The notes beneath the pieces were generated by a model. That model saw nothing but the letters and a program-made list of their open reading frames with translations. It was not told the DNA's origin and made no database searches. Shown here in pieces: positions 1 through 64,000 of a stretch of 64,000 bases of DNA. The first letter of the stretch is position 1. Each line of letters starts with the position of its first letter. A program made the translations under genes and the position numbers. The DNA is taken from positions 434,001 through 498,000 of the forward strand of contig CANMUP010000003.1 in NCBI GenBank assembly GCA_947501105.1. Reading direction: 5' to 3'. The stretch is from an uncultured Flaviramulus sp. (lineage in GTDB: Bacteria > Bacteroidota > Bacteroidia > Flavobacteriales > Flavobacteriaceae).

Positions 1-66
1 TTAATGTGACTTATTTAAGTTACTTGTGTCTTAAATCATAACAACTAAAATAGCGATAAGCTACAT

Positions 67-642
67 TTGAAAACCCTAGAAAACATTAATAAATTACCTG
101 ATGAAGATTTGGTAAAAGTAATTGTTAAAACCAATAACACATTGCTTTTCGAAATACTGTACGATAGGTATGCTACATTAGTGTATAATAAATGTTTTGG
201 GTTTGCTAAAGATGCTGATGAAGCTAAAGATTTAACACAAGATGTATTTTTAAAGCTCTTTGTTAAGCTGGCTAGCTTTAAAGAGAAATCAAAATTTTCA
301 ACATGGTTATATGCATTTACATATAATCATTGTGTAAATTATGTAACAAGAAATACAGCTAAAAAATTTGAGAAGCAATCAGTAGATTATAAAGATATTG
401 AAAACCTTTCTTATCATGAAGAAAATGATACCAGTTTTCTGGATATGAAGGTTGATAAATTAAAAGTAGCTTTAGAGCTAATTTCTCCAGAGGAGAAAAT
501 GATTTTATTACTAAAATACCAAGATTTTCTTTCTATAAAGGATATTGAAAGTGTTTTAGGAATAGGTGAAAGTGCGGTTAAAATGAGACTTAAACGCGCA
601 AAAGACAAACTAAAAACCGTGTATACTAACAACCTTAAATAA
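67..642 (+). CDS. RNA polymerase sigma-70 factor, ECF subfamily
   Basis: 191 aa with region 2 (YDRYATLVYNKCFGFAKDADEAKDLTQDVFLKLF) and region 4 (LLLKYQDFLSIKDIESVLGIGESAVKMRLKRAKDKL) motifs; TTG start. Confidence 0.92.
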   Translation: MKTLENINKLPDEDLVKVIVKTNNTLLFEILYDRYATLVYNKCFGFAKDADEAKDLTQDVFLKLFVKLASFKEKSKFSTWLYAFTYNHCVNYVTRNTAKKFEKQSVDYKDIENLSYHEENDTSFLDMKVDKLKVALELISPEEKMILLLKYQDFLSIKDIESVLGIGESAVKMRLKRAKDKLKTVYTNNLK

Positions 643-821
643 TGGAGAATCCGTTTAAGCAAATAAACCAGCCTCTTAAGGAAGTTCCGCAAGAACTTAA
701 AGCTAAGGTTATGAGCGATATTGCTATGGCAAAACTCATTATGGAGCTAGCGGCACTATTTTCTTATAATATTGGTGACGTTATTGAAACAGTTATAAGG
801 AGTAGAAAAGACACAAAATAA
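642..821 (+). CDS. small hypothetical protein, translationally coupled to the ECF sigma gene
   Basis: 59-codon ORF read by eye (MENPFKQINQPLKEVPQELKAKVMSDIAMAKLIMELAALFSYNIGDVIETVIRSRKDTK); ATG overlaps the sigma stop (TAATG); not in the ORF track. Confidence 0.6.
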   Translation: MENPFKQINQPLKEVPQELKAKVMSDIAMAKLIMELAALFSYNIGDVIETVIRSRKDTK

Positions 822-859
822 AATATTAAATACAAAAATAACCCTAACAAAATAGAATA

Positions 860-1687
860 ATGGAAAAAGCAATAGGATGGAAAGATAAAGCCTTAGAATC
901 TTTAACAGCTATGTGGCCAGAAATAACAAAAGTGCTTCTTAATTTAGTAGTTGCATTTATCATATTAATAATAGGTTGGTTAATTACCAAATTAATAGTT
1001 AGTATTATTAAAAGAACATTAAAACTTGCTAAAGCCAACAAATTAGATGATAAATTAAACGAAATTGAAATTATTGAAGGTAAAAAACTAAACTTTGATA
1101 CTATTAAAATTGTATCAAATTTTGTTAAGTGGGTTATGTACATTATGCTGATAATTATGGTGTCAGACATTATGAACTTAACCATGATCTCTGAACAGAT
1201 TAGTAACTTACTAGGCTATTTACCACAATTATTTGCAGCAGTAGTTATATTCACTATAGGGTTAGTTTTAGCTAACGCAATAAAAAAAGGATTGAAATCT
1301 TTTTTCGAATCTATGGATTTATCTGGAGCAAAAATTATAAGTCAAATTGTATTTTTTATAATACTCATATTCACTTCAATAACCGCTTTAAATCAAGCTG
1401 GTGTTAATACCGAAATAATAACGAGTAACATCACCATGATTTTAGCTGCCTTTTTATTGGCTTTTGCATTAGCATTTGGTTTTGGTGCTCAAAGAGTAGT
1501 AGGAGATTTGTTAAAAACATTTTATGCTAGAAAAACGTACGAAATAGGGCAGAATATTGAATTCGATAATATTAAAGGTGAAGTAGAATCGTTAGACGGT
1601 ATAACCGTTACTATAAAAACAGAACAAGGTAAGCTTGTTGTACCAATTAAAGATATTGTAGAGAGCCAAGTTAAAATACAGGATTAA
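860..1687 (+). CDS. mechanosensitive ion channel (MscS-like) / conserved TM-helix protein
   Basis: Multiple TM helices; FGFGAQRVVGDLL and VEIGQNIEFDNIKGEVESL-like beta domain typical of MscS-family proteins. Confidence 0.8.
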   Translation: MEKAIGWKDKALESLTAMWPEITKVLLNLVVAFIILIIGWLITKLIVSIIKRTLKLAKANKLDDKLNEIEIIEGKKLNFDTIKIVSNFVKWVMYIMLIIMVSDIMNLTMISEQISNLLGYLPQLFAAVVIFTIGLVLANAIKKGLKSFFESMDLSGAKIISQIVFFIILIFTSITALNQAGVNTEIITSNITMILAAFLLAFALAFGFGAQRVVGDLLKTFYARKTYEIGQNIEFDNIKGEVESLDGITVTIKTEQGKLVVPIKDIVESQVKIQD

Positions 1688-1752
1688 TTTTAAGTTAGGG
1701 TTAAAATTTGGTTGGTTACTACCTGTACATTAAGCAACTCTCTACATAATAC

Positions 1753-1786
1753 ATCCCTTTTCATTAATTTGAAAAGGGTTTTTTTT
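1753..1786 (+). terminator. intrinsic terminator
   Basis: CCCTTTTCA-ttaatt-TGAAAAGGG hairpin followed by a T tract, between convergent genes. Confidence 0.8.
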
Positions 1787-2501
1787 AAAACGCATCTAAT
1801 AATTGTAAAACTTTACTTTTATAACTTCGGCTAATTGGAAGCGATTTTTTTAAAATGATAACTTGTTCGTTTGTAAATGAAGTAATGTGTTTTATTGAAA
1901 TTATATACGATCTGTGAATTCTTATAAAGAAGTTTTTTGGGAGTTTAGCTTCAATAGCGCTAATAGTTTCACGAGTAACTATGGTTTTGTTTGACAGGTT
2001 AATTTTAATGTAATCGCTATAACTTTCAATATAAATAATGTCGTTAAAATCTATTTTTACCATAATTCTGTCTGATCTAACAAACATAAATTCATTACTA
2101 TCTATATGTTCTTTAATTTCTTTTTGTTGATTACTATAAACATCAAAATAGGTATTAACTGCTTTTAGTAAGCGCTCGAAAGAAATGGGTTTTAATAAAT
2201 AGTCTACGGCTTGCAATTCAAAACCTTCAACAGCATAATCGCGATAAGCAGTTGTAAAAATAATTTTAATGTCTTTATTAATAGATTTAGCAAAAGAAAT
2301 CCCAGATATCTCAGGCATGTTTATATCTAAAAAAACCAAATCAATTTTATGCTTACTTATATATTTAAAAGCTTCCATAGCATTGCTACAGCTTGCTACA
2401 ATGTTAATACTGCTAATTTTTGAAAGATGTATAGCAATTACTTCTCGTGCAATTACTTCATCATCAACAATGATACAGGATATAGTATTACTTTTTTGCA
2501 A
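1785..2501 (-). CDS. LytTR-family response regulator
   Basis: Receiver domain (CIIVDDE, DLVFLDINMPEISG, KPISFERLLKAV) plus LytTR domain (FIRIHRSYIISIKHI). Confidence 0.95.
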   Translation of the reverse strand: MQKSNTISCIIVDDEVIAREVIAIHLSKISSINIVASCSNAMEAFKYISKHKIDLVFLDINMPEISGISFAKSINKDIKIIFTTAYRDYAVEGFELQAVDYLLKPISFERLLKAVNTYFDVYSNQQKEIKEHIDSNEFMFVRSDRIMVKIDFNDIIYIESYSDYIKINLSNKTIVTRETISAIEAKLPKNFFIRIHRSYIISIKHITSFTNEQVIILKKSLPISRSYKSKVLQLLDAF

Positions 2502-3554
2502 TTACTTATTGTTTAAGTTAAGAGTTACTTTAAAAAGGCCATCGTTATCGTTAATAATTAAGTTGTAATTAGCCTTGTATACCAAATCTAATCGCTTCTT
2601 AATGTTTTCTAAACCTATGCCATTACTGATTGTTTGAGGTTTTTTATAACTATTTTCAATTTTAAAATAAATATTTTCATTATTACAATTTAAATCAATG
2701 TTTATATTTAAAGCACCATTTTTTAAACTACCGTGTTTAAAGCTATTTTCAATAAATGGTAATAATAGCATGGGAGCAATCTTTGTGGTTTCTGAAGTAT
2801 CGCTATAATTAAAATTGATTTTCAAAGTATTATTAAAGCGCATTTTTTCTAGCTCAATATAATCCTTTATATGATTAATCTCAGTAGTTAAAAGCACAAA
2901 AGGTTTGTCAACTTGATACAGTAAATAGTCTAATAAATTAGAGAGTTTTAGTATCATTTCTGGTGTCTCATCAGCTTTCTTTAAAGCAAAGCCATACATA
3001 GTATTTAGTGTGTTAAATAAAAAATGCGGATGTATTTGCATTTTTAAATAGTTAAGCTCTTGCTCCTTTAGTTTAAGTTGGGTTTCTAATATTTTTGTTT
3101 CTAGGTTTTTTGCCTTTTCGGAGTGTTTTAAATTTGACTTTAATAATTTAAAAGCACTTACTAAAATGACTACTAAATAAGTTGCAATGGCAACAAATAA
3201 CATGTTTTTTGTTACAGGATTCATAGCATTATATTCAAAACCGGCAAGATATATAAAGCTGAAAAAGATCGAGACCATTATTAAATATCCAGAAATAATT
3301 AATGTGTAGAGGCTATACAATCCGAAAAGTAGATAGCGTTTAGTTATTAAATATTCAGGGATTAATTTATAGATGGAAACGTAAGTTGTAGCAATAGTAA
3401 TTGGCATTAAAAAAAAAGAGAAAGAAAGTGTGTCACTATAATTTTTACTTTCGGCTCCAAAGAAATAAGTAAAAAAGAGTAATACTAAACACCAAAACAA
3501 AAGGTGTAGAAAAAGTTTGCCTAACTTTTTTATAATGTATTCTTTTTTTAACAT
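2502..3554 (-). CDS. LytS-type sensor histidine kinase
   Basis: TM segments, LKMQIHPHFLFNTLNTMYGFA motif, adjacent to the LytTR regulator. Confidence 0.94.
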   Translation of the reverse strand: MLKKEYIIKKLGKLFLHLLFWCLVLLFFTYFFGAESKNYSDTLSFSFFLMPITIATTYVSIYKLIPEYLITKRYLLFGLYSLYTLIISGYLIMVSIFFSFIYLAGFEYNAMNPVTKNMLFVAIATYLVVILVSAFKLLKSNLKHSEKAKNLETKILETQLKLKEQELNYLKMQIHPHFLFNTLNTMYGFALKKADETPEMILKLSNLLDYLLYQVDKPFVLLTTEINHIKDYIELEKMRFNNTLKINFNYSDTSETTKIAPMLLLPFIENSFKHGSLKNGALNINIDLNCNNENIYFKIENSYKKPQTISNGIGLENIKKRLDLVYKANYNLIINDNDGLFKVTLNLNNK

Positions 3555-3744
3555 GCTTATAAATAATGTTGCAATAATAATCTATTTTTATAGAGAATTA
3601 ATGTTTTGTAGACGAATGACAGATTTAATGAGGGTTTCTGCATTAGGTTATATCCAACTCTAATTTGGTTATTCGTCGTATTTAAAGTTTTTGATAAATA
3701 TTCTAAACTAAGTTTGAGAAACATTAATCAAAAAACAAACAATT

Positions 3745-4149
3745 ATGTATGTATTCTTAGTACCAAAATTACTAGTAGTATCAAACCCTTTAGCTGATAG
3801 ATTTAATGAAGGAGGCCCTTTCTTTATGTCATTAATTTTAATTTGTTTACTGCTTTCTGTTTTTCTTTTAGTTAGAGGATTCTTAAACCTTAAAAAGGAT
3901 ATTTTAATATCTAAAAAGATGCTTAGTTTGGCTATAGATAGTAGTCTTCTAGGTCTAGTTTTAGGCTTTCTGGGCTCTGTCATTGGGTTAATTACAGCTT
4001 TTGACACAGTTGAAGCGTTAGGAAACCCAGATCCTTCAGTTTTTGCTGGAGGACTTAAAGTGTCTTTATTAACAGCTACGTTTGGCCTTTTTTCTTTTGT
4101 TGTATCTAGAATAGGAATTCTTGCTTTAAGAGCAATGCAAAAAGAGTGA
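3745..4149 (+). CDS. MotA/TolQ/ExbB-like membrane protein
   Basis: 134 aa, several TM segments; GLVLGFLGSVIGLITAFDTVEA and LKVSLLTATFGLFSFVVSRIG resemble the MotA/ExbB core. Confidence 0.55.
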   Translation: MYVFLVPKLLVVSNPLADRFNEGGPFFMSLILICLLLSVFLLVRGFLNLKKDILISKKMLSLAIDSSLLGLVLGFLGSVIGLITAFDTVEALGNPDPSVFAGGLKVSLLTATFGLFSFVVSRIGILALRAMQKE

Positions 4150-4180
4150 TTTTGTTTATATAAAAGCAGATCATTAAAAA

Positions 4181-4213
4181 TCCCTTTTCATTAATTTGAA
4201 AAGGTTTTTTTTC
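4181..4213 (+). terminator. intrinsic terminator
   Basis: CCCTTTTCATTAATTTGAAAAGG followed by T8; same 25-nt core as 1753-1777. Confidence 0.75.
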
Positions 4214-4294
4214 AATAGACATAATGCTTTTCATAAATGGTTTTAAAAAAGTAACTTAGCTTTTTACGTTTAACCAAAACCACCAACTTTCGTC

Positions 4295-5593
4295 ATGAAA
4301 AAACTACTCTATATTTTTGTTGCTTCATTTTTCATTGTTAGCTGTTTTAAATCAAAGAACGAAGCTCAATCTAATCAGTCTGAAACACTTTCTGAAGTTC
4401 AAGCTAATGAGATAGGGATGTCAGAATTTAGACTTAGTTATATTGATACGATGCTAAATAATGCAGTTAAGGACAATATAATTCCCGGAGCAGTTGCATT
4501 AGTTTCAAGACATGGAAAAGTGGTGTACCATAAGGCATTTGGTATGGCAGATAATACTTCGGAAAGAGATTTAAAGCAATCCGATATTTTTAGAATAGCC
4601 TCGCAATCTAAAGCCATTACGTCAACGGCAGTTATGATGCTTTGGGAAGAAGGGAAGTTTAATTTGGACGACCCAATTTCTAAATATATTCCAGAATTTG
4701 CTAACGAACAAATTTTAGACACGTTTAACGAAAGCGATTCATCATACACAACTAAACCGTCTGATAAACAAATAACAATTAGAAACTTATTAACCCATAC
4801 TTCTGGTGTTGGTTACGGTGTAATTGATGGGGACCACAGATTTAATAAACTGTATAATAAAGCAGGCATTATAGATTTATTTACTACCAAAGACATCAGT
4901 ATTGAAAATAACATAAAGAAGCTTGCAAAACTCCCATTACATCATAATCCAGGAGAAAAATTCACGTATAGTGAAGGATTAGATGTGTTGGGTTATTTTA
5001 TTGAAATAGTATCAGGAATACCTTTTGATGAATTTTTAAAAACAAGAATTTTTGATCCTTTAGGTATGCTTGATACACAGTTTTACCTTCCAGAATCTAA
5101 GTACAATCGTTTAGTTGCGGTTCAAACAAAAGAAGATGATAAATGGATAAAATACCCCGTAACTTTTTATGATACCGATTATCCAATTAAAGGCGCAAAG
5201 CGGTTTTTCTCTGGAGGAGCAGGATTAACTAGTACGGCAAAAGATTATGCTACCTTTTTACAAATGTATTTGAATAAGGGTGAATTGAATGGTACTCGAT
5301 TGTTAAGCAGAACAACCGTTGAAACCATTTTAACTAATCAGATATCATATATATCTGAAGATATACAAGCTGTACATGGCTTAGCTTTTGGTTTAATTGA
5401 TAAAAAAGGACACGATTTAGGAGGTGCTGGTAGCGAAGGCACGTTCATTTGGGGAGGCTATTTTAATACCGTGTATTTTGCAGATCCAAAAGAAAATGTG
5501 ATTGGTGTTTTATTAAAACAAACCCAGCGAATTAATGGAGATGATACTTCTAATAAATTCAGAAAACTAGTGATGCAATCTATTGATGATTAA
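4295..5593 (+). CDS. serine hydrolase (beta-lactamase / class C family), lipoprotein
   Basis: Lipobox-like FIVSC; SxxK-like FRIASQSKAITS; YSEGLDVLGYFIEIVSG; HDLGGAGSEGTF. Confidence 0.9.
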   Translation: MKKLLYIFVASFFIVSCFKSKNEAQSNQSETLSEVQANEIGMSEFRLSYIDTMLNNAVKDNIIPGAVALVSRHGKVVYHKAFGMADNTSERDLKQSDIFRIASQSKAITSTAVMMLWEEGKFNLDDPISKYIPEFANEQILDTFNESDSSYTTKPSDKQITIRNLLTHTSGVGYGVIDGDHRFNKLYNKAGIIDLFTTKDISIENNIKKLAKLPLHHNPGEKFTYSEGLDVLGYFIEIVSGIPFDEFLKTRIFDPLGMLDTQFYLPESKYNRLVAVQTKEDDKWIKYPVTFYDTDYPIKGAKRFFSGGAGLTSTAKDYATFLQMYLNKGELNGTRLLSRTTVETILTNQISYISEDIQAVHGLAFGLIDKKGHDLGGAGSEGTFIWGGYFNTVYFADPKENVIGVLLKQTQRINGDDTSNKFRKLVMQSIDD

Positions 5594-5638
5594 TTTTTAA
5601 AGTTGTCACTAATTTTTAATAAATCAAAACAGTTTAAC

Positions 5639-6583
5639 ATGCAAAAGTACCTTCTTGGAGTATTGATTTTTATTGCATTATTGGGGTGTTCAAAGACACA
5701 GTCTGATATATATCTTTTTTCTTTTTTTAAAGGAAACGGGGAAGATGGTTTGCATATAGCAGCAAGTAAGGATGGTTACAACTGGAAAGAGCTCAATAAT
5801 GGTAATTCATTTTTAACTCCAAATGTTGGTGATGACAAGTTAATGAGAGACCCATGTATTATAAAGGGAGACGATGGTAAATTTCACATGGTATGGACGG
5901 TTAGTTGGGCTGAAAGAGGAATAGGCTATGCGAATTCGAAAGATTTGATTAATTGGTCAGAACAAAAATATATTCCAGTTATGCACCATGAACCAGGTGC
6001 TAGGAATTGTTGGGCACCTGAATTGTTTTTTGATGAAGATTCTAAAGAATATTTAATTATTTGGGCAACTACAATACCGGGTCGATTTAAGGTAACTGAT
6101 TCTCTTGGAGATAATGACTACAATCACAGAATGTATTATACAACGACAAAAGACTTTGTTGAATTTGCTGAAACTAAATTGTTTTATGATAAAGGCTTTA
6201 ATGTAATTGATTCAAATATTCAAAAAGATAACGATAGTTATATAATGTTTTTAAAAGATGAAACACTTCTTCCTGAGGCACAAAAAAATATTAGAATTGC
6301 AACCAGTAATGAACTTAAAGAAAATTTTTCAGATGCATCAGAACCAATCAGCACAAATTGGGTAGAAGGCCCAACAACTATAAAGATTAATGGAGAATGG
6401 GTTGTTTATTTTGACATGTATACTAAACATAAAATGGGAGCTATTAAATCTTCTAATTTGAAAGATTGGGAAGATATCTCAGATAAAATAAATTTCCCTA
6501 AAGGCACTAGACATGGAACAGTTTTTAAGGTAAAGGAGCGTATTTATAATAATTTACCCAAAAACGATAGCCTAAGTGATTAA
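5639..6583 (+). CDS. glycoside hydrolase, GH43-like five-bladed propeller, lipoprotein
   Basis: Lipobox LLGCSK; MRDPCIIKGDDGKFHMVWT and WAPELFFDEDSKEYLIIWAT motifs; ORF-track start 5603 is probably upstream of the true start. Confidence 0.75.
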   Translation: MQKYLLGVLIFIALLGCSKTQSDIYLFSFFKGNGEDGLHIAASKDGYNWKELNNGNSFLTPNVGDDKLMRDPCIIKGDDGKFHMVWTVSWAERGIGYANSKDLINWSEQKYIPVMHHEPGARNCWAPELFFDEDSKEYLIIWATTIPGRFKVTDSLGDNDYNHRMYYTTTKDFVEFAETKLFYDKGFNVIDSNIQKDNDSYIMFLKDETLLPEAQKNIRIATSNELKENFSDASEPISTNWVEGPTTIKINGEWVVYFDMYTKHKMGAIKSSNLKDWEDISDKINFPKGTRHGTVFKVKERIYNNLPKNDSLSD

Positions 6584-6640
6584 AAACTAATTTAAATTTC
6601 TATTAGTTGAGTTTATGTATTTATGAATGATCCTCTATAA

Positions 6641-7993
6641 CTACTTCCTCTTATTCCGTTTATTATAATTCTTGTCGCCTTTAGTTTTTGGCTTTTTGTA
6701 TTTAGCAGCAATTTTAAATTTATAAGAACCACCTAAATTTTCTCTGGAATTCTTTTCAGACTTTTCATGAAATGCTGGTCCGGGAGCATCTATATCCTTT
6801 CGTTTTGTAGGATTGTTGCGTTCTTTTATTTGCGGACGTTCTTCTTCAATAAGTTCGGTAGTAATTTCAACAGCACTAGGAATTTCTATTAATGAAATTT
6901 CCATTCGCATTAAATCTTCAATATTTTTTATAGCTTCCTGTTCCTTTTCGGTAGAGAAAACAAGTGATTCACCTTTACGCTCTGCACGACCTGTTCTACC
7001 AATACGGTGCATGTAATTTTCAGGATAATCTGGTGTATCAAAATTAATAACGTGAGATACGTTATCAATATCTAAGCCACGGGCCATCACATCTGTAGCT
7101 ATCAAAATACGATTTTCACCACTCCTAAATTGCTCTATGCTTCGCAGTCTGTAATTTTGAGTTTTGTTGGAATGAATCACACAGAGTTCTTCATGAAAGG
7201 TTTCGTCTAATTTTTCAAATAAACGATCTGCCATTTTTTTATAAGCTACAAAAATTAAAACCTTATTAAAAGCTTCGGTATCATGTAATAGATGAACTAA
7301 TAAGTTGACTTTAGTATAAAAATTTGGAACATTAAATCGTGTTTGCGAAATATTTTCTAAAGGTGTTCCAGAAACAGCTATTGAAACACGTTCAGGACCT
7401 TTAAAGAAATCGTTAATCAACTCATCCACATCTTGAGTCATAGTTGCCGAAAACATAATGTTTTGTCTACGTTCTGGAAGAATATCAAAAATATTAATCA
7501 GCTGATGCCTAAACCCTAAATCTAACATCACATCAACTTCATCAATCACTAATTTCTGAATCGATTTAAGCTGTAAAACTCTGCTTAAAGCCAAATCATA
7601 TAAACGACCTGGGGTAGCAACTAAAACATCTATGCCTTCTGCAATAGCCTGTTTCTGCGTATTAATATTCGTGCCGCCATAAACGCCTAAAACACGATTA
7701 TTTATATATTTTGAAAGCTTTTCTATTTCATCTACAACTTGTACAACTAGTTCTCGAGTTGGTACTAAAACCAAGACTCTTGGATTTTCTTGTGTTGAAT
7801 ATTTTAGGTTTTTAAGTATTGGAAGCATATAGGCAAAGGTTTTTCCTGTACCCGTTTGTGCAATACCAACCATATCTTTTCCAGAAGCTACCACGTTAAA
7901 TGCCTCAGCTTGAATTGGCGTTGGTGTGGTAAACCCTAAATCGTTTAAAGCGTTATGTAAAGGTGTATTTAAGTTTAAATCTTCAAAAGTCAC
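6641..7993 (-). CDS. DEAD/DEAH-box RNA helicase
   Basis: AQTGTGKT, PTRELVVQ, TPGRL, DEVD, SAT, HRIGRTGRAERKG motifs. Confidence 0.97.
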   Translation of the reverse strand: MTFEDLNLNTPLHNALNDLGFTTPTPIQAEAFNVVASGKDMVGIAQTGTGKTFAYMLPILKNLKYSTQENPRVLVLVPTRELVVQVVDEIEKLSKYINNRVLGVYGGTNINTQKQAIAEGIDVLVATPGRLYDLALSRVLQLKSIQKLVIDEVDVMLDLGFRHQLINIFDILPERRQNIMFSATMTQDVDELINDFFKGPERVSIAVSGTPLENISQTRFNVPNFYTKVNLLVHLLHDTEAFNKVLIFVAYKKMADRLFEKLDETFHEELCVIHSNKTQNYRLRSIEQFRSGENRILIATDVMARGLDIDNVSHVINFDTPDYPENYMHRIGRTGRAERKGESLVFSTEKEQEAIKNIEDLMRMEISLIEIPSAVEITTELIEEERPQIKERNNPTKRKDIDAPGPAFHEKSEKNSRENLGGSYKFKIAAKYKKPKTKGDKNYNKRNKRK

Positions 7994-8029
7994 AATCTTG
8001 TTTTAGACTGCAAATTTACCATTAATTTG

Positions 8030-8923
8030 TTAGACTAAATGATTATTATTTATTTCGATAGTATAACTAGCTTCAAAAGTTTTGCCTGCTTGTAAATGCA
8101 GAATACCTTCTTTAGTTTTAAAATCTTGATTGGTGTTTTCACTATCTGCAATTCCTAGCCACGGCTCAATGCAAACATAATCGCCTTCTGGTTTTGCCCA
8201 AATACCTAAATAAGGAAAATCGTGATAACTAACCGAAAGGATATTTCCATTTAATTTGCTTTTTAAAGTGACTTTTTTAGATTTTAAATCTTTAAAAACT
8301 AAAGCGTCTCTTTTAAATAAATCGTGGGTTAACTTAATGTTATCCGAATTTTCAAGAATAGGTTCTGTTTTTGAAGAAATTAACCCATTATTCATATTAA
8401 TTAAATGAGTTTTAGCATTTTCAACGTGTTCAAACTCTAAACTGTAATCACTATAATTTTCATTTTCAAATACAGGGCACTTAAAAGCTGGATGTCCACC
8501 AACAGAAAAGTGCATGGTTCTATCATCACAATTTTTAACGCTATGAATCACTTGTACGTTATTATCAACAAGCAAATAAGTTATATAAAATTCAAACTTA
8601 AACGGATAACTTTTAAGAGACTCTTCATCATAAAACAACACGAAAGTTAAGCTGTTTTCTGTTTGCTTCTGTAACTTTATATTTTTGCTATGCCTAACAA
8701 AACCATGCTTTGGCAGATTATACTTTTTATTTTCAAATAAATATGTATCATTTTTTAAAGCCCCTATAATAGGGAACAGGTTTGGCGCATAACTATTCCA
8801 CACATTTGGGTTAGCATCCCACATAAAAGGTGTCTTGTTTTTTATTGAAGAAATTTCGCAAAGTTCTGCTCCAATATTTTTTACTGCTATCTTTAGTTTG
8901 TTGTTTTGTAAAATGTGCATCAA
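8030..8923 (-). CDS. aldose 1-epimerase family protein
   Basis: Galactose-mutarotase-like motifs (LPKHGFVRH, FSVGGHPAFKCP, CIEPWLGIADS). Confidence 0.85.
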   Translation of the reverse strand: MMHILQNNKLKIAVKNIGAELCEISSIKNKTPFMWDANPNVWNSYAPNLFPIIGALKNDTYLFENKKYNLPKHGFVRHSKNIKLQKQTENSLTFVLFYDEESLKSYPFKFEFYITYLLVDNNVQVIHSVKNCDDRTMHFSVGGHPAFKCPVFENENYSDYSLEFEHVENAKTHLINMNNGLISSKTEPILENSDNIKLTHDLFKRDALVFKDLKSKKVTLKSKLNGNILSVSYHDFPYLGIWAKPEGDYVCIEPWLGIADSENTNQDFKTKEGILHLQAGKTFEASYTIEINNNHLV

Positions 8924-9000
8924 AAATTACATTTAAAGTATTATACAAAACTCTTAATTTTTTAAGTATTCTAAGTAACTTTACGCCATAAACTTTTTTA

Positions 9001-10311
9001 TTGTTGAGAACAACCTTTTTTCATAAAACAAAATCATCAAAATTTTTTAAAAGTCAATTATTGACTTGGGCACAACAGTTTGACGATGCGGTTTGGTTAG
9101 ATTCTAATAATTATGATCAAAACCATTCTAATTACGATGCGGTTTTAGCGGTTGATGCTTTTACAAGTATTCAAACTGATTTTTATGATGGTTTTGAAAA
9201 ACTAAAAGAATACCAAAACCATACGAAAGATTGGATTTTTGGATATTTAACTTACGATTTAAAGAATGATGTTGAAGCTTTAAGTTCTAATAACTTTGAT
9301 GGATTAGGGTTCCCTGATTTATACTTTTTCCAACCCAAAAAACTTTTTTTGATAAAAGACAATCAAGTTGAAATTCAATATTTAAAAGGGGTTGAAGATG
9401 AATTTGAAGAGGATTTAAAGAATATTTGCCATTGTGAGGAGTTTCGATTACTATCGAATAAACGTGATAACCTGTCTAATGATATTAAAATAAAACTCCG
9501 TATTCATAAAGATGAGTATTTCGAAAAAATAGGCCATATGCTCGCTCACATTCAGCGTGGAGACATTTATGAAGCTAATTTTTGTCAAGAATTTTATGCA
9601 GAGAATACAGTAATTAGTCCATTAGAAACTTATAATAAACTTAATACTATTTCAAATCCGCCTTTTGCAACTTTTTTAAAACACCAAGACAAATATTTGC
9701 TATCGGCTTCTCCAGAACGTTATTTGAAAAAGAAAGGAAATACCATTATTTCTCAACCTATAAAAGGAACGGCAAAGCGATCGGATAATTTGGAAGAAGA
9801 CAAATTATTAAAGGATGAATTGCTAAAGGATGAAAAGGAGCGAAGCGAGAATATAATGATTGTTGATTTGGTTCGTAACGATTTATCCAAAACAGCTATA
9901 AAAGGAAGTGTTAAGGTTGAAGAATTATGTAAAATTTATACTTTCGATCAGGTACATCAAATGATTTCTACAGTCACGTCAAAAGTTAAGGAAGATACGC
10001 ACCCTGTAGATGTTATAAAAAGCACATTCCCTATGGGAAGTATGACTGGTGCTCCGAAAATTTCTGCTATGAAAATTATTGAAGATTTGGAAGAAACAAA
10101 GCGTGGGCTCTATTCTGGAGCAGTTGGCTACTTTTCACCAAATGGAGATTTCGATTTCAATGTAATTATTCGTAGTATTCTATATAACGAGACAAAAAAA
10201 TATGTTTCTTATTCAGTAGGAGGCGCCATAACTGCTAAAAGCAATCCATTAAAAGAATACGAAGAATGCTTAGTAAAAGCCAAAGCAATGCGAACGGTTT
10301 TAGAGCATTAA
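9001..10311 (+). CDS. pabB: anthranilate synthase component I family / aminodeoxychorismate synthase component I
   Basis: Chorismate-binding motifs IQRGDIYEANFCQEF, SPERYLKKKGNTIISQPIKGTAKR, VDLVRNDLSKTA, PMGSMTGAPKISAM, YSGAVGYFSPNGDFDFNVIIRS; TTG start. Confidence 0.88.
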   Translation: MLRTTFFHKTKSSKFFKSQLLTWAQQFDDAVWLDSNNYDQNHSNYDAVLAVDAFTSIQTDFYDGFEKLKEYQNHTKDWIFGYLTYDLKNDVEALSSNNFDGLGFPDLYFFQPKKLFLIKDNQVEIQYLKGVEDEFEEDLKNICHCEEFRLLSNKRDNLSNDIKIKLRIHKDEYFEKIGHMLAHIQRGDIYEANFCQEFYAENTVISPLETYNKLNTISNPPFATFLKHQDKYLLSASPERYLKKKGNTIISQPIKGTAKRSDNLEEDKLLKDELLKDEKERSENIMIVDLVRNDLSKTAIKGSVKVEELCKIYTFDQVHQMISTVTSKVKEDTHPVDVIKSTFPMGSMTGAPKISAMKIIEDLEETKRGLYSGAVGYFSPNGDFDFNVIIRSILYNETKKYVSYSVGGAITAKSNPLKEYEECLVKAKAMRTVLEH

Positions 10312-11000
10312 CCCAAGTGTTGTTTTAAACTTTCAATAGTTAAATTTAAAATACGTTCTACACGTTTTGCTTCTATTTTTTTAATTTCGGCAACTTCATC
10401 ATACGAAAGCCTCCCGAAAACAAATAAATCTACAATTTCTGATACTTTTAGCGGCAACAAAGTGTAGAATTTGCCTAATATGTTTTTGTTGTGTAGTACA
10501 GACAGATCTTCAACTTCAAGCGCATTTTTTATAGATGTAGTATCATTATTGTACAAAAAAAGATGTTTGTGCTTTTGGTCTTGCTTGTATGAAATATCAT
10601 TAAGTTCTTCATTCATAATAAAATCAAAACCTTCATCTACCGTAAACTTTTCTTCCAACCCATCCAATTCTTCTTCTAAAATTAAGTTTGTACTTAAAGT
10701 ATTTTGATGAAAAGCTTCTTTTTTAAACAGTTCATCTAAATCAGAATCTACAATTTTAAATAGCTTAATTTTTATAGCTAAAGCCTCCATGTCTACATCG
10801 TAACCAGCTTCGTAAAATTTAGCAATAGCTTCATCTATAAAATCGTTAGAGACATACATGTTTTTAGGTATGATGCCTTTAGATTCGCCTATATATAATC
10901 TATGCTTTATGTAGGCGTGTAAATGTTGTGTTACAGAAATCACTTTTTTATTAAAGGCATCTAGAGTGGTTTTATCGTTTAATTTATCTATTGAGCACAT
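10308..11000 (-). CDS. hypothetical protein with C-terminal sigma region 4-like helix-turn-helix
   Basis: C-terminus LLPLKVSEIVDLFVFGRLSYDEVAEIKKIEAKRVERILNLTIESLKQ. Confidence 0.5.
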   Translation of the reverse strand: MCSIDKLNDKTTLDAFNKKVISVTQHLHAYIKHRLYIGESKGIIPKNMYVSNDFIDEAIAKFYEAGYDVDMEALAIKIKLFKIVDSDLDELFKKEAFHQNTLSTNLILEEELDGLEEKFTVDEGFDFIMNEELNDISYKQDQKHKHLFLYNNDTTSIKNALEVEDLSVLHNKNILGKFYTLLPLKVSEIVDLFVFGRLSYDEVAEIKKIEAKRVERILNLTIESLKQHLG

Positions 11001-11123
11001 AACTTTTAGTATTGAATTTATACTTTAAAATTACTAAAAACATAGTTTCTAAATATGATTTTTGTCATTGTTCTCTGCATATAATTTGTGTATATAAATA
11101 GGCAATGTTGTATATTTGAAAAC

Positions 11124-12434
11124 ATGCTGAAACAATTCAAAAACCATATAAAAAATAATTTTTCATTCTTGAAAGAAAGCAAACTATTAGTTGCCATTTC
11201 TGGCGGATTAGACAGTGTGGTTTTGATGCATTTATGTTACCAATCAAGCCTGAATATTGCTTTAGTACATTGTAATTTTAATTTACGAGGAAAAGAAAGC
11301 GATGGCGATGAAAATTTTGTATTGCAATTAGCAGAAAGCTTAGATTTAGAAGTTTTTATTGAAAGTTTTGATACCGAAACTTATGCTAAAGAAAATAAAC
11401 TATCTATACAAATGGCGGCTCGTGAGTTACGCTATAATTGGTTTGAAGAGTTAGCAACACAATTGCAATTTGATTATATCTTAACAGCACATCACGCCGA
11501 TGATAATCTAGAAACCTTTTTAATCAATTTATCTCGTGGTACAGGTTTAGATGGTTTATCAGGAATCCCTGCGATTAATGATAAATTAGTAAGACCATTA
11601 TTGCCGTTTTCTAGAGAAGCGATTGAAACCTATGCAAAAGACAAAAATCTAAAATGGAGAGAGGATAGCAGTAATGCTTCAATCAAATATTTGCGAAACA
11701 AATTGAGGCACGATGTAATACCAGTTTTAAAAGAAATTAATCCGCAATTATTACAGAATTTTAATAAAACCCAGGCGTATATAAAAAACTCAAAGCTTAT
11801 TATTGAAGATCGAATTGAAGATGTTTTTAGAGATATAGTTAATCAAACGGATTCACAATCTATATCTTTTGATATTTCTGCGATTAAAAAATTAAATAAC
11901 CCCAAAGCTTACTTATTTGAATTTCTAAAAGATTATAATTTTACCGAATGGGATGATGTTACTAATCTTTTAGATGCCCAATCTGGAAAACAAGTTTTTT
12001 CAAATACACATCGTTTAGTAAAGGATAGAGCATTTTTATTGTTAAGCGAAATTACTTCAGAAGTCTATAAGTCTATTGAAATATTAAATACTGATAATGA
12101 AATAGAAACTCCTTTTGGATCTTTGTTTTTTAATGAAGTTGATTCGATTATAGAAAAGTTGAGCAAAGCAGTTTATGTTGATAAAGATAAATTAGAATTT
12201 CCCTTAACCATTCGAAAATGGGAGGAAGGCGATGCTTTTTATCCGTTGGGAATGACAGGTAAAAAGAAGTTAAGTAAGTACTTTAAAGATGAAAAACTTT
12301 CACTTTTAGACAAGGAAAGTGTTTTGTTGCTATGTTCTGGAAACGATATTGTTTGGATAATTAACAGACGTGCAGACAATAGATTTAAAGTAACCGAAAA
12401 CACAAAACATATTCTTAAAATAGAACTAAAATAA
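11124..12434 (+). CDS. tilS: tRNA(Ile)-lysidine synthase
   Basis: PP-loop [38 protein letters not shown]; likely start MLKQFKN (track start 11088). Confidence 0.95.
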
Positions 12435-12435
12435 G

Positions 12436-14109
12436 TTGTCGTACTTAGCGCAGTTTAAGTGTCTCACTCAAATATTAAATAGTAATTTGAAACTACAAGG
12501 AAACATAGTCGATATACAAAATAAACGAATCTATAAAGGAGAAATCTTTGTTGAAAACGGAAAGATTAAATCTATTATAGAAAAGAATCATAACGTTAAT
12601 CATTACATTCTCCCTGGTTTTGTTGATGCACATATTCATATTGAAAGCTCTATGTTGGTACCAAGTGAATTTGCTAGGTTAGCAGTAACGCATGGTACTG
12701 TTGCAACGGTTTCCGATCCGCACGAAATTGCTAATGTTTTAGGGGTTAAAGGTGTTGAATTTATGATTGAAAACGGAAAACAAACACCATTTAAATTCAA
12801 TTTTGGTGCGCCATCTTGTGTGCCAGCTACAGCATTCGAATCTGCTGGAGCCGTTATAAATTCGGATGATATTAAGAAGCTTCTAGAAAATCCAGATATT
12901 AAGTATTTAGCAGAAATGATGAATTACCCTGGAGTTTTGTTTGATGATGAAGAAGTTATGAAAAAAATAGCTTGGGCAAAACATTACAATAAACCCGTTG
13001 ATGGGCACGCTCCAGGTTTAAGAGGAAGTGAAGTTACCAAATATATTAATGCTGGAATTTCTACTGATCACGAGTGTTTTACTTACGAAGAAGGATTAGA
13101 AAAACTTCAAAAAGGCATGAAAGTTTTAATTCGCGAAGGTAGTGCGGCCAAAAATTTTGATGCCTTAATTGATTTACTTCCAGAGCATTTTGAAAACATG
13201 ATGTTTTGTAGCGATGATAAGCATCCAGATGATTTAATAATCAATCATATTAATCAACTTTGCGCTAGAGCTGTTACAAAAGGTATTGATGTGTTTAAGA
13301 TTTTGCAAGTAGCATGTATAAACCCCGTAAAGCATTATAATTTAGATGTAGGTTTGTTGCAAGAAGGTGATTATGCTGATTGTATTATAATTGAAGATCT
13401 ACAAGATTTTAAGACGCTTCAAACTTATATAAATGGAAAATTGGTGTTTAATAATGGCGAATCTTTGATACAACCTGTTCCTTTTAAAATATTAAATAAT
13501 TTCAATTGTAATAAAAAGAAAGCTTCAGATTTTAGATTTGAATCTTCAGTAAAACAAATAAGAATTATTGAAGCTCTTGAGGGACAATTAGTTACAAATG
13601 AATTGATAGAAGATGCTTTAATTGAAAACGAGAATATAATTTCGAATATTGAAAAGGATATTTTAAAAATGTCAGTTGTAAATCGTTATAAAAATCAAAA
13701 TCCTGCTATTGCATTCATTAAAAATTTTGGATTAAAAGAAGGCGCTATAGCCTCGTCTGTCGGCCACGATTCTCATAATATTATTGCCGTTGGAGTGTCT
13801 GACGAAGCTATTTGCAAAGCAGTTAATTTGATTATAGAAAATAAGGGAGGCATTTGTGTAATTACAAATTCTGAAGAAGTAATAGTACCATTACCAGTTG
13901 CTGGTATAATGAGTGATAAAGCGGGAAAAGCAATTGGTAAACAATATGCCAAATTAGATAAAATAGCTAAGCAAATAGGAAGTAAGCTTAATGCACCTTA
14001 TATGACGTTGTCGTTTATGGCATTATTGGTAATTCCATCCCTTAAATTAAGTGATAAAGGTTTGTTTAATGGAACTGATTTTAAGTTTACATCTTTAGAA
14101 TATGATTAA
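12436..14109 (+). CDS. ade: adenine deaminase
   Basis: [41 protein letters not shown] motifs; TTG start. Confidence 0.95.
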
Positions 14110-14145
14110 ATTATTTGTATCTTTAAAAGATAAAAAATATGTGTT

Positions 14146-14784
14146 ATGAAATTTAAATGTACTATAGTGTTATTTATATTAAGCCTTTTTGTGCTAAATG
14201 TAAATGCTCAAAAAAAGAGTAATAAAATAATTATTTCTGGTTATGCCAAAGATTCATTAAACAATCCTATTGCAAACGCCTCAATTTTTATTAATGATAC
14301 GGTAACAAATAAAAAAACGAACTCAAAAGGCTACTATAAAATTAAGCTTAAAAAAACACCAAAAAAAATAATGGCATTATCTCCTGTTTATGGTGTCGAA
14401 GAGGTATTATATGTAAATGAAAACGAAGTGAATTTTGTTTTTGATAAAAATAGCTTACCAAAAGATTCATTCAATTATGTAGTTTATAAAAAAAGGCCCA
14501 AAAAGGCTATAGCTACAAATAGAATATATAATACCATATATGATTATTTTAGAGATCGCGTAAGTGGTGTTAGAGTTAGTGGAAATAACGAAATTCTTGT
14601 AAGAGGTATAACAAGTTTACGTAGTGGTACTGCACCTCTTTTTGTAGTCAATAAATCTCCTATTAGTAATATTGATACCATAAATCCTAACGAAATAAAA
14701 TCAGTATCTATTTTAAAAGGACCTGAATGTGCTGCTTACGGTTCAAGAGGGGCAAATGGTGTAATTCTAATTAATACGTATTAA
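14146..14784 (+). CDS. carboxypeptidase-like regulatory domain plus stand-alone TonB-dependent receptor plug
   Basis: Signal peptide; regulatory-like domain; NEILVRGITSLRSGTAPLFVVNKSPI...SVSILKGPECAAYGSRGANGVILINTY plug; no beta-barrel. Confidence 0.8.
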   Translation: MKFKCTIVLFILSLFVLNVNAQKKSNKIIISGYAKDSLNNPIANASIFINDTVTNKKTNSKGYYKIKLKKTPKKIMALSPVYGVEEVLYVNENEVNFVFDKNSLPKDSFNYVVYKKRPKKAIATNRIYNTIYDYFRDRVSGVRVSGNNEILVRGITSLRSGTAPLFVVNKSPISNIDTINPNEIKSVSILKGPECAAYGSRGANGVILINTY

Positions 14785-14824
14785 TTTATTTGTAAAGATT
14801 TTTTACTTAGAGTATTTTTAGATA

Positions 14825-15787
14825 ATGCCCATTAAGGAACCGACCTACAAACCGTTATTCTATTTTAAAAATGGATTTGTTTCTACTGTTTATTCTGGTT
14901 TGATTAGACATGTAAAAGAGATAAGTCAAGAGCGAGAACGCATCATTTTAAACGATGGCGATTTTATAGATTTAGATTGGAGTTTTTCAAAAGAAAAAAC
15001 TAATAAACTTATTGTTTTATTGCATGGTTTAGAAGGAAATGCTCAACGTCCTTATATGACAGGAACAGCGAAACTGTTTAATGAAAATTCTGTTGATGCA
15101 GTTTGTGTAAATTTCAGAGGTTGTAGCGGAGAGGATAATATAAAATATAGAAGCTATCATTCTGGAGCTACAGATGATTTAATTGAGATTATTCAACATA
15201 TAACTTCAACAAAACAATATTCAGAAATATATTTAAAAGGATTTAGTCTTGGTGGTAATGTTATTTTGAAATATTTGGGAGAAGGGAATGTTATCCCTAA
15301 ACAGGTAAAGGCGGCCATAGCTGTTTCTGTGCCTTGTTATTTAAAAGGTTCTTCTAATGAATTACATACATTTAAAAATATATTGTATCACGATAGATTT
15401 AAAAAACATCTAATTTCTAAGTTGAAGATTAAGCAAACACAATTCTCTGATATATTGAATATTACCCATGTAAATTCTATTAAAACTTTACTGGATTTTG
15501 ATAACATTTACACCTCTAAAGCACATGGTTTTAAAGATGCATTTGATTATTACGAAAAGTCTAGCAGTTTACAATTTCTTGATAATATAAAAACACCAAC
15601 TTTAATTATAAATGCACTTAACGATTCGTTTTTATCTTCAGAATGCTACCCTGTAAAAGAGGCTAAGGAAAATTCAAATCTTTATTTAGAAATGCCAAGT
15701 CATGGGGGACATGTTGGATTTATTGATAAAAAAAACATCTACTATAACGAAAAGCGAGCTTTGGAATTTGTTAATTTATTAGATTAA
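14825..15787 (+). CDS. alpha/beta-fold hydrolase (YheT-like)
   Basis: VLLHGLEGNAQRPYM, VNFRGCSGE, LKGFSLGGNVILKYLGE, SHGGHVGF. Confidence 0.88.
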   Translation: MPIKEPTYKPLFYFKNGFVSTVYSGLIRHVKEISQERERIILNDGDFIDLDWSFSKEKTNKLIVLLHGLEGNAQRPYMTGTAKLFNENSVDAVCVNFRGCSGEDNIKYRSYHSGATDDLIEIIQHITSTKQYSEIYLKGFSLGGNVILKYLGEGNVIPKQVKAAIAVSVPCYLKGSSNELHTFKNILYHDRFKKHLISKLKIKQTQFSDILNITHVNSIKTLLDFDNIYTSKAHGFKDAFDYYEKSSSLQFLDNIKTPTLIINALNDSFLSSECYPVKEAKENSNLYLEMPSHGGHVGFIDKKNIYYNEKRALEFVNLLD

Positions 15788-17253
15788 TTTTTAAGATGTT
15801 CAGGAAAACCTTCAATTACAATATTCCATAATTGAGGAAGTAAAAAGTATACGAAGAGGGTTAAAATTATTATTGAAATAATATTCATAAAAAAACCTTT
15901 ACTAACCATATCTGGAATTTTTAAATATCCAGAACCGAAAACCACAGCATTTGGAGGCGTAGCAACAGGTAACATATAAGCACACGAAGCAGCAACTGTA
16001 GCACTTACCATTAGTATAAATGGATGAATATCTATACTTAAAGCTAAAGGAGCTAACACAGGCAATAGCATTGCTGTAGTAGCAAGGTTTGACGTAATCT
16101 CTGTTAAAAAATTTACAGCAGTAATAATGAGTAAAACTAAAAAGAAAGTACTTAATTCAGCAAAAGATGTCATTTGATTACCAATCCACAACGCTAACCC
16201 AGTGGTTTCAAAACCTTTGGCAAGCGCCATACCTCCACCAAATAATAGGATAATACCCCAAGGTAAATCTTTAGTATCTTTCCAAGAAATTAATTTTTTA
16301 TGCTTCGTTTTAGATGGAATTAAAAAGAGTATCAAAGCAAATAATATGGCAATAATAGTATCGTCTATTTGTGGAAATATTTTTTGAAGTAAAAAAGATC
16401 GTGTAATCCAACAAAAAGCTGTTGCTGCAAAAACAATAGCTACCAATTTTTCTTCGTAAGACATGTTTCCAAGCGACGTTAGTAAGCGCTTAATTTCTTG
16501 TTTTCCGCCTGGAAATTCTTGTTGTTTAAATGAAAAAGCAAGAGAAGTCAAATATTTCCAACATATTATTAGTAAAATAATCGAAATTGGAAATCCGAAT
16601 ATGAACCATTGCAAAAAGGTGATTTCATAGTCATAAATTTCAGAAACTACACCAGCTAAAACTAAGTTTGGAGGTGTGCCAATAATAGTGGCTATACCAC
16701 CAATAGATGCGCTATATGCGATAGCGAGCATTAAAGCTTTTCCAAAAATTAAATTTTCGTCTTCAACAGTCTCAGGATTATCTTTCAATTGTTTTATAAT
16801 AGCAATTCCTATAGGTAGCATCATTACTGAGGTAGCAGTATTAGATATCCACATCGATAAAAATGCAGTAGCTATCATAAAGCCAAGGATAATTTTTTTA
16901 ATGTTTGAACCTATAAGATTAATGATGTTTAAAGCAATTCTTTTGTGCAAATTCCATTTTTCAATAGCAATGGCAATAATAAATCCGCCAAGGTATAGGA
17001 ACACATATTTATGCCCGAAAGAGGTAGTTGTTGATGCAATATCTAAACTTCCAGAAAGAGGAAACAATACAATAGGCAATAAAGCGGTTGCTGCAATTGG
17101 AATAGCTTCAGTAATCCACCAAATAGCAATCCAAGCAGTAGAAGCTAAAACACCATTAGCTTCATCTGATAATCCATCTGGGGCAAAAAAGAGCCGAATT
17201 AGTATATAAAAAATAGGACCAAGAAACAGTCCTATGCGTTTTGTATTTATCAT
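15784..17253 (-). CDS. SLC13/DASS family anion (dicarboxylate) transporter
   Basis: WWITEAIPIAATALLPIVLFP, SNTATSVMMLPI, GTPPNLVLAGV, TSNLATTAMLLPVLAPLA motifs. Confidence 0.92.
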   Translation of the reverse strand: MINTKRIGLFLGPIFYILIRLFFAPDGLSDEANGVLASTAWIAIWWITEAIPIAATALLPIVLFPLSGSLDIASTTTSFGHKYVFLYLGGFIIAIAIEKWNLHKRIALNIINLIGSNIKKIILGFMIATAFLSMWISNTATSVMMLPIGIAIIKQLKDNPETVEDENLIFGKALMLAIAYSASIGGIATIIGTPPNLVLAGVVSEIYDYEITFLQWFIFGFPISIILLIICWKYLTSLAFSFKQQEFPGGKQEIKRLLTSLGNMSYEEKLVAIVFAATAFCWITRSFLLQKIFPQIDDTIIAILFALILFLIPSKTKHKKLISWKDTKDLPWGIILLFGGGMALAKGFETTGLALWIGNQMTSFAELSTFFLVLLIITAVNFLTEITSNLATTAMLLPVLAPLALSIDIHPFILMVSATVAASCAYMLPVATPPNAVVFGSGYLKIPDMVSKGFFMNIISIIILTLFVYFLLPQLWNIVIEGFPEHLKN

Positions 17254-17381
17254 CTTTTAACTTTAAAATGCATTTAACTTTATTAAAACCATGTTAAAAA
17301 AATAACTATCAGTAAAAATAGCTTTTATTTTTTTGTACTTTTTATGACAATTCTAAAATTCTTTTATTTAAATAAATAATT

Positions 17382-17843
17382 ATGCCGACATTCAACTTGA
17401 AAATTAATAACAAAACCCATGCTGTTGAAGCAGATATGGATACGCCTTTACTTTGGGTGTTAAGAGACCAGATAAATTTAGTAGGCACAAAGTATGGCTG
17501 TGGTATTGGTCAATGTGGTGCTTGTACTGTGCATGTAGATGGTGTAGCAACCCGAAGTTGTTTGCTTCAAATATCGCAAGCTGAAGGTTTGAATATTACG
17601 ACTATTGAAGGGCTTTCAGAAAATGGTAATCATCCAGTTCAAGAAGCTTGGAAAGATATTGATGTTCCGCAATGCGGCTATTGCCAATCAGGACAAATAA
17701 TGACAGCTTCAGCATTTTTAAAAAGAAACCCTAGCCCTAGCAATTCTGAAATACGAAATGCTATGCATGGTAATATTTGTAGATGTGCTTCGTACAATAG
17801 CATTGAAAAAGCTGTTAAGGTTGCATCAGAAAAACTAACCTAA
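17382..17843 (+). CDS. (2Fe-2S)-binding subunit of a xanthine-dehydrogenase-family oxidoreductase (IorA-like)
   Basis: GTKYGCGIGQCGACTVHVDG and CGYCQSGQIMTASAFL ... GNICRCASYNSI. Confidence 0.95.
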   Translation: MPTFNLKINNKTHAVEADMDTPLLWVLRDQINLVGTKYGCGIGQCGACTVHVDGVATRSCLLQISQAEGLNITTIEGLSENGNHPVQEAWKDIDVPQCGYCQSGQIMTASAFLKRNPSPSNSEIRNAMHGNICRCASYNSIEKAVKVASEKLT

Positions 17844-17864
17844 ACCTAAATAACAATTTATAAA

Positions 17865-20084
17865 ATGAAAACTTCAAAACAAATAGCATTTAGCAGAAGA
17901 TCTTTCTTAAAAACATCAACACTTGCCAGTGGAGGTATGTTAATAGGGTTTAATTTATTTAATGCATGTAAGCAAGATGTAGTACCACCTATAGATATTA
18001 GCGAATTAAATTTTAATGATTTTAATGCATTTATAAAAATATCAGACGAAGGTAAAGTCACTATATTTTCACCAAACCCAGAAATTGGACAAGGTGTAAA
18101 AACATCAATGCCAATGATTATTGCAGAAGAGTTGGATGTACCATGGGAGAATGTATTTGTTCAACAAGGTGTTTTAGATACTAAAAATTATCAGCGTCAA
18201 GTTGCTGGAGGAAGTCAATCTATTAGACTTGGTTGGGAACCACTACGACAAACAGGAGCTACTGCAAAACAAATGTTAGTTAATGCAGCAGCAACTAAAT
18301 GGGGTATAGATGCTTCAGAGTGTACAGCCAAATTGGGCGTGATTACAAATGCTAAAGGAGAAACTTTAGGTTATGGAGACGTTGTTAAAGAAGCTGCTGT
18401 GTTGGAAGTTCCAGAGGGAGTTAAGTTAAAAGACCCTAAGGATTTTACTATTATAGGAAAAAACACTAGTAATGTTGATTTAGATAATATAGTAACAGGA
18501 AAGCCTTTATATGGCTTAGATTACAAGGAAGATGGTATGTTATATGCCTCGGTTTTAAGAGCTCCAGCTTTTGGTCAGGTATTAGAATCTTTTGATGCCT
18601 CAGCTGCAAAGGCTATGCCGGGTGTAATAGACGTAATTACAATTGGTGAGAAAGCGAGGGAGTATTTAGAAAAAGACAAAAGTAATTGGACACTAAGAAT
18701 AAATAGAAACGATAAAATTGTTGTTATCGCAAATTCAACATGGGCAGCTATTAAAGGGAAAAATGCAGTTAAGACAGTATGGAATACTGAATCTGAACTT
18801 GAAGATACAGAATTTCATGATAAAGCATTAGTAAATCTGTTAGAAGGCAATAAGTTTAATACGTTGCGATCTGATGGAAATGTTAAAAAGGCATTTGCCG
18901 AAGCTGATAAAATTTTAGAACGTACTTATGAATCTCCTTTTTTAGCACATAATTGTATGGAACCAATGAATTTTTTCGCAAATGTTACTGAAGAGAAGGT
19001 GCATTTGGTAGGGCCAATTCAAACTCCTGCGGCAACGGCAACAATTGTATCAGATTTATTGGACAGAAATATAGAAGATGTACATGTAGAGATGACAAGA
19101 ATGGGAGGCGGTTTTGGTCGAAGGCTCTACGGCGATTTTGCTTGTGAAGCAGCCGAAATCTCTAATGCCATTCAAAAACCTGTTAAAATGGTTTCAACTA
19201 GAGAAGACGATATGAGTACTGGAGTTTATAGACCACCTACAAAATATAGAATTGCGGCTTCGATTAAGGATGGTAAAATAACAGGGTATCAGTTAAAAGA
19301 AGCTTGTGTTAATGGTAATAGTTGGGGACAGATATCAGATTTTTTCCCTGCTGGTGCTGTAGAAAACTATCAATTTGATGTGGCCAACTATAAAAGTAAT
19401 ATTACTACCGGAGCGTGGAGAGCACCATATACTAATTTTTTGGCTAGTGCTGAACAAAGCTTTTTTGATGAGTTAGCAGAAGTTATGGGGGTAGATCGTA
19501 TTCAATTGCATCTTGATTTATTACAGAAAGTAAAAGGTACTACAGATGAACGCATTCAATATAATCCAGAACGATTAGAAGGTGTAATTAAATTGGTGGT
19601 AGATAAATCTAATTGGGGTAATACAAAAGAAGGTGTTTATCAAGGTTTTTCTGTTTATTATTGCCATAATACACATGTAGCCGAGGTAGCGGATATTATT
19701 ATGGATAATGGGGTGCCAATTGTAAAAAGAGTAACCTGTGCAGTAGACTGCGGTATTGTTGTAAACCCTTTAGGTGCATTAAATCAAATAAAAGGGGGCG
19801 TTATTGATGGAATTGGACATGCTATGTATAGTGAACTAACATTTAATAATGGTATACCACAATCTAATAATTTTGATAGCTATCAATTGATTCGTATGGG
19901 GCAGACTCCTAATGTTGATGTACATTTTGTTGAAAGTAACGAAAGCCCTACTGGCCTTGGAGAACCTACTTTACCTCCAGTTGGAGCTGCAGTAGCTAAC
20001 GCTATTTATGCCGCTACAGGCAAGAGACTCACGAAGCAGCCATATATGAATAATATGAATGTTAAAGAAAAGATTATTGGCTAG
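17865..20084 (+). CDS. xanthine dehydrogenase family molybdopterin-binding subunit (IorB-like), Tat signal
   Basis: SRRSFLK Tat motif; RMGGGFGRRLYGDFACEAAEIS; VKRVTCAVDCGIVVNPLGALNQIKGGVIDGIG; GLGEPTLPPVGAAVANAI. Confidence 0.95.
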   Translation: MKTSKQIAFSRRSFLKTSTLASGGMLIGFNLFNACKQDVVPPIDISELNFNDFNAFIKISDEGKVTIFSPNPEIGQGVKTSMPMIIAEELDVPWENVFVQQGVLDTKNYQRQVAGGSQSIRLGWEPLRQTGATAKQMLVNAAATKWGIDASECTAKLGVITNAKGETLGYGDVVKEAAVLEVPEGVKLKDPKDFTIIGKNTSNVDLDNIVTGKPLYGLDYKEDGMLYASVLRAPAFGQVLESFDASAAKAMPGVIDVITIGEKAREYLEKDKSNWTLRINRNDKIVVIANSTWAAIKGKNAVKTVWNTESELEDTEFHDKALVNLLEGNKFNTLRSDGNVKKAFAEADKILERTYESPFLAHNCMEPMNFFANVTEEKVHLVGPIQTPAATATIVSDLLDRNIEDVHVEMTRMGGGFGRRLYGDFACEAAEISNAIQKPVKMVSTREDDMSTGVYRPPTKYRIAASIKDGKITGYQLKEACVNGNSWGQISDFFPAGAVENYQFDVANYKSNITTGAWRAPYTNFLASAEQSFFDELAEVMGVDRIQLHLDLLQKVKGTTDERIQYNPERLEGVIKLVVDKSNWGNTKEGVYQGFSVYYCHNTHVAEVADIIMDNGVPIVKRVTCAVDCGIVVNPLGALNQIKGGVIDGIGHAMYSELTFNNGIPQSNNFDSYQLIRMGQTPNVDVHFVESNESPTGLGEPTLPPVGAAVANAIYAATGKRLTKQPYMNNMNVKEKIIG

Positions 20085-20092
20085 AAACTTTC

Positions 20093-21112
20093 ATGACGCA
20101 CGAATTTAAAAATATAGTTGAAGAAGCTTTAATAGCAAAATCACAAGGAATAAAATCTGTTTTGGCATCTGTCGTTGCTCTAGATGGTTCATCCTATAGA
20201 AGGCCTGGAGTAAGAATGCTTATTCTTGAAAATGGTAAGATGATTGGAGCTGTAAGTGGAGGTTGTGTTGAAAAGGAAATTTTGCTGCAATCTGAAACTG
20301 TTTTTAAAACAGGTGAAGCAAAAATAATGACTTATGATGGTAGATATCGTTTGGGTTGCGAAGGAGTTTTGTATATTTTAATAGAACCCTTTAATCCTAA
20401 CGAATCTTTTGTAAATGCTTTTGATAAATGTTTAGAAAATAGAAATACTTTCGAAATTCAATCTTATTTTGAAAAAAAAGAAGGAGTCTTTTTCGGAATA
20501 GGAACTCAGGTAAAAATTAGTAATAACCTATTTTCAATTTCAGAAAATGTTGTAAAAACCAAAGAATACACACTTTCTGTTTTTAAGCAAAAGATGCCTC
20601 CATGTTTTAAATTAATAATAGTAGGGGCAGAGCATGATGCTGTCCAGTTATGTAAATATGGGGCTTTAACAGGTTGGGAGATTACAATTATTTCTGGAGC
20701 ATCTGAAGCTAAATCAATTTCAGATTTCCATGGAGCTAAAAACCTCTATGCTATCTCTCCAGAACAAATAGACGCTAAACTAATAGATAATCAAACAGCA
20801 ATTGTTTTAATGACTCATAATTTTGCCAAGGATTTGCGTTATTTGGTAGCATTAAAAGATACTAATCCAAATTACATAGGGGTATTAGGACCCGTAAAAA
20901 GAAGAGAGGATTTGTTGTCTCAATTTATTGAGTATTGTCCAAACGTAGAAGATGATTTTTTAGATAAAATTCATGGTCCAGCTGGTCTTAATATTGGATC
21001 TGAAACTCCACAAGAAATTGCTATTTCAATCTTATCTGAAATATTAGCTTTTACAAAAAAGAGAGAGCCAAAATCACTTAGTAAAATAAACGGAAAAATT
21101 CATATTGATTAA
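20093..21112 (+). CDS. XdhC/CoxI family molybdoenzyme maturation protein
   Basis: RRPGVRMLILENGKMIGAVSGGCVEKEI; VLMTHNFAKDLRYL; GPAGLNIGSETPQEIAISILSEILA. Confidence 0.95.
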   Translation: MTHEFKNIVEEALIAKSQGIKSVLASVVALDGSSYRRPGVRMLILENGKMIGAVSGGCVEKEILLQSETVFKTGEAKIMTYDGRYRLGCEGVLYILIEPFNPNESFVNAFDKCLENRNTFEIQSYFEKKEGVFFGIGTQVKISNNLFSISENVVKTKEYTLSVFKQKMPPCFKLIIVGAEHDAVQLCKYGALTGWEITIISGASEAKSISDFHGAKNLYAISPEQIDAKLIDNQTAIVLMTHNFAKDLRYLVALKDTNPNYIGVLGPVKRREDLLSQFIEYCPNVEDDFLDKIHGPAGLNIGSETPQEIAISILSEILAFTKKREPKSLSKINGKIHID

Positions 21113-21733
21113 ATGAGTTTCATTTTGGAAAATGAAGCATCAAATATAGCTGTAGTAATTTTAGCTGCTGGAGCATCTAATAGAATGAATGAACCTAAAC
21201 AGTTATTAAAATGGGGTAATTCTACTTTATTAGGAAGCACTATTGAAAAAGCCATAAAGCTTAATGCAAATAAGGTTGTTGTGGTTTTAGGAGCAAATTA
21301 TCTACTCATAAACAAAACTATTGAACAATCAAAAATTACCATTTTAAATAATGAAAATTGGAAAAATGGATTGGGAAATTCCATAGCTTTTGCGGTAAAG
21401 CACATTCTACAAACTAAAATAAAGGCTGATGCTATTCTTTTTATGCTTGCTGATCAACCTTTTATAGAAGTTGACTTTTTAAATGCTATGATTAATCAAT
21501 TTCAAGTAGAAAAACAATCAATTCTTGCTACTTCATATAATGATAAAAAATATGGTGTCCCAGCTATTTTTGATAAAACTTATTTTGAAGAACTTTCGCT
21601 ACTCAATGATGATAATGGAGCAAAACATCTTTTAATTAAATATAAAGCATCAGTTAAAATTTTAATACCAAAAAGTGAGAATATTGATTTAGATACTATT
21701 CAAGATTATAAAAAACATTTTCCAAAGACTTAA
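21113..21733 (+). CDS. nucleotidyltransferase family protein, MocA-like molybdenum cofactor cytidylyltransferase
   Basis: VVILAAGASNRMNEPKQLLKWGNSTLL; LFMLADQPFIEVDFLNAMI; adjacent to xdhC. Confidence 0.88.
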   Translation: MSFILENEASNIAVVILAAGASNRMNEPKQLLKWGNSTLLGSTIEKAIKLNANKVVVVLGANYLLINKTIEQSKITILNNENWKNGLGNSIAFAVKHILQTKIKADAILFMLADQPFIEVDFLNAMINQFQVEKQSILATSYNDKKYGVPAIFDKTYFEELSLLNDDNGAKHLLIKYKASVKILIPKSENIDLDTIQDYKKHFPKT

Positions 21734-21768
21734 TTTTTTATATCATTACACTAGAAACTTAAAAAAAC

Positions 21769-21808
21769 TATTGTTTTTTGACAAATATTATTGTTTTTTT
21801 ACAAATAT
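21769..21808. repeat. two-copy 20-bp tandem repeat with internal TTGT-N6-ACAA symmetry
   Basis: TATTGTTTTTTGACAAATAT / TATTGTTTTTTTACAAATAT, one mismatch, upstream of fhs. Confidence 0.75.
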
Positions 21809-21863
21809 TATAATTTTGTTAAAAATGTATGTAAAATAATTCATTAAAAAGTATAATATAGAT

Positions 21864-23531
21864 ATGACTGATTTAGATATAGCCAAAAAGATTGAATTAA
21901 AACACATAAGTAGTATAGCAGAAAAATTAGGATTACAGGCTGGTGATATTGAAATGTACGGAAAGTACAAAGCAAAATTACCACATGGTCTTATGAATAA
22001 AGATAAGGTGAATAGATGTAACCTAATTCTTGTCTCTGCAGTATCTCCAACGCCTGCTGGCGAAGGTAAAACTACCATGTCTATAGGTTTGTCTGAAGGG
22101 TTAAATCAATTAGGAAAGCAAACAACAGTAGTACTTAGAGAGCCATCTCTTGGTCCTGTCTTTGGTATAAAAGGAGGTGCTACTGGTGGAGGACACTCTC
22201 AGGTGCTCCCAATGGAAGACATCAATTTGCATTTTACTGGAGATTTTTCAGCGATAGAGAAAGCACACAATTTATTATCAGCTATCATCGATAATAACAT
22301 CCAAAGTAAAACAAATTCTGTTGGGTTAGATCCCAGAACCGTCACATGGAAGCGTGTTATGGATATGAATGATAGATCGTTACGTAATATTGTTATTGGT
22401 CTAGGAGGAACAACTTCCGGAGTGCCTAGACAAACTGGGTTTGATATTACTGCTGCATCAGAGATTATGGCTATTTTGTGTCTTTCAGACGATTTAGAAG
22501 ACTTAAAAAAGCGCCTCGGGAATATATTTATTGGTTATACATTAAAGCGTGAACCTATTTATGCCAAAGATTTAAAAGTTGAAGGTGCCATGGCAGCTTT
22601 ATTAAAAGATGCTGTGAAACCTAATTTAGTTCAAACAATAGAAGGAAATCCAGCAATTATACATGGAGGACCATTTGCTAATATTGCACAAGGAACAAAC
22701 TCGGTTATTGCAACTCGAATGGGCATGTCTTTATCAGATTACGTGGTAACGGAAGCTGGTTTTGGAGCCGATTTAGGGGCAGAAAAATTCTTGGACATTA
22801 AATGCCAAAGCGCTGGTTTATCACCTAAGGCTGTGGTACTAACTACTACAATTAGAGCGCTTAAATATCATGGTGGAGCAGATTTAAAAAACTTAACTGA
22901 AGAAAATGTTGAAGCTTTAGCAAATGGACTACCAAATCTTGAAAAGCATCTAGAAAACGTAAAACAATTCGGAATTACACCTGTTATATCTATAAATAGA
23001 TTTTTGACAGATAGTGATGAAGAAATTGAAATTATAAAAGCTTTTGCAAAAGAAAAAAATGTAAGAGTAGCACTTGCTGAAGTTTGGGCAAAAGGGGGTA
23101 AAGGTGCTTTAGAATTAGCACAACATGTTATTGATATTGTTGAAGAAGGTTCATCTAACTTTAGACCTTTGTATGATTGGGAATCTGATGTAAAATCAAA
23201 AATAGAAACTATTGCTACAAAAATATATGGAGCAGATGGTGTTGAGTATTCTGCTTTAGCAAAAAGGAATTTAAGAACCATTGCTAATTTAGGATTAGAG
23301 GGATTGCCAGTATGTGTAGCAAAAACACAAAAATCGTTATCAGATAATCCTAAATTATTAGGACGACCAAAGGATTTTACAATAACAGTAAGGGAAATTG
23401 AAATAGCAGCTGGAGCAGGGTTTTTAGTTCCAATAACTGGAGACATGATGCGTATGCCAGGGCTACCTGCACACCCAGCCTCAGAAAACATAAATATTGA
23501 TAATGAAGGAAATATTTCTGGATTATTTTAA
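21864..23531 (+). CDS. fhs: formate--tetrahydrofolate ligase
   Basis: SPTPAGEGKTTMSIGL, LREPSLGPVFGIKGGATGGG, DMMRMPGLPAHPASENI. Confidence 0.98.
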   Translation: MTDLDIAKKIELKHISSIAEKLGLQAGDIEMYGKYKAKLPHGLMNKDKVNRCNLILVSAVSPTPAGEGKTTMSIGLSEGLNQLGKQTTVVLREPSLGPVFGIKGGATGGGHSQVLPMEDINLHFTGDFSAIEKAHNLLSAIIDNNIQSKTNSVGLDPRTVTWKRVMDMNDRSLRNIVIGLGGTTSGVPRQTGFDITAASEIMAILCLSDDLEDLKKRLGNIFIGYTLKREPIYAKDLKVEGAMAALLKDAVKPNLVQTIEGNPAIIHGGPFANIAQGTNSVIATRMGMSLSDYVVTEAGFGADLGAEKFLDIKCQSAGLSPKAVVLTTTIRALKYHGGADLKNLTEENVEALANGLPNLEKHLENVKQFGITPVISINRFLTDSDEEIEIIKAFAKEKNVRVALAEVWAKGGKGALELAQHVIDIVEEGSSNFRPLYDWESDVKSKIETIATKIYGADGVEYSALAKRNLRTIANLGLEGLPVCVAKTQKSLSDNPKLLGRPKDFTITVREIEIAAGAGFLVPITGDMMRMPGLPAHPASENINIDNEGNISGLF

Positions 23532-23569
23532 TAACTACCACTTTAACAGATACTTACAATAATTTCGAC

Positions 23570-23577
23570 TAAATTTG
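23570..23577 (+). promoter_or_regulatory. possible Bacteroidota -7 promoter element upstream of fdhD
   Basis: TAAATTTG matches TAnnTTTG; no clear -33 element seen. Confidence 0.35.
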
Positions 23578-23619
23578 TGTAATAACTAATAATTACCATA
23601 AGATTAAAGAATAGCAGTT

Positions 23620-24444
23620 ATGGCAATACGAAACTATGAAGGCAAAAAGTTTGATGTAGATGCTGTGGACAAAACTTTTGATTCACTCACTATAGAAGAG
23701 GCTTTGCAAATAAATATCAACGATAAACCCTTTACGGTTTCAATGCGAACACCAGGAGAAGATATGAGTTTGGTTCGTGGATTGTTGCATTCTGAAGATA
23801 TTATTAGCGATCCAAATTTTCATCCAGATATTATTTTAAAAAAAGAAAATGATGATGGAATAGTTACCATTGTAAATGTGACTATCCCTAAGGATAAATT
23901 AGGCAATGGCTATAACAATAGCCGTAGTTTATTATCGGTATCTTCATGTGGTATTTGTGGGAAAACCGAATTGGGAGACTTGACATTTATAGGAAAAACA
24001 ATTGATGATACTAAGAAAATAGATATTTCATTAATTCATCAATTATTTGAAAAAATGAATGTGTTGCAACACGATTTTAAACAATCAGGAGGGACACATG
24101 CAGCTGCGGCTTTTTCCTTAGAAGGAGAGTTGTTATGCAGTATGGAAGATATTGGAAGGCATAATGCTGTCGATAAAATTATTGGCAAATTAATAATACT
24201 CAATAAACTTAAAGAAGCAAAAATTATAACTGTTAGCGGACGTATTTCCTATGAGATTGTTATAAAATGCTTTAAAGCCAAAGTGCCATTTTTGGCTGCT
24301 GTATCTGCGCCTTCATCATTAGCTGTAGATTACGCCAAAGAATTAGGTATTACATTATTTGCATTTTGCAGAGATAAAAGAGCAACTTGTTATTCAAATC
24401 CACAACGAACCAAAATCACCAAAACTAATACTAAAGCGAGTTAA
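23620..24444 (+). CDS. fdhD: formate dehydrogenase accessory sulfurtransferase FdhD
   Basis: SSCGICGKT CxxC, QSGGTHAAAAF, MEDIGRHNAVDKIIGKLI, VSAPSSLAVDYAKELGITLFAF. Confidence 0.96.
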   Translation: MAIRNYEGKKFDVDAVDKTFDSLTIEEALQININDKPFTVSMRTPGEDMSLVRGLLHSEDIISDPNFHPDIILKKENDDGIVTIVNVTIPKDKLGNGYNNSRSLLSVSSCGICGKTELGDLTFIGKTIDDTKKIDISLIHQLFEKMNVLQHDFKQSGGTHAAAAFSLEGELLCSMEDIGRHNAVDKIIGKLIILNKLKEAKIITVSGRISYEIVIKCFKAKVPFLAAVSAPSSLAVDYAKELGITLFAFCRDKRATCYSNPQRTKITKTNTKAS

Positions 24445-24450
24445 AAATAT

Positions 24451-26103
24451 ATGTCAGATAATTTAAGTGAATTATTAGGAAGAAAAGGAGTTAAAGAAAG
24501 TCTCTTTGACAAGCTAGGTAATGTGGCAAAACAAGATGGTGCGCCAAATGATGATGAATTAGCTAAACTTGCTGATGAGTTTTTAGTAGGGAAGGCCAAT
24601 ACATTTGGTACCGCAAGTTTTTATGATTTTTTAAAACCTGAAAATAAAGGCAAAAAAGCATATGTGTGTAACGGGACAGCATGTGTCTGTGCGGGCACAC
24701 AAGAAGCTGTAGTAGATACGCTAAAAAATCATTTTGATTCAGATGAGATTGGGCATATGACATGTTTAGGGCGTTGTCACGAAAACTCCGCATTTCATTA
24801 TGATGGAAAAAATTATTCAGGAGATGCCGTAAATAATTTGAATATAATTATTGATTCTGATAACGATCTTAATCAAGATACTTATAACATAAAAGATAAT
24901 GGAGCTAAAATTTTAACCCAAGATTTCACAAACATTTCTGAATATTATCAACCTTTTAAAGGTGCTCTTAAAAAAGAATCTGTAGATGTTTTAGAAGAGA
25001 TAAAAACGTCCAATGTTCGCGGACGTGGTGGTGCTGGTTTCCCGATGGGATTAAAACTAGAATTCTGCCGAAATGTAAAAAACGACACAAAATTTATTAT
25101 TTGTAATGCAGATGAAGGAGATCCTGGTGCTTATTCAGATCGTTATTTATTAGAACACCAACCACATGCTGTGTTGTTTGGAATGCTAATTTCTGGTTAT
25201 GTTACTCATGCAAATTATGGCATTCTATATATTAGAGCAGAATACCCGGAATCTGTAAAAATTGTTCAAGATGCTATAGATGCTTTAGAAACACAAGGAT
25301 TAATAGGAGAAAATATTGATGGTAGCGGATTCGATTTTCAGTTTAAAATAATACAAGCACAAGGTTCTTATATCTGCGGAGAAGAAACGGCATTGATAAA
25401 CTCAATTGAAGGACAACGACCAGAAGTACGTGTACGTCCTCCATTTCCTGCCCAAAAAGGATTGTTTAACAAACCAACCACAGTTAATAATGTGGAAACT
25501 CTAGCGGCTTTGCATTATATCATTTCTAATGGAGGTCAAGCTTGGAAAAACATTGGAACTGAAAGATCTTCAGGCACTAAATTAGTATCGTTAGATAGTT
25601 TTTTTAATAATCCTGGAATGTATGAAGTTGAAATGGGAACACCGCTTTCTGTTGTTGTTAACGATTTAGGTGGAGGTTTTAAGCAAGATATAAAAGCGTT
25701 ACAAATTGGTGGACCACTTGGAGGCTTAGTACCTGTCTCAAAAATAGCCGATTTAACAATAGATTTCGAGTCGTTTTCAAAAGAAGGATTTTTATTAGGC
25801 CATGCTTCAGTTGTGTGTGTGCCTTCAGATTTTCCAATCATGAAATTTATTGAACACCTATTTGATTTTGCTTCCTATGAAAGTTGCGGGAAATGCTTCC
25901 CTTGCAGACTAGGAACAAAGCGAGGGCAAGAATTATCTGAAAAAGCATTGACTTCAGATTATAAGATAGACAGAACCTTATTTGCTGATTTATTGACAAC
26001 TTTAGAACAAGGTTCACTGTGTGCACATGGAGGAGGAATTCCGCTTCCTGTACGTAATGCGATGCAATATTTTGATGATGAATTAAAACAATACTTCAAC
26101 TAG
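24451..26103 (+). CDS. NAD-dependent formate dehydrogenase beta subunit (NuoE/NuoF-like)
   Basis: NuoF motifs RGRGGAGFPMGLKLEF, ICNADEGDPGAYSDRYLLEHQPH, AQGSYICGEETALINSIEG, SCGKCFPCRLGT; N-terminal NuoE-type Cys residues. Confidence 0.94.
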   Translation: MSDNLSELLGRKGVKESLFDKLGNVAKQDGAPNDDELAKLADEFLVGKANTFGTASFYDFLKPENKGKKAYVCNGTACVCAGTQEAVVDTLKNHFDSDEIGHMTCLGRCHENSAFHYDGKNYSGDAVNNLNIIIDSDNDLNQDTYNIKDNGAKILTQDFTNISEYYQPFKGALKKESVDVLEEIKTSNVRGRGGAGFPMGLKLEFCRNVKNDTKFIICNADEGDPGAYSDRYLLEHQPHAVLFGMLISGYVTHANYGILYIRAEYPESVKIVQDAIDALETQGLIGENIDGSGFDFQFKIIQAQGSYICGEETALINSIEGQRPEVRVRPPFPAQKGLFNKPTTVNNVETLAALHYIISNGGQAWKNIGTERSSGTKLVSLDSFFNNPGMYEVEMGTPLSVVVNDLGGGFKQDIKALQIGGPLGGLVPVSKIADLTIDFESFSKEGFLLGHASVVCVPSDFPIMKFIEHLFDFASYESCGKCFPCRLGTKRGQELSEKALTSDYKIDRTLFADLLTTLEQGSLCAHGGGIPLPVRNAMQYFDDELKQYFN

Positions 26104-26109
26104 ATTATT

Positions 26110-28839
26110 ATGAGCAAAACAGCATATATAGACAATCAGGAATTTGAAATAGTTGAAGGTGAGACCATGCTATCTTTCATTAGGCGTTATAAAGAAGAAG
26201 GACTTGTACCAACACTATGCGATGCACCAAACTTAGATCCGTTTGGATCGTGTCGAGTATGTAGTGTAGAAGTTGCTTTAAATGAAAATGGTTCTGTAAA
26301 AACAATGGCATCTTGTCATACGCCAGTAGCTGCTGGTCAACATATTTATACGAGTACAGAATCTGTAAAGGCGCTGCGTAAAAACATTTTAGAACTGGTT
26401 CTTACAGATCATCCTTTAGATTGTTTAACCTGTGAAGTTAACGGTAATTGTGAGTTGCAAACGGTAGCAGCTCAAGTAGGTATTCGCGAAGTGCGTTATC
26501 CAGAAGGAGATAATCATTTATATAGAATGAAAGATCTGAGTCACCCTTATATGACTTCAGATTTGTCAAAATGTATCAACTGTTATCGTTGTGTACGTGC
26601 TTGCGATGAAGTACAAGGAGAGTTTGTACTAAGCATGTCTGGACGTGGTTTTGACTCTAAAATCATAAAAGGATTAGATGATTCGTTTATGGACTCAGAT
26701 TGTGTGAGTTGTGGCGCTTGTTCTCAGGCTTGTCCTACGTCTGCAATCTCTGATGTATTTCAATCTAAAGCCGTTAAACCAACCGAAACTACACGTACCA
26801 TTTGTACCTATTGTGGTGTAGGTTGTAACCTTGATGTGGCTACCAGTAATGGAGAAATAGTCAGTATTCAAGCACCTTATGATGCGGAAGTGAATCAAGG
26901 ACATACCTGTTTAAAAGGACGTTATGCTTTTAAGTTTTATGATCATCCAGAACGTTTAAATGCACCAATGATAAAACGTAATGGAGCATTTGAAAAAGTG
27001 TCTTGGGATGAAGTTTACGATTACATTGCAAATAAATTAACAGGATTTAAAGAAGAGTTTGGTCCAGACTCCATGGCTGGAATTTCTTCATCGCGTTGTA
27101 CAAATGAAGAGAATTATTTAATGCAGAAATTCTTTAGAGCTGTATTGAGTACAAATAATATTGATGGCTGTGCACGTGTGTGTCACTCACCAACAGCATT
27201 AGGTATGCAACGGACTTACGGTACTGGAGCGGCAACAAATTCTATAGACGATTTAAAAGATACCAACTGTATTATGGTTATTGGCGCAAATCCAACTGAT
27301 GCGCACCCAGTAACAGGAGCAAAACTAAAGCAGTTTGCTATGAAATCTGATAACGTATCTATTGTTATCGATCCGCGACGTACAGAATTAGCAAGATATG
27401 CAACACATCATTTGGCTTTAAGACCTGGCACTAATGTAGCTGTACTTAATATGATGATGTATTATATTATTACCGAAAACTTAGTTGATACCTCTTTTAT
27501 AGAAAATAGAACGGAAGGTTTTGAAGACTTTAAAAAAGAATTATTAACTATTGATTTAGATCAAATTGAAGCTGTTTCTGGGGTTAAAAAAGAAGATGTT
27601 CGAGCTGCTGCAATCGCTTATGCGTCGGCACCAAATGCCATGTCTTTTCATGGTTTAGGAGTTACAGAACACTCACAAGGAACCTTTACAGTAATGCAGA
27701 TTGCAGATTTAGCATTGCTTACTGGAAACATAGGTAGACGTGGTGTTGGTGTGAATCCGTTACGCGGACAAAACAATGTGCAAGGATCTGCAGATATGGG
27801 TGTACAACCACATCAAGGTGCAGGATATTTAGATATTACAAAAGATGATGTCAATAAAAAATATAATGAATTTTATGGAGTTGATGTTCCTAAGCATATT
27901 GGGTATAAAATTCCAGAAATGTTTGATGCCGCTTTAGAAGGGAATTTAAAAGCGATTTGGATTATTGGTGAAGATGTTGTTCAAACCGATCCGAATACTC
28001 AAAAAGTTATAAAAGCACTTAATGCAACCGATTTAGTCATTGTTCAGGAATTATTTATGACTGAAACTGCTAAATATGCCGATGTTATTTTGCCAGGTGC
28101 ATCTTTCTTAGAAAAAAGCGGAACGTTTACCAATGGCGAGCGTCGTGTACAGGCTGTAAATCAAGTGGTAGAGCCTGTAGTAGGTTCTAAACCTGATGGA
28201 CAAATTATTGTGGATATAATGAATAAAATGGGCTATGCGCAACCAGACTATACACCAGATGGTATGCTTGAGGAAATTTCGCAAATTGTACCTTTTTTCG
28301 CGGGTATTAAATGGGATAGATTAGGTAAAAATGGATTGCAATGGCCAGTAGCACCTGATGGAACCGATACTCAAATTTTGCATACTGTCAATTTTAAACG
28401 TGGTAAAGGAAAGTTTGAATTTAATCCTTGGGAAGAAACTGTAGAATTGAAAGAACATGCAAAAGACTATCCTTATATTTTAACAACAAACAGAGAGTTA
28501 GAACACTATAACTGTGGAGCGATGACACGTCGAACAGCCAACGAATTGATTCTTCAAGATGATTATTTAATGATAAACCCTGAAGATGCTAAAACCAATC
28601 TTATTAATGATGGTGATTATGTGTGTTTAGAATCTCCAAGAGGAAAAGTAGATGTTAAAGCTAGAATTACAGACGAAGTAAAACAAGGTATTTTAAGTAC
28701 AACCTTCCATTTTCCAGATATTATGATAAATAATATTACAGGAGATGTTCACGATAGTGAAGCCATGTGCCCAGAATATAAAGTAGTAGCGGTTCGTATT
28801 AGAAAAAGTAAAGGGAAGTTTAAAAAACAATTGGTTTAA
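26110..28839 (+). CDS. formate dehydrogenase alpha subunit (NuoG-like N-terminus plus molybdopterin domain)
   Basis: 2Fe-2S and 4Fe-4S Cys motifs, CTYCGVGCNLDV, ARVCHSPTALGMQRTYG (Cys ligand), GNIGRRGVGVNPLRGQNNVQGSADMG. Confidence 0.95.
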   Translation: MSKTAYIDNQEFEIVEGETMLSFIRRYKEEGLVPTLCDAPNLDPFGSCRVCSVEVALNENGSVKTMASCHTPVAAGQHIYTSTESVKALRKNILELVLTDHPLDCLTCEVNGNCELQTVAAQVGIREVRYPEGDNHLYRMKDLSHPYMTSDLSKCINCYRCVRACDEVQGEFVLSMSGRGFDSKIIKGLDDSFMDSDCVSCGACSQACPTSAISDVFQSKAVKPTETTRTICTYCGVGCNLDVATSNGEIVSIQAPYDAEVNQGHTCLKGRYAFKFYDHPERLNAPMIKRNGAFEKVSWDEVYDYIANKLTGFKEEFGPDSMAGISSSRCTNEENYLMQKFFRAVLSTNNIDGCARVCHSPTALGMQRTYGTGAATNSIDDLKDTNCIMVIGANPTDAHPVTGAKLKQFAMKSDNVSIVIDPRRTELARYATHHLALRPGTNVAVLNMMMYYIITENLVDTSFIENRTEGFEDFKKELLTIDLDQIEAVSGVKKEDVRAAAIAYASAPNAMSFHGLGVTEHSQGTFTVMQIADLALLTGNIGRRGVGVNPLRGQNNVQGSADMGVQPHQGAGYLDITKDDVNKKYNEFYGVDVPKHIGYKIPEMFDAALEGNLKAIWIIGEDVVQTDPNTQKVIKALNATDLVIVQELFMTETAKYADVILPGASFLEKSGTFTNGERRVQAVNQVVEPVVGSKPDGQIIVDIMNKMGYAQPDYTPDGMLEEISQIVPFFAGIKWDRLGKNGLQWPVAPDGTDTQILHTVNFKRGKGKFEFNPWEETVELKEHAKDYPYILTTNRELEHYNCGAMTRRTANELILQDDYLMINPEDAKTNLINDGDYVCLESPRGKVDVKARITDEVKQGILSTTFHFPDIMINNITGDVHDSEAMCPEYKVVAVRIRKSKGKFKKQLV

Positions 28840-28861
28840 GAGTTTATAAATTAAAAGCCCA

Positions 28862-29443
28862 ATGTCAACAAAATTTGAAAAAGCGATAGAGCTCATTGAT
28901 AACGAAAATTCAAAAGATATTCGAAAAGAATCTTTTGATAATAAAGAGTACCCTAAAGAGTTATTGTATTCATATAGAATGACAGACAAACTTTTAGAAT
29001 TTCACCCTAATGCATCTGATGAATTAAAGCTTGCTGCTAGAGCACAACATATTAATCGTTGGGAAATAGCAAGAAACACTTATTCTATGGATCGAGTGGG
29101 GTATTTGAAATGGCGCGAAGCGCTTAAGAAGATGCATGCAGATATTACTTCTAATCTTTTAACAGAAGTTGGATACGGTTCAGATTTTATTGATAGAGTT
29201 GTTTTTTTGATTAATAAAAAATTGATAAAAAAGGATGCAGGTTCGCAGATATTGGAAGATGTTGTATGCTTAGTGTTTTTAGAATATTATTTTGATGCCT
29301 TTTCAAGAAAACATGATGATACTAAGCTTATAGATATTATAAAAAAGACATGGAATAAAATGTCTGGAAAAGGACAAGAAGCTGCTTCAAAACTATATTT
29401 TTCAGATAAAAACACGCTATTAATAAAGCATGCTATTTCTTAA
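28862..29443 (+). CDS. DUF4202 family protein
   Basis: 193 aa, ARAQHINRWEIARNTYSMDRVGYLKWREALKKMHA ... QILEDVVCLVFLEYYFD pattern recalled for DUF4202. Confidence 0.75.
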   Translation: MSTKFEKAIELIDNENSKDIRKESFDNKEYPKELLYSYRMTDKLLEFHPNASDELKLAARAQHINRWEIARNTYSMDRVGYLKWREALKKMHADITSNLLTEVGYGSDFIDRVVFLINKKLIKKDAGSQILEDVVCLVFLEYYFDAFSRKHDDTKLIDIIKKTWNKMSGKGQEAASKLYFSDKNTLLIKHAIS

Positions 29444-29453
29444 AATTATGCTA

Positions 29454-30461
29454 TTAACCCCCAATTGTAATCATACTCCTGTTTTTGGTGTGTAATTTGG
29501 GCTCTTCAAGCTTTTCAAGGGTATCCATACCGCCTCTTACCTTAAATTTGGCTTGTATAGCTTTTTGAATAATAGGTTCAATATCTTTTCCTTCTCGGAG
29601 AGTCGTTAATAAATCAGATTCGGTATTAGAAAACAAGCAATTTTTAAGCTTTCCATTTGCTGTTAGACGGATGCGGTTACAGGAATCGCAAAACGGATTG
29701 GTTACAGAGCTTATAATTGCAAAAGAACCTTTGTAGTTTTTAATTTTATAATTTTTGGAAGTATCGTTTGGAGCGTCCTGAATTCGAAGTACTTCATCTT
29801 CATTAAAAGCATTATTTACATATTCCATCACTTCAGCGTAAGACACCATTTTTTGTTTATCCCATTTGTTTCCATCAAAAGGCATAAATTCAATAAAACG
29901 CACAGAAATTGGGAGTGTTTTAGTAAGATTTATAAAATCGATAATTTCATTATCATTAAACTTCTTAATTAAAACAGCATTCAGCTTAACGTTAAAACCT
30001 TCTTTAACTAAAAGTAAAATGTTATTATAAACTGTTTCAAAATTATTTCTACGTGTAATTGTATTAAACTTTTCAGCAATTAAAGAATCTAAGCTCACAT
30101 TTATATTGCGGATGCCACAAGCTTTAAATGTATCAATAAAACGATGCACAGTTACCGCATTTGTAGTTATTGAAAGCTCTACAGGAAGTGTTGACAATTT
30201 TTCTAAAACAATGCTCACATCTTTTCTAACCAAAGGTTCTCCACCTGTAAGTCTAATTTTGGTAACGCCATTATCAACAAAGGTTTTGGCAATGGTATAT
30301 ACCTCATCAAAAGACATGATATGCGATTTTGGTGATAGTGGAATACCTTCTTCGGGCATACAATAAGTGCAGCGTAAATTACATAATTCGGTTAACGAAA
30401 TACGCAAATAGCTGTGTTTCCTGCCATGAGTATCGGTTAATATGTTTTTTTTATTTTCCAT
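29454..30461 (-). CDS. moaA: GTP 3',8-cyclase
   Basis: Radical-SAM CNLRCTYCMPEEGI, second cluster CDSCNRIRLTANGKLKNCLF, C-terminal GG. Confidence 0.97.
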   Translation of the reverse strand: MENKKNILTDTHGRKHSYLRISLTELCNLRCTYCMPEEGIPLSPKSHIMSFDEVYTIAKTFVDNGVTKIRLTGGEPLVRKDVSIVLEKLSTLPVELSITTNAVTVHRFIDTFKACGIRNINVSLDSLIAEKFNTITRRNNFETVYNNILLLVKEGFNVKLNAVLIKKFNDNEIIDFINLTKTLPISVRFIEFMPFDGNKWDKQKMVSYAEVMEYVNNAFNEDEVLRIQDAPNDTSKNYKIKNYKGSFAIISSVTNPFCDSCNRIRLTANGKLKNCLFSNTESDLLTTLREGKDIEPIIQKAIQAKFKVRGGMDTLEKLEEPKLHTKNRSMITIGG

Positions 30462-31372
30462 TAATCGTGTCTTGCGCCTTTAAAAATTCTAAAAATATGA
30501 AGCAGAGAAGGGAATACCGCATCCATTGATTCTTTTGCTCCTTTAGTAGATCCTGGTAATGCTAAAACCAAACTATCTTTATAAGTGCCAGCCACACTTC
30601 TTGACAACATAGAATAAGGAGTCCTTTCTTGTCCGTAGCTACGAATAGCTTCCTCAATACCTGGAATATTTCTGTCTAAAAGTGTTGCTAAAGCTTCTGG
30701 AGTTACATCGCGTTTTGATAAGCCTGTGCCTCCCGTAAAGATAATTAAATCGATACCTTGAGATTGATAGGCTTTTACTTTAGATTGAATAACATCGGCT
30801 TCATCTGGAATAACAGTGTATTCTGAAATAACAACATCACTTTCTTCCAACTTTTTAATAATAGCTTTTCCAGCTTTATCTTCTTTTTGTCCTGCTGAAA
30901 TAGTATCAGAACAAACTACAACTGCAGCGGTTATATCATTTCTAAATTTATCTTTAAAATCTGATTTCCCGCCTTTTTTATTCAATAACTTTATGGTTTG
31001 TATTTCAACACCTTTATCAATAGGCTTAAGCATGTCGTACATGTTTAATGCCACTACACTGGCACCATGCATCGCTTCAACTTCAACACCTGTTTTGTAA
31101 ATGGTTTTTATAGTGCATAAAACGGTGATTTCTAATCCACTAATTTCGTATTCTATTCCTGTAAATTCAATGGGTAGAGGGTGGCAGTCGGGTAATAAAT
31201 CTGGTGTTTTTTTAACACCTAATAATCCTGCTGCTTTACTCATAGCAAAAACATCTCCTTTTGGCACTGTTTTATTTTTAATCGCTTCAATAGTTTCTGG
31301 CTTACTTACTTTCACGACGGCTTGAGCAGTTGCAATCCTTAGGGTGTTTATTTTATGTGTGATGTCTACCAT
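30461..31372 (-). CDS. bifunctional molybdenum cofactor biosynthesis protein MoaC-MoaB
   Basis: N-terminal MoaC (LLPDCHPLPIEFTGIEY, VEVEAMHGASVVALNMYDMLK); C-terminal MoaB/MogA (IIFTGGTGLSKRDVTPEAL, LVLALPGSTKGAKESMD). Confidence 0.95.
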   Translation of the reverse strand: MVDITHKINTLRIATAQAVVKVSKPETIEAIKNKTVPKGDVFAMSKAAGLLGVKKTPDLLPDCHPLPIEFTGIEYEISGLEITVLCTIKTIYKTGVEVEAMHGASVVALNMYDMLKPIDKGVEIQTIKLLNKKGGKSDFKDKFRNDITAAVVVCSDTISAGQKEDKAGKAIIKKLEESDVVISEYTVIPDEADVIQSKVKAYQSQGIDLIIFTGGTGLSKRDVTPEALATLLDRNIPGIEEAIRSYGQERTPYSMLSRSVAGTYKDSLVLALPGSTKGAKESMDAVFPSLLHIFRIFKGARHD

Positions 31373-31375
31373 TAT

Positions 31376-31402
31376 GGTGTTTCGTTTATTCGTTTAACTG
31401 TT
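31376..31402 (+). repeat. left arm of imperfect inverted repeat flanking the four-helix-bundle gene
   Basis: GGTGTTTCGTTTATTCGTTTAACTGTT; partner at 31790-31815. Confidence 0.65.
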
Positions 31403-31759
31403 TAATTGAGATTTTCTTAAAGCATTAAGCTTATTAGAAATTTTTTCAATTTCAGTTCTAATATTTTGATAATCATCTTCGCTAATAAAACTTAATTCTT
31501 TAGCTATTATAATTTGATTAAGAACTTCCATTAATGAACTAAAAGCTAATGTTGTAAAATGAGCTTTATCCTTATTTGTATTTCTTGATGTGCCCTCTGC
31601 TAAGTTTGAAGCTATAGAAACAGAAGCACGTCTTAACTGGTTTGTTAATCCAAATTTTTCTTCGTTAGGAAATCCTTTTGTTATTTGGTATATAAGTTTT
31701 ATTAACTCTTTAGAATCAATCCAAACATTTAATTTTTCAAATGAAAATGTGTATGCCAT
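31394..31759 (-). CDS. four helix bundle protein (23S rRNA intervening-sequence protein / S23 family)
   Basis: FEKLNVWIDSKELIKLIYQITKGFPNEEKFGLTNQLRRASVSIASNLAEGTSRNTNKDKAHFTTLAFSSLMEV. Confidence 0.95.
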   Translation of the reverse strand: MAYTFSFEKLNVWIDSKELIKLIYQITKGFPNEEKFGLTNQLRRASVSIASNLAEGTSRNTNKDKAHFTTLAFSSLMEVLNQIIIAKELSFISEDDYQNIRTEIEKISNKLNALRKSQLNS

Positions 31760-31789
31760 TTTTTACTTTTTCTTATGATTAAACAAATC

Positions 31790-31815
31790 AACAATTAAAC
31801 GAAAAACAAAACACC
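31790..31815 (-). repeat. right arm of imperfect inverted repeat flanking the four-helix-bundle gene
   Basis: Reverse complement GGTGTTTTGTTTTTCGTTTAATTGTT aligns with 31376-31402 (1 gap, 2 mismatches). Confidence 0.65.
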
Positions 31816-32258
31816 TATGTGTTTTGTTTCCATTGATGTGTTTCGTCTTCAAAAATCTCTTTCCCAAATACAGGAACATCTGCTTTTATGGCTTCAACAA
31901 TATATTCCAAAGCTTCAAAAACAACTTTGCGTCTTGGTGATGATACAAATACAAATAAACATATTTCTCCAGTACTAACTTTTCCTAAGCTATGATAAAT
32001 GTGCATGCATGTGAGATCAAACTTTTCAAAAGCAGATTCTCTAATCTCATAAAACTTACTGTTTGCCATATCTTCATAAGCCGTATATTCAATTGCAGAC
32101 ACTGTTTTTCCATCAATTACATCAGCTCTTACTTGCCCAAGAAAAATGTTATGCGCACCAATACTTGTTTTCGTTTGATGTTTATATATTGAGTTGCCTA
32201 TAAATTCTGAATTTATTGCGCCTTCTTTAAATACGCTTTTAGGTTTTTTATTATTCAT
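31815..32258 (-). CDS. moaE: molybdopterin synthase catalytic subunit
   Basis: GAHNIFLGQVRADVIDGKTVSAIEYTAYEDMA; HSLGKVSTGEICLFVFVSSPRRKVVFEALEYIVEAIKADVPVFGKEIFED. Confidence 0.95.
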   Translation of the reverse strand: MNNKKPKSVFKEGAINSEFIGNSIYKHQTKTSIGAHNIFLGQVRADVIDGKTVSAIEYTAYEDMANSKFYEIRESAFEKFDLTCMHIYHSLGKVSTGEICLFVFVSSPRRKVVFEALEYIVEAIKADVPVFGKEIFEDETHQWKQNT

Positions 32259-33333
32259 TTGATGATACTTTTGTATAATTATTTAATACTATGGCTCCTT
32301 CTTTTAAGCTGAAGCAGTTTGCGATGTTGAGCTCATTTAATATTTGAGTAGCTCGCTTACTTCTAACCCCAGATTGGCAAAAAAGCACTTTCTTTTTATC
32401 TGAATTAATTTTGCTTAAACTATGCTCTAGTTGACTAAGAGGAATATGTGAAACTTTTATATTTTCAATTTTTGGTTGTTCGTGTGATTCTCTAATATCT
32501 ATAAATTGAATATTTTCTTCAGAAATTATATCATCAATTGAAACTTCTAAAACTTCAATTTCACAATTAATATTGATTTGCTTATTGTAAAAGTTGTTCT
32601 TTTCTTCTAAAATAGATTGAATAATAGCTTCATTTCTGTTTACTTTTAAAGTTGAAACTTTAGAGGTTAAAGCATTGTAAAACAAAAGGCTCCCCGAAAG
32701 CACATCTCCAATACCTAAAATAATTTTCAAAGCTTCATTAGCCTGCATACTACCAATAATTCCAGGAAGCACACCCAATACACCAATTTCTGAACAATTT
32801 GGTACCGTACCTTTTTGTGGTGGGTTTGGAAATAAACACCTATAACTTGGTCCATTTTTATAGTTAAAAACAGATACCTGTCCTTCAAACTTATAGATAG
32901 CTCCAAACACCAAAGGCTTATTTGTAATAATACAAGTGTCGTTTACGAGATAACGCGTTTCAAAGTTGTCTGACCCGTCAACAATAATATCGTACTGATT
33001 AAATAAATCGATGGCGTTTTGATAATTGAGTTGAAAAGGGTAGGCTGTTATAGAAATAGAATCATTTAAATCCTCTAACCTTTCTTTAGCAGCAATGGCT
33101 TTGTTTTTTGCTAAGCTAGATGTGCCAAATAAAACTTGACGTTGCAAATTAGAAGCTTCTACAACATCAAAGTCTATGATACCGATAGTGCCAATTCCAG
33201 CTCCAGTTAAATATTGCAAAACGGGGCATCCCAAACCTCCAGCACCAATGACTAAAACTTTAGCATTGGAAATTTTGTCTTGGCCAACTTGACCAACTTC
33301 GGATAAAATGATATGTCTGTTGTATCTACTCAT
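32251..33333 (-). CDS. HesA/MoeB/ThiF family adenylyltransferase fused to a rhodanese domain
   Basis: GAGGLGCPVLQYLTGAGIGTIGIIDFDVVEASNLQRQVLF; CLFPNPP; C-terminal FCQSGVRSKRATQIL rhodanese loop. Confidence 0.95.
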   Translation of the reverse strand: MSRYNRHIILSEVGQVGQDKISNAKVLVIGAGGLGCPVLQYLTGAGIGTIGIIDFDVVEASNLQRQVLFGTSSLAKNKAIAAKERLEDLNDSISITAYPFQLNYQNAIDLFNQYDIIVDGSDNFETRYLVNDTCIITNKPLVFGAIYKFEGQVSVFNYKNGPSYRCLFPNPPQKGTVPNCSEIGVLGVLPGIIGSMQANEALKIILGIGDVLSGSLLFYNALTSKVSTLKVNRNEAIIQSILEEKNNFYNKQININCEIEVLEVSIDDIISEENIQFIDIRESHEQPKIENIKVSHIPLSQLEHSLSKINSDKKKVLFCQSGVRSKRATQILNELNIANCFSLKEGAIVLNNYTKVSSNE

Positions 33334-33340
33334 AATTTAA

Positions 33341-33574
33341 TCAACCACCGGCAAAAGGTGGCAATAAAGCTATTTCGCTTCCTGTTATTTCTGTGTTATC
33401 GAAAACCAACTCTTGATTTTGTGCGACTTGAAAATCTTTACTTTTTAAAGCATCATATTTTGAATAAAGTATATCTAAAAGTTCTGAAACTAGCCGACCT
33501 GAAAACTCCATTGACTCTTCATTTTGCTTAGTAATTTCAGCTATTTGACCAAAATATTTAATTGTTATGAACAT
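33341..33574 (-). CDS. moaD: MoaD/ThiS family sulfur carrier protein
   Basis: 77 aa, C-terminal ALLPPFAGG. Confidence 0.92.
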   Translation of the reverse strand: MFITIKYFGQIAEITKQNEESMEFSGRLVSELLDILYSKYDALKSKDFQVAQNQELVFDNTEITGSEIALLPPFAGG

Positions 33575-34142
33575 TTTCTATTTGTTTTAATTCTTCTTTC
33601 GTATTTACATTCATAGTTGTGTTATATGCATTAGCATTTAATAAAATGCTTTTCACTTTACACTGATTAACTGCAAACCGTAAACGCCTTTCTCCACTTT
33701 GTAATACCCTGTAAAATGTGTTTTCGCAATCTTTTTTATATAGAGCTATGAGCGGCATGGCTTTACCGTTACTTTCAATTTGAATAATTTCTGATACATC
33801 ATCAACCCCATTTATTAATTCTTGCAAAATTTCTGTTTTGATAAGTGGGATATCACAACTTAGAACTAAGTTAAATGAAGATAATGATGCTTTTAATCCA
33901 GAATATATTCCAGATACTGGCCCTGCATTTTTAATATCGTCTTCAATTCGTTTGTAACCAAAAGCATTATAATCAGGATTGTCTGAGACAATTATAATTT
34001 CAGACACCAAGGGTTGTAAAGCATCAATACTATATTGAATAAATGGTTTACTGCTTAGCTTTAAAAGGCCCTTGTCTGTTCCCATTCTAGAACTTTTCCC
34101 ACCAGCCAAAATAATTCCCGTTATGTCTTTTTTATTAATCAT
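33558..34142 (-). CDS. mobA: molybdenum cofactor guanylyltransferase
   Basis: GIILAGGKSSRMGTDKGLL; GPVSGIYSGL; LSCDIPLIKTEIL. Confidence 0.93.
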   Translation of the reverse strand: MINKKDITGIILAGGKSSRMGTDKGLLKLSSKPFIQYSIDALQPLVSEIIIVSDNPDYNAFGYKRIEDDIKNAGPVSGIYSGLKASLSSFNLVLSCDIPLIKTEILQELINGVDDVSEIIQIESNGKAMPLIALYKKDCENTFYRVLQSGERRLRFAVNQCKVKSILLNANAYNTTMNVNTKEELKQIENVHNN

Positions 34143-34883
34143 TTAAGTGAAAAATAATTTAACACTAGCAATCATTAACACGAATGCTAGCATGTATTGT
34201 AAATTTCTGTTATTTATCTTTTTACTTCCATAGTAACCTCCTAAAACACCTCCAATAAGAGCAATGACTACCAGAACAAAAGAAGCCTTTTCTATGACAA
34301 CACCACTGCTTAATTGACCAATAAGACCAGACGCTGAATTAACCCAAATAAATAAGGCAGAAACAGCCGCAGCTTCTTTCATTTTTCCCCAATGTAATAA
34401 TAGGATAATTGGGGTTAGTATAATGCCGCCACCAATACCAATTAATCCAGAGAAAAACCCAATAACGCCTCCAACAATTAGTCCTTGCCACAACTTCATC
34501 GATTTAATAGATTGACTTTCTTTACCAAAAACGTTCAGCATTTTTAGAATTGCAAAAATCAATAATATGGCTAATATCTTTTTGTATAAGGTAGCATCAA
34601 CTTCAATTCTACCTCCAAAAAAGGCTAATGGTATGGATGTGATTGCAAATGCTATAAATAATTTTTTATTAAAATGACCTTCTTTATAGTAATAGTAAAA
34701 CGATATTCCTGCTACAAAAATATTTAGAAGTAGGGCAGTGGGTTTCATGCTTTCTGGTGCAAATGAAAATAGAGCCATAAGTGCTAAATAGCCACTGGCG
34801 CCACCATGTCCTACACTTGAATATAGAAACGATACTATAGGTAGAATTAGTAAAAAAAGGTATATGTTTTCGTTTTCAAGCAT
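34143..34883 (-). CDS. TauE/SafE family sulfite exporter-like permease
   Basis: Polytopic; SVGHGGASGYLALMALF and GFFSGLIGIGGGIILTPIIL repeats. Confidence 0.92.
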   Translation of the reverse strand: MLENENIYLFLLILPIVSFLYSSVGHGGASGYLALMALFSFAPESMKPTALLLNIFVAGISFYYYYKEGHFNKKLFIAFAITSIPLAFFGGRIEVDATLYKKILAILLIFAILKMLNVFGKESQSIKSMKLWQGLIVGGVIGFFSGLIGIGGGIILTPIILLLHWGKMKEAAAVSALFIWVNSASGLIGQLSSGVVIEKASFVLVVIALIGGVLGGYYGSKKINNRNLQYMLAFVLMIASVKLFFT

Positions 34884-35222
34884 TTATAGGGTTTTAATTT
34901 TTTCAAGCTGTTTGTCTAAAAACGCCCAGCATTTTTTGTTAATCTCATCAAAAGTTATCACCAAGGATTTACCGTATTCTGTCAATTCGGCACCACCACC
35001 ACCTTTACCACCAATGCTGTTTATGGTTACGGGTTGCTTTGCAGATTTATTCACAGAATCGATAAGATTCCAAGCTTTTTTATAGGAAATATTTAAAGAT
35101 TTTGCAGCTTTTGAAAGCGAGCCAGTTTCGTCAATTGCCTTTAGTAATTGCACACGGCCTTCTCCTAAAAGTACTTTGTTTTTAGATTCAATCCAGATTC
35201 TGCTTTTAATTTTATAACTCAT
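34884..35222 (-). CDS. ModE N-terminal-type winged HTH regulator (no molybdate-binding domain)
   Basis: GRVQLLKAIDETGSLSKAAKSLNISYKKAWNLIDSVN ... GGKGGGGAELTEYGKSLV; 112 aa. Confidence 0.92.
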   Translation of the reverse strand: MSYKIKSRIWIESKNKVLLGEGRVQLLKAIDETGSLSKAAKSLNISYKKAWNLIDSVNKSAKQPVTINSIGGKGGGGAELTEYGKSLVITFDEINKKCWAFLDKQLEKIKTL

Positions 35223-35233
35223 AATTCTGCTTT

Positions 35234-36412
35234 TTAAATGGGTAATAGAATAGTGTTTACTGAATCATTGGGTTCTATGGTATTAATTTCTTCGGATATA
35301 AAAACTAAAGCATTGGATATCGCAAAAGTTTGTAGCATCGATGAATTTTGACCTTCTAAAACTTCAACTTTGCCTTCATTATGAATAGCTTTTAAAAACT
35401 GAGGTCTATCTCCCTTTTTTTTGAAATTTGATATAGAATTTGCATTTACTCGAGGTAATTCCAAAGTCTTTCGATTCATCATGTTTTGTAATGCTATGTA
35501 TACATAAACATAAAAACAAGACAATGCAGCTGCAGGGTTTCCTGGAAGAGCAAATACCAGAGTGTTATCTTTTTTTCCAAAAAATAAAGGCTTTCCTGGT
35601 TTCTGTTTTACTTTGTAAAAAAGCTCATCTACCTTAAGTTCATTTAAAGCTTTTCCAACAAAGTCGTAATCGCCAACAGAAATACCACCAGTAATAAGGA
35701 CTAAATCATTTTCATTAATTACTGAATTAAGTTTCTCTACGGTTTTTATATAATCATCTTCTACCTTATGAACTGTTATATCATAAAATTTTAAACTGTA
35801 GAGAGCACTTAATAGCATTTTAGAATTGCTTTCATAAATTTTGCCATAAGTCAATGCTTCTCCAACCTCAATCAATTCATTTCCAGTAGTAACGATAGCT
35901 ATATTTGGTTTTTTATAAACTGAAACCTTAGTGATTCCCAAAGAAATCAAATAACCTATGGCTGCTGGTGTTAGTTTGCTGCCTTTTTTTAAAGCGATGT
36001 CTCCTTGTTTTACTTGTTCACCGGAAGGGCGAATGTTAAGTCCTAATGAAACTTGATGTTCAATGGTAATAGAGCTTCCATCCGATTGTACTTTTTCCTG
36101 CATCATAATAGCATTTGCAGAATCTGGAACTGGAGCGCCTGTAAAAATCCTAACGGCCTCACCGTGTTTCAAAATAGGTTGATTTGCATCACCAGCTTTA
36201 ATTTCTCCAATAAGCTTATATTTTAAACCTTCATGTAAGCATATTGCATACCCATCCATAGCAGATTGTCTAAACGGGGGCATGTTTATAGGAGAATAAA
36301 CATCTTTATATAACACGTATCCACCAGCTTTTTCAATTGGCTTTATAGTCTCTTTTAATATAGGTTTGCTGTTGCTTTTAACAAACTGAATAGCTTCTTC
36401 TACGGAAATCAT
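35234..36412 (-). CDS. moeA: molybdopterin molybdenumtransferase
   Basis: MPPFRQSAMDGYAI, RIFTGAPVPDSANAIMMQE, ITGGISVGDYDFV, FALPGNPAAALSCFYVYV. Confidence 0.97.
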   Translation of the reverse strand: MISVEEAIQFVKSNSKPILKETIKPIEKAGGYVLYKDVYSPINMPPFRQSAMDGYAICLHEGLKYKLIGEIKAGDANQPILKHGEAVRIFTGAPVPDSANAIMMQEKVQSDGSSITIEHQVSLGLNIRPSGEQVKQGDIALKKGSKLTPAAIGYLISLGITKVSVYKKPNIAIVTTGNELIEVGEALTYGKIYESNSKMLLSALYSLKFYDITVHKVEDDYIKTVEKLNSVINENDLVLITGGISVGDYDFVGKALNELKVDELFYKVKQKPGKPLFFGKKDNTLVFALPGNPAAALSCFYVYVYIALQNMMNRKTLELPRVNANSISNFKKKGDRPQFLKAIHNEGKVEVLEGQNSSMLQTFAISNALVFISEEINTIEPNDSVNTILLPI

Positions 36413-36466
36413 ATTTACTTCTCGTTATGTATGAACAAATATAGCGAATTCATTTTTTAATACAAT

Positions 36467-36479
36467 ATGACATTTGTCA
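36467..36479. promoter_or_regulatory. FNR/CRP-like palindrome between moeA and napD
   Basis: ATGACATTTGTCA; near-identical to 43194-43206. Confidence 0.5.
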
Positions 36480-36540
36480 GTTTATTTTTTAATAAATTGG
36501 TAGAGATTTACACTTTTTAATATAGATAAATGAATTTCTT

Positions 36541-36783
36541 ATGCCTATAAAAAGTTACTTAGTTCATCCTCAAGTTGGTAGAAAAGTAGAACTTTTAGAT
36601 GCATTATCAGCATTTGAAGAGTGTGAGGTTATGCCAGCAACAAATGAAGATATTTTAGTATTAGTAACTGATACTATAGATGAAGCTTCTGAAGAACTCC
36701 TTAAAGAGAAAATTGAAAAAATAGAAAGCCTAAAATTGTTAGCAATGGTTTCAGGTTTTAACAGTCCACAAAATCAGCAATAA
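36541..36783 (+). CDS. napD: NapD-like chaperone
   Basis: 80 aa, ferredoxin-like small protein (VHPQVGRKVELLDALSAFEECEVMPATNEDILVLVTDT) immediately upstream of napA. Confidence 0.78.
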   Translation: MPIKSYLVHPQVGRKVELLDALSAFEECEVMPATNEDILVLVTDTIDEASEELLKEKIEKIESLKLLAMVSGFNSPQNQQ

Positions 36784-36784
36784 C

Positions 36785-39112
36785 ATGTATAACTCATTAT
36801 CAAACAGAAGAAGTTTTATAAAAAAAATGGCAAGGCTATCTGCAATGGCTGCAGCAGCATCTATGTTTCCTGGAATAATGTTTGCCAGCGAACAAGAAGA
36901 AGGGATTCCTGAAGGAGCGAATCTAGATTGGAAAAAAGGACCTTGTAGATTTTGCGGTGTAGGTTGTGGTATTTTGGTAGGTACAGAAAACGGAAAAGCT
37001 GTGGCTGTAAAAGGTGACCCAAATTCTTCAGTTAACAAAGGATTGCTTTGTGTTAAAGGTTATCATCAAACTATGTGTATTCAATCTAAAGATAGATTAA
37101 CACATGCTTTAGTTAAGAAAAACGGAACATATGTAAAAACGCCAATTAATGAGGCTTTAGATATTGTTGCTAATAAAATGAAGGATACCATTGCGGCACA
37201 CGGAAAAGATTCGGTTGCGATGTATACCTCTGGACAATCTACTATTCCAGAAGGTTATGTGGCTTCAAAATTAATGAAAGGAGCTATTGGTACTAATAAC
37301 CTTGATTGTAATGCGCGTTTGTGTATGGCTAGTGCTGTAGCTGGGTTTTTAACCTCTTTTGGTGCAGACGAACCTATGGGTTGTTATGAAGATATAGATC
37401 ATGCAGATTATTTTATTACTTGGGGAAACAATATGGCAGAAATGCATCCCGTATTATTTTCTAGAATATTAGAGCAAAAAGCAAGACGAGGCGCAAAAAT
37501 TATTGATTTTGCTACAAGAACAACACGTTCTAGTACAGCTTCGGATAGGTCAATTTTATTTGAACCTCAAACCGATTTAGCTGTTGGAAATGCTATTTGC
37601 TATGAAATAGTTAACAATGGCTGGGTTAATAAATCATTTATTGAAAAACACTGTAATTTTAGTAAAGGACTTACTAAAATGGGTTATGGCTTGGAAGATA
37701 AATATAAATTTAAAGATAAACCCGAAAAAATAGATTTTGATCAATACAGAATCTTTTTAGAAGATTATACGCCTGAAAAAGTTGCTAAATATTCTAAAGT
37801 ATCAGTAAAAGATATTAAGTATTTAGCATCAATCTATGGTAATCCTAATAAAAAAGTAATGTCGCTTTGGTGTATGGGAGTAAATCAGCACACTAGAGGA
37901 ACATGGATGAACAATATTATTTATAACATTCACTTGTTAACAGGTAAAATTTCACAACCTGGTAATAGCCCATTCTCATTAACAGGACAACCTTCTGCTT
38001 GCGGTACTGCTCGCGAAGTAGGAACTTTTACGCACAAACTTCCAAAAGGTGTGGTAATGAATCCGAAGCACAGAGAATTAGCTGCAAAAATTTGGAAAGT
38101 TCCAGTAGAAAGAATTCCATCTAAGCCAACCTATCATACCACCGAAATGTTTAGAGCTGTAGATAGGGGAGATATTAAATTTATTTGGACACAAGCTGTA
38201 AACCCATTAGTATCATTGCCAAAAACAAGTCGTTACCGTCCAGCAATGGAAAAAGAGTCTTGTTTTGTTGTAGTTTCTGATGTGTTTCCAACACCCACGT
38301 CTGATGTTGCCGATGTGATTTTACCAGCAGCATGGCATATTGAAAAATCTGGATTGTATGGAAATTCAGAACGGAGAACACAACATTGGGACAAAATGGT
38401 AGAAGGGCCTGGTGATACCACACCAGATGCGTGGATGTTTATTGAAGTCGCAAAACGTATGGGCTTTGGTGATTTGTTTCCGTATAGTAAAGAAAACCAT
38501 GTAGAAGAAATATACAATGAGTACCGTCAATTCCACGAAGGAAAAAAACACGGAATGGCACCGCTTGAAGTTTTGAAAAAAGAATCTGGAGCTATATGGC
38601 CATATGTAGACGGTAAATCTACGCAATGGCGTTTTAATGCGAAATATGACCCTGCTTGTTCTAACGATGAAGATTTTCATTTTTATGGAAAACCTGATGG
38701 TAAGGCAGTAATTTGGCAACGTCCCTATGAACCGGCACCAGAATCGCCAGATAGCGAATATCCTTTCTGGTTAAATACGGGGCGTGTCATAGAACACTGG
38801 CATACAGGTTCAATGACACGTAGAATACCTGTGCTCCATAAAGCTATGCCACATGCGTACGTAGAATTTCATCCAGAAGATGCTAAAGCATTAAGTATTA
38901 GAAATGGTGAAAACATAAAAGTAACATCGAGAAGAGGTTCTTGTGTATTACCAGCGTCTATAAATGAAAGGGGATTACCAACTAAGGGACAAGTTTTTGT
39001 GCCTTTCTTTGATGAGAACATGCTAATTAATGATGTGACTCTTGATGCTTTTTGCCCAATTTCCAAAGAGCCCGATTTTAAAAAATGTGCTGTTAAAGTT
39101 GAAAAAGCTTAA
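36785..39112 (+). CDS. napA: periplasmic nitrate reductase catalytic subunit
   Basis: Tat motif NRRSFIKK; CRFCGVGCGILVGTENGKAVAVKGDPNSSVNKGLLCVKGYH; NARLCMASAVAGF; HTGSMTRRIPVLHKAMPHAYVEFHPEDA. Confidence 0.95.
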   Translation: MYNSLSNRRSFIKKMARLSAMAAAASMFPGIMFASEQEEGIPEGANLDWKKGPCRFCGVGCGILVGTENGKAVAVKGDPNSSVNKGLLCVKGYHQTMCIQSKDRLTHALVKKNGTYVKTPINEALDIVANKMKDTIAAHGKDSVAMYTSGQSTIPEGYVASKLMKGAIGTNNLDCNARLCMASAVAGFLTSFGADEPMGCYEDIDHADYFITWGNNMAEMHPVLFSRILEQKARRGAKIIDFATRTTRSSTASDRSILFEPQTDLAVGNAICYEIVNNGWVNKSFIEKHCNFSKGLTKMGYGLEDKYKFKDKPEKIDFDQYRIFLEDYTPEKVAKYSKVSVKDIKYLASIYGNPNKKVMSLWCMGVNQHTRGTWMNNIIYNIHLLTGKISQPGNSPFSLTGQPSACGTAREVGTFTHKLPKGVVMNPKHRELAAKIWKVPVERIPSKPTYHTTEMFRAVDRGDIKFIWTQAVNPLVSLPKTSRYRPAMEKESCFVVVSDVFPTPTSDVADVILPAAWHIEKSGLYGNSERRTQHWDKMVEGPGDTTPDAWMFIEVAKRMGFGDLFPYSKENHVEEIYNEYRQFHEGKKHGMAPLEVLKKESGAIWPYVDGKSTQWRFNAKYDPACSNDEDFHFYGKPDGKAVIWQRPYEPAPESPDSEYPFWLNTGRVIEHWHTGSMTRRIPVLHKAMPHAYVEFHPEDAKALSIRNGENIKVTSRRGSCVLPASINERGLPTKGQVFVPFFDENMLINDVTLDAFCPISKEPDFKKCAVKVEKA

Positions 39113-39115
39113 GAC

Positions 39116-39814
39116 ATGAAAAAGAGACTCGGAATCATATCACTTTTTGTATTGCTTTTCATAGCCTTTATAGTCATTTGGAATTTTAGTTATCAGGTGG
39201 GGTTAGAGGAGGGTTATATTCCTATTGAAAACAAAGTGTCTCATACAAATATTCCATCAGAGAGCGGTGTTTTTGAACGCGCTGAATTTGCTTTAGAATA
39301 TGCTAATATGCCAATTGATGAGAATCATCAACGCACTTTAGATACATATTATAATAACAGAGCTTATTATGGCGCTCCACCTAGCATACCACACCCAATT
39401 AAAGATGAAAAAAGTTTAGGAGGTAATGCCTGTTTGCAATGCCATCAAAATGGAGGTTTTGTAAAACAATTTGATGCTTATGCACCAGTTACTCCGCATC
39501 CAGAAATGGTTAATTGTAGACAATGCCATGTCGCTCAAAATAGTAATACGCTTTTTAAGCCTTCAAATTTAGCAAAAGTACATGCGCCTAAAGTTGGTGT
39601 AAATAATGCGTTGATTGGAACACCACCAATGATTCCGCACCAAATACAAATGCGAGAAAATTGCTTGTCATGTCACGCTGGTCCTGCTGCACCTAAAGAA
39701 ATAAGGGTAACACATCCAGAGCGTATTAATTGCCGTCAATGCCATGTGCCAACTGATCGAGTGGTTTCAGAAATTACTCCTTTTACAAGAACTAATAGTA
39801 ATGAGAATGAATAG
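39116..39814 (+). CDS. napB: NapB-like nitrate reductase cytochrome c subunit with four CxxCH motifs
   Basis: N-terminal TM anchor; CLQCH, CRQCH, CLSCH, CRQCH; IPH...CLxCH...HPE..NCRQCHV pattern present twice. Confidence 0.85.
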   Translation: MKKRLGIISLFVLLFIAFIVIWNFSYQVGLEEGYIPIENKVSHTNIPSESGVFERAEFALEYANMPIDENHQRTLDTYYNNRAYYGAPPSIPHPIKDEKSLGGNACLQCHQNGGFVKQFDAYAPVTPHPEMVNCRQCHVAQNSNTLFKPSNLAKVHAPKVGVNNALIGTPPMIPHQIQMRENCLSCHAGPAAPKEIRVTHPERINCRQCHVPTDRVVSEITPFTRTNSNENE

Positions 39815-40442
39815 AAAAAAGGACATATATATATTAGCTTGTTTGTTTGCCGTTACATTTTATTCGTGTAAACATGGTGAAGGTGAATACCATAGTCTTC
39901 ATGATAAGATTGAAGCTGAAAGTAAAACTTATCATGATACAACGATGACTTCAGAAGCTTTTTTTAATGATATTAAAACTATCGAAATTACAGAGGGCGT
40001 ACATACTTTTTTAATACCTGAACGTAAAGGACAAATTAAATCTTACGCATGTATTGAATGTCATACCGAGTCTCTTGATAAATTAAAAAGCAAGGATATG
40101 AAAAAAGCGCATTGGGATATTAATTTGGTACATGCTGATAAGAATACCATGAATTGTGCTACTTGCCACAATGGTAATGATATGAATAATCTTAATACGC
40201 TTACAGGTAATACAGTAGATTTTAATTCGAGTTATAAATTATGTGCACAGTGTCATTCTTCGCAATTTGAAGATTGGAAAGGCGGTGCTCATGGAAAACG
40301 TATTGGAGGTTGGGTTCCACCAAGAGCGTCATTTACATGTGTTAATTGTCATAATCCACATAGTCCGAGTTTTGAGACTAGATGGCCATCACGATTTAAT
40401 ACAGAACAGATAGAAGAATCACACGAAGGATTAGCCCAATAA
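39801..40442 (+). CDS. tetraheme cytochrome c lipoprotein
   Basis: Lipobox AVTFYSC; four CxxCH (CIECH, CATCH, CAQCH, CVNCH); track start 39744 likely too early. Confidence 0.85.
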   Translation: MRMNRKKDIYILACLFAVTFYSCKHGEGEYHSLHDKIEAESKTYHDTTMTSEAFFNDIKTIEITEGVHTFLIPERKGQIKSYACIECHTESLDKLKSKDMKKAHWDINLVHADKNTMNCATCHNGNDMNNLNTLTGNTVDFNSSYKLCAQCHSSQFEDWKGGAHGKRIGGWVPPRASFTCVNCHNPHSPSFETRWPSRFNTEQIEESHEGLAQ

Positions 40443-40452
40443 AAATTAAGGT

Positions 40453-41574
40453 ATGAGCGATAATAAAAAATGGTATTCATTGGATTTGAATTTCAAAAAG
40501 AAAAAAGAAACGTCGGGATCTTGTGGATGTGGAAAGACATCTGGAGGTTGCGGAAGCCATAATAATGAGATGACTGATGATGCTTTTCTTGAAGCAGCAG
40601 TTAATGCCTCTATTGGAGATGAAGTGAGAAAAGATGGTTTTGATCAAGTTTTTGATGTTAAAATGGATAGACGTAGTGCTTTTAAAAAGTTAACCGCTAG
40701 TTTACTTATTGGAGCAGGAGCAGTAAGTACATCTTGTAGTGTTGTAACTGGTGATGATAGTAAAGAAAAAGCACAAATAGATTGGGAAGAGCAGTTTAAA
40801 GGCAACTATAAACTGATGAGTGATAAAGAAAAGAAAGGCACAGTTGAACGATTGATGCGATCTTATGAATTGAGAACTGGAAAAAATATTAGTATGACCT
40901 CTGAAAATGCAAAAGAGGATGTGCTTTTTGGTTATGCCTTTAATATTTCTAAATGTCAAGGGTATATGGATTGTGTTAATGCATGTATTGAAGAGAATAA
41001 CCAAGATAGAAACTCTCAAATGCAGTATATCCGTATTCACGAAATGAAAGATGGAAACGGTTTTAAGTTTGATGAAGCAGATGATAATTACTATCATGAA
41101 GTACCAGCAGAAGGTCATTTTTATATGGGTACACAGTGTTTTCATTGTGATAACCCTCCTTGTGTTGAAGTTTGCCCTGTGCAAGCCACTTGGAGAGAAG
41201 ATGATGGTCTTGTAGTTATAGATTATGATTGGTGTGTGGGTTGCCGTTATTGTATGGCCGCTTGCCCATATGATGGCAGACGATTTAACTGGAGTAAACC
41301 AGAAGTTCCTGAAGCTGAAATAAATAAAAATCAGCATTATTTAGGGAATAGAATGCGCAAAAAAGGCGTGATGGAAAAATGTACGTTTTGTGTACAGCGT
41401 TCTAGAAAAGGGCAAAACCCTGCATGTGTTGAAGCGTGTCCTACTGGTGCCAGAATATTTGGAAACCTGTTAGACCCTAATAGTACCATTCGTTGGGTAT
41501 TGGAAAACAAAAAAGTTTTTAGGCTTAAAGAAGATTTAGGAACAGAGCCTAAGTTCTGGTATTTTATGGATTAG
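40453..41574 (+). CDS. 4Fe-4S ferredoxin-type electron transfer subunit (NrfC/DmsB/TtrB-like)
   Basis: CFHCDNPPCVEVCP, CVGCRYCMAACPYDGR, CTFCVQRSRKGQNPACVEACPTGAR; RRSAFKKL Tat-like stretch and SCS lipobox-like Cys. Confidence 0.9.
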   Translation: MSDNKKWYSLDLNFKKKKETSGSCGCGKTSGGCGSHNNEMTDDAFLEAAVNASIGDEVRKDGFDQVFDVKMDRRSAFKKLTASLLIGAGAVSTSCSVVTGDDSKEKAQIDWEEQFKGNYKLMSDKEKKGTVERLMRSYELRTGKNISMTSENAKEDVLFGYAFNISKCQGYMDCVNACIEENNQDRNSQMQYIRIHEMKDGNGFKFDEADDNYYHEVPAEGHFYMGTQCFHCDNPPCVEVCPVQATWREDDGLVVIDYDWCVGCRYCMAACPYDGRRFNWSKPEVPEAEINKNQHYLGNRMRKKGVMEKCTFCVQRSRKGQNPACVEACPTGARIFGNLLDPNSTIRWVLENKKVFRLKEDLGTEPKFWYFMD

Positions 41575-41580
41575 ATGAAA

Positions 41581-41642
41581 ATGTTTATTTGTTTATCTGT
41601 TGAATCGTGTAATTGGAAGGTTTCGGTTAAACGAATAAACAT
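41581..41642. repeat. inverted repeat (15-bp arms) in the nap operon gap
   Basis: ATGTTTATTTGTTTA (41581-41595) and TAAACGAATAAACAT (41628-41642), one mismatch. Confidence 0.7.
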
Positions 41643-41712
41643 ATCAACGATTTAACAACTATTAGCTGATAAGATTGGTGATAGGAAGAAAAATAAGATA
41701 GCAGAAAGGATT

Positions 41713-41794
41713 GCGTTAGGGATTGCAGAGGAAAGCCCACAGCGAGGCACGAGCGAGGACTTGTAAAGGAAAGCCCGACCACTTGTGGTAACGC
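41713..41794. repeat. GC-richer structured intergenic element
   Basis: GCGTTA...TAACGC enclosing two AGGAAAGCCC copies, two AGCGAGG copies and the ACCAC-TT-GTGGT hairpin. Confidence 0.6.
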
Positions 41795-41834
41795 CAAAAA
41801 TATATATAAAACTAAGAGTTATAATAAAAGTTAT

Positions 41835-43058
41835 ATGCGACGATTAAAAGTTTTTAGAAGTTTAGTTATAGATAGCATTGACGCTACTACAAAAGGATCT
41901 CGTAAATATAATATTTGGATGGGGTTCTTAACGTTTATTATGCTTGTTGGTATGTATTGTTATTCTATACAATTAGACCAAGGTTTGAGTGTTACAGGAA
42001 TGAGTGATAGGGTGAGTTGGGGTTTGTATATTTCTAACTTCACCTTTTTGGTAGGTGTTGCTGCTGCTGCTGTAATGCTGGTTATGCCAACGTATGTACT
42101 TAAAGATATCGATTTTAAACAAGCGGTGCTTATTGGAGAAGGGTTGGCTGTGGCTGCGCTTATTATGTGCTTAGCTTTTGTGGTTGCAGATATGGGTGGA
42201 CCTTCGGTACTTTGGCATATGATACCTGGTATTGGCGTATTTAATTTTCCGAACTCTATGTTGACTTGGGATGTCATTGTTTTAAACGGCTATTTGTTTT
42301 TAAACATAAGTATCCCTTTTTATATATTGTTTAGACGTTACCAGGGGAAAGTACCAAATCCAAAAATTTATATTCCTGGAGCTGTTTTATCTGTATTATG
42401 GGCGGTAGCCATTCACTTAGTTACAGCGTTTTTATACCAAGGTTTACAGGCGCGTCCTTTTTGGAACAACGCCTTGTTGGGGCCTCGTTTTTTAGCATCG
42501 GCTTTTGCTGCGGGTCCTGCATTAATTATTTTGGTTTTAGCAATTATTCGATCTTTTACAGATTTTAAGATTAAAAATAAAACCATTAATAAAATTGCTC
42601 TAATAGTTACTGTTGCGGCTCAAATTAATATTATCATGCTAATATCAGAATTATTTAAAGAGTTTTACGCACCAACACACCATAGCGAAAGTGCTTACTA
42701 TTTGTTTTTTGGACTTGATGGAAAAACGGCACTTTTACCATGGATTTGGACTGCTATTTCAATGAATGTTATTGCAACAATAATTTTAACTTTTAAGAAA
42801 TTAAGAGAAAACCTTAGTGTTTTATATTTCTGTTGTTTTTTACTTTTTGTGGCTATTTGGATTGAAAAAGGTTTCGGACTTATTGTCCCAGGGTTTATAC
42901 CTGGACCTTATGGTAAAATAGTAGAATATTTGCCAACTAAAATAGAAGTAGGTGTTACCATAGGTATTTGGGCAATGGGTGCTTTTATATTTACAATATT
43001 AGCAAAAACTGCTATTGGTATCGAATTAGGTAAAATTAGATATAAGAAGAAGTCTTAA
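41835..43058 (+). CDS. NrfD/PsrC-family polytopic membrane subunit
   Basis: 407 aa polytopic protein following the NrfC-like gene; SWGLYISNFTFLVGVAAAAVM, KGFGLIVPGFIPGPYGKIVEYLPTKIEVGVTIGIWAMGAF. Confidence 0.92.
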   Translation: MRRLKVFRSLVIDSIDATTKGSRKYNIWMGFLTFIMLVGMYCYSIQLDQGLSVTGMSDRVSWGLYISNFTFLVGVAAAAVMLVMPTYVLKDIDFKQAVLIGEGLAVAALIMCLAFVVADMGGPSVLWHMIPGIGVFNFPNSMLTWDVIVLNGYLFLNISIPFYILFRRYQGKVPNPKIYIPGAVLSVLWAVAIHLVTAFLYQGLQARPFWNNALLGPRFLASAFAAGPALIILVLAIIRSFTDFKIKNKTINKIALIVTVAAQINIIMLISELFKEFYAPTHHSESAYYLFFGLDGKTALLPWIWTAISMNVIATIILTFKKLRENLSVLYFCCFLLFVAIWIEKGFGLIVPGFIPGPYGKIVEYLPTKIEVGVTIGIWAMGAFIFTILAKTAIGIELGKIRYKKKS

Positions 43059-43190
43059 TTGTTTGAGTCAATATTTTTTTATATGATAAAAATCTGTATG
43101 ATAGATGTTTACGTGTAATAATTTGATCTTTATGTTTAATATTTAAATTCTTAAAAACTTACTTTCTGCGAGAATGATATTATGTGAATT

Positions 43191-43210
43191 TATATGAGAT
43201 TTGTCATATA
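43191..43210. promoter_or_regulatory. FNR/CRP-like perfect palindrome upstream of the porin gene
   Basis: TATATGA-GATTTG-TCATATA; TATATTTG (TAnnTTTG) at 43230-43237 downstream. Confidence 0.55.
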
Positions 43211-43303
43211 CTAAATAATTTATTGCCTATATATTTGTAGACGATAAGCGATAAGTTTATTAAAATAATTTATTAGTAAAACAGATTTTTAAAGAGTTAA
43301 AAA

Positions 43304-44566
43304 ATGAAAAAGCAATACGTAATAATTTGCATTTTGATGGCGACAATTCAATTTGCACAAGCACAATTTACATTAGATGGTGAGTTTAGGCCACGTACTG
43401 AATACAGACATGGTTATGGGAGTATTATTCCAGATGCCACAGATGCTGGATTTGGTATTTCTACCAGGATTAGATTAAATGCAGGTTATCAAGTAGATGC
43501 TTATAAATTTTATGTGAGTTTTCAAGATGTGATGGTTTGGGGAGAAAACAGACAAATTTTGCCTAACGATCAAAACAATTCGTTTGCTGTATTTCAGGCT
43601 TGGGCAGAAATTAATTTAGGTGAAGGGTTTTCAACAAAATTAGGACGTCAAGTGCTATCTTATGATGACCAAAGAATTATGGGCGGTTTAGATTGGGCAC
43701 AGCAAGGGCGTAACCATGATGCCGCTTTAATTAAATATAAAAAAGGAAAATTTATAGCTGATTTTGGATTGGCTTTTAATCAAGACTATTCAAATCCTGC
43801 TGGTTTTGTTTCAACGGGAACTGGCTACAATACTTCTGGTTTCTTTTCGTATAAAACCATGCAATATTTATACTTAAAGCAAGCTTGGAATAACTTTACA
43901 GGAAGCTTACTATTGCTGAATAATGGGTTTCAGAAATTTGATACCAATAATAATCCAGATGGAGTAAACGGCATTCAAACTCTAGGAACACATTTAAATT
44001 ATAAAAAAAATAAATTAGGAATTGCAACCAATGCTTTTTTACAGTTAGGCGATAATATAGATGGCGCTTATCTTTTAGGATTAGACTTAACTTATAAAGC
44101 TTCTGATAAAGTAAGTCTTGGTGCTGGTTTAGAAATTATAAGTGGAAATGATGCTACGACACCAGATACTGAAGCGTTTTTCCCATTATATGGTACAAAT
44201 CATAAATTCAACGGGTTTATGGATTATTTCTTCGTAGGTAATCATGCAAATTCTATTGGGTTATTTGATGTGCATGTGAGTGCAAACTTTAAATTAAGTG
44301 ACACCTCTAGTTTATTGGTTAAAGTTTTAAACTTTAGTGGCGAACAAGATTTACCGAGTGGTGAAAAATCTTTAGGAACAGAGTTGGATTTAGTGTTTTC
44401 TAAAGCTTTTAAAGGCTATGCTTTAAAACTCGGGTATTCTCACATGTTTGCTAGTGATGGTATGTACGAATTAAAAGGTGTAACAGAAAATGCAGCATCC
44501 GATATGCAAAACTGGGGTTGGGCTATGTTAGTTCTTAAACCTAAGTTTTTAAATGGCAATGATTAA
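43304..44566 (+). CDS. alginate-export-family-like outer membrane porin
   Basis: Signal peptide; beta-barrel pattern; FTLDGEFRPRTEYRHGYG, LGRQVLSYDDQRIMGGLDWAQQGRNHDA. Confidence 0.8.
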   Translation: MKKQYVIICILMATIQFAQAQFTLDGEFRPRTEYRHGYGSIIPDATDAGFGISTRIRLNAGYQVDAYKFYVSFQDVMVWGENRQILPNDQNNSFAVFQAWAEINLGEGFSTKLGRQVLSYDDQRIMGGLDWAQQGRNHDAALIKYKKGKFIADFGLAFNQDYSNPAGFVSTGTGYNTSGFFSYKTMQYLYLKQAWNNFTGSLLLLNNGFQKFDTNNNPDGVNGIQTLGTHLNYKKNKLGIATNAFLQLGDNIDGAYLLGLDLTYKASDKVSLGAGLEIISGNDATTPDTEAFFPLYGTNHKFNGFMDYFFVGNHANSIGLFDVHVSANFKLSDTSSLLVKVLNFSGEQDLPSGEKSLGTELDLVFSKAFKGYALKLGYSHMFASDGMYELKGVTENAASDMQNWGWAMLVLKPKFLNGND

Positions 44567-44593
44567 ATTATTATAAATTCAATATTTTTAAAA

Positions 44594-44617
44594 ACCCTCT
44601 TTTATGAGGGTTTTTTT
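44594..44617 (+). terminator. intrinsic terminator
   Basis: ACCCTC-ttttat-GAGGGT followed by a T tract. Confidence 0.85.
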
Positions 44618-44716
44618 ACTTCATAGTGTTATGGTTAAGCTCGCATAAGCCCGTTTATTACTTGACCTAATAAAATTTGAGATGCTTTTTTTACATTTAA
44701 GCAGTAAACAAATTAT

Positions 44717-46252
44717 ATGCTTAAAAAAATTTTTGGAAGCGCCGTTTTTGGTGTTGAAGCTACAACTATCACAGTTGAAGTTAATGTAGATTCTGGTATA
44801 GGATATCATTTGGTAGGATTGCCAGATAATGCGATTAAAGAAAGTAATTACCGCATCGCGGCAGCGTTGCAAAATAATGGTTATAAAATCCCAGGAAAAA
44901 AGATTACCATTAATATGGCCCCTGCCGATTTGCGAAAGGAGGGAAGTGCATATGATTTAACCTTAGCTATAGGTATTCTTGCGGCATCAAAACAGATAGA
45001 AGCCGATGATTTGGAACGCTATTTAATAATGGGAGAACTTTCTCTTGACGGGAGTTTGCAACCCATAAAAGGTGCATTGCCCATTGCGGTAAAAGCTAGA
45101 GAAGAAGGCTATATAGGGTTTATTTTGCCAAAGCAAAATGCTAAAGAAGCAGCTATTGTTGATAATCTAAAAGTTTACGGAATAGATAATATAAAAGAAG
45201 TTATCAATTACTTTGATAAAGGAGATGCCTTAGAGCAAACCATAATAGACACACGAAAAGAGTTTGAAAGAAACTTAGATTTTCCAGAGTTTGATTTTTC
45301 AGATGTAAAAGGGCAAGAAAGTATAAAACGCTGTATGGAAATTGCTGCAGCTGGCGGACATAATATTATTTTAATTGGGCCACCAGGAGCAGGAAAAACC
45401 ATGTTAGCAAAACGTTTGCCCAGTATTTTACCTCCTATGACGCTGTATGAAGCCTTAGAAACCACTAAAATACACTCTGTGGTTGGTCGTGTAAAAGATA
45501 CAGGGTTGATGGCTCAGCGTCCATTTAGGAGCCCACATCATACAATCTCTAACGTTGCTTTAGTTGGCGGGGGTAGTTTTCCACAACCTGGAGAGATTTC
45601 TTTATCGCATAATGGTGTTTTGTTTTTAGATGAATTACCAGAATTTAAGCGAGATGTTCTAGAAGTATTGCGTCAACCACTAGAAGATAGAGAGGTTACT
45701 ATTTCGCGAGCAAAATTTACGGTAACCTATCCATCGTCGTTTATGTTGGTGGCGAGTATGAATCCAAGTCCTGGTGGGTATTTTAATGATCCTGATGCGC
45801 CAGTAACTTCAAGTCCATCAGAGATGCAACGGTATTTAAGTAAGATTTCTGGTCCGTTGTTAGATAGAATAGATATTCATATTGAAGTGACACCTGTACC
45901 TTTTGATAAACTATCGGATGATAGAAAAGGAGAAACTTCAGTTGATATTAGAAAGCGCGTGACTAAGGCTAGAGAATTACAAACAGTTCGTTTTAATGAT
46001 TCTGATAGTGTGCATTATAATGCGCAAATGAATACGAAGCAAATACGGAAGTATTGTGTTTTAGATGACGCTTCAAAAACACTTTTAAAAACTGCTATGG
46101 AGCGATTGAATTTATCCGCTCGTGCGTATGATAGGATTTTAAAAGTATCGAGAACCATTGCTGATCTAGAGCATGCCGAAACTGTAAATGGCTCACATAT
46201 TAGTGAAGCTATTCAATATAGGAGCTTGGATCGTGAGGGCTGGTTGGGGTAA
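44717..46252 (+). CDS. YifB family Mg chelatase-like AAA ATPase
   Basis: GIGYHLVGLPDNAIKES, LIGPPGAGKTMLAKRLP, RPFRSPHHTISNVALVGGG, MNPSPGGYF. Confidence 0.97.
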   Translation: MLKKIFGSAVFGVEATTITVEVNVDSGIGYHLVGLPDNAIKESNYRIAAALQNNGYKIPGKKITINMAPADLRKEGSAYDLTLAIGILAASKQIEADDLERYLIMGELSLDGSLQPIKGALPIAVKAREEGYIGFILPKQNAKEAAIVDNLKVYGIDNIKEVINYFDKGDALEQTIIDTRKEFERNLDFPEFDFSDVKGQESIKRCMEIAAAGGHNIILIGPPGAGKTMLAKRLPSILPPMTLYEALETTKIHSVVGRVKDTGLMAQRPFRSPHHTISNVALVGGGSFPQPGEISLSHNGVLFLDELPEFKRDVLEVLRQPLEDREVTISRAKFTVTYPSSFMLVASMNPSPGGYFNDPDAPVTSSPSEMQRYLSKISGPLLDRIDIHIEVTPVPFDKLSDDRKGETSVDIRKRVTKARELQTVRFNDSDSVHYNAQMNTKQIRKYCVLDDASKTLLKTAMERLNLSARAYDRILKVSRTIADLEHAETVNGSHISEAIQYRSLDREGWLG

Positions 46253-46257
46253 ATATG

Positions 46258-46292
46258 CAATTACTACTAGTTGTAAACTAGTGGTAGCAGGG
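46258..46292. repeat. REP-like palindrome, copy A
   Basis: CAATTACTACTAGTTGTAAACTAGTGGTAGCAGGG; 28/35 identical to 47276-47310. Confidence 0.65.
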
Positions 46293-46327
46293 TGACAAAG
46301 CTTTTAACATGCTCGTTTCATAATTAT

Positions 46328-47035
46328 TTAATTTAATGCTTTATTTATTGCTTTTTCTGCTAACTTCTCCATAACTAAATACCCAGCTTTATTTGGATGA
46401 ACAAGGTCGTTCGCAGTTGTATAATCTGGTACTTTCAATCCTCCTTTATCGTCTACCATTGCCGAATAATAATCTAAATAAATAAAATTGTTTTTTTCGG
46501 CATAAGTCTTAAGTGCTTTATTGATTTTAATGATTTTTATAGCTGGATCTAACCCTGGTTTCCAAGGATAGTCAATAGCAGGTAAAACGGAAGAAATTAT
46601 GACTCTAATACCGTTGGCATTTGCTATTTCTGCCATAGATTTAATATTACCTATAATGGTTTCTAAAGATGTATAACCCGTATTGCCTGCAATATCATTG
46701 GTGCCAGCTAAAATAACTATAACTTTTGGGTTTAAATCAATAACGTCTGGTCTAAAACGTAATAGCATTTGTGGTGTAGTTTGTCCGCCAATACCTCTAT
46801 TAATATAGTCCCTATTTTTAAAGAATTCTGGACGCATCATAATCCAACCTTCTGTAATTGAATTTCCCATAAAAACAACACGATTTTCAGCTTTGGTGTG
46901 TAATTTAAGCTCTAAATTCGCTTTATCATAGCGACTTGTATTTGCAAATTCATTCCAGTTTTGAGAATATGTTTTTTCTGTAGACATAAATAATAGAAAT
47001 AAAAACAGTGTGAAAATATAGCGTTTTAAATACAT
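46328..47035 (-). CDS. SGNH/GDSL hydrolase, secreted
   Basis: VVFMGNSITEGW, NRGIGGQTTPQMLLRF, VIVILAGTNDIAG, DLVHPNKAGYLVM. Confidence 0.95.
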   Translation of the reverse strand: MYLKRYIFTLFLFLLFMSTEKTYSQNWNEFANTSRYDKANLELKLHTKAENRVVFMGNSITEGWIMMRPEFFKNRDYINRGIGGQTTPQMLLRFRPDVIDLNPKVIVILAGTNDIAGNTGYTSLETIIGNIKSMAEIANANGIRVIISSVLPAIDYPWKPGLDPAIKIIKINKALKTYAEKNNFIYLDYYSAMVDDKGGLKVPDYTTANDLVHPNKAGYLVMEKLAEKAINKALN

Positions 47036-47118
47036 AGGATGTTTTTTAATTAAATTCAGGTTAAATTTAACGATTTAAAAATTACAAATATTTTTGAATC
47101 AAGCAAATTGCTTTGGCG

Positions 47119-47135
47119 GACAACTTGTAGTTGTC
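47119..47135. repeat. perfect intergenic palindrome
   Basis: GACAACT-TGT-AGTTGTC. Confidence 0.6.
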
Positions 47136-47275
47136 GATAAACAACATATTGTTTGTAATTAAAACTTTAAAACTATTGCTGGTTTGTAAGTAGAAATATA
47201 GTTAGTGGCTTGTATATTAGTAACCGATTCAATATAGAAGCTTGGATTACGAAGGTTGATTGGAGTGAGATAGAC

Positions 47276-47310
47276 CAATTGCCACGAGTTATAAACTAGC
47301 GGAAGCTGGG
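47276..47310. repeat. REP-like palindrome, copy B
   Basis: CAATTGCCACGAGTTATAAACTAGCGGAAGCTGGG. Confidence 0.65.
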
Positions 47311-47417
47311 GTTTGTGATTAAATATAAAATTTAGTTCAATAAAATGTTTATAACTTCTTAATACTCGGCTTATAGGTAGATTAACAAAAATGTAATTTT
47401 GAGTAAAATCAATTCTG

Positions 47418-48266
47418 GTGAAAATAAAACAATTAATTAAGAATGTTCAGTCATCAAAAAAGAATAAAATGTTAGGTTTATTAGCTCTTTTTTTAGGAAT
47501 TTCAACTCTAGTTGTTGGGTATTTTGCAACAAGAATAGATAGTAAAAACAATGAAGAATTTCATAAAGAAACAGTTCTTGAATTAGATACTATAAATACT
47601 AAAACTAAAAGGATTGGAAAAGATTTGAAGGAACATAAAGTTGCGGTAGACTCTTCAATAAATGGACTTGAGAAAAGTGATAAGGAAATTTCTATTGATG
47701 TTTCGCATATAAAAGAAGAGACAGCTAATAGTTCAAAAGAAATATTAGAAATAAAGAAGAGTCAAAAAACCAATTCTAATTATATAAAAGATATTAAGAC
47801 TACTACAGACAAAATTAGCTTTGATACAGCAAGTGCAAGGTTTTTTCAAGAAAATGATTTTTCTAAATACTCTAATTTTTTTATATATGGTTTTACAGTT
47901 TATAGCCATAGTTTAGAATTTAATAAACCATTTAAAAAATCCTATGGCAGTAGGGTGTATGTTGAATATGTTGATTATTCTGATTTAGAGTTAATTGAGT
48001 CAAATGATGGAAGTTATAATTATGAACTCAGATTAAAACAAAAATTTAAGAAAGTTGCAGGAGAAAGACAATTTTCCAATAATAGGTTTGTGTATAATGT
48101 GGGGGTAAGTTTTAAGCATGTTGCAAAAATTCAAAAACTGTATGGGATTGGTAGGTATGGAGAACCTTATTATAATTTTTGTGATTATTTTGTATTGTTA
48201 AATCATGAAAAACCATATACTTATGCTATTGGTCCACAGGATTGTGATATTTTTAAAGAAAGATAA
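47418..48266 (+). CDS. hypothetical membrane-anchored coiled-coil protein
   Basis: N-terminal TM (MLGLLALFLGISTLVVGYFATRI), long charged helical stretch, then a C-terminal domain; GTG start. Confidence 0.6.
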   Translation: MKIKQLIKNVQSSKKNKMLGLLALFLGISTLVVGYFATRIDSKNNEEFHKETVLELDTINTKTKRIGKDLKEHKVAVDSSINGLEKSDKEISIDVSHIKEETANSSKEILEIKKSQKTNSNYIKDIKTTTDKISFDTASARFFQENDFSKYSNFFIYGFTVYSHSLEFNKPFKKSYGSRVYVEYVDYSDLELIESNDGSYNYELRLKQKFKKVAGERQFSNNRFVYNVGVSFKHVAKIQKLYGIGRYGEPYYNFCDYFVLLNHEKPYTYAIGPQDCDIFKER

Positions 48267-48283
48267 AAGATGTTATGACCAAT

Positions 48284-49417
48284 ATGAAAAAACAAATCAC
48301 TATAATGCTAGTAGTTTTAATCCTAAACTGCAACACTTCAAAACAAAAGCAAACAGATACGGAACCTGTTTTAACATCTGTTTCAACTTCAAATAAAAAG
48401 CCCATTATTGGCATTCCAAAACTAAATTTAAAAGGAGCAAATACTTTAGTTCAATTGCCTTTACATTGCATCAACACAGAATATCCAAACAAGTTATCGC
48501 AAACTCTAGGTGGTGGTGAAGATTTAAAATCGCCTAGCGCCTTGCATCCAGCTTTTTATGGATGTTTCGATTGGCATTCATCGGTTCATGGGCATTGGAG
48601 TTTGGTGAGCCTGTTAAAACAATTCCCTAATATCGATAATGCAGAAGACATTAAACAACGCTTGCTTAAAAACATTTCAAAAGAAAACATAGAAAATGAA
48701 GTTCGATATTTTTATGGCAAGCACAACAAATCGTACGAGCGTACTTATGGTTGGGCTTGGTTGCTTAAACTTGCAGAAGAATTACATACTTGGGACGATG
48801 CAACAGCACGAACTTTAGAAACTAATTTGCAACCGCTAACTGATTTAATTGTTAGGAAATATATTGAGTTTCTACCTAAATTAAATTATCCAATCCGAGT
48901 TGGTGAACACCCCAATACCGCTTTCGGATTGTCTTTTGCTTGGGATTATGCTAATACCGTAAATAACGAAACTTTAAAAAGCCTAATTGAACAACGTGCC
49001 AAAGATTTTTACATGAAAGACGCTGGTTGTCCAATTACATGGGAGCCTGGTGGTTTCGATTTTTTATCGCCTTGCTTAGAAGAAGCTGCTTTAATGAAAC
49101 GCGTTTTGTCAACAGAAGAATTTAAAGTTTGGTTGGACGTTTTTCTGCCGCAATTAAAAGATGAAAATTTTAAGCTAGAAACAGGTGTTGTATCTGATAG
49201 GTCTGATGGTAAATTGGTGCATCTCGATGGCGTTAATTTTTCAAGAGCCTGGAGTTTAAATAAAATTGCTGAAGGTTTACCTGAATATAAGCACCTTAAA
49301 AATATAGCGTATCATCATATAAATTATTCTTTACCAAGTATTGTAGGTGATAGTTATGAGGGTGGGCATTGGTTAGGTAGTTTTGCTATTTACGCGCTTA
49401 ACTCAACTTCTAAATGA
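48284..49417 (+). CDS. DUF2891 family lipoprotein
   Basis: Lipobox ILNCNT; HPAFYGCFDWHSSVHGHWSLVSLLKQFP; EHPNTAFGLSFAWDYA; WEPGGFDFLSPCLEEAALMKRVL. Confidence 0.88.
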   Translation: MKKQITIMLVVLILNCNTSKQKQTDTEPVLTSVSTSNKKPIIGIPKLNLKGANTLVQLPLHCINTEYPNKLSQTLGGGEDLKSPSALHPAFYGCFDWHSSVHGHWSLVSLLKQFPNIDNAEDIKQRLLKNISKENIENEVRYFYGKHNKSYERTYGWAWLLKLAEELHTWDDATARTLETNLQPLTDLIVRKYIEFLPKLNYPIRVGEHPNTAFGLSFAWDYANTVNNETLKSLIEQRAKDFYMKDAGCPITWEPGGFDFLSPCLEEAALMKRVLSTEEFKVWLDVFLPQLKDENFKLETGVVSDRSDGKLVHLDGVNFSRAWSLNKIAEGLPEYKHLKNIAYHHINYSLPSIVGDSYEGGHWLGSFAIYALNSTSK

Positions 49418-50646
49418 TTAAAAACTGGTTTAAAAACATTGGTCCAGGACCATTAGTGGCTGCGGCTTTTATTGGCCCAGGTACAGTAACCGTTTGTACA
49501 CTTGCTGGTGTGGGTTTTGGGTATGCATTGCTTTGGGCTATGTTACTCTCTATAATTGCGACTGTTGTTTTACAAGAAATGGCTGCTAGATTAGGGATTA
49601 TTTCTCAAAAAGGATTGTCCGAAGTTATAAGAAGTGAAATTAAAAATCCAGTTTTTAAAACCTTAGCCATTATATTAATACTTTCTGCTATTGTTATTGG
49701 TAACACAGCTTATGAAGCAGGAAATATTAGTGGTGGGGTTCTAGGTTTAGAAACTATCGTGGGTAATCCAAGTGTTTCTGTTGCTGGTATGTCTATTAAT
49801 TTGTTGAGTATTGTTATAGGGCTTGTTGCTTTTGTTTTATTATATATTGGTAATTATAAAGTATTAGAAAAAGTATTAGTATCTCTAGTAATATTAATGA
49901 GTATTGCTTTTTTAGTAACTGCAATTATTACGAAACCAAATGTTTCAGAAATTTTAAAAGGTGCTTTTATTCCTAAATTCCCAAAAGATAGTATTCTAAC
50001 CATTATTGCCTTAATAGGAACAACAGTTGTACCGTATAATTTGTTTTTACATGCGTCTTTAGTAAAAGAGAAGTGGCATCATAAAAGTGATTTAAAATTT
50101 GCTAGAAAAGATACTATAATAGCGGTTGTTTTAGGTGGATTAGTATCCATGTGTATTATTATTTCGGCGGCTTCTATTCAAACTCAAGATATAAACAATG
50201 CGGCAGATTTAGCCAAAGGATTAGAGCCTTTGTTTGGTAGTTTTGCAAAATACTTCTTAGCTATTGGGTTATTTGCTGCTGGCATAACAAGTGCTATAAC
50301 TGCACCTTTAGCAGCGGCTTTTGTAGCTAGTGGTTGTTTAGGTTGGTCTACCAACATGAAAGCAAAAAAGTTTAGAGCAGTTTGGGGCTTTATTCTGTTA
50401 GTAGGGGTTATATCTTCTTCTTTAGGAATAAAATCAATAGAAATTATAAAATTTGCTCAAGTGGCTAACGGTATTTTGTTGCCTGTTATTGCTGGATTTT
50501 TAATTTGGATTATGAACAAACAATCCGTTTTAGGAGCTTATAAAAACAATGTAAAGCAAAATGTTTTTGGCTTTATTATCTTAGGAATTAGTATCTTACT
50601 ATCGGTTGCTACGCTTAATAAAGTATTTCATTTAAACCTTTTTTAG
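49414..50646 (+). CDS. Nramp family divalent metal transporter-like protein
   Basis: GPGPLVAAAFIGPGTVTVCTLAGVGFGYALLWA; VPYNLFLHASLVKEKW; AAGITSAITAPLAAAFVASG. Confidence 0.92.
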   Translation: MIKNWFKNIGPGPLVAAAFIGPGTVTVCTLAGVGFGYALLWAMLLSIIATVVLQEMAARLGIISQKGLSEVIRSEIKNPVFKTLAIILILSAIVIGNTAYEAGNISGGVLGLETIVGNPSVSVAGMSINLLSIVIGLVAFVLLYIGNYKVLEKVLVSLVILMSIAFLVTAIITKPNVSEILKGAFIPKFPKDSILTIIALIGTTVVPYNLFLHASLVKEKWHHKSDLKFARKDTIIAVVLGGLVSMCIIISAASIQTQDINNAADLAKGLEPLFGSFAKYFLAIGLFAAGITSAITAPLAAAFVASGCLGWSTNMKAKKFRAVWGFILLVGVISSSLGIKSIEIIKFAQVANGILLPVIAGFLIWIMNKQSVLGAYKNNVKQNVFGFIILGISILLSVATLNKVFHLNLF

Positions 50647-51386
50647 TGCAAAATTTTAAGATTGATATCAATGTAGATTTAGGTGAAGGCGTTGGTAACG
50701 AATCTCAATTAATGCCTTATATCTCTAGCTGTAATATAGCTTGTGGCGGTCATGCTGGAGATGCAGAAACCATGAGGGCAGTTGTAAGATTAGCAAAAGA
50801 ACATGGTGTAAAGATTGGTGCACACCCATCGTTTCCTGATAAAGAAAATTTTGGTAGAATGCCTATGGAAATGCCTTCTGTGGTTTTGTATAAATCGATA
50901 AAAAAGCAGATAAGAGATTTGTTAAGTGTTTTAAAAGACGAACACGCAAGATTGTGCCATATCAAACCACATGGCGCGCTTTATAATTTAGCAGCAGTAG
51001 ATGAAAAGATTGCTAAAACTATTATTGAAGCTATAAAAAGCATAGCATTGCCAGTAAAATTGTATGTGCCTTACAAATCGGTTATTGCAGATGTTGCTAT
51101 TAAGAACAATGTATCAATAATTTACGAAGCTTTTGCGGACAGAAATTATAATGCAGATTTAACGTTGGTGCCAAGAAATAAAGAATATGCGTTAATTGGT
51201 GATAGTAACGCTTTGTTTAACCATGTTTATAGAATGATTACAACTCAAAAAGTTAAAACAATAAACGGTTCAGAAATAGCAATTATAGCTGATACATTTT
51301 GTGTTCATGGAGATCATCCTAAAGCAGTAAATTTAGTTAAAACTCTTAGGGCAAACTTGGAGGCAAAAGGAGTAAATGTTGCTTAG
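50646..51386 (+). CDS. pxpA: 5-oxoprolinase subunit PxpA (LamB/YcsF family)
   Basis: IDINVDLGEGVGNESQLMPYISSCNIACGGHAGDAETM; HIKPHGALYN; GTG start. Confidence 0.96.
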   Translation: MQNFKIDINVDLGEGVGNESQLMPYISSCNIACGGHAGDAETMRAVVRLAKEHGVKIGAHPSFPDKENFGRMPMEMPSVVLYKSIKKQIRDLLSVLKDEHARLCHIKPHGALYNLAAVDEKIAKTIIEAIKSIALPVKLYVPYKSVIADVAIKNNVSIIYEAFADRNYNADLTLVPRNKEYALIGDSNALFNHVYRMITTQKVKTINGSEIAIIADTFCVHGDHPKAVNLVKTLRANLEAKGVNVA

Positions 51387-51392
51387 TTTTTT

Positions 51393-52124
51393 ATGACTTT
51401 TAATCTTGTATACAGACCTTATGGAGAACGTTCAATCTTAATTGAATGGCCATCGGTAATTGATGAAGACACACTGTTTAATGTGTTGTCTTTTAAAGAT
51501 AAAATACTAAAAGAAAATATTGAATTAATTATTGAGATAAATCATGCATATAATTCATTGTTAATTGTTTATAAAAATTATTTAATTGATTTCAATAATC
51601 AAGTTTCTTTACTAAAAAAAATTTATAAACAAAAAGAAAAGCTTATTGGGTCTGTTTTCAAACAGTGGAGGATTCCTGTATGTTATGATGCCGTTTTTGG
51701 TATCGATTTAGAAGCAATGTCGCAATCAAAAAGCTTTTCAAAAGAAGATATTATTAAGCGTCATTCACAAGCCACTTATACAGTTTATTTTATTGGGTTC
51801 TTACCTGGGTTTTTATACTTAGGAGGCTTAGACGAAGCTCTTCATTTTCCAAGAAAAGAGACGCCTAGATTGAAAATAAAAAAAGGAGCAGTGGCTATTG
51901 GAGGAAATCAAACTGGTGTTTACCCTAATGAGAGTCCAGGAGGTTGGAACATTATTGGAAACACTCCAATTTCTTTTTTTGATGTAACAAGTAATAATCC
52001 TTGTTTTGCTAAATCTGGCGATCGTATAAAGTTTCACCCAATTTCATTAGAAAAATATCGCGATATAGAAACTCTAGTAAATGCAGGTGTTTACCAAATG
52101 GAAAGTGAGGTATTAGATGGTTAA
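51393..52124 (+). CDS. pxpB: 5-oxoprolinase subunit PxpB
   Basis: IPVCYDAVFGIDLEAMSQ; YTVYFIGFLPGFLYLGGLDEALHFPRKETPRLKIKKGAVAIGGNQTGVYPNESPGGWNIIGNTP. Confidence 0.96.
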   Translation: MTFNLVYRPYGERSILIEWPSVIDEDTLFNVLSFKDKILKENIELIIEINHAYNSLLIVYKNYLIDFNNQVSLLKKIYKQKEKLIGSVFKQWRIPVCYDAVFGIDLEAMSQSKSFSKEDIIKRHSQATYTVYFIGFLPGFLYLGGLDEALHFPRKETPRLKIKKGAVAIGGNQTGVYPNESPGGWNIIGNTPISFFDVTSNNPCFAKSGDRIKFHPISLEKYRDIETLVNAGVYQMESEVLDG

Positions 52125-52965
52125 AGTAATAAAGCCTGGATTTTTCTCAACCATTCAAGATTTTGGGAGAATGGGTTGCCAACATTATGGTGTACCATAT
52201 TCTGGGGTTATGGATTCTTATTCGGCATCTATTGCTAATGCCATTTTGGGCAATAATAAGAATGCTGCAGTTATTGAAATGACCATGACTGGAGCAACGC
52301 TACAATTTAATTGTGATACAATTATTTGCATTTCTGGAGCAGATATGTCGCCTCAACTCAACTCAAATAAAATAAAACCCCATAAAAGTATTCCAGTGAA
52401 AACTGGAGATGTTTTGTCTTTTGGCAAGCTTAATTATGGCTTTAGAAGTTATTTAGCTGTTTCTGGCGGGTTTAATACTGAAGTTATTATGGATAGTCGA
52501 AGTATGTATAGAGACATCACCAGTAAGCTTGTACTTAGTAAAAATTATGAGTTACCAATATCAAATTTTATTTTAAACAACATAAAGCATGCTAGCATTA
52601 AAGTAAATACAAGTCATTTTACTTCAAAACAAATTGAAGTTTTTAAAGGACCAGAATTTGATTTACTTTCTGTTGAACAACAAGAAAAACTATTTTCAAC
52701 AGCATTTACTATTTCAAAAGAAAACAATAGAATGGCTTATCAATTTAATGAAACTCTGGTTAATGATTTGCCATCTATAATCACATCTTCTGTGCTTCCA
52801 GGCACAATTCAATTAACACCTTCTGGCAAGCTTATTATTTTAATGAAGGATTGCCAAACAACTGGCGGTTACCCAAGAGTATTACAGCTAAAAGAAACTT
52901 CAATTAATATTTTGTCACAAAAGTTTACGGGTCAAAACATTACATTTAAATTAGTTAAAAATTAA
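52117..52965 (+). CDS. pxpC: 5-oxoprolinase subunit PxpC (biotin-dependent carboxyltransferase-like)
   Basis: VIKPGFFSTIQDFGRMGCQHYGVPYSGVMD; LAVSGGFNTEVIMDSRSMY; LMKDCQTTGGYPRVLQ. Confidence 0.96.
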   Translation: MVKVIKPGFFSTIQDFGRMGCQHYGVPYSGVMDSYSASIANAILGNNKNAAVIEMTMTGATLQFNCDTIICISGADMSPQLNSNKIKPHKSIPVKTGDVLSFGKLNYGFRSYLAVSGGFNTEVIMDSRSMYRDITSKLVLSKNYELPISNFILNNIKHASIKVNTSHFTSKQIEVFKGPEFDLLSVEQQEKLFSTAFTISKENNRMAYQFNETLVNDLPSIITSSVLPGTIQLTPSGKLIILMKDCQTTGGYPRVLQLKETSINILSQKFTGQNITFKLVKN

Positions 52966-53030
52966 GAAAACTTTATACTTTTTTAAGGTAAGTAATGCAT
53001 AGTTTTACGACGTATACCAAAAAAATATGT

Positions 53031-53771
53031 ATGATGCATAAACTTTTATTAATTGCAATAGTAGCAGTTCTTTTTGTTAGTTGTAAAAAAGAAAACGTTT
53101 TTAGTGCTCAAAAAATCGTTGATAAATCTATTGAGGTTTCTGGTGGCAAAAAAATAGATAATGCAACTATCGATTTTAATTTTAGAAATAGGCATTATAA
53201 AGCTAAACGTAGCAACGGTGCATATCAATTGGAAAGGAAGTTTAGCGACTCTATTAATGTGATAAAAGATGTATTATCTAACGAAGGGTTTAAGCGCTAC
53301 GCTAATAACGAACTGGTAAAAGTGCAAGATAGTATGATTCCAAGGTATTCGGCTTCTGTGAACTCGGTTCACTATTTTTCTGTATTGCCATATGGATTGA
53401 ATGATGCTGCGGTTAACAAACAATATTTGAATACAGTAGAGTTAAAGGGTAAATATTATCATAAAATTAAAATCTCTTTTAAGCAAGAAGGAGGTGGAGA
53501 AGATTTTGATGATGTGTTTGTTTATTGGATTGATATAAAGTCATTTAAGGTAGTTTATATTGCCTATTCTTATGCTGAACCTGATGGCTTAGGGTTACGC
53601 TTTAGAGAAGCTTATAATGAGCGTTATGTTAAAGGTGTTAGATTTGTAGATTACAATAATTATAAACCAAAAGAAGTTTCAGCAACTTTAGAAAAACTTG
53701 ATGACTTATTTGAAAATGATAAGTTACAACTACTTTCAAAAATTGAACTCGATAATATATCGGTTAATTAA
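53031..53771 (+). CDS. DUF6503-like lipoprotein
   Basis: Lipobox LFVSCKK; YHKIKISFKQEGGGEDFDDVFVYWIDIKSFKVVYIAYSY; track start 52995 probably too early. Confidence 0.65.
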   Translation: MMHKLLLIAIVAVLFVSCKKENVFSAQKIVDKSIEVSGGKKIDNATIDFNFRNRHYKAKRSNGAYQLERKFSDSINVIKDVLSNEGFKRYANNELVKVQDSMIPRYSASVNSVHYFSVLPYGLNDAAVNKQYLNTVELKGKYYHKIKISFKQEGGGEDFDDVFVYWIDIKSFKVVYIAYSYAEPDGLGLRFREAYNERYVKGVRFVDYNNYKPKEVSATLEKLDDLFENDKLQLLSKIELDNISVN

Positions 53772-54273
53772 TTTCTAAGACTTGATCTGTAATTTTTCCA
53801 TCAATTATGGTAATAATGTATAAGTTACCATTGTTGTTATCATCAATATGTTCATACTTCTTATAGCCTAAAATAGAATTTACAAACGTAGGCGTGCTAT
53901 TGCTATGACCAACTATTAAAACGGTTTTATCCTTTGTGTTATTTAAAAATGCTTCCTTATCAAGATTGCGAGGGTGGTAAAGTATTAATTCTAGCTCATT
54001 TTTTATAGCAATAGGTTTTGCTGTTTCTTTTGTTCTGTTATAACCGGTAGAATATACAGCATCAAACTTTATATGCTTTAGTATATTATTCCAATGTTCA
54101 GCACGTTTTTTACCAACTTCAGTTAAATGCGGATTTTTATTTGTTTTATCACTTCTATCTTTTTCTGCATGACGAATAAAGTAATACGTTGTAGTTTTTG
54201 CGGACTCTTCATTCTGACTAAAGCTAGGAAATGTAAATATTAATAAGAAGAATACGATGAATAACTGTTTCAT
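53764..54273 (-). CDS. histidine phosphatase family protein, secreted
   Basis: YYFIRHAEKDRSDKTNKNPHLTEVGKKRAEHW; VYSTGYNRTKETAKPIA; VLIVGHSNSTPTFV. Confidence 0.93.
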   Translation of the reverse strand: MKQLFIVFFLLIFTFPSFSQNEESAKTTTYYFIRHAEKDRSDKTNKNPHLTEVGKKRAEHWNNILKHIKFDAVYSTGYNRTKETAKPIAIKNELELILYHPRNLDKEAFLNNTKDKTVLIVGHSNSTPTFVNSILGYKKYEHIDDNNNGNLYIITIIDGKITDQVLEIN

Positions 54274-54282
54274 AATGTTTTT

Positions 54283-54834
54283 TTAAATTTTGTTATTAAA
54301 TACTTTTGTCATAACTACCATACCTCTTAAATGTTGATGGATTAAGTTAAAATCTAAGCTAATTTTGTCTATTGTTTTAAACCCTTGTTTTTCATAAAAC
54401 TTAAGAGCCTGCATTTGTGTATCCATGGCTTTTAACCATAAAAGCTTGTTCTGTTTCAGAATGGCTTGTTGTTCTATCCAACTAAAAAGTTGCCTGGCGA
54501 TACCTTTGCCTTGTACTTCATTGCTAAGGTAAATTCTGTGTATAAAAGTAGCATTTTTTTTGGCTATTTCACTCGTGCTAGTATTATATAAATAACGTAC
54601 AATACCAACTCTTTTTAAATTATGAACAACAAAGCAGTAAATAGCATTTACTTCGTTTAATTCATTCTTTAAATTTTCTTCTGAAAAACAATGGTTCAAA
54701 TACCAGTTACAATCCTCATTCACCCATAAATGTTTATAAGCAGGCGGATAAATTTTTTGCATTAAATCCATCAAGCTATTCTGATCACTTATGGTAATGT
54801 TTTCTAGATGTAAGCTAGTTGAAATTGAAATCAT
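54283..54834 (-). CDS. GNAT family N-acetyltransferase
   Basis: IHRIYLSNEVQGKGIARQLFSWIEQQA; ALKFYEKQGFKTI. Confidence 0.92.
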   Translation of the reverse strand: MISISTSLHLENITISDQNSLMDLMQKIYPPAYKHLWVNEDCNWYLNHCFSEENLKNELNEVNAIYCFVVHNLKRVGIVRYLYNTSTSEIAKKNATFIHRIYLSNEVQGKGIARQLFSWIEQQAILKQNKLLWLKAMDTQMQALKFYEKQGFKTIDKISLDFNLIHQHLRGMVVMTKVFNNKI

Positions 54835-54840
54835 AAGGAA

Positions 54841-55539
54841 TTAAGCTAATTCTAAAGCAACTTCTATCATTTCCTTAAAAGTTGTTTCTCGTTCTTTACT
54901 TGTGGTACGTTCTCCAGTAACTAAAGAGTCAGATATAGTTAAAATAGACAGCGCGTTTACATTGTGCTTTGCCGCTACAGTATATAAGCCCGCACTTTCC
55001 ATTTCAACACAAAGAACACCAAATTTAGACCACTTTTTGTACGATTCAAAATCGTCTGTATAAAATTCATCCGAAGTAAAAACATTACCAGCTTTTAAAG
55101 GAATATTTTTTTTTCTAGCAATGTCTACAGCTTTTTGAAATAATTCAAAGTTGGCAGTAGGAGCGTAGTCTGCACCACCAAAACGCAATTCGTTAACACC
55201 AGAATTTGAAGATGCTGCCATAGCCAAAACAATATCTCTTATTTTAATGTGTTTTTGGTATGAACCAGCACTACCAACTCTAATTAAGTTTTTAACATCA
55301 TATTCAGTAATGAGTTCATGAGCATAAATAGATATTGAAGGGACGCCCATACCTGTGCCCATAACCGAAATGCGATTTCCGTTAAAAGTTCCTGTATAAC
55401 CATACATACCTCTTATTTTATTAAAACAAACTGGGTTTTCAAAAAATGTTTCTGCAATCCATTTAGCACGCAGTGGGTCCCCAGGAAGTAAAATAGTTTT
55501 AGCAATGTCTCCCTTTTTTGCTTCAATATGTACACTCAT
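54841..55539 (-). CDS. deoD: purine-nucleoside phosphorylase
   Basis: [69 protein letters not shown]; track start 55572 is upstream. Confidence 0.96.
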
Positions 55540-55549
55540 TTTTTTTGTT

Positions 55550-56218
55550 TTAATAATTAGAATTTGATGCATTTCCAGTCACTATAGCAATCCCAGAAGA
55601 TGTCCCTAAGCGACTTACACCAAGGTTTATATACTCCAATGCAGTTTTAGTGTCTTTTATGCCACCAGAGGCTTTAATTTTAATACATTTATCTTTAGCC
55701 ACACTTTTCATAAGCTTTATATCATGAATGGTAGCTCCTCCAGTTCCAAACCCAGTAGATGTTTTTATAAAATCAGCTCCACTTTGTATGGCGAGCTCAC
55801 TAGCTTTTATAATTTCTAATTCTTCTAAGTAACATGTTTCTAAAATAACTTTTAATACCTTGTTGGGCATAACTTTTTTAACCGCTTCAATATCTTTCCA
55901 AACCGCATCAAAATCTTTACTTTTAAGAAATCCTAAGTTGATGACCATATCAATTTCGTCTGCTCCATTATTTAAAGCAGATTCGGCTTCTGCTACTTTT
56001 GCTTGTGTAGACATAGATCCTAATGGGAATCCAATAACACTGCAAACTTTCACATTACTATTTTTTAAATAGTCTTTAGCAAAAAGGACATTGCAACTGT
56101 TTACACAAACTGAGAAAAATTGGTGCTCTACAGCTTCTTCACAAAGCTTTATAATATCAGTTTTTGTTGCTGTAGGTTTTAAAAGTGTGTGATCTATATA
56201 TGTATTTAAAAGTTTCAT
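55550..56218 (-). CDS. deoC: deoxyribose-phosphate aldolase
   Basis: [50 protein letters not shown]. Confidence 0.96.
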
Positions 56219-56383
56219 AGTAATGCTAAAATTAAGTTTATTTTTTGAATAAAAAAGGGATTAAATGCAAACAATTTATAAAACACTAATATGCTTATAA
56301 AAATTGTTTTCAAACTATGATTTAAGTCAGTTTTTTGTTATTTGTTTGATGCTAATTTTGTTATAAATAATAACTCAATTACC

Positions 56384-57037
56384 ATGAAAAAAACAATTTT
56401 TACAGCTTTAATTGCATGTTTTATGTTTAATGCAATTAGTGCACAAGAGAACGAAACCAATTCAACTACAAACTTTAGTAAATGGCAAGTTAGATTACGT
56501 GCTATTGCTGTAGTTCCAAATGAATCTGCTACTATACAAACTATTGGTGGCGATGTACAAATATCTAATGCTTATGTTCCTGAATTAGATTTCACCTATT
56601 TTTTTACTAAAAATATAGCTGCAGAATTAATTTTGGCTACCACAAAGCACGATGTTAAAGCCATTTCTACTGCTGCGGGAGATATTCCGTTAGGGGATGT
56701 TTGGTTATTACCACCAACACTTACACTACAATATCATTTAGATGGAGATGTAGTACGCCCTTATTTGGGAGCAGGTTTAAATTACACATTATTTTATAAT
56801 GAAAGTGCAGGACCTGTAGCAGATAAAGTTAGTTACGATAGTGCCTTAGGGTTTGCCTTTCAAGTCGGTTTTGATATTGATATAGATGATACTTGGTTTA
56901 TTAACCTAGACGCAAAATACTTGTTGTTAAACACAGATGTTACCGTTAATGCTACAACTGCTTTAAATGCTACAGTTGGTGCTGATGTAGATATTAATCC
57001 ATTTATAGCCGGTATAGGCTTTGGAATGCGATTTTAA
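56384..57037 (+). CDS. OmpW family outer membrane protein
   Basis: Signal peptide (MKKTIFTALIACFMFNAISAQ); WQVRLRAIAVVPNESA; LPPTLTLQYHL; VRPYLGAGLNYTLFY. Confidence 0.92.
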   Translation: MKKTIFTALIACFMFNAISAQENETNSTTNFSKWQVRLRAIAVVPNESATIQTIGGDVQISNAYVPELDFTYFFTKNIAAELILATTKHDVKAISTAAGDIPLGDVWLLPPTLTLQYHLDGDVVRPYLGAGLNYTLFYNESAGPVADKVSYDSALGFAFQVGFDIDIDDTWFINLDAKYLLLNTDVTVNATTALNATVGADVDINPFIAGIGFGMRF

Positions 57038-57054
57038 TTAAAATTTAGACATAT

Positions 57055-57096
57055 AAAAAAAGCTAAACAACTCTTTCGAGTTTTGTTTAGCTTTTT
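57055..57096. terminator. bidirectional intrinsic terminator
   Basis: AAAAAGCTAAACAA-CTC-tttc-GAG-TTTTGTTTAGCTTTTT between convergent genes. Confidence 0.85.
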
Positions 57097-57114
57097 AATT
57101 AATTTGAGTTAGTC

Positions 57115-57852
57115 TTAACTTTTTTGATATACACTATCAGCTTTTAAAGCATCTTCTTCTTTGAAAGTTTTAATGTACTGTTTAAATATTTTAGAATTTC
57201 TTTTTGGGCGTGTTTTATTAATAAGTTCTATACCATAACGAATTCCAACTCTATCTGCGCCAGATTCTATATATTTTATGGCTGTTTCATAATCTTCAAT
57301 ACCATCAAAAGCAGCTATTTTAATGCTGTCTTTCACTGTTTTTTTTATAATCTTCACGGTTGTTAGAGTAGAGCCTCCTTTAGAAAAACCACTAGATGTT
57401 TTTATATAATCTACTTTTGCATCTAAACAAATCTCACAGATTCTAATAATTTCATTTTTGTTTAATTCAGAAATTTCTATAATTACTTTTAAAGGAGTTT
57501 CGCCAATAGCCAATTTTACATCAGTAATGTCTTTTAATACAGAAACATAATTTTTGCTTTTAAGTAATCCTTGATTAATTACCATTTCAATTTCGTCTGC
57601 ACCATCATTTAAAGCTTGCTTCGCTTCGTATACCTTTGATGCTGTTGCCATTGCTCCTAATGGAAATCCAATAGGTGAACATACTTTAATATTAGTGCTA
57701 CTTAGTAACTGTTTAGCTAAAGAAACATAATAGCTATTAACATTAACAGCATAATAATTGTTTTTTTGCGCAGTTAAGCATAATTCAATAACATCTCTTT
57801 CTGTAGTAGACGGATGTAATAATGTGTATTCTATATAATTAACAATATGCAT
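57115..57852 (-). CDS. deoxyribose-phosphate aldolase-like paralog with altered catalytic positions
   Basis: Alignable to 55550-56218: GADEIEMVINQG, YIKTSSGFSKGGST, IKIAAFDGIED. Confidence 0.85.
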   Translation of the reverse strand: MHIVNYIEYTLLHPSTTERDVIELCLTAQKNNYYAVNVNSYYVSLAKQLLSSTNIKVCSPIGFPLGAMATASKVYEAKQALNDGADEIEMVINQGLLKSKNYVSVLKDITDVKLAIGETPLKVIIEISELNKNEIIRICEICLDAKVDYIKTSSGFSKGGSTLTTVKIIKKTVKDSIKIAAFDGIEDYETAIKYIESGADRVGIRYGIELINKTRPKRNSKIFKQYIKTFKEEDALKADSVYQKS

Positions 57853-58000
57853 TTAAAAAGTAGGTTTTAATTATTTTTAAGTATATTTTGTAATGTGTAT
57901 AATATAAAATTTGGGGTTTATATTGATGTAAAAGTAGGAAATTAAAACGATTTTTTTTGAATTTTAACAATGAATTAATTAACAATAATTTGTTAGTAAG

Positions 58001-58498
58001 TTAAACGGTGGTTTCAGTTTTATATTTTCTAAGCTGACCAATTCGTGTTTCGAATGAATTTGCATCGACAGGATTACTTACTTTTTTAAATAATTGCATC
58101 AGATCTTCAGTATGTATTTCTCTTTTTTGTTTTAATAAGTTAAAATGAACAAAACCGCACCAAATAATGGCTTTCAAATGACTTTTGTTTTCATTATACA
58201 TACGCATTTCTACATATAACTCGCTATCTGTAGATTTAATTAATTGCGATTCGATAGCCACTGTTTCCATTAAAAAGGCAGGTTTTAAATAAGCAATTTG
58301 ATTACTGCTAGAAACCCAACTTTTACCTAAAGTTTTCGCCATTTTATAAATATCGATATTATAATGCTCTATTAAAGCATCTTCACGATGATTCATAAAA
58401 TAATCTATATAACTACCATTGTTTAAGTGATTAAAAGGGTCGCAATCTTGAAATCTAATTTTAGTCTTGCTTTCTAATACGTTTAATAAATTATCCAT
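58001..58498 (-). CDS. acyl-CoA thioesterase (4HBT hot-dog family)
   Basis: TKIRFQDCDPFNHLNNGSYIDYFMNHREDALIEHY. Confidence 0.9.
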   Translation of the reverse strand: MDNLLNVLESKTKIRFQDCDPFNHLNNGSYIDYFMNHREDALIEHYNIDIYKMAKTLGKSWVSSSNQIAYLKPAFLMETVAIESQLIKSTDSELYVEMRMYNENKSHLKAIIWCGFVHFNLLKQKREIHTEDLMQLFKKVSNPVDANSFETRIGQLRKYKTETTV

Positions 58499-58513
58499 TT
58501 TTGATTTGTTTTT

Positions 58514-58529
58514 TATACCAAGTGGTATA
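58514..58529. promoter_or_regulatory. candidate TetR-type operator, site 1
   Basis: TATACC-AAGT-GGTATA palindrome upstream of the thioesterase gene. Confidence 0.6.
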
Positions 58530-58545
58530 TTATTAATTAAAAAAA

Positions 58546-59142
58546 TTATGCTTTTAGTTCGTTATGAATCATTTGATCAATTTGATTCATGGTGTCTTTC
58601 ATATACAATTCATCATCCATTGTATAGGTCATAAATATGGCGCCTTGAATCATAGTATCTAACCTTTTAGCGTATTGCATCGCATTTATGGTAGTAGATA
58701 TTTCTCCAGCTTCAATCCCACTTTCTATAATAGTAGCCACCTGATCTTGAATTTTTTCGATGACTTGTTTTACTTTTTTTAGCAATAAAGTGTTTTGATT
58801 ATTAGCATCTACACCTATGTTTAAAACAGGGCAACCGCCTAATTGCTTGCTATAGTTATAATAGTTTCTATAGAAATCGGTTATTAAAAATAGTTTTTGA
58901 ATAGGTGATTCGCTTAGAGTTAGATGCTCTGCTATACGTTTCATCATATTTTTCACCGTATACTTAAAGGCAGCAATAGCTAATTCTTCTTTATTTTTAA
59001 AGTTTCCATATATGGCACCTTTAGTTAACGATGTTGCTTCGGTAATATCTCGCATACTGGTTGCGGCATATCCATTTTTGTTAAATATTGGAGCGGCAAT
59101 TTCTAGGATGTATTCCGATGTAAGTTCTGCTTTTGTTTTCAT
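58546..59142 (-). CDS. TetR/AcrR family transcriptional regulator
   Basis: ILEIAAPIFNKNGYAATSMRDITEATSLTKGAIYGNFKNKEELAIAAF. Confidence 0.96.
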   Translation of the reverse strand: MKTKAELTSEYILEIAAPIFNKNGYAATSMRDITEATSLTKGAIYGNFKNKEELAIAAFKYTVKNMMKRIAEHLTLSESPIQKLFLITDFYRNYYNYSKQLGGCPVLNIGVDANNQNTLLLKKVKQVIEKIQDQVATIIESGIEAGEISTTINAMQYAKRLDTMIQGAIFMTYTMDDELYMKDTMNQIDQMIHNELKA

Positions 59143-59164
59143 TATTTGTCAAATATAAATAAAA

Positions 59165-59178
59165 ATACCGTTCGGTAT
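59165..59178. promoter_or_regulatory. candidate TetR-type operator, site 2
   Basis: ATACCG-TT-CGGTAT palindrome 23 bp upstream of the tetR start. Confidence 0.65.
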
Positions 59179-59209
59179 ATTTATTTTATGCTTTAATTTA
59201 TATAAAAAG

Positions 59210-59251
59210 GAAAAGCAACAATCATCTCGTTAAAGATTCATGTTGCTTTTC
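59210..59251 (-). terminator. likely clpB terminator
   Basis: GAAAAGCAACA ... TGTTGCTTTTC inverted repeat; on the minus strand followed by a T-rich tract. Confidence 0.65.
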
Positions 59252-59316
59252 AACTAACCAACCAACTAATAGACTGTTAGAAAACGATTATGTTACAAAT
59301 AATTTCCATTTTTTGT

Positions 59317-61923
59317 TTAAAATTCTTCAGCAACTAAGTTATTTTGATTCCTAAAAACTAATTCATCATCAAATGCATCTAATAAAATAATACTATCTGT
59401 AGTTACTTTTCCTGCTAATATTTCTTTGCTTAATGCATTCAAGACTTCTTTTTGAATAACACGCTTTACAGGTCTTGCACCATATTCAGGATTATAGCCT
59501 TTGTTTGCAAGGTATGCTATTGCTTCTGCTGTTGCATCAAAGGTGATACCTTGTTTAGCTATCATTTTAGTAACACTTTTTAATTGTAATCCAACTATTG
59601 CAACAATATTCTCTTTACTTAATGGTGTAAACATAATTGTATCATCTATTCTGTTAAGAAACTCTGGTCGTACACTTTGTTTTAATAATCCCAAAACATC
59701 AATTTTTGCAGCTTCAATCGCAGAATTTAAATCTTTTGTGGCTTCAAAGCGTTCTTGAATTAAGTGACTCCCAATATTAGAGGTCATTATAATAATAGTG
59801 TTTTTAAAATCTGCTACACGCCCTTTATTATCTGTTAAATGCCCTTCATCTAGCACTTGTAATAGAATGTTAAACGTGTCAGGATGTGCTTTTTCAATCT
59901 CATCTAATAGCACAACTGAATACGGTTTACGCCTCACGGCTTCGGTTAATTGTCCGCCTTCGTCATAACCTACATATCCTGGAGGCGCACCAACTAATCT
60001 GCTAACGGCATGTCTCTCTTGATATTCACTCATATCAATTCTGGTCATTGCATTTTCATCATCAAACAAATATTCTGCTAAAGCTTTAGCAAGCTCAGTT
60101 TTTCCAACCCCTGTTGTACCTAAAAATAAAAACGTTCCGATAGGTTTTTGTGGGTTTTGTAATCCAGCCCGACTACGTCTTACAGCATCACTTACTGCGA
60201 CTATAGCTTCCTCTTGACCAACGACGCGTTTATGTAATTCATCTTCAAGTTTTAATAACTTTTCGCGATCACTTTGAAGCATTTTTGTTACCGGAATACC
60301 AGTCCATTTTGCTACTACTTCCGCAATGTCATCATAGGTTACTTCTTCCTTTATTAAAGAATTCTCTGATTGTGCTTGCAATTGCTTTTGAAATACTTCA
60401 AGTTGTTCTTGAGCTTCTTTAATTTTTCCGTAACGTAACTCGGCTACTTTGCCATAATCACCATCTCGCTCGGCTTTTTCAGCTTCTAACTTGTAGTTTT
60501 CAATGTCCTGCTTCGAATTTTGAATATTATCAACAACTTCTTTTTCGCTTTTCCACTTGGCATTTATCTCATTACGTTGTTCTTTTATATTGGCTAAGTC
60601 TAGTCGAAGTGACTTTAATTTTGTTTCATCTTTTTCGCGCTTAATGGCTTCAATTTCAATTTCAAGTTGCATGACTTTTCTATCTAAAACATCTAATTCC
60701 TCTGGTTTAGAGTTGATTTCCATACGCAATTTTGAAGCAGCTTCATCCATTAAATCAATAGCCTTGTCTGGTAAAAAACGATTGGTAATATAACGTTGTG
60801 ATAATTCTACAGCACCAATGATAGCCTCATCTTTTATACGAACTTTATGATGAGTTTCATACTTCTCTTTAATACCTCTTAAAATTGAAATGGCACTTTC
60901 AGTATCTGGTTCATCAACCATAACTTTTTGAAAACGACGCTCTAAAGCTTTGTCTTTTTCAAAGTATTTTTGGTATTCATCTAATGTAGTTGCACCAATT
61001 GCACGTAATTCACCTCTAGCCAGGGCTGGTTTTAAAATGTTAGCTGCATCCATGGCGCCTTGGCCTCCACCAGCTCCAACAAGCGTGTGTATTTCATCAA
61101 TAAATAGAACAATATCTCCATCACTGGAGGTAACTTCCTTTATAACAGCTTTTAGGCGTTCTTCAAACTCCCCTTTAAATTTAGCGCCAGCAATCAATGC
61201 CCCCATGTCTAAAGCAAAAATTTGTTTGTCTTTTAAGTTTTCTGGAATGTCGCCATCAATAATTCGATGTGCCAAACCTTCTGCAATAGCGGTTTTACCA
61301 GTTCCTGGCTCACCAACTAAAATAGGATTGTTTTTAGTACGACGCGAGAGTATTTGAAGAATTCTACGTATTTCTTCATCTCGCCCTATAACAGGGTCTA
61401 ACTTGCCGTCATTTGCTAATTGATTTAAGTTTTTTGCGTATTTATTAAGTGAGTTATATGTGTCCTCTTGACTTTGTGAGGTTACATTTTCGCCTTTTCT
61501 CAGTTCGTCAATTGCTGCTTTTAAGCCTTTTTCTGTTACGCCTTGATCTTTTAGCATTTGGGCTATTTTGCTATTCGATTTAAAAACAGCCAAAATAAGA
61601 TGCTCAATAGATACAAAGTCATCCTTCATTTTTTTAGCTATAATTGAAGCCTCGTTTAGGCTTTTTCCAGCTTCGCGTGATAGCATTAATTCGCTACCTG
61701 TAACTTTAGAGAAGCTTTCTAATTGCTTATCTAACGCTTGTTGAAGGATGTTAATATTTGCATTTAATTTTTTTAAAATGAATGGTAAAACGTTTTCATC
61801 AACTTCAAAAATGCCTTTAAAAATGTGTTCATTTTCTATTTGTTGATGGCCGAAACTTTGAGCAATTTGTTGTGCTTGCTGAATGGCTTCTTGAGATTTT
61901 ATGGTATAATTATTTAAATTCAT
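59317..61923 (-). CDS. clpB: ATP-dependent chaperone ClpB
   Basis: Clp_N repeats, [15 protein letters not shown], middle coiled coil, [53 protein letters not shown]. Confidence 0.99.
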
Positions 61924-61984
61924 AACTGTATTATTATTTTCTTTTCAACATGTAAGTCAATAATCTTACCATTACAATTTAAAA

Positions 61985-61995
61985 GACAAAATGTC
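61985..61995. promoter_or_regulatory. candidate operator upstream of clpB, site 1
   Basis: GACAAAATGTC palindrome (reverse complement GACATTTTGTC). Confidence 0.45.
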
Positions 61996-62016
61996 CTGTT
62001 AAGCCTTTGTTTGTGT

Positions 62017-62027
62017 GACTTTTTGTC
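62017..62027. promoter_or_regulatory. candidate operator upstream of clpB, site 2
   Basis: GACTTTTTGTC, 10/11 match to reverse-complemented site 1, offset 32 bp. Confidence 0.45.
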
Positions 62028-62141
62028 TGTTCTATCTCTTTTTTACCTAATTATCTTTTGATGTATAGTTTATGTATTGGTTGAATTTTAGCTATTTAAA
62101 AAATCAACATTTAGATTTGGCTTCTATTTAAAATATTTATT

Positions 62142-63761
62142 ATGCGTTATACTTTTACATTAGCATTATGTTTTACTTTTCTTGTTTCTAGCTTAAATTT
62201 AGTAGCTCAAACTATATCAGATGATTTTGAAGGCAGCGGGACCATTACTTCATGGTTTGGAGATGATTGTGGATTAAATACAGGATTTAATAACCCTTTC
62301 AAAGATGGAATCAATGTTTCTAATACGGTTTTAAAATATGAAGATACTGGTGGGCAATACGCAAATGTTAGGTTTGATGTTAGTCCAAATCTTAGTTTAT
62401 CTATAAATCATTCATTTAAATTAAAAATATATATTCCTTCAAGTGGAATTACAGGAAGCCAATCTAATCAAGTTTCTTTAAAACTTCAAGATGGAACATT
62501 GGGAGCTCCTTGGTCTACACAAAGTGAAATTATTAAGCCAATAGTTTTAGATGAGTGGCAAGAAATAATATTCGATTTTGAAAATGACGCCTATATTAAT
62601 TTAGATGGCAATTCACCTCCGCCAAATACAAGAACGGATTTTAATAGAGTGGTTATTCAGATAAATGGAGAAAACAACAATGACCAGGTTATTGCATATA
62701 TAGATGATATTATTAATGATGATTCTACTGCATCAGGTTCAGTTTTTAATAGCTTGGTTTGGTCTGATGAGTTTAATGATGCAGGTTCTGTAGATGGTAA
62801 TAAATGGTTTCACCAAACCCAGCTAATTGCTGGAGATAGTTGGGCAAATGGAGAGGTTCAACATTATACTAATCGTGTTGACAATTCATTTGTATCTAAC
62901 GGAACTTTAAAAATTAAGGCTATTAAAGAAACTTATACCGATCAAGGTTATCAAAAGCAATATACTTCGGCGAGATTAAATTCAAAATTTGCTTTTAAAT
63001 ACGGTAGAGTAGAAGTGCGTGCTAAGCTGCCATCTGTGGCTGGTACATGGCCAGCTATATGGTTGCTGGGTAAAAACATTAATGAAAATGGAGGTTATTG
63101 GGATAACCAAGGTTTTGGAACTGCTAATTGGCCTTGGTGTGGAGAAATTGATGTCATGGAACCTAATGTTGCAAAAACAGAAATTTTGGGCACGTGGCAT
63201 TGGAATAATGGAGCTGGTTACCAATTTAACTCTAGCAGCGTGTCTATAACTAATGCTGATACTTCTCAAAACTTTCATGATTATGTTTTAGAATGGGATT
63301 CAAATTCTATGCGGGTTTATTTAGATGGTACATTGGTAAATCAAATGACTACAGTTAACCCTTTTAATCAAGAGTATTATATATTATTAAATGTTGCAAT
63401 GGGTGGTAATTTGGGAGGCACAATAGATTCAGGATTTACTAATGATGCGATGGAAATTGATTATATTAGAGTCTATCAAAAAAGTAGTCTATCTTCAAAT
63501 AATGTGGTATATGATAATAAGATAAGTTTCTATCCAAATCCAGTAAAAGATGAATTAAATATTAAATTTACTGATGGTAAAAACGCACCTGTTGTGGTAC
63601 AAATTTTTGATGTTAGCGGACGCCTGATTTACAAGAAAACACATCAAGTTTTTAACAATAAAGTTACTTATATTGCAGATTCATTAAAATCTGGATTGTA
63701 TTTTGTAAGATTGGCTACTAACAATACTAGAGTCCATTCTTTTAAATTCTTGAAAAAATAA
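62142..63761 (+). CDS. GH16 family beta-glucanase (laminarinase-like) with N-terminal CBM-like domain and T9SS type A sorting domain
   Basis: WCGEIDVMEPN (EIDxxE), YGRVEVRAKLPSVAGTWPAIWLLG, C-terminal FYPNPVKDELNIKF...GLYFVRLATNN...FKFLKK. Confidence 0.96.
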   Translation: MRYTFTLALCFTFLVSSLNLVAQTISDDFEGSGTITSWFGDDCGLNTGFNNPFKDGINVSNTVLKYEDTGGQYANVRFDVSPNLSLSINHSFKLKIYIPSSGITGSQSNQVSLKLQDGTLGAPWSTQSEIIKPIVLDEWQEIIFDFENDAYINLDGNSPPPNTRTDFNRVVIQINGENNNDQVIAYIDDIINDDSTASGSVFNSLVWSDEFNDAGSVDGNKWFHQTQLIAGDSWANGEVQHYTNRVDNSFVSNGTLKIKAIKETYTDQGYQKQYTSARLNSKFAFKYGRVEVRAKLPSVAGTWPAIWLLGKNINENGGYWDNQGFGTANWPWCGEIDVMEPNVAKTEILGTWHWNNGAGYQFNSSSVSITNADTSQNFHDYVLEWDSNSMRVYLDGTLVNQMTTVNPFNQEYYILLNVAMGGNLGGTIDSGFTNDAMEIDYIRVYQKSSLSSNNVVYDNKISFYPNPVKDELNIKFTDGKNAPVVVQIFDVSGRLIYKKTHQVFNNKVTYIADSLKSGLYFVRLATNNTRVHSFKFLKK

Positions 63762-63800
63762 TATTTGTAAGTTTTTATTTAAAGTACGACTGTTAGGCAT

Positions 63801-64000
63801 ATGGGATTATTAAATAAATTTTTTGGAGCTTCAACTGGCTCAACTACCAATAAAGAAGAAAAGGTATTACCCTGGATTCCTCTTAACGATTTACAGCAAC
63901 TTAATCATATAGAAAAAAAGTCTGCTATAAAAACCCAAGTTATTTTTAAACATTCTACACGCTGTGGTATTAGCAGAATGGTAATGAACCAATTTGTTGA
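63801..64000 (+). CDS. bacillithiol system redox-active protein YtxJ-like (partial, runs off window)
   Basis: MGLLNKFFGASTGSTTNKEEKVLPWIPLNDLQQLNHIEKKSAIKTQVIFKHSTRCGISRMVMNQFV; reads open to the window end. Confidence 0.75.
   Translation, partial: MGLLNKFFGASTGSTTNKEEKVLPWIPLNDLQQLNHIEKKSAIKTQVIFKHSTRCGISRMVMNQFV

Follow-up and report, generated by a model that had tools for sequence, protein, structure and literature searches.

Reviews describe Nap as NapA combined with the diheme NapB, or with NapM, and fed by NapC or NapGH, and a 2026 review distinguishes four operon types: napEDABC, napDAGHB, napCMADGH and napAGHBFLD (PMC13223375). NapM, a tetraheme protein of napCMADGH clusters (e.g. 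in Desulfovibrio and Caldithrix), is taken to donate electrons directly to NapA in systems that lack NapB, and it occurs with NapC or NapGH (PMC5317091). The operon that we found in the window, by which we mean the whole stretch of 64,000 nucleotides analysed here, has the order napD-napA-napB4-lipoprotein-DsrO-DsrP, which is absent from the four types of that review (PMC13223375). Its third gene, here called napB4, begins 3 bp past the napA stop codon, and napA is also its neighbour in related loci. The original prediction had placed a NapB-like subunit built by internal duplication at 39374-39748, a span that covers residues 87-211 of one ORF (39116-39814). The features of the operon are as follows:

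36541-36783, + strand: napD-like chaperone, 80 aa (PF03927 NapD 23.4 bits, below the cut-off of 28; position kept in related loci; Flammeovirga counterpart annotated as chaperone NapD)
36785-39112, + strand: napA, 775 aa, small size class (NF010055 NapA 946.4 bits, cut-off 904; PDB matches 2nya, 3ml1, 1ogy)
39116-39814, + strand: napB4, putative NapB-derived tetraheme cytochrome, 232 aa (PF03892 NapB 45.7 bits, cut-off 25.1)
39128-39184, + strand: N-terminal hydrophobic helix of napB4 (residues 5-23), predicted membrane anchor (hydropathy, model, conservation)
39374-39529, + strand: NapB-like unit 1 of napB4 (residues 87-138; hhalign to NapB, probability 97.8 over 73 columns)
39623-39748, + strand: NapB-like unit 2 of napB4 (residues 170-211; hhalign to NapB, probability 98.1 over 49 columns; to unit 1, probability 99)
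39807-40442, + strand: tetraheme lipoprotein cytochrome, NrfB-like in role, overlapping the napB4 end (four CxxCH in 111/111 loci)
40453-41574, + strand: DsrO/NrfC-like four-cluster ferredoxin (NF045797 DsrO 196.6 bits, cut-off 200; NrfC 124.7 bits)
41835-43058, + strand: DsrP/NrfD-like integral membrane protein, putative quinol-oxidizing subunit (PF03916 NrfD 114.8 bits; NF045798 DsrP 424.1 bits, cut-off 350)

PF03892 was the highest-scoring Pfam family for NapB4 of the window and matched all 51 of its relatives (E up to 0.001). When the protein was scored in parts, the N-terminal part reached 33.8 bits and the C-terminal part 24.3 bits, just below the cut-off. Like classical NapB (PF03892; PDB 1ogy_B, 3ml1_B), NapB4 has the PPxIPH...CxxCH...H...CxxCHV layout, is encoded directly 3' of napA and passes the Pfam cut-off, but it differs in having two units with four predicted hemes, a putative N-terminal anchor and a His-CxxCH spacing of 5 rather than 18 residues. 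The NCBIfam NapB equivalog NF008609 gave 15.6 bits, far below its cut-off of 230. Homology places NapB4 in the NapB family, but as it departs from classical NapB in heme number and His-Cys spacing and stays below the equivalog cut-off, the most fitting name for it is a tetraheme variant derived from NapB.

Four CxxCH motifs were present in 110 of 111 related loci. In the remaining one (L100, uncultured Flavobacteriaceae), the fourth site reads CRQCN instead of CRQCH at the equivalent of residue 210, leaving three CxxCH, which may mean that this heme is five-coordinate or lost, or that the sequence contains an error. Exactly eight His were invariant in the 51-row alignment, namely those of the four CxxCH and His 93, 128, 175 and 200, each of which precedes one CxxCH. 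Because every CxxCH has one such additional His ahead of it, NapB4 is predicted to carry four bis-His c-type hemes in two pairs, in agreement with the tetraheme state proposed from the start.

The membrane anchor that had been proposed along with the four hemes is also retained as a prediction. The Kyte-Doolittle mean over 19 residues reached 2.67 at the N-terminus, with the next peak at about 0.55, the N-terminal helix was modelled by AlphaFold2 with pLDDT above 90, and W22, S25, Y26 and Y34, right behind the hydrophobic helix, are invariant. The export signal of classical NapB is cleaved off, and the helix of NapB4 could alternatively be a signal peptide whose removal leaves a soluble periplasmic tetraheme shuttle; the AlphaFold helix is compatible with either reading. 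Judged by eye and by conservation, however, a small-x-small site is absent behind the helix, and the invariant residues follow it immediately. As these conserved residues sit straight after the helix, an anchor is the more likely interpretation, and we regard a cleaved signal as unlikely.

For comparison of the two units, profiles were built from the 51 relatives, and a classical NapB profile was built from eight proteobacterial and campylobacterial proteins, taken from plasmids and E. coli. Unit 1 contains PPSIPH93, CLQCH (106-110), H128 and CRQCH (134-138), within the string PPSIPHPI...CLQCH...TPHPEMVNCRQCHV, and unit 2 contains PPMIPH175, CLSCH (183-187), H200 and CRQCH (206-210), within PPMIPHQI...CLSCH...THPERINCRQCHV. 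Aligned with hhalign, unit 1 and unit 2 scored 88.7 (probability 99.0), compared with a top score of 48.8 when the CxxCH cores were held fixed and the remaining columns were shuffled 100 times. Against NapB the scores were 69.6 for unit 1 and 70.8 for unit 2 (permuted maxima 34.5 and 35.3). Chance clustering of CxxCH is ruled out by scores so far above the column-permuted controls. After masking of C, C and H in the cores, the two units still matched each other with a probability of 96.6 and NapB with 66-69, and the masked controls, E. coli NapC and the family of the adjacent tetraheme lipoprotein, gave ≤0.4%. The predicted internal duplication is thus borne out by both halves, each of which matches the other as well as NapB, and the motifs quoted for it were all found within 39374-39748.

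The further claim that the classical NapB layout is repeated holds for the motifs, which occur twice, but not for the spacings. From the distal His to the second CxxCH there are 5 residues in both units versus 18-20 in the eight classical NapBs, and IPH is separated from the first CxxCH by 11-13 residues in unit 1, by 7 in unit 2 and by 13-14 in NapB. Beyond CxxCH, the units have in common PPxIPH and HPExxNCRQCHV, together with a short His-Cys spacing that has no counterpart in NapB. In a tree of units, built on 60 columns only and without a reliable root, one branch (99/100) separated off all unit-1 sequences, classical NapB stood apart (95/100), and units 1 and 2 grouped together away from NapB. 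By these comparisons both halves are NapB-like and nearer to each other than to NapB. Because the 5-residue spacing is common to both units, the data suggest a single duplication after the spacing had shortened and before Flammeovirga and the Flavobacteriaceae split, or before a transfer between them. The explanation that we favour, and hold to be probable, is that tandem duplication of a NapB two-heme unit inside a single polypeptide gave rise to a membrane-anchored four-heme electron-transfer subunit.

The opposite direction, in which the tetraheme form is ancestral and diheme NapB arose by loss of one unit, draws on the NapA partner, which belongs to the small size class regarded as ancestral in a phylogenetic study (PMC12769810), and on the lack of a reliable root in the tree of units. 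However, the entire NapB match, C-terminal tail included, falls in unit 1, unit 2 is the shorter of the two, the units cluster together apart from NapB, and our search of genomes and plasmids turned up the four-heme form in Bacteroidota only. We therefore consider this direction improbable. Less probable still is a fusion of diheme NapB with another two-heme module of c7/c3 type, in which the likeness of the halves would be convergence around heme motifs. Unit 2 alone does score slightly higher with Cytochrome_C7 (26.2 bits) than with NapB (24.3 bits, cut-off 25.1), but the likeness between the units takes in PPxIPH, HPExxNCRQCHV and a short His-Cys spacing unlike that of NapB, persists when the cores are masked (probability 96.6) and far exceeds the permuted controls; an unrelated c7 module was rejected.

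An origin as a NapM- or NapC/NrfH-type tetraheme cytochrome with no kinship to NapB is very hard to sustain: four hemes, a membrane helix and a neighbouring napA are found with NapC and NapM too, and there are weak matches to PF03264 and class III cytochrome models, but PF03892 is the best Pfam match and is found in all members tested, PF03264 reaches 13.3 bits (cut-off 24.1), and the NapC-type partner of a Persicobacter NapA lacks PPxIPH units and has no meaningful similarity to NapB4. We rejected NapC/NrfH, which resembles NapB4 in its N-terminal membrane helix and four hemes, on this family score, and NapM, which also has four hemes but is not described as made of NapB units, by comparison of descriptions only.

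The six-gene operon is conserved in related loci in the order napD, napA, napB4, tetraheme lipoprotein, DsrO/NrfC-like and DsrP/NrfD-like. Profile searches of the whole genome gave no match to NapC/NrfH (PF03264) or to NrfA (PF02335), and dsrM, dsrK and dsrJ are missing from the Nap operon. The lipoprotein has an invariant lipobox Cys (39867-39869) and five invariant non-motif His. Judged by gene content, NapC/NapGH is replaced by the tetraheme lipoprotein and a DsrOP/NrfCD-like module, and quinol is probably oxidized by the DsrP/NrfD-like protein rather than by a NapC/NrfH type; the original prediction had passed over both this loss and the substitute donor module. Genes 4-6 resemble NrfBCD and DsrJOP in combining a multiheme cytochrome, a four-cluster ferredoxin and an NrfD-type protein in the same order. 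They differ in that the module would serve NapA instead of NrfA or DsrMK, and in their cytochrome, a tetraheme lipoprotein where NrfB is pentaheme and DsrJ triheme. The ferredoxin also carries an N-terminal extension of ~70 aa (40453-40690) with a conserved Cys-rich stretch, SCGCGK..GGCGS, followed by an RR-containing Tat-like lipoprotein signal. This extension was present in all nine Flavobacteriaceae proteins read, and a similar one occurs in Flammeovirga.

In the route that we propose, menaquinol would be oxidized by the DsrP/NrfD-like membrane protein, and electrons would pass through the 4x[4Fe-4S] ferredoxin to the tetraheme lipoprotein, then to NapB4 and finally to NapA, in that presumed order. 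Unit 2 would take electrons from the lipoprotein and so lengthen the wire toward the membrane, and unit 1, whose match to NapB spans the entire heme domain and the C-terminal tail, would dock on NapA near the 4Fe-4S cluster and Tyr93. The different heme wire to NapA that had been predicted is plausible. AlphaFold2 gave a mean pLDDT of 46 and pTM of 0.27 for NapB4 alone (51 sequences). As napA and napB4 share a frame, we also modelled a read-through NapA-NapB4 fusion (69 rows), with the TAA read as Q purely as a tether, for which mean pLDDT was about 53.5 and pTM 0.43. Both models were too poor to inform on docking or heme stacking and were set aside. More tentatively, and with doubt prevailing, a wire of eight hemes, four of them in a duplicated NapB, could couple NapA to a menaquinol oxidase of the NrfD type that possibly translocates protons; Nap would then be a stable membrane-bound, possibly energy-conserving complex and a further Nap architecture of Bacteroidota. 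The operon poses the question of whether this Nap conserves energy when quinol is oxidized, and NapB4 offers a natural test of heme-wire lengthening via duplication.

The relay Tyr (Tyr58 of Cereibacter) is conserved in all heterodimeric Nap according to the 2026 review (PMC13223375). Its equivalent in NapA of the window is Tyr93, which, together with the Mo ligand Cys180, was present in 74/74 loci; monomeric Desulfovibrio NapA has Ser at this position. Two residues critical for the Cereibacter dimer, E47 and S772, correspond here to Ser82 and Asn745, and about 43 residues found in E. coli NapA are missing. Because of these differences the NapA-NapB4 interface is likely modified, and binding may be weak or different.

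NapA of the window and 74 related loci formed two deep clades, with identities of about 89% within and 74% between them, and the NapA type switched at least nine times along the tree of the four downstream subunits. In the closest pair, from Aquimarina (L042/L041), residues 1-80 of NapA were 98-100% identical and the end 93%, but the core only about 75%; from this pattern, the catalytic core seems to have been swapped inside the operon by recombination. NapA of the window is of the derived type, with changes (W152S and W518H among them) at residues that Flammeovirga and E. coli have in common with the other type.

NapA was found in 38 of 201 sampled Flavobacteriaceae genomes, and NapB4, with convincing scores, in exactly the same 38. 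A phylum-wide sample, for which PF03892 by itself was too insensitive, gave NapA with NapB4 in 4/396 genomes, all four Flavobacteriaceae, the matches being few because Nap is rare in the phylum. The whole six-gene operon also lies on a plasmid of Flammeovirga kamogawensis (Cytophagales), where NapB4 is 45% identical, has all eight His and scores 39.7 bits with PF03892. Annotation overlooks it: the gene is labelled 'cytochrome c3 family protein', and the label 'DsrP' is given to the NrfD-like protein encoded nearby. A Persicobacter plasmid (L170:5947-8926) encodes a 769-aa NapA, 39% identical, followed by a NapC-type tetraheme cytochrome, and its nap locus has no NapB; the NapB4 system is therefore not universal in Bacteroidota. 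Tetraheme NapB is the normal form in marine Flavobacteriaceae with Nap, a real, ancient and clade-wide variant. As to whether it was already known as the common form of the clade, it is indeed invariant there (38/38 Nap genomes), but the open-access literature, including the Nap papers of 2025-2026, in which NapB is diheme only, yielded no account of a four-heme NapB or its operon, and the text of a 2025 phylogeny paper mentions neither Bacteroidota nor Flavobacteria (PMC12769810). A duplicated tetraheme NapB in fixed association with its NrfCD/DsrOP-like donor, in marine Bacteroidota that denitrify, would be an added Nap operon type.

The nitrite produced would pass to denitrification (NirK, NorC) in the genome. 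A 488-aa NirK with a C-terminal CxxCH cytochrome domain is encoded on contig 1 (G000, L169:3585-5051) near a NorC-like gene, and on the strength of this Cu nitrite reductase and its neighbour nitrite is probably reduced to NO by NirK. A complete denitrification pathway (napA, nirK, norB, nosZ) has been reported for Aquimarina longa, with NapB unmentioned (PMC4603819), and this species is a member of our locus set (L054). Given the lack of an NrfA match, the presence of NirK and a NorC-like gene and the pathway of A. longa, Nap here most likely begins denitrification.

Two neighbours of the operon were also recorded. Downstream (43304-44566) lies an alginate-export-like outer-membrane beta-barrel (PF13372). 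Many relatives have a related barrel close to nap, in most cases upstream and about 45% identical, with one downstream at 74%, and because of this proximity the protein may be a nitrate/nitrite porin. On the other side, a molybdenum-enzyme island adjoins nap at 17382-36412, with its genes named by reading ORFs. It contains two-subunit xanthine/aldehyde dehydrogenase-like genes with an XdhC-like gene, an FdhD-like protein, an NADH-linked formate dehydrogenase-like pair (24451-28839), Moa/Mob/Moe cofactor genes, a ModE-like regulator and a TauE/SafE-type transporter.
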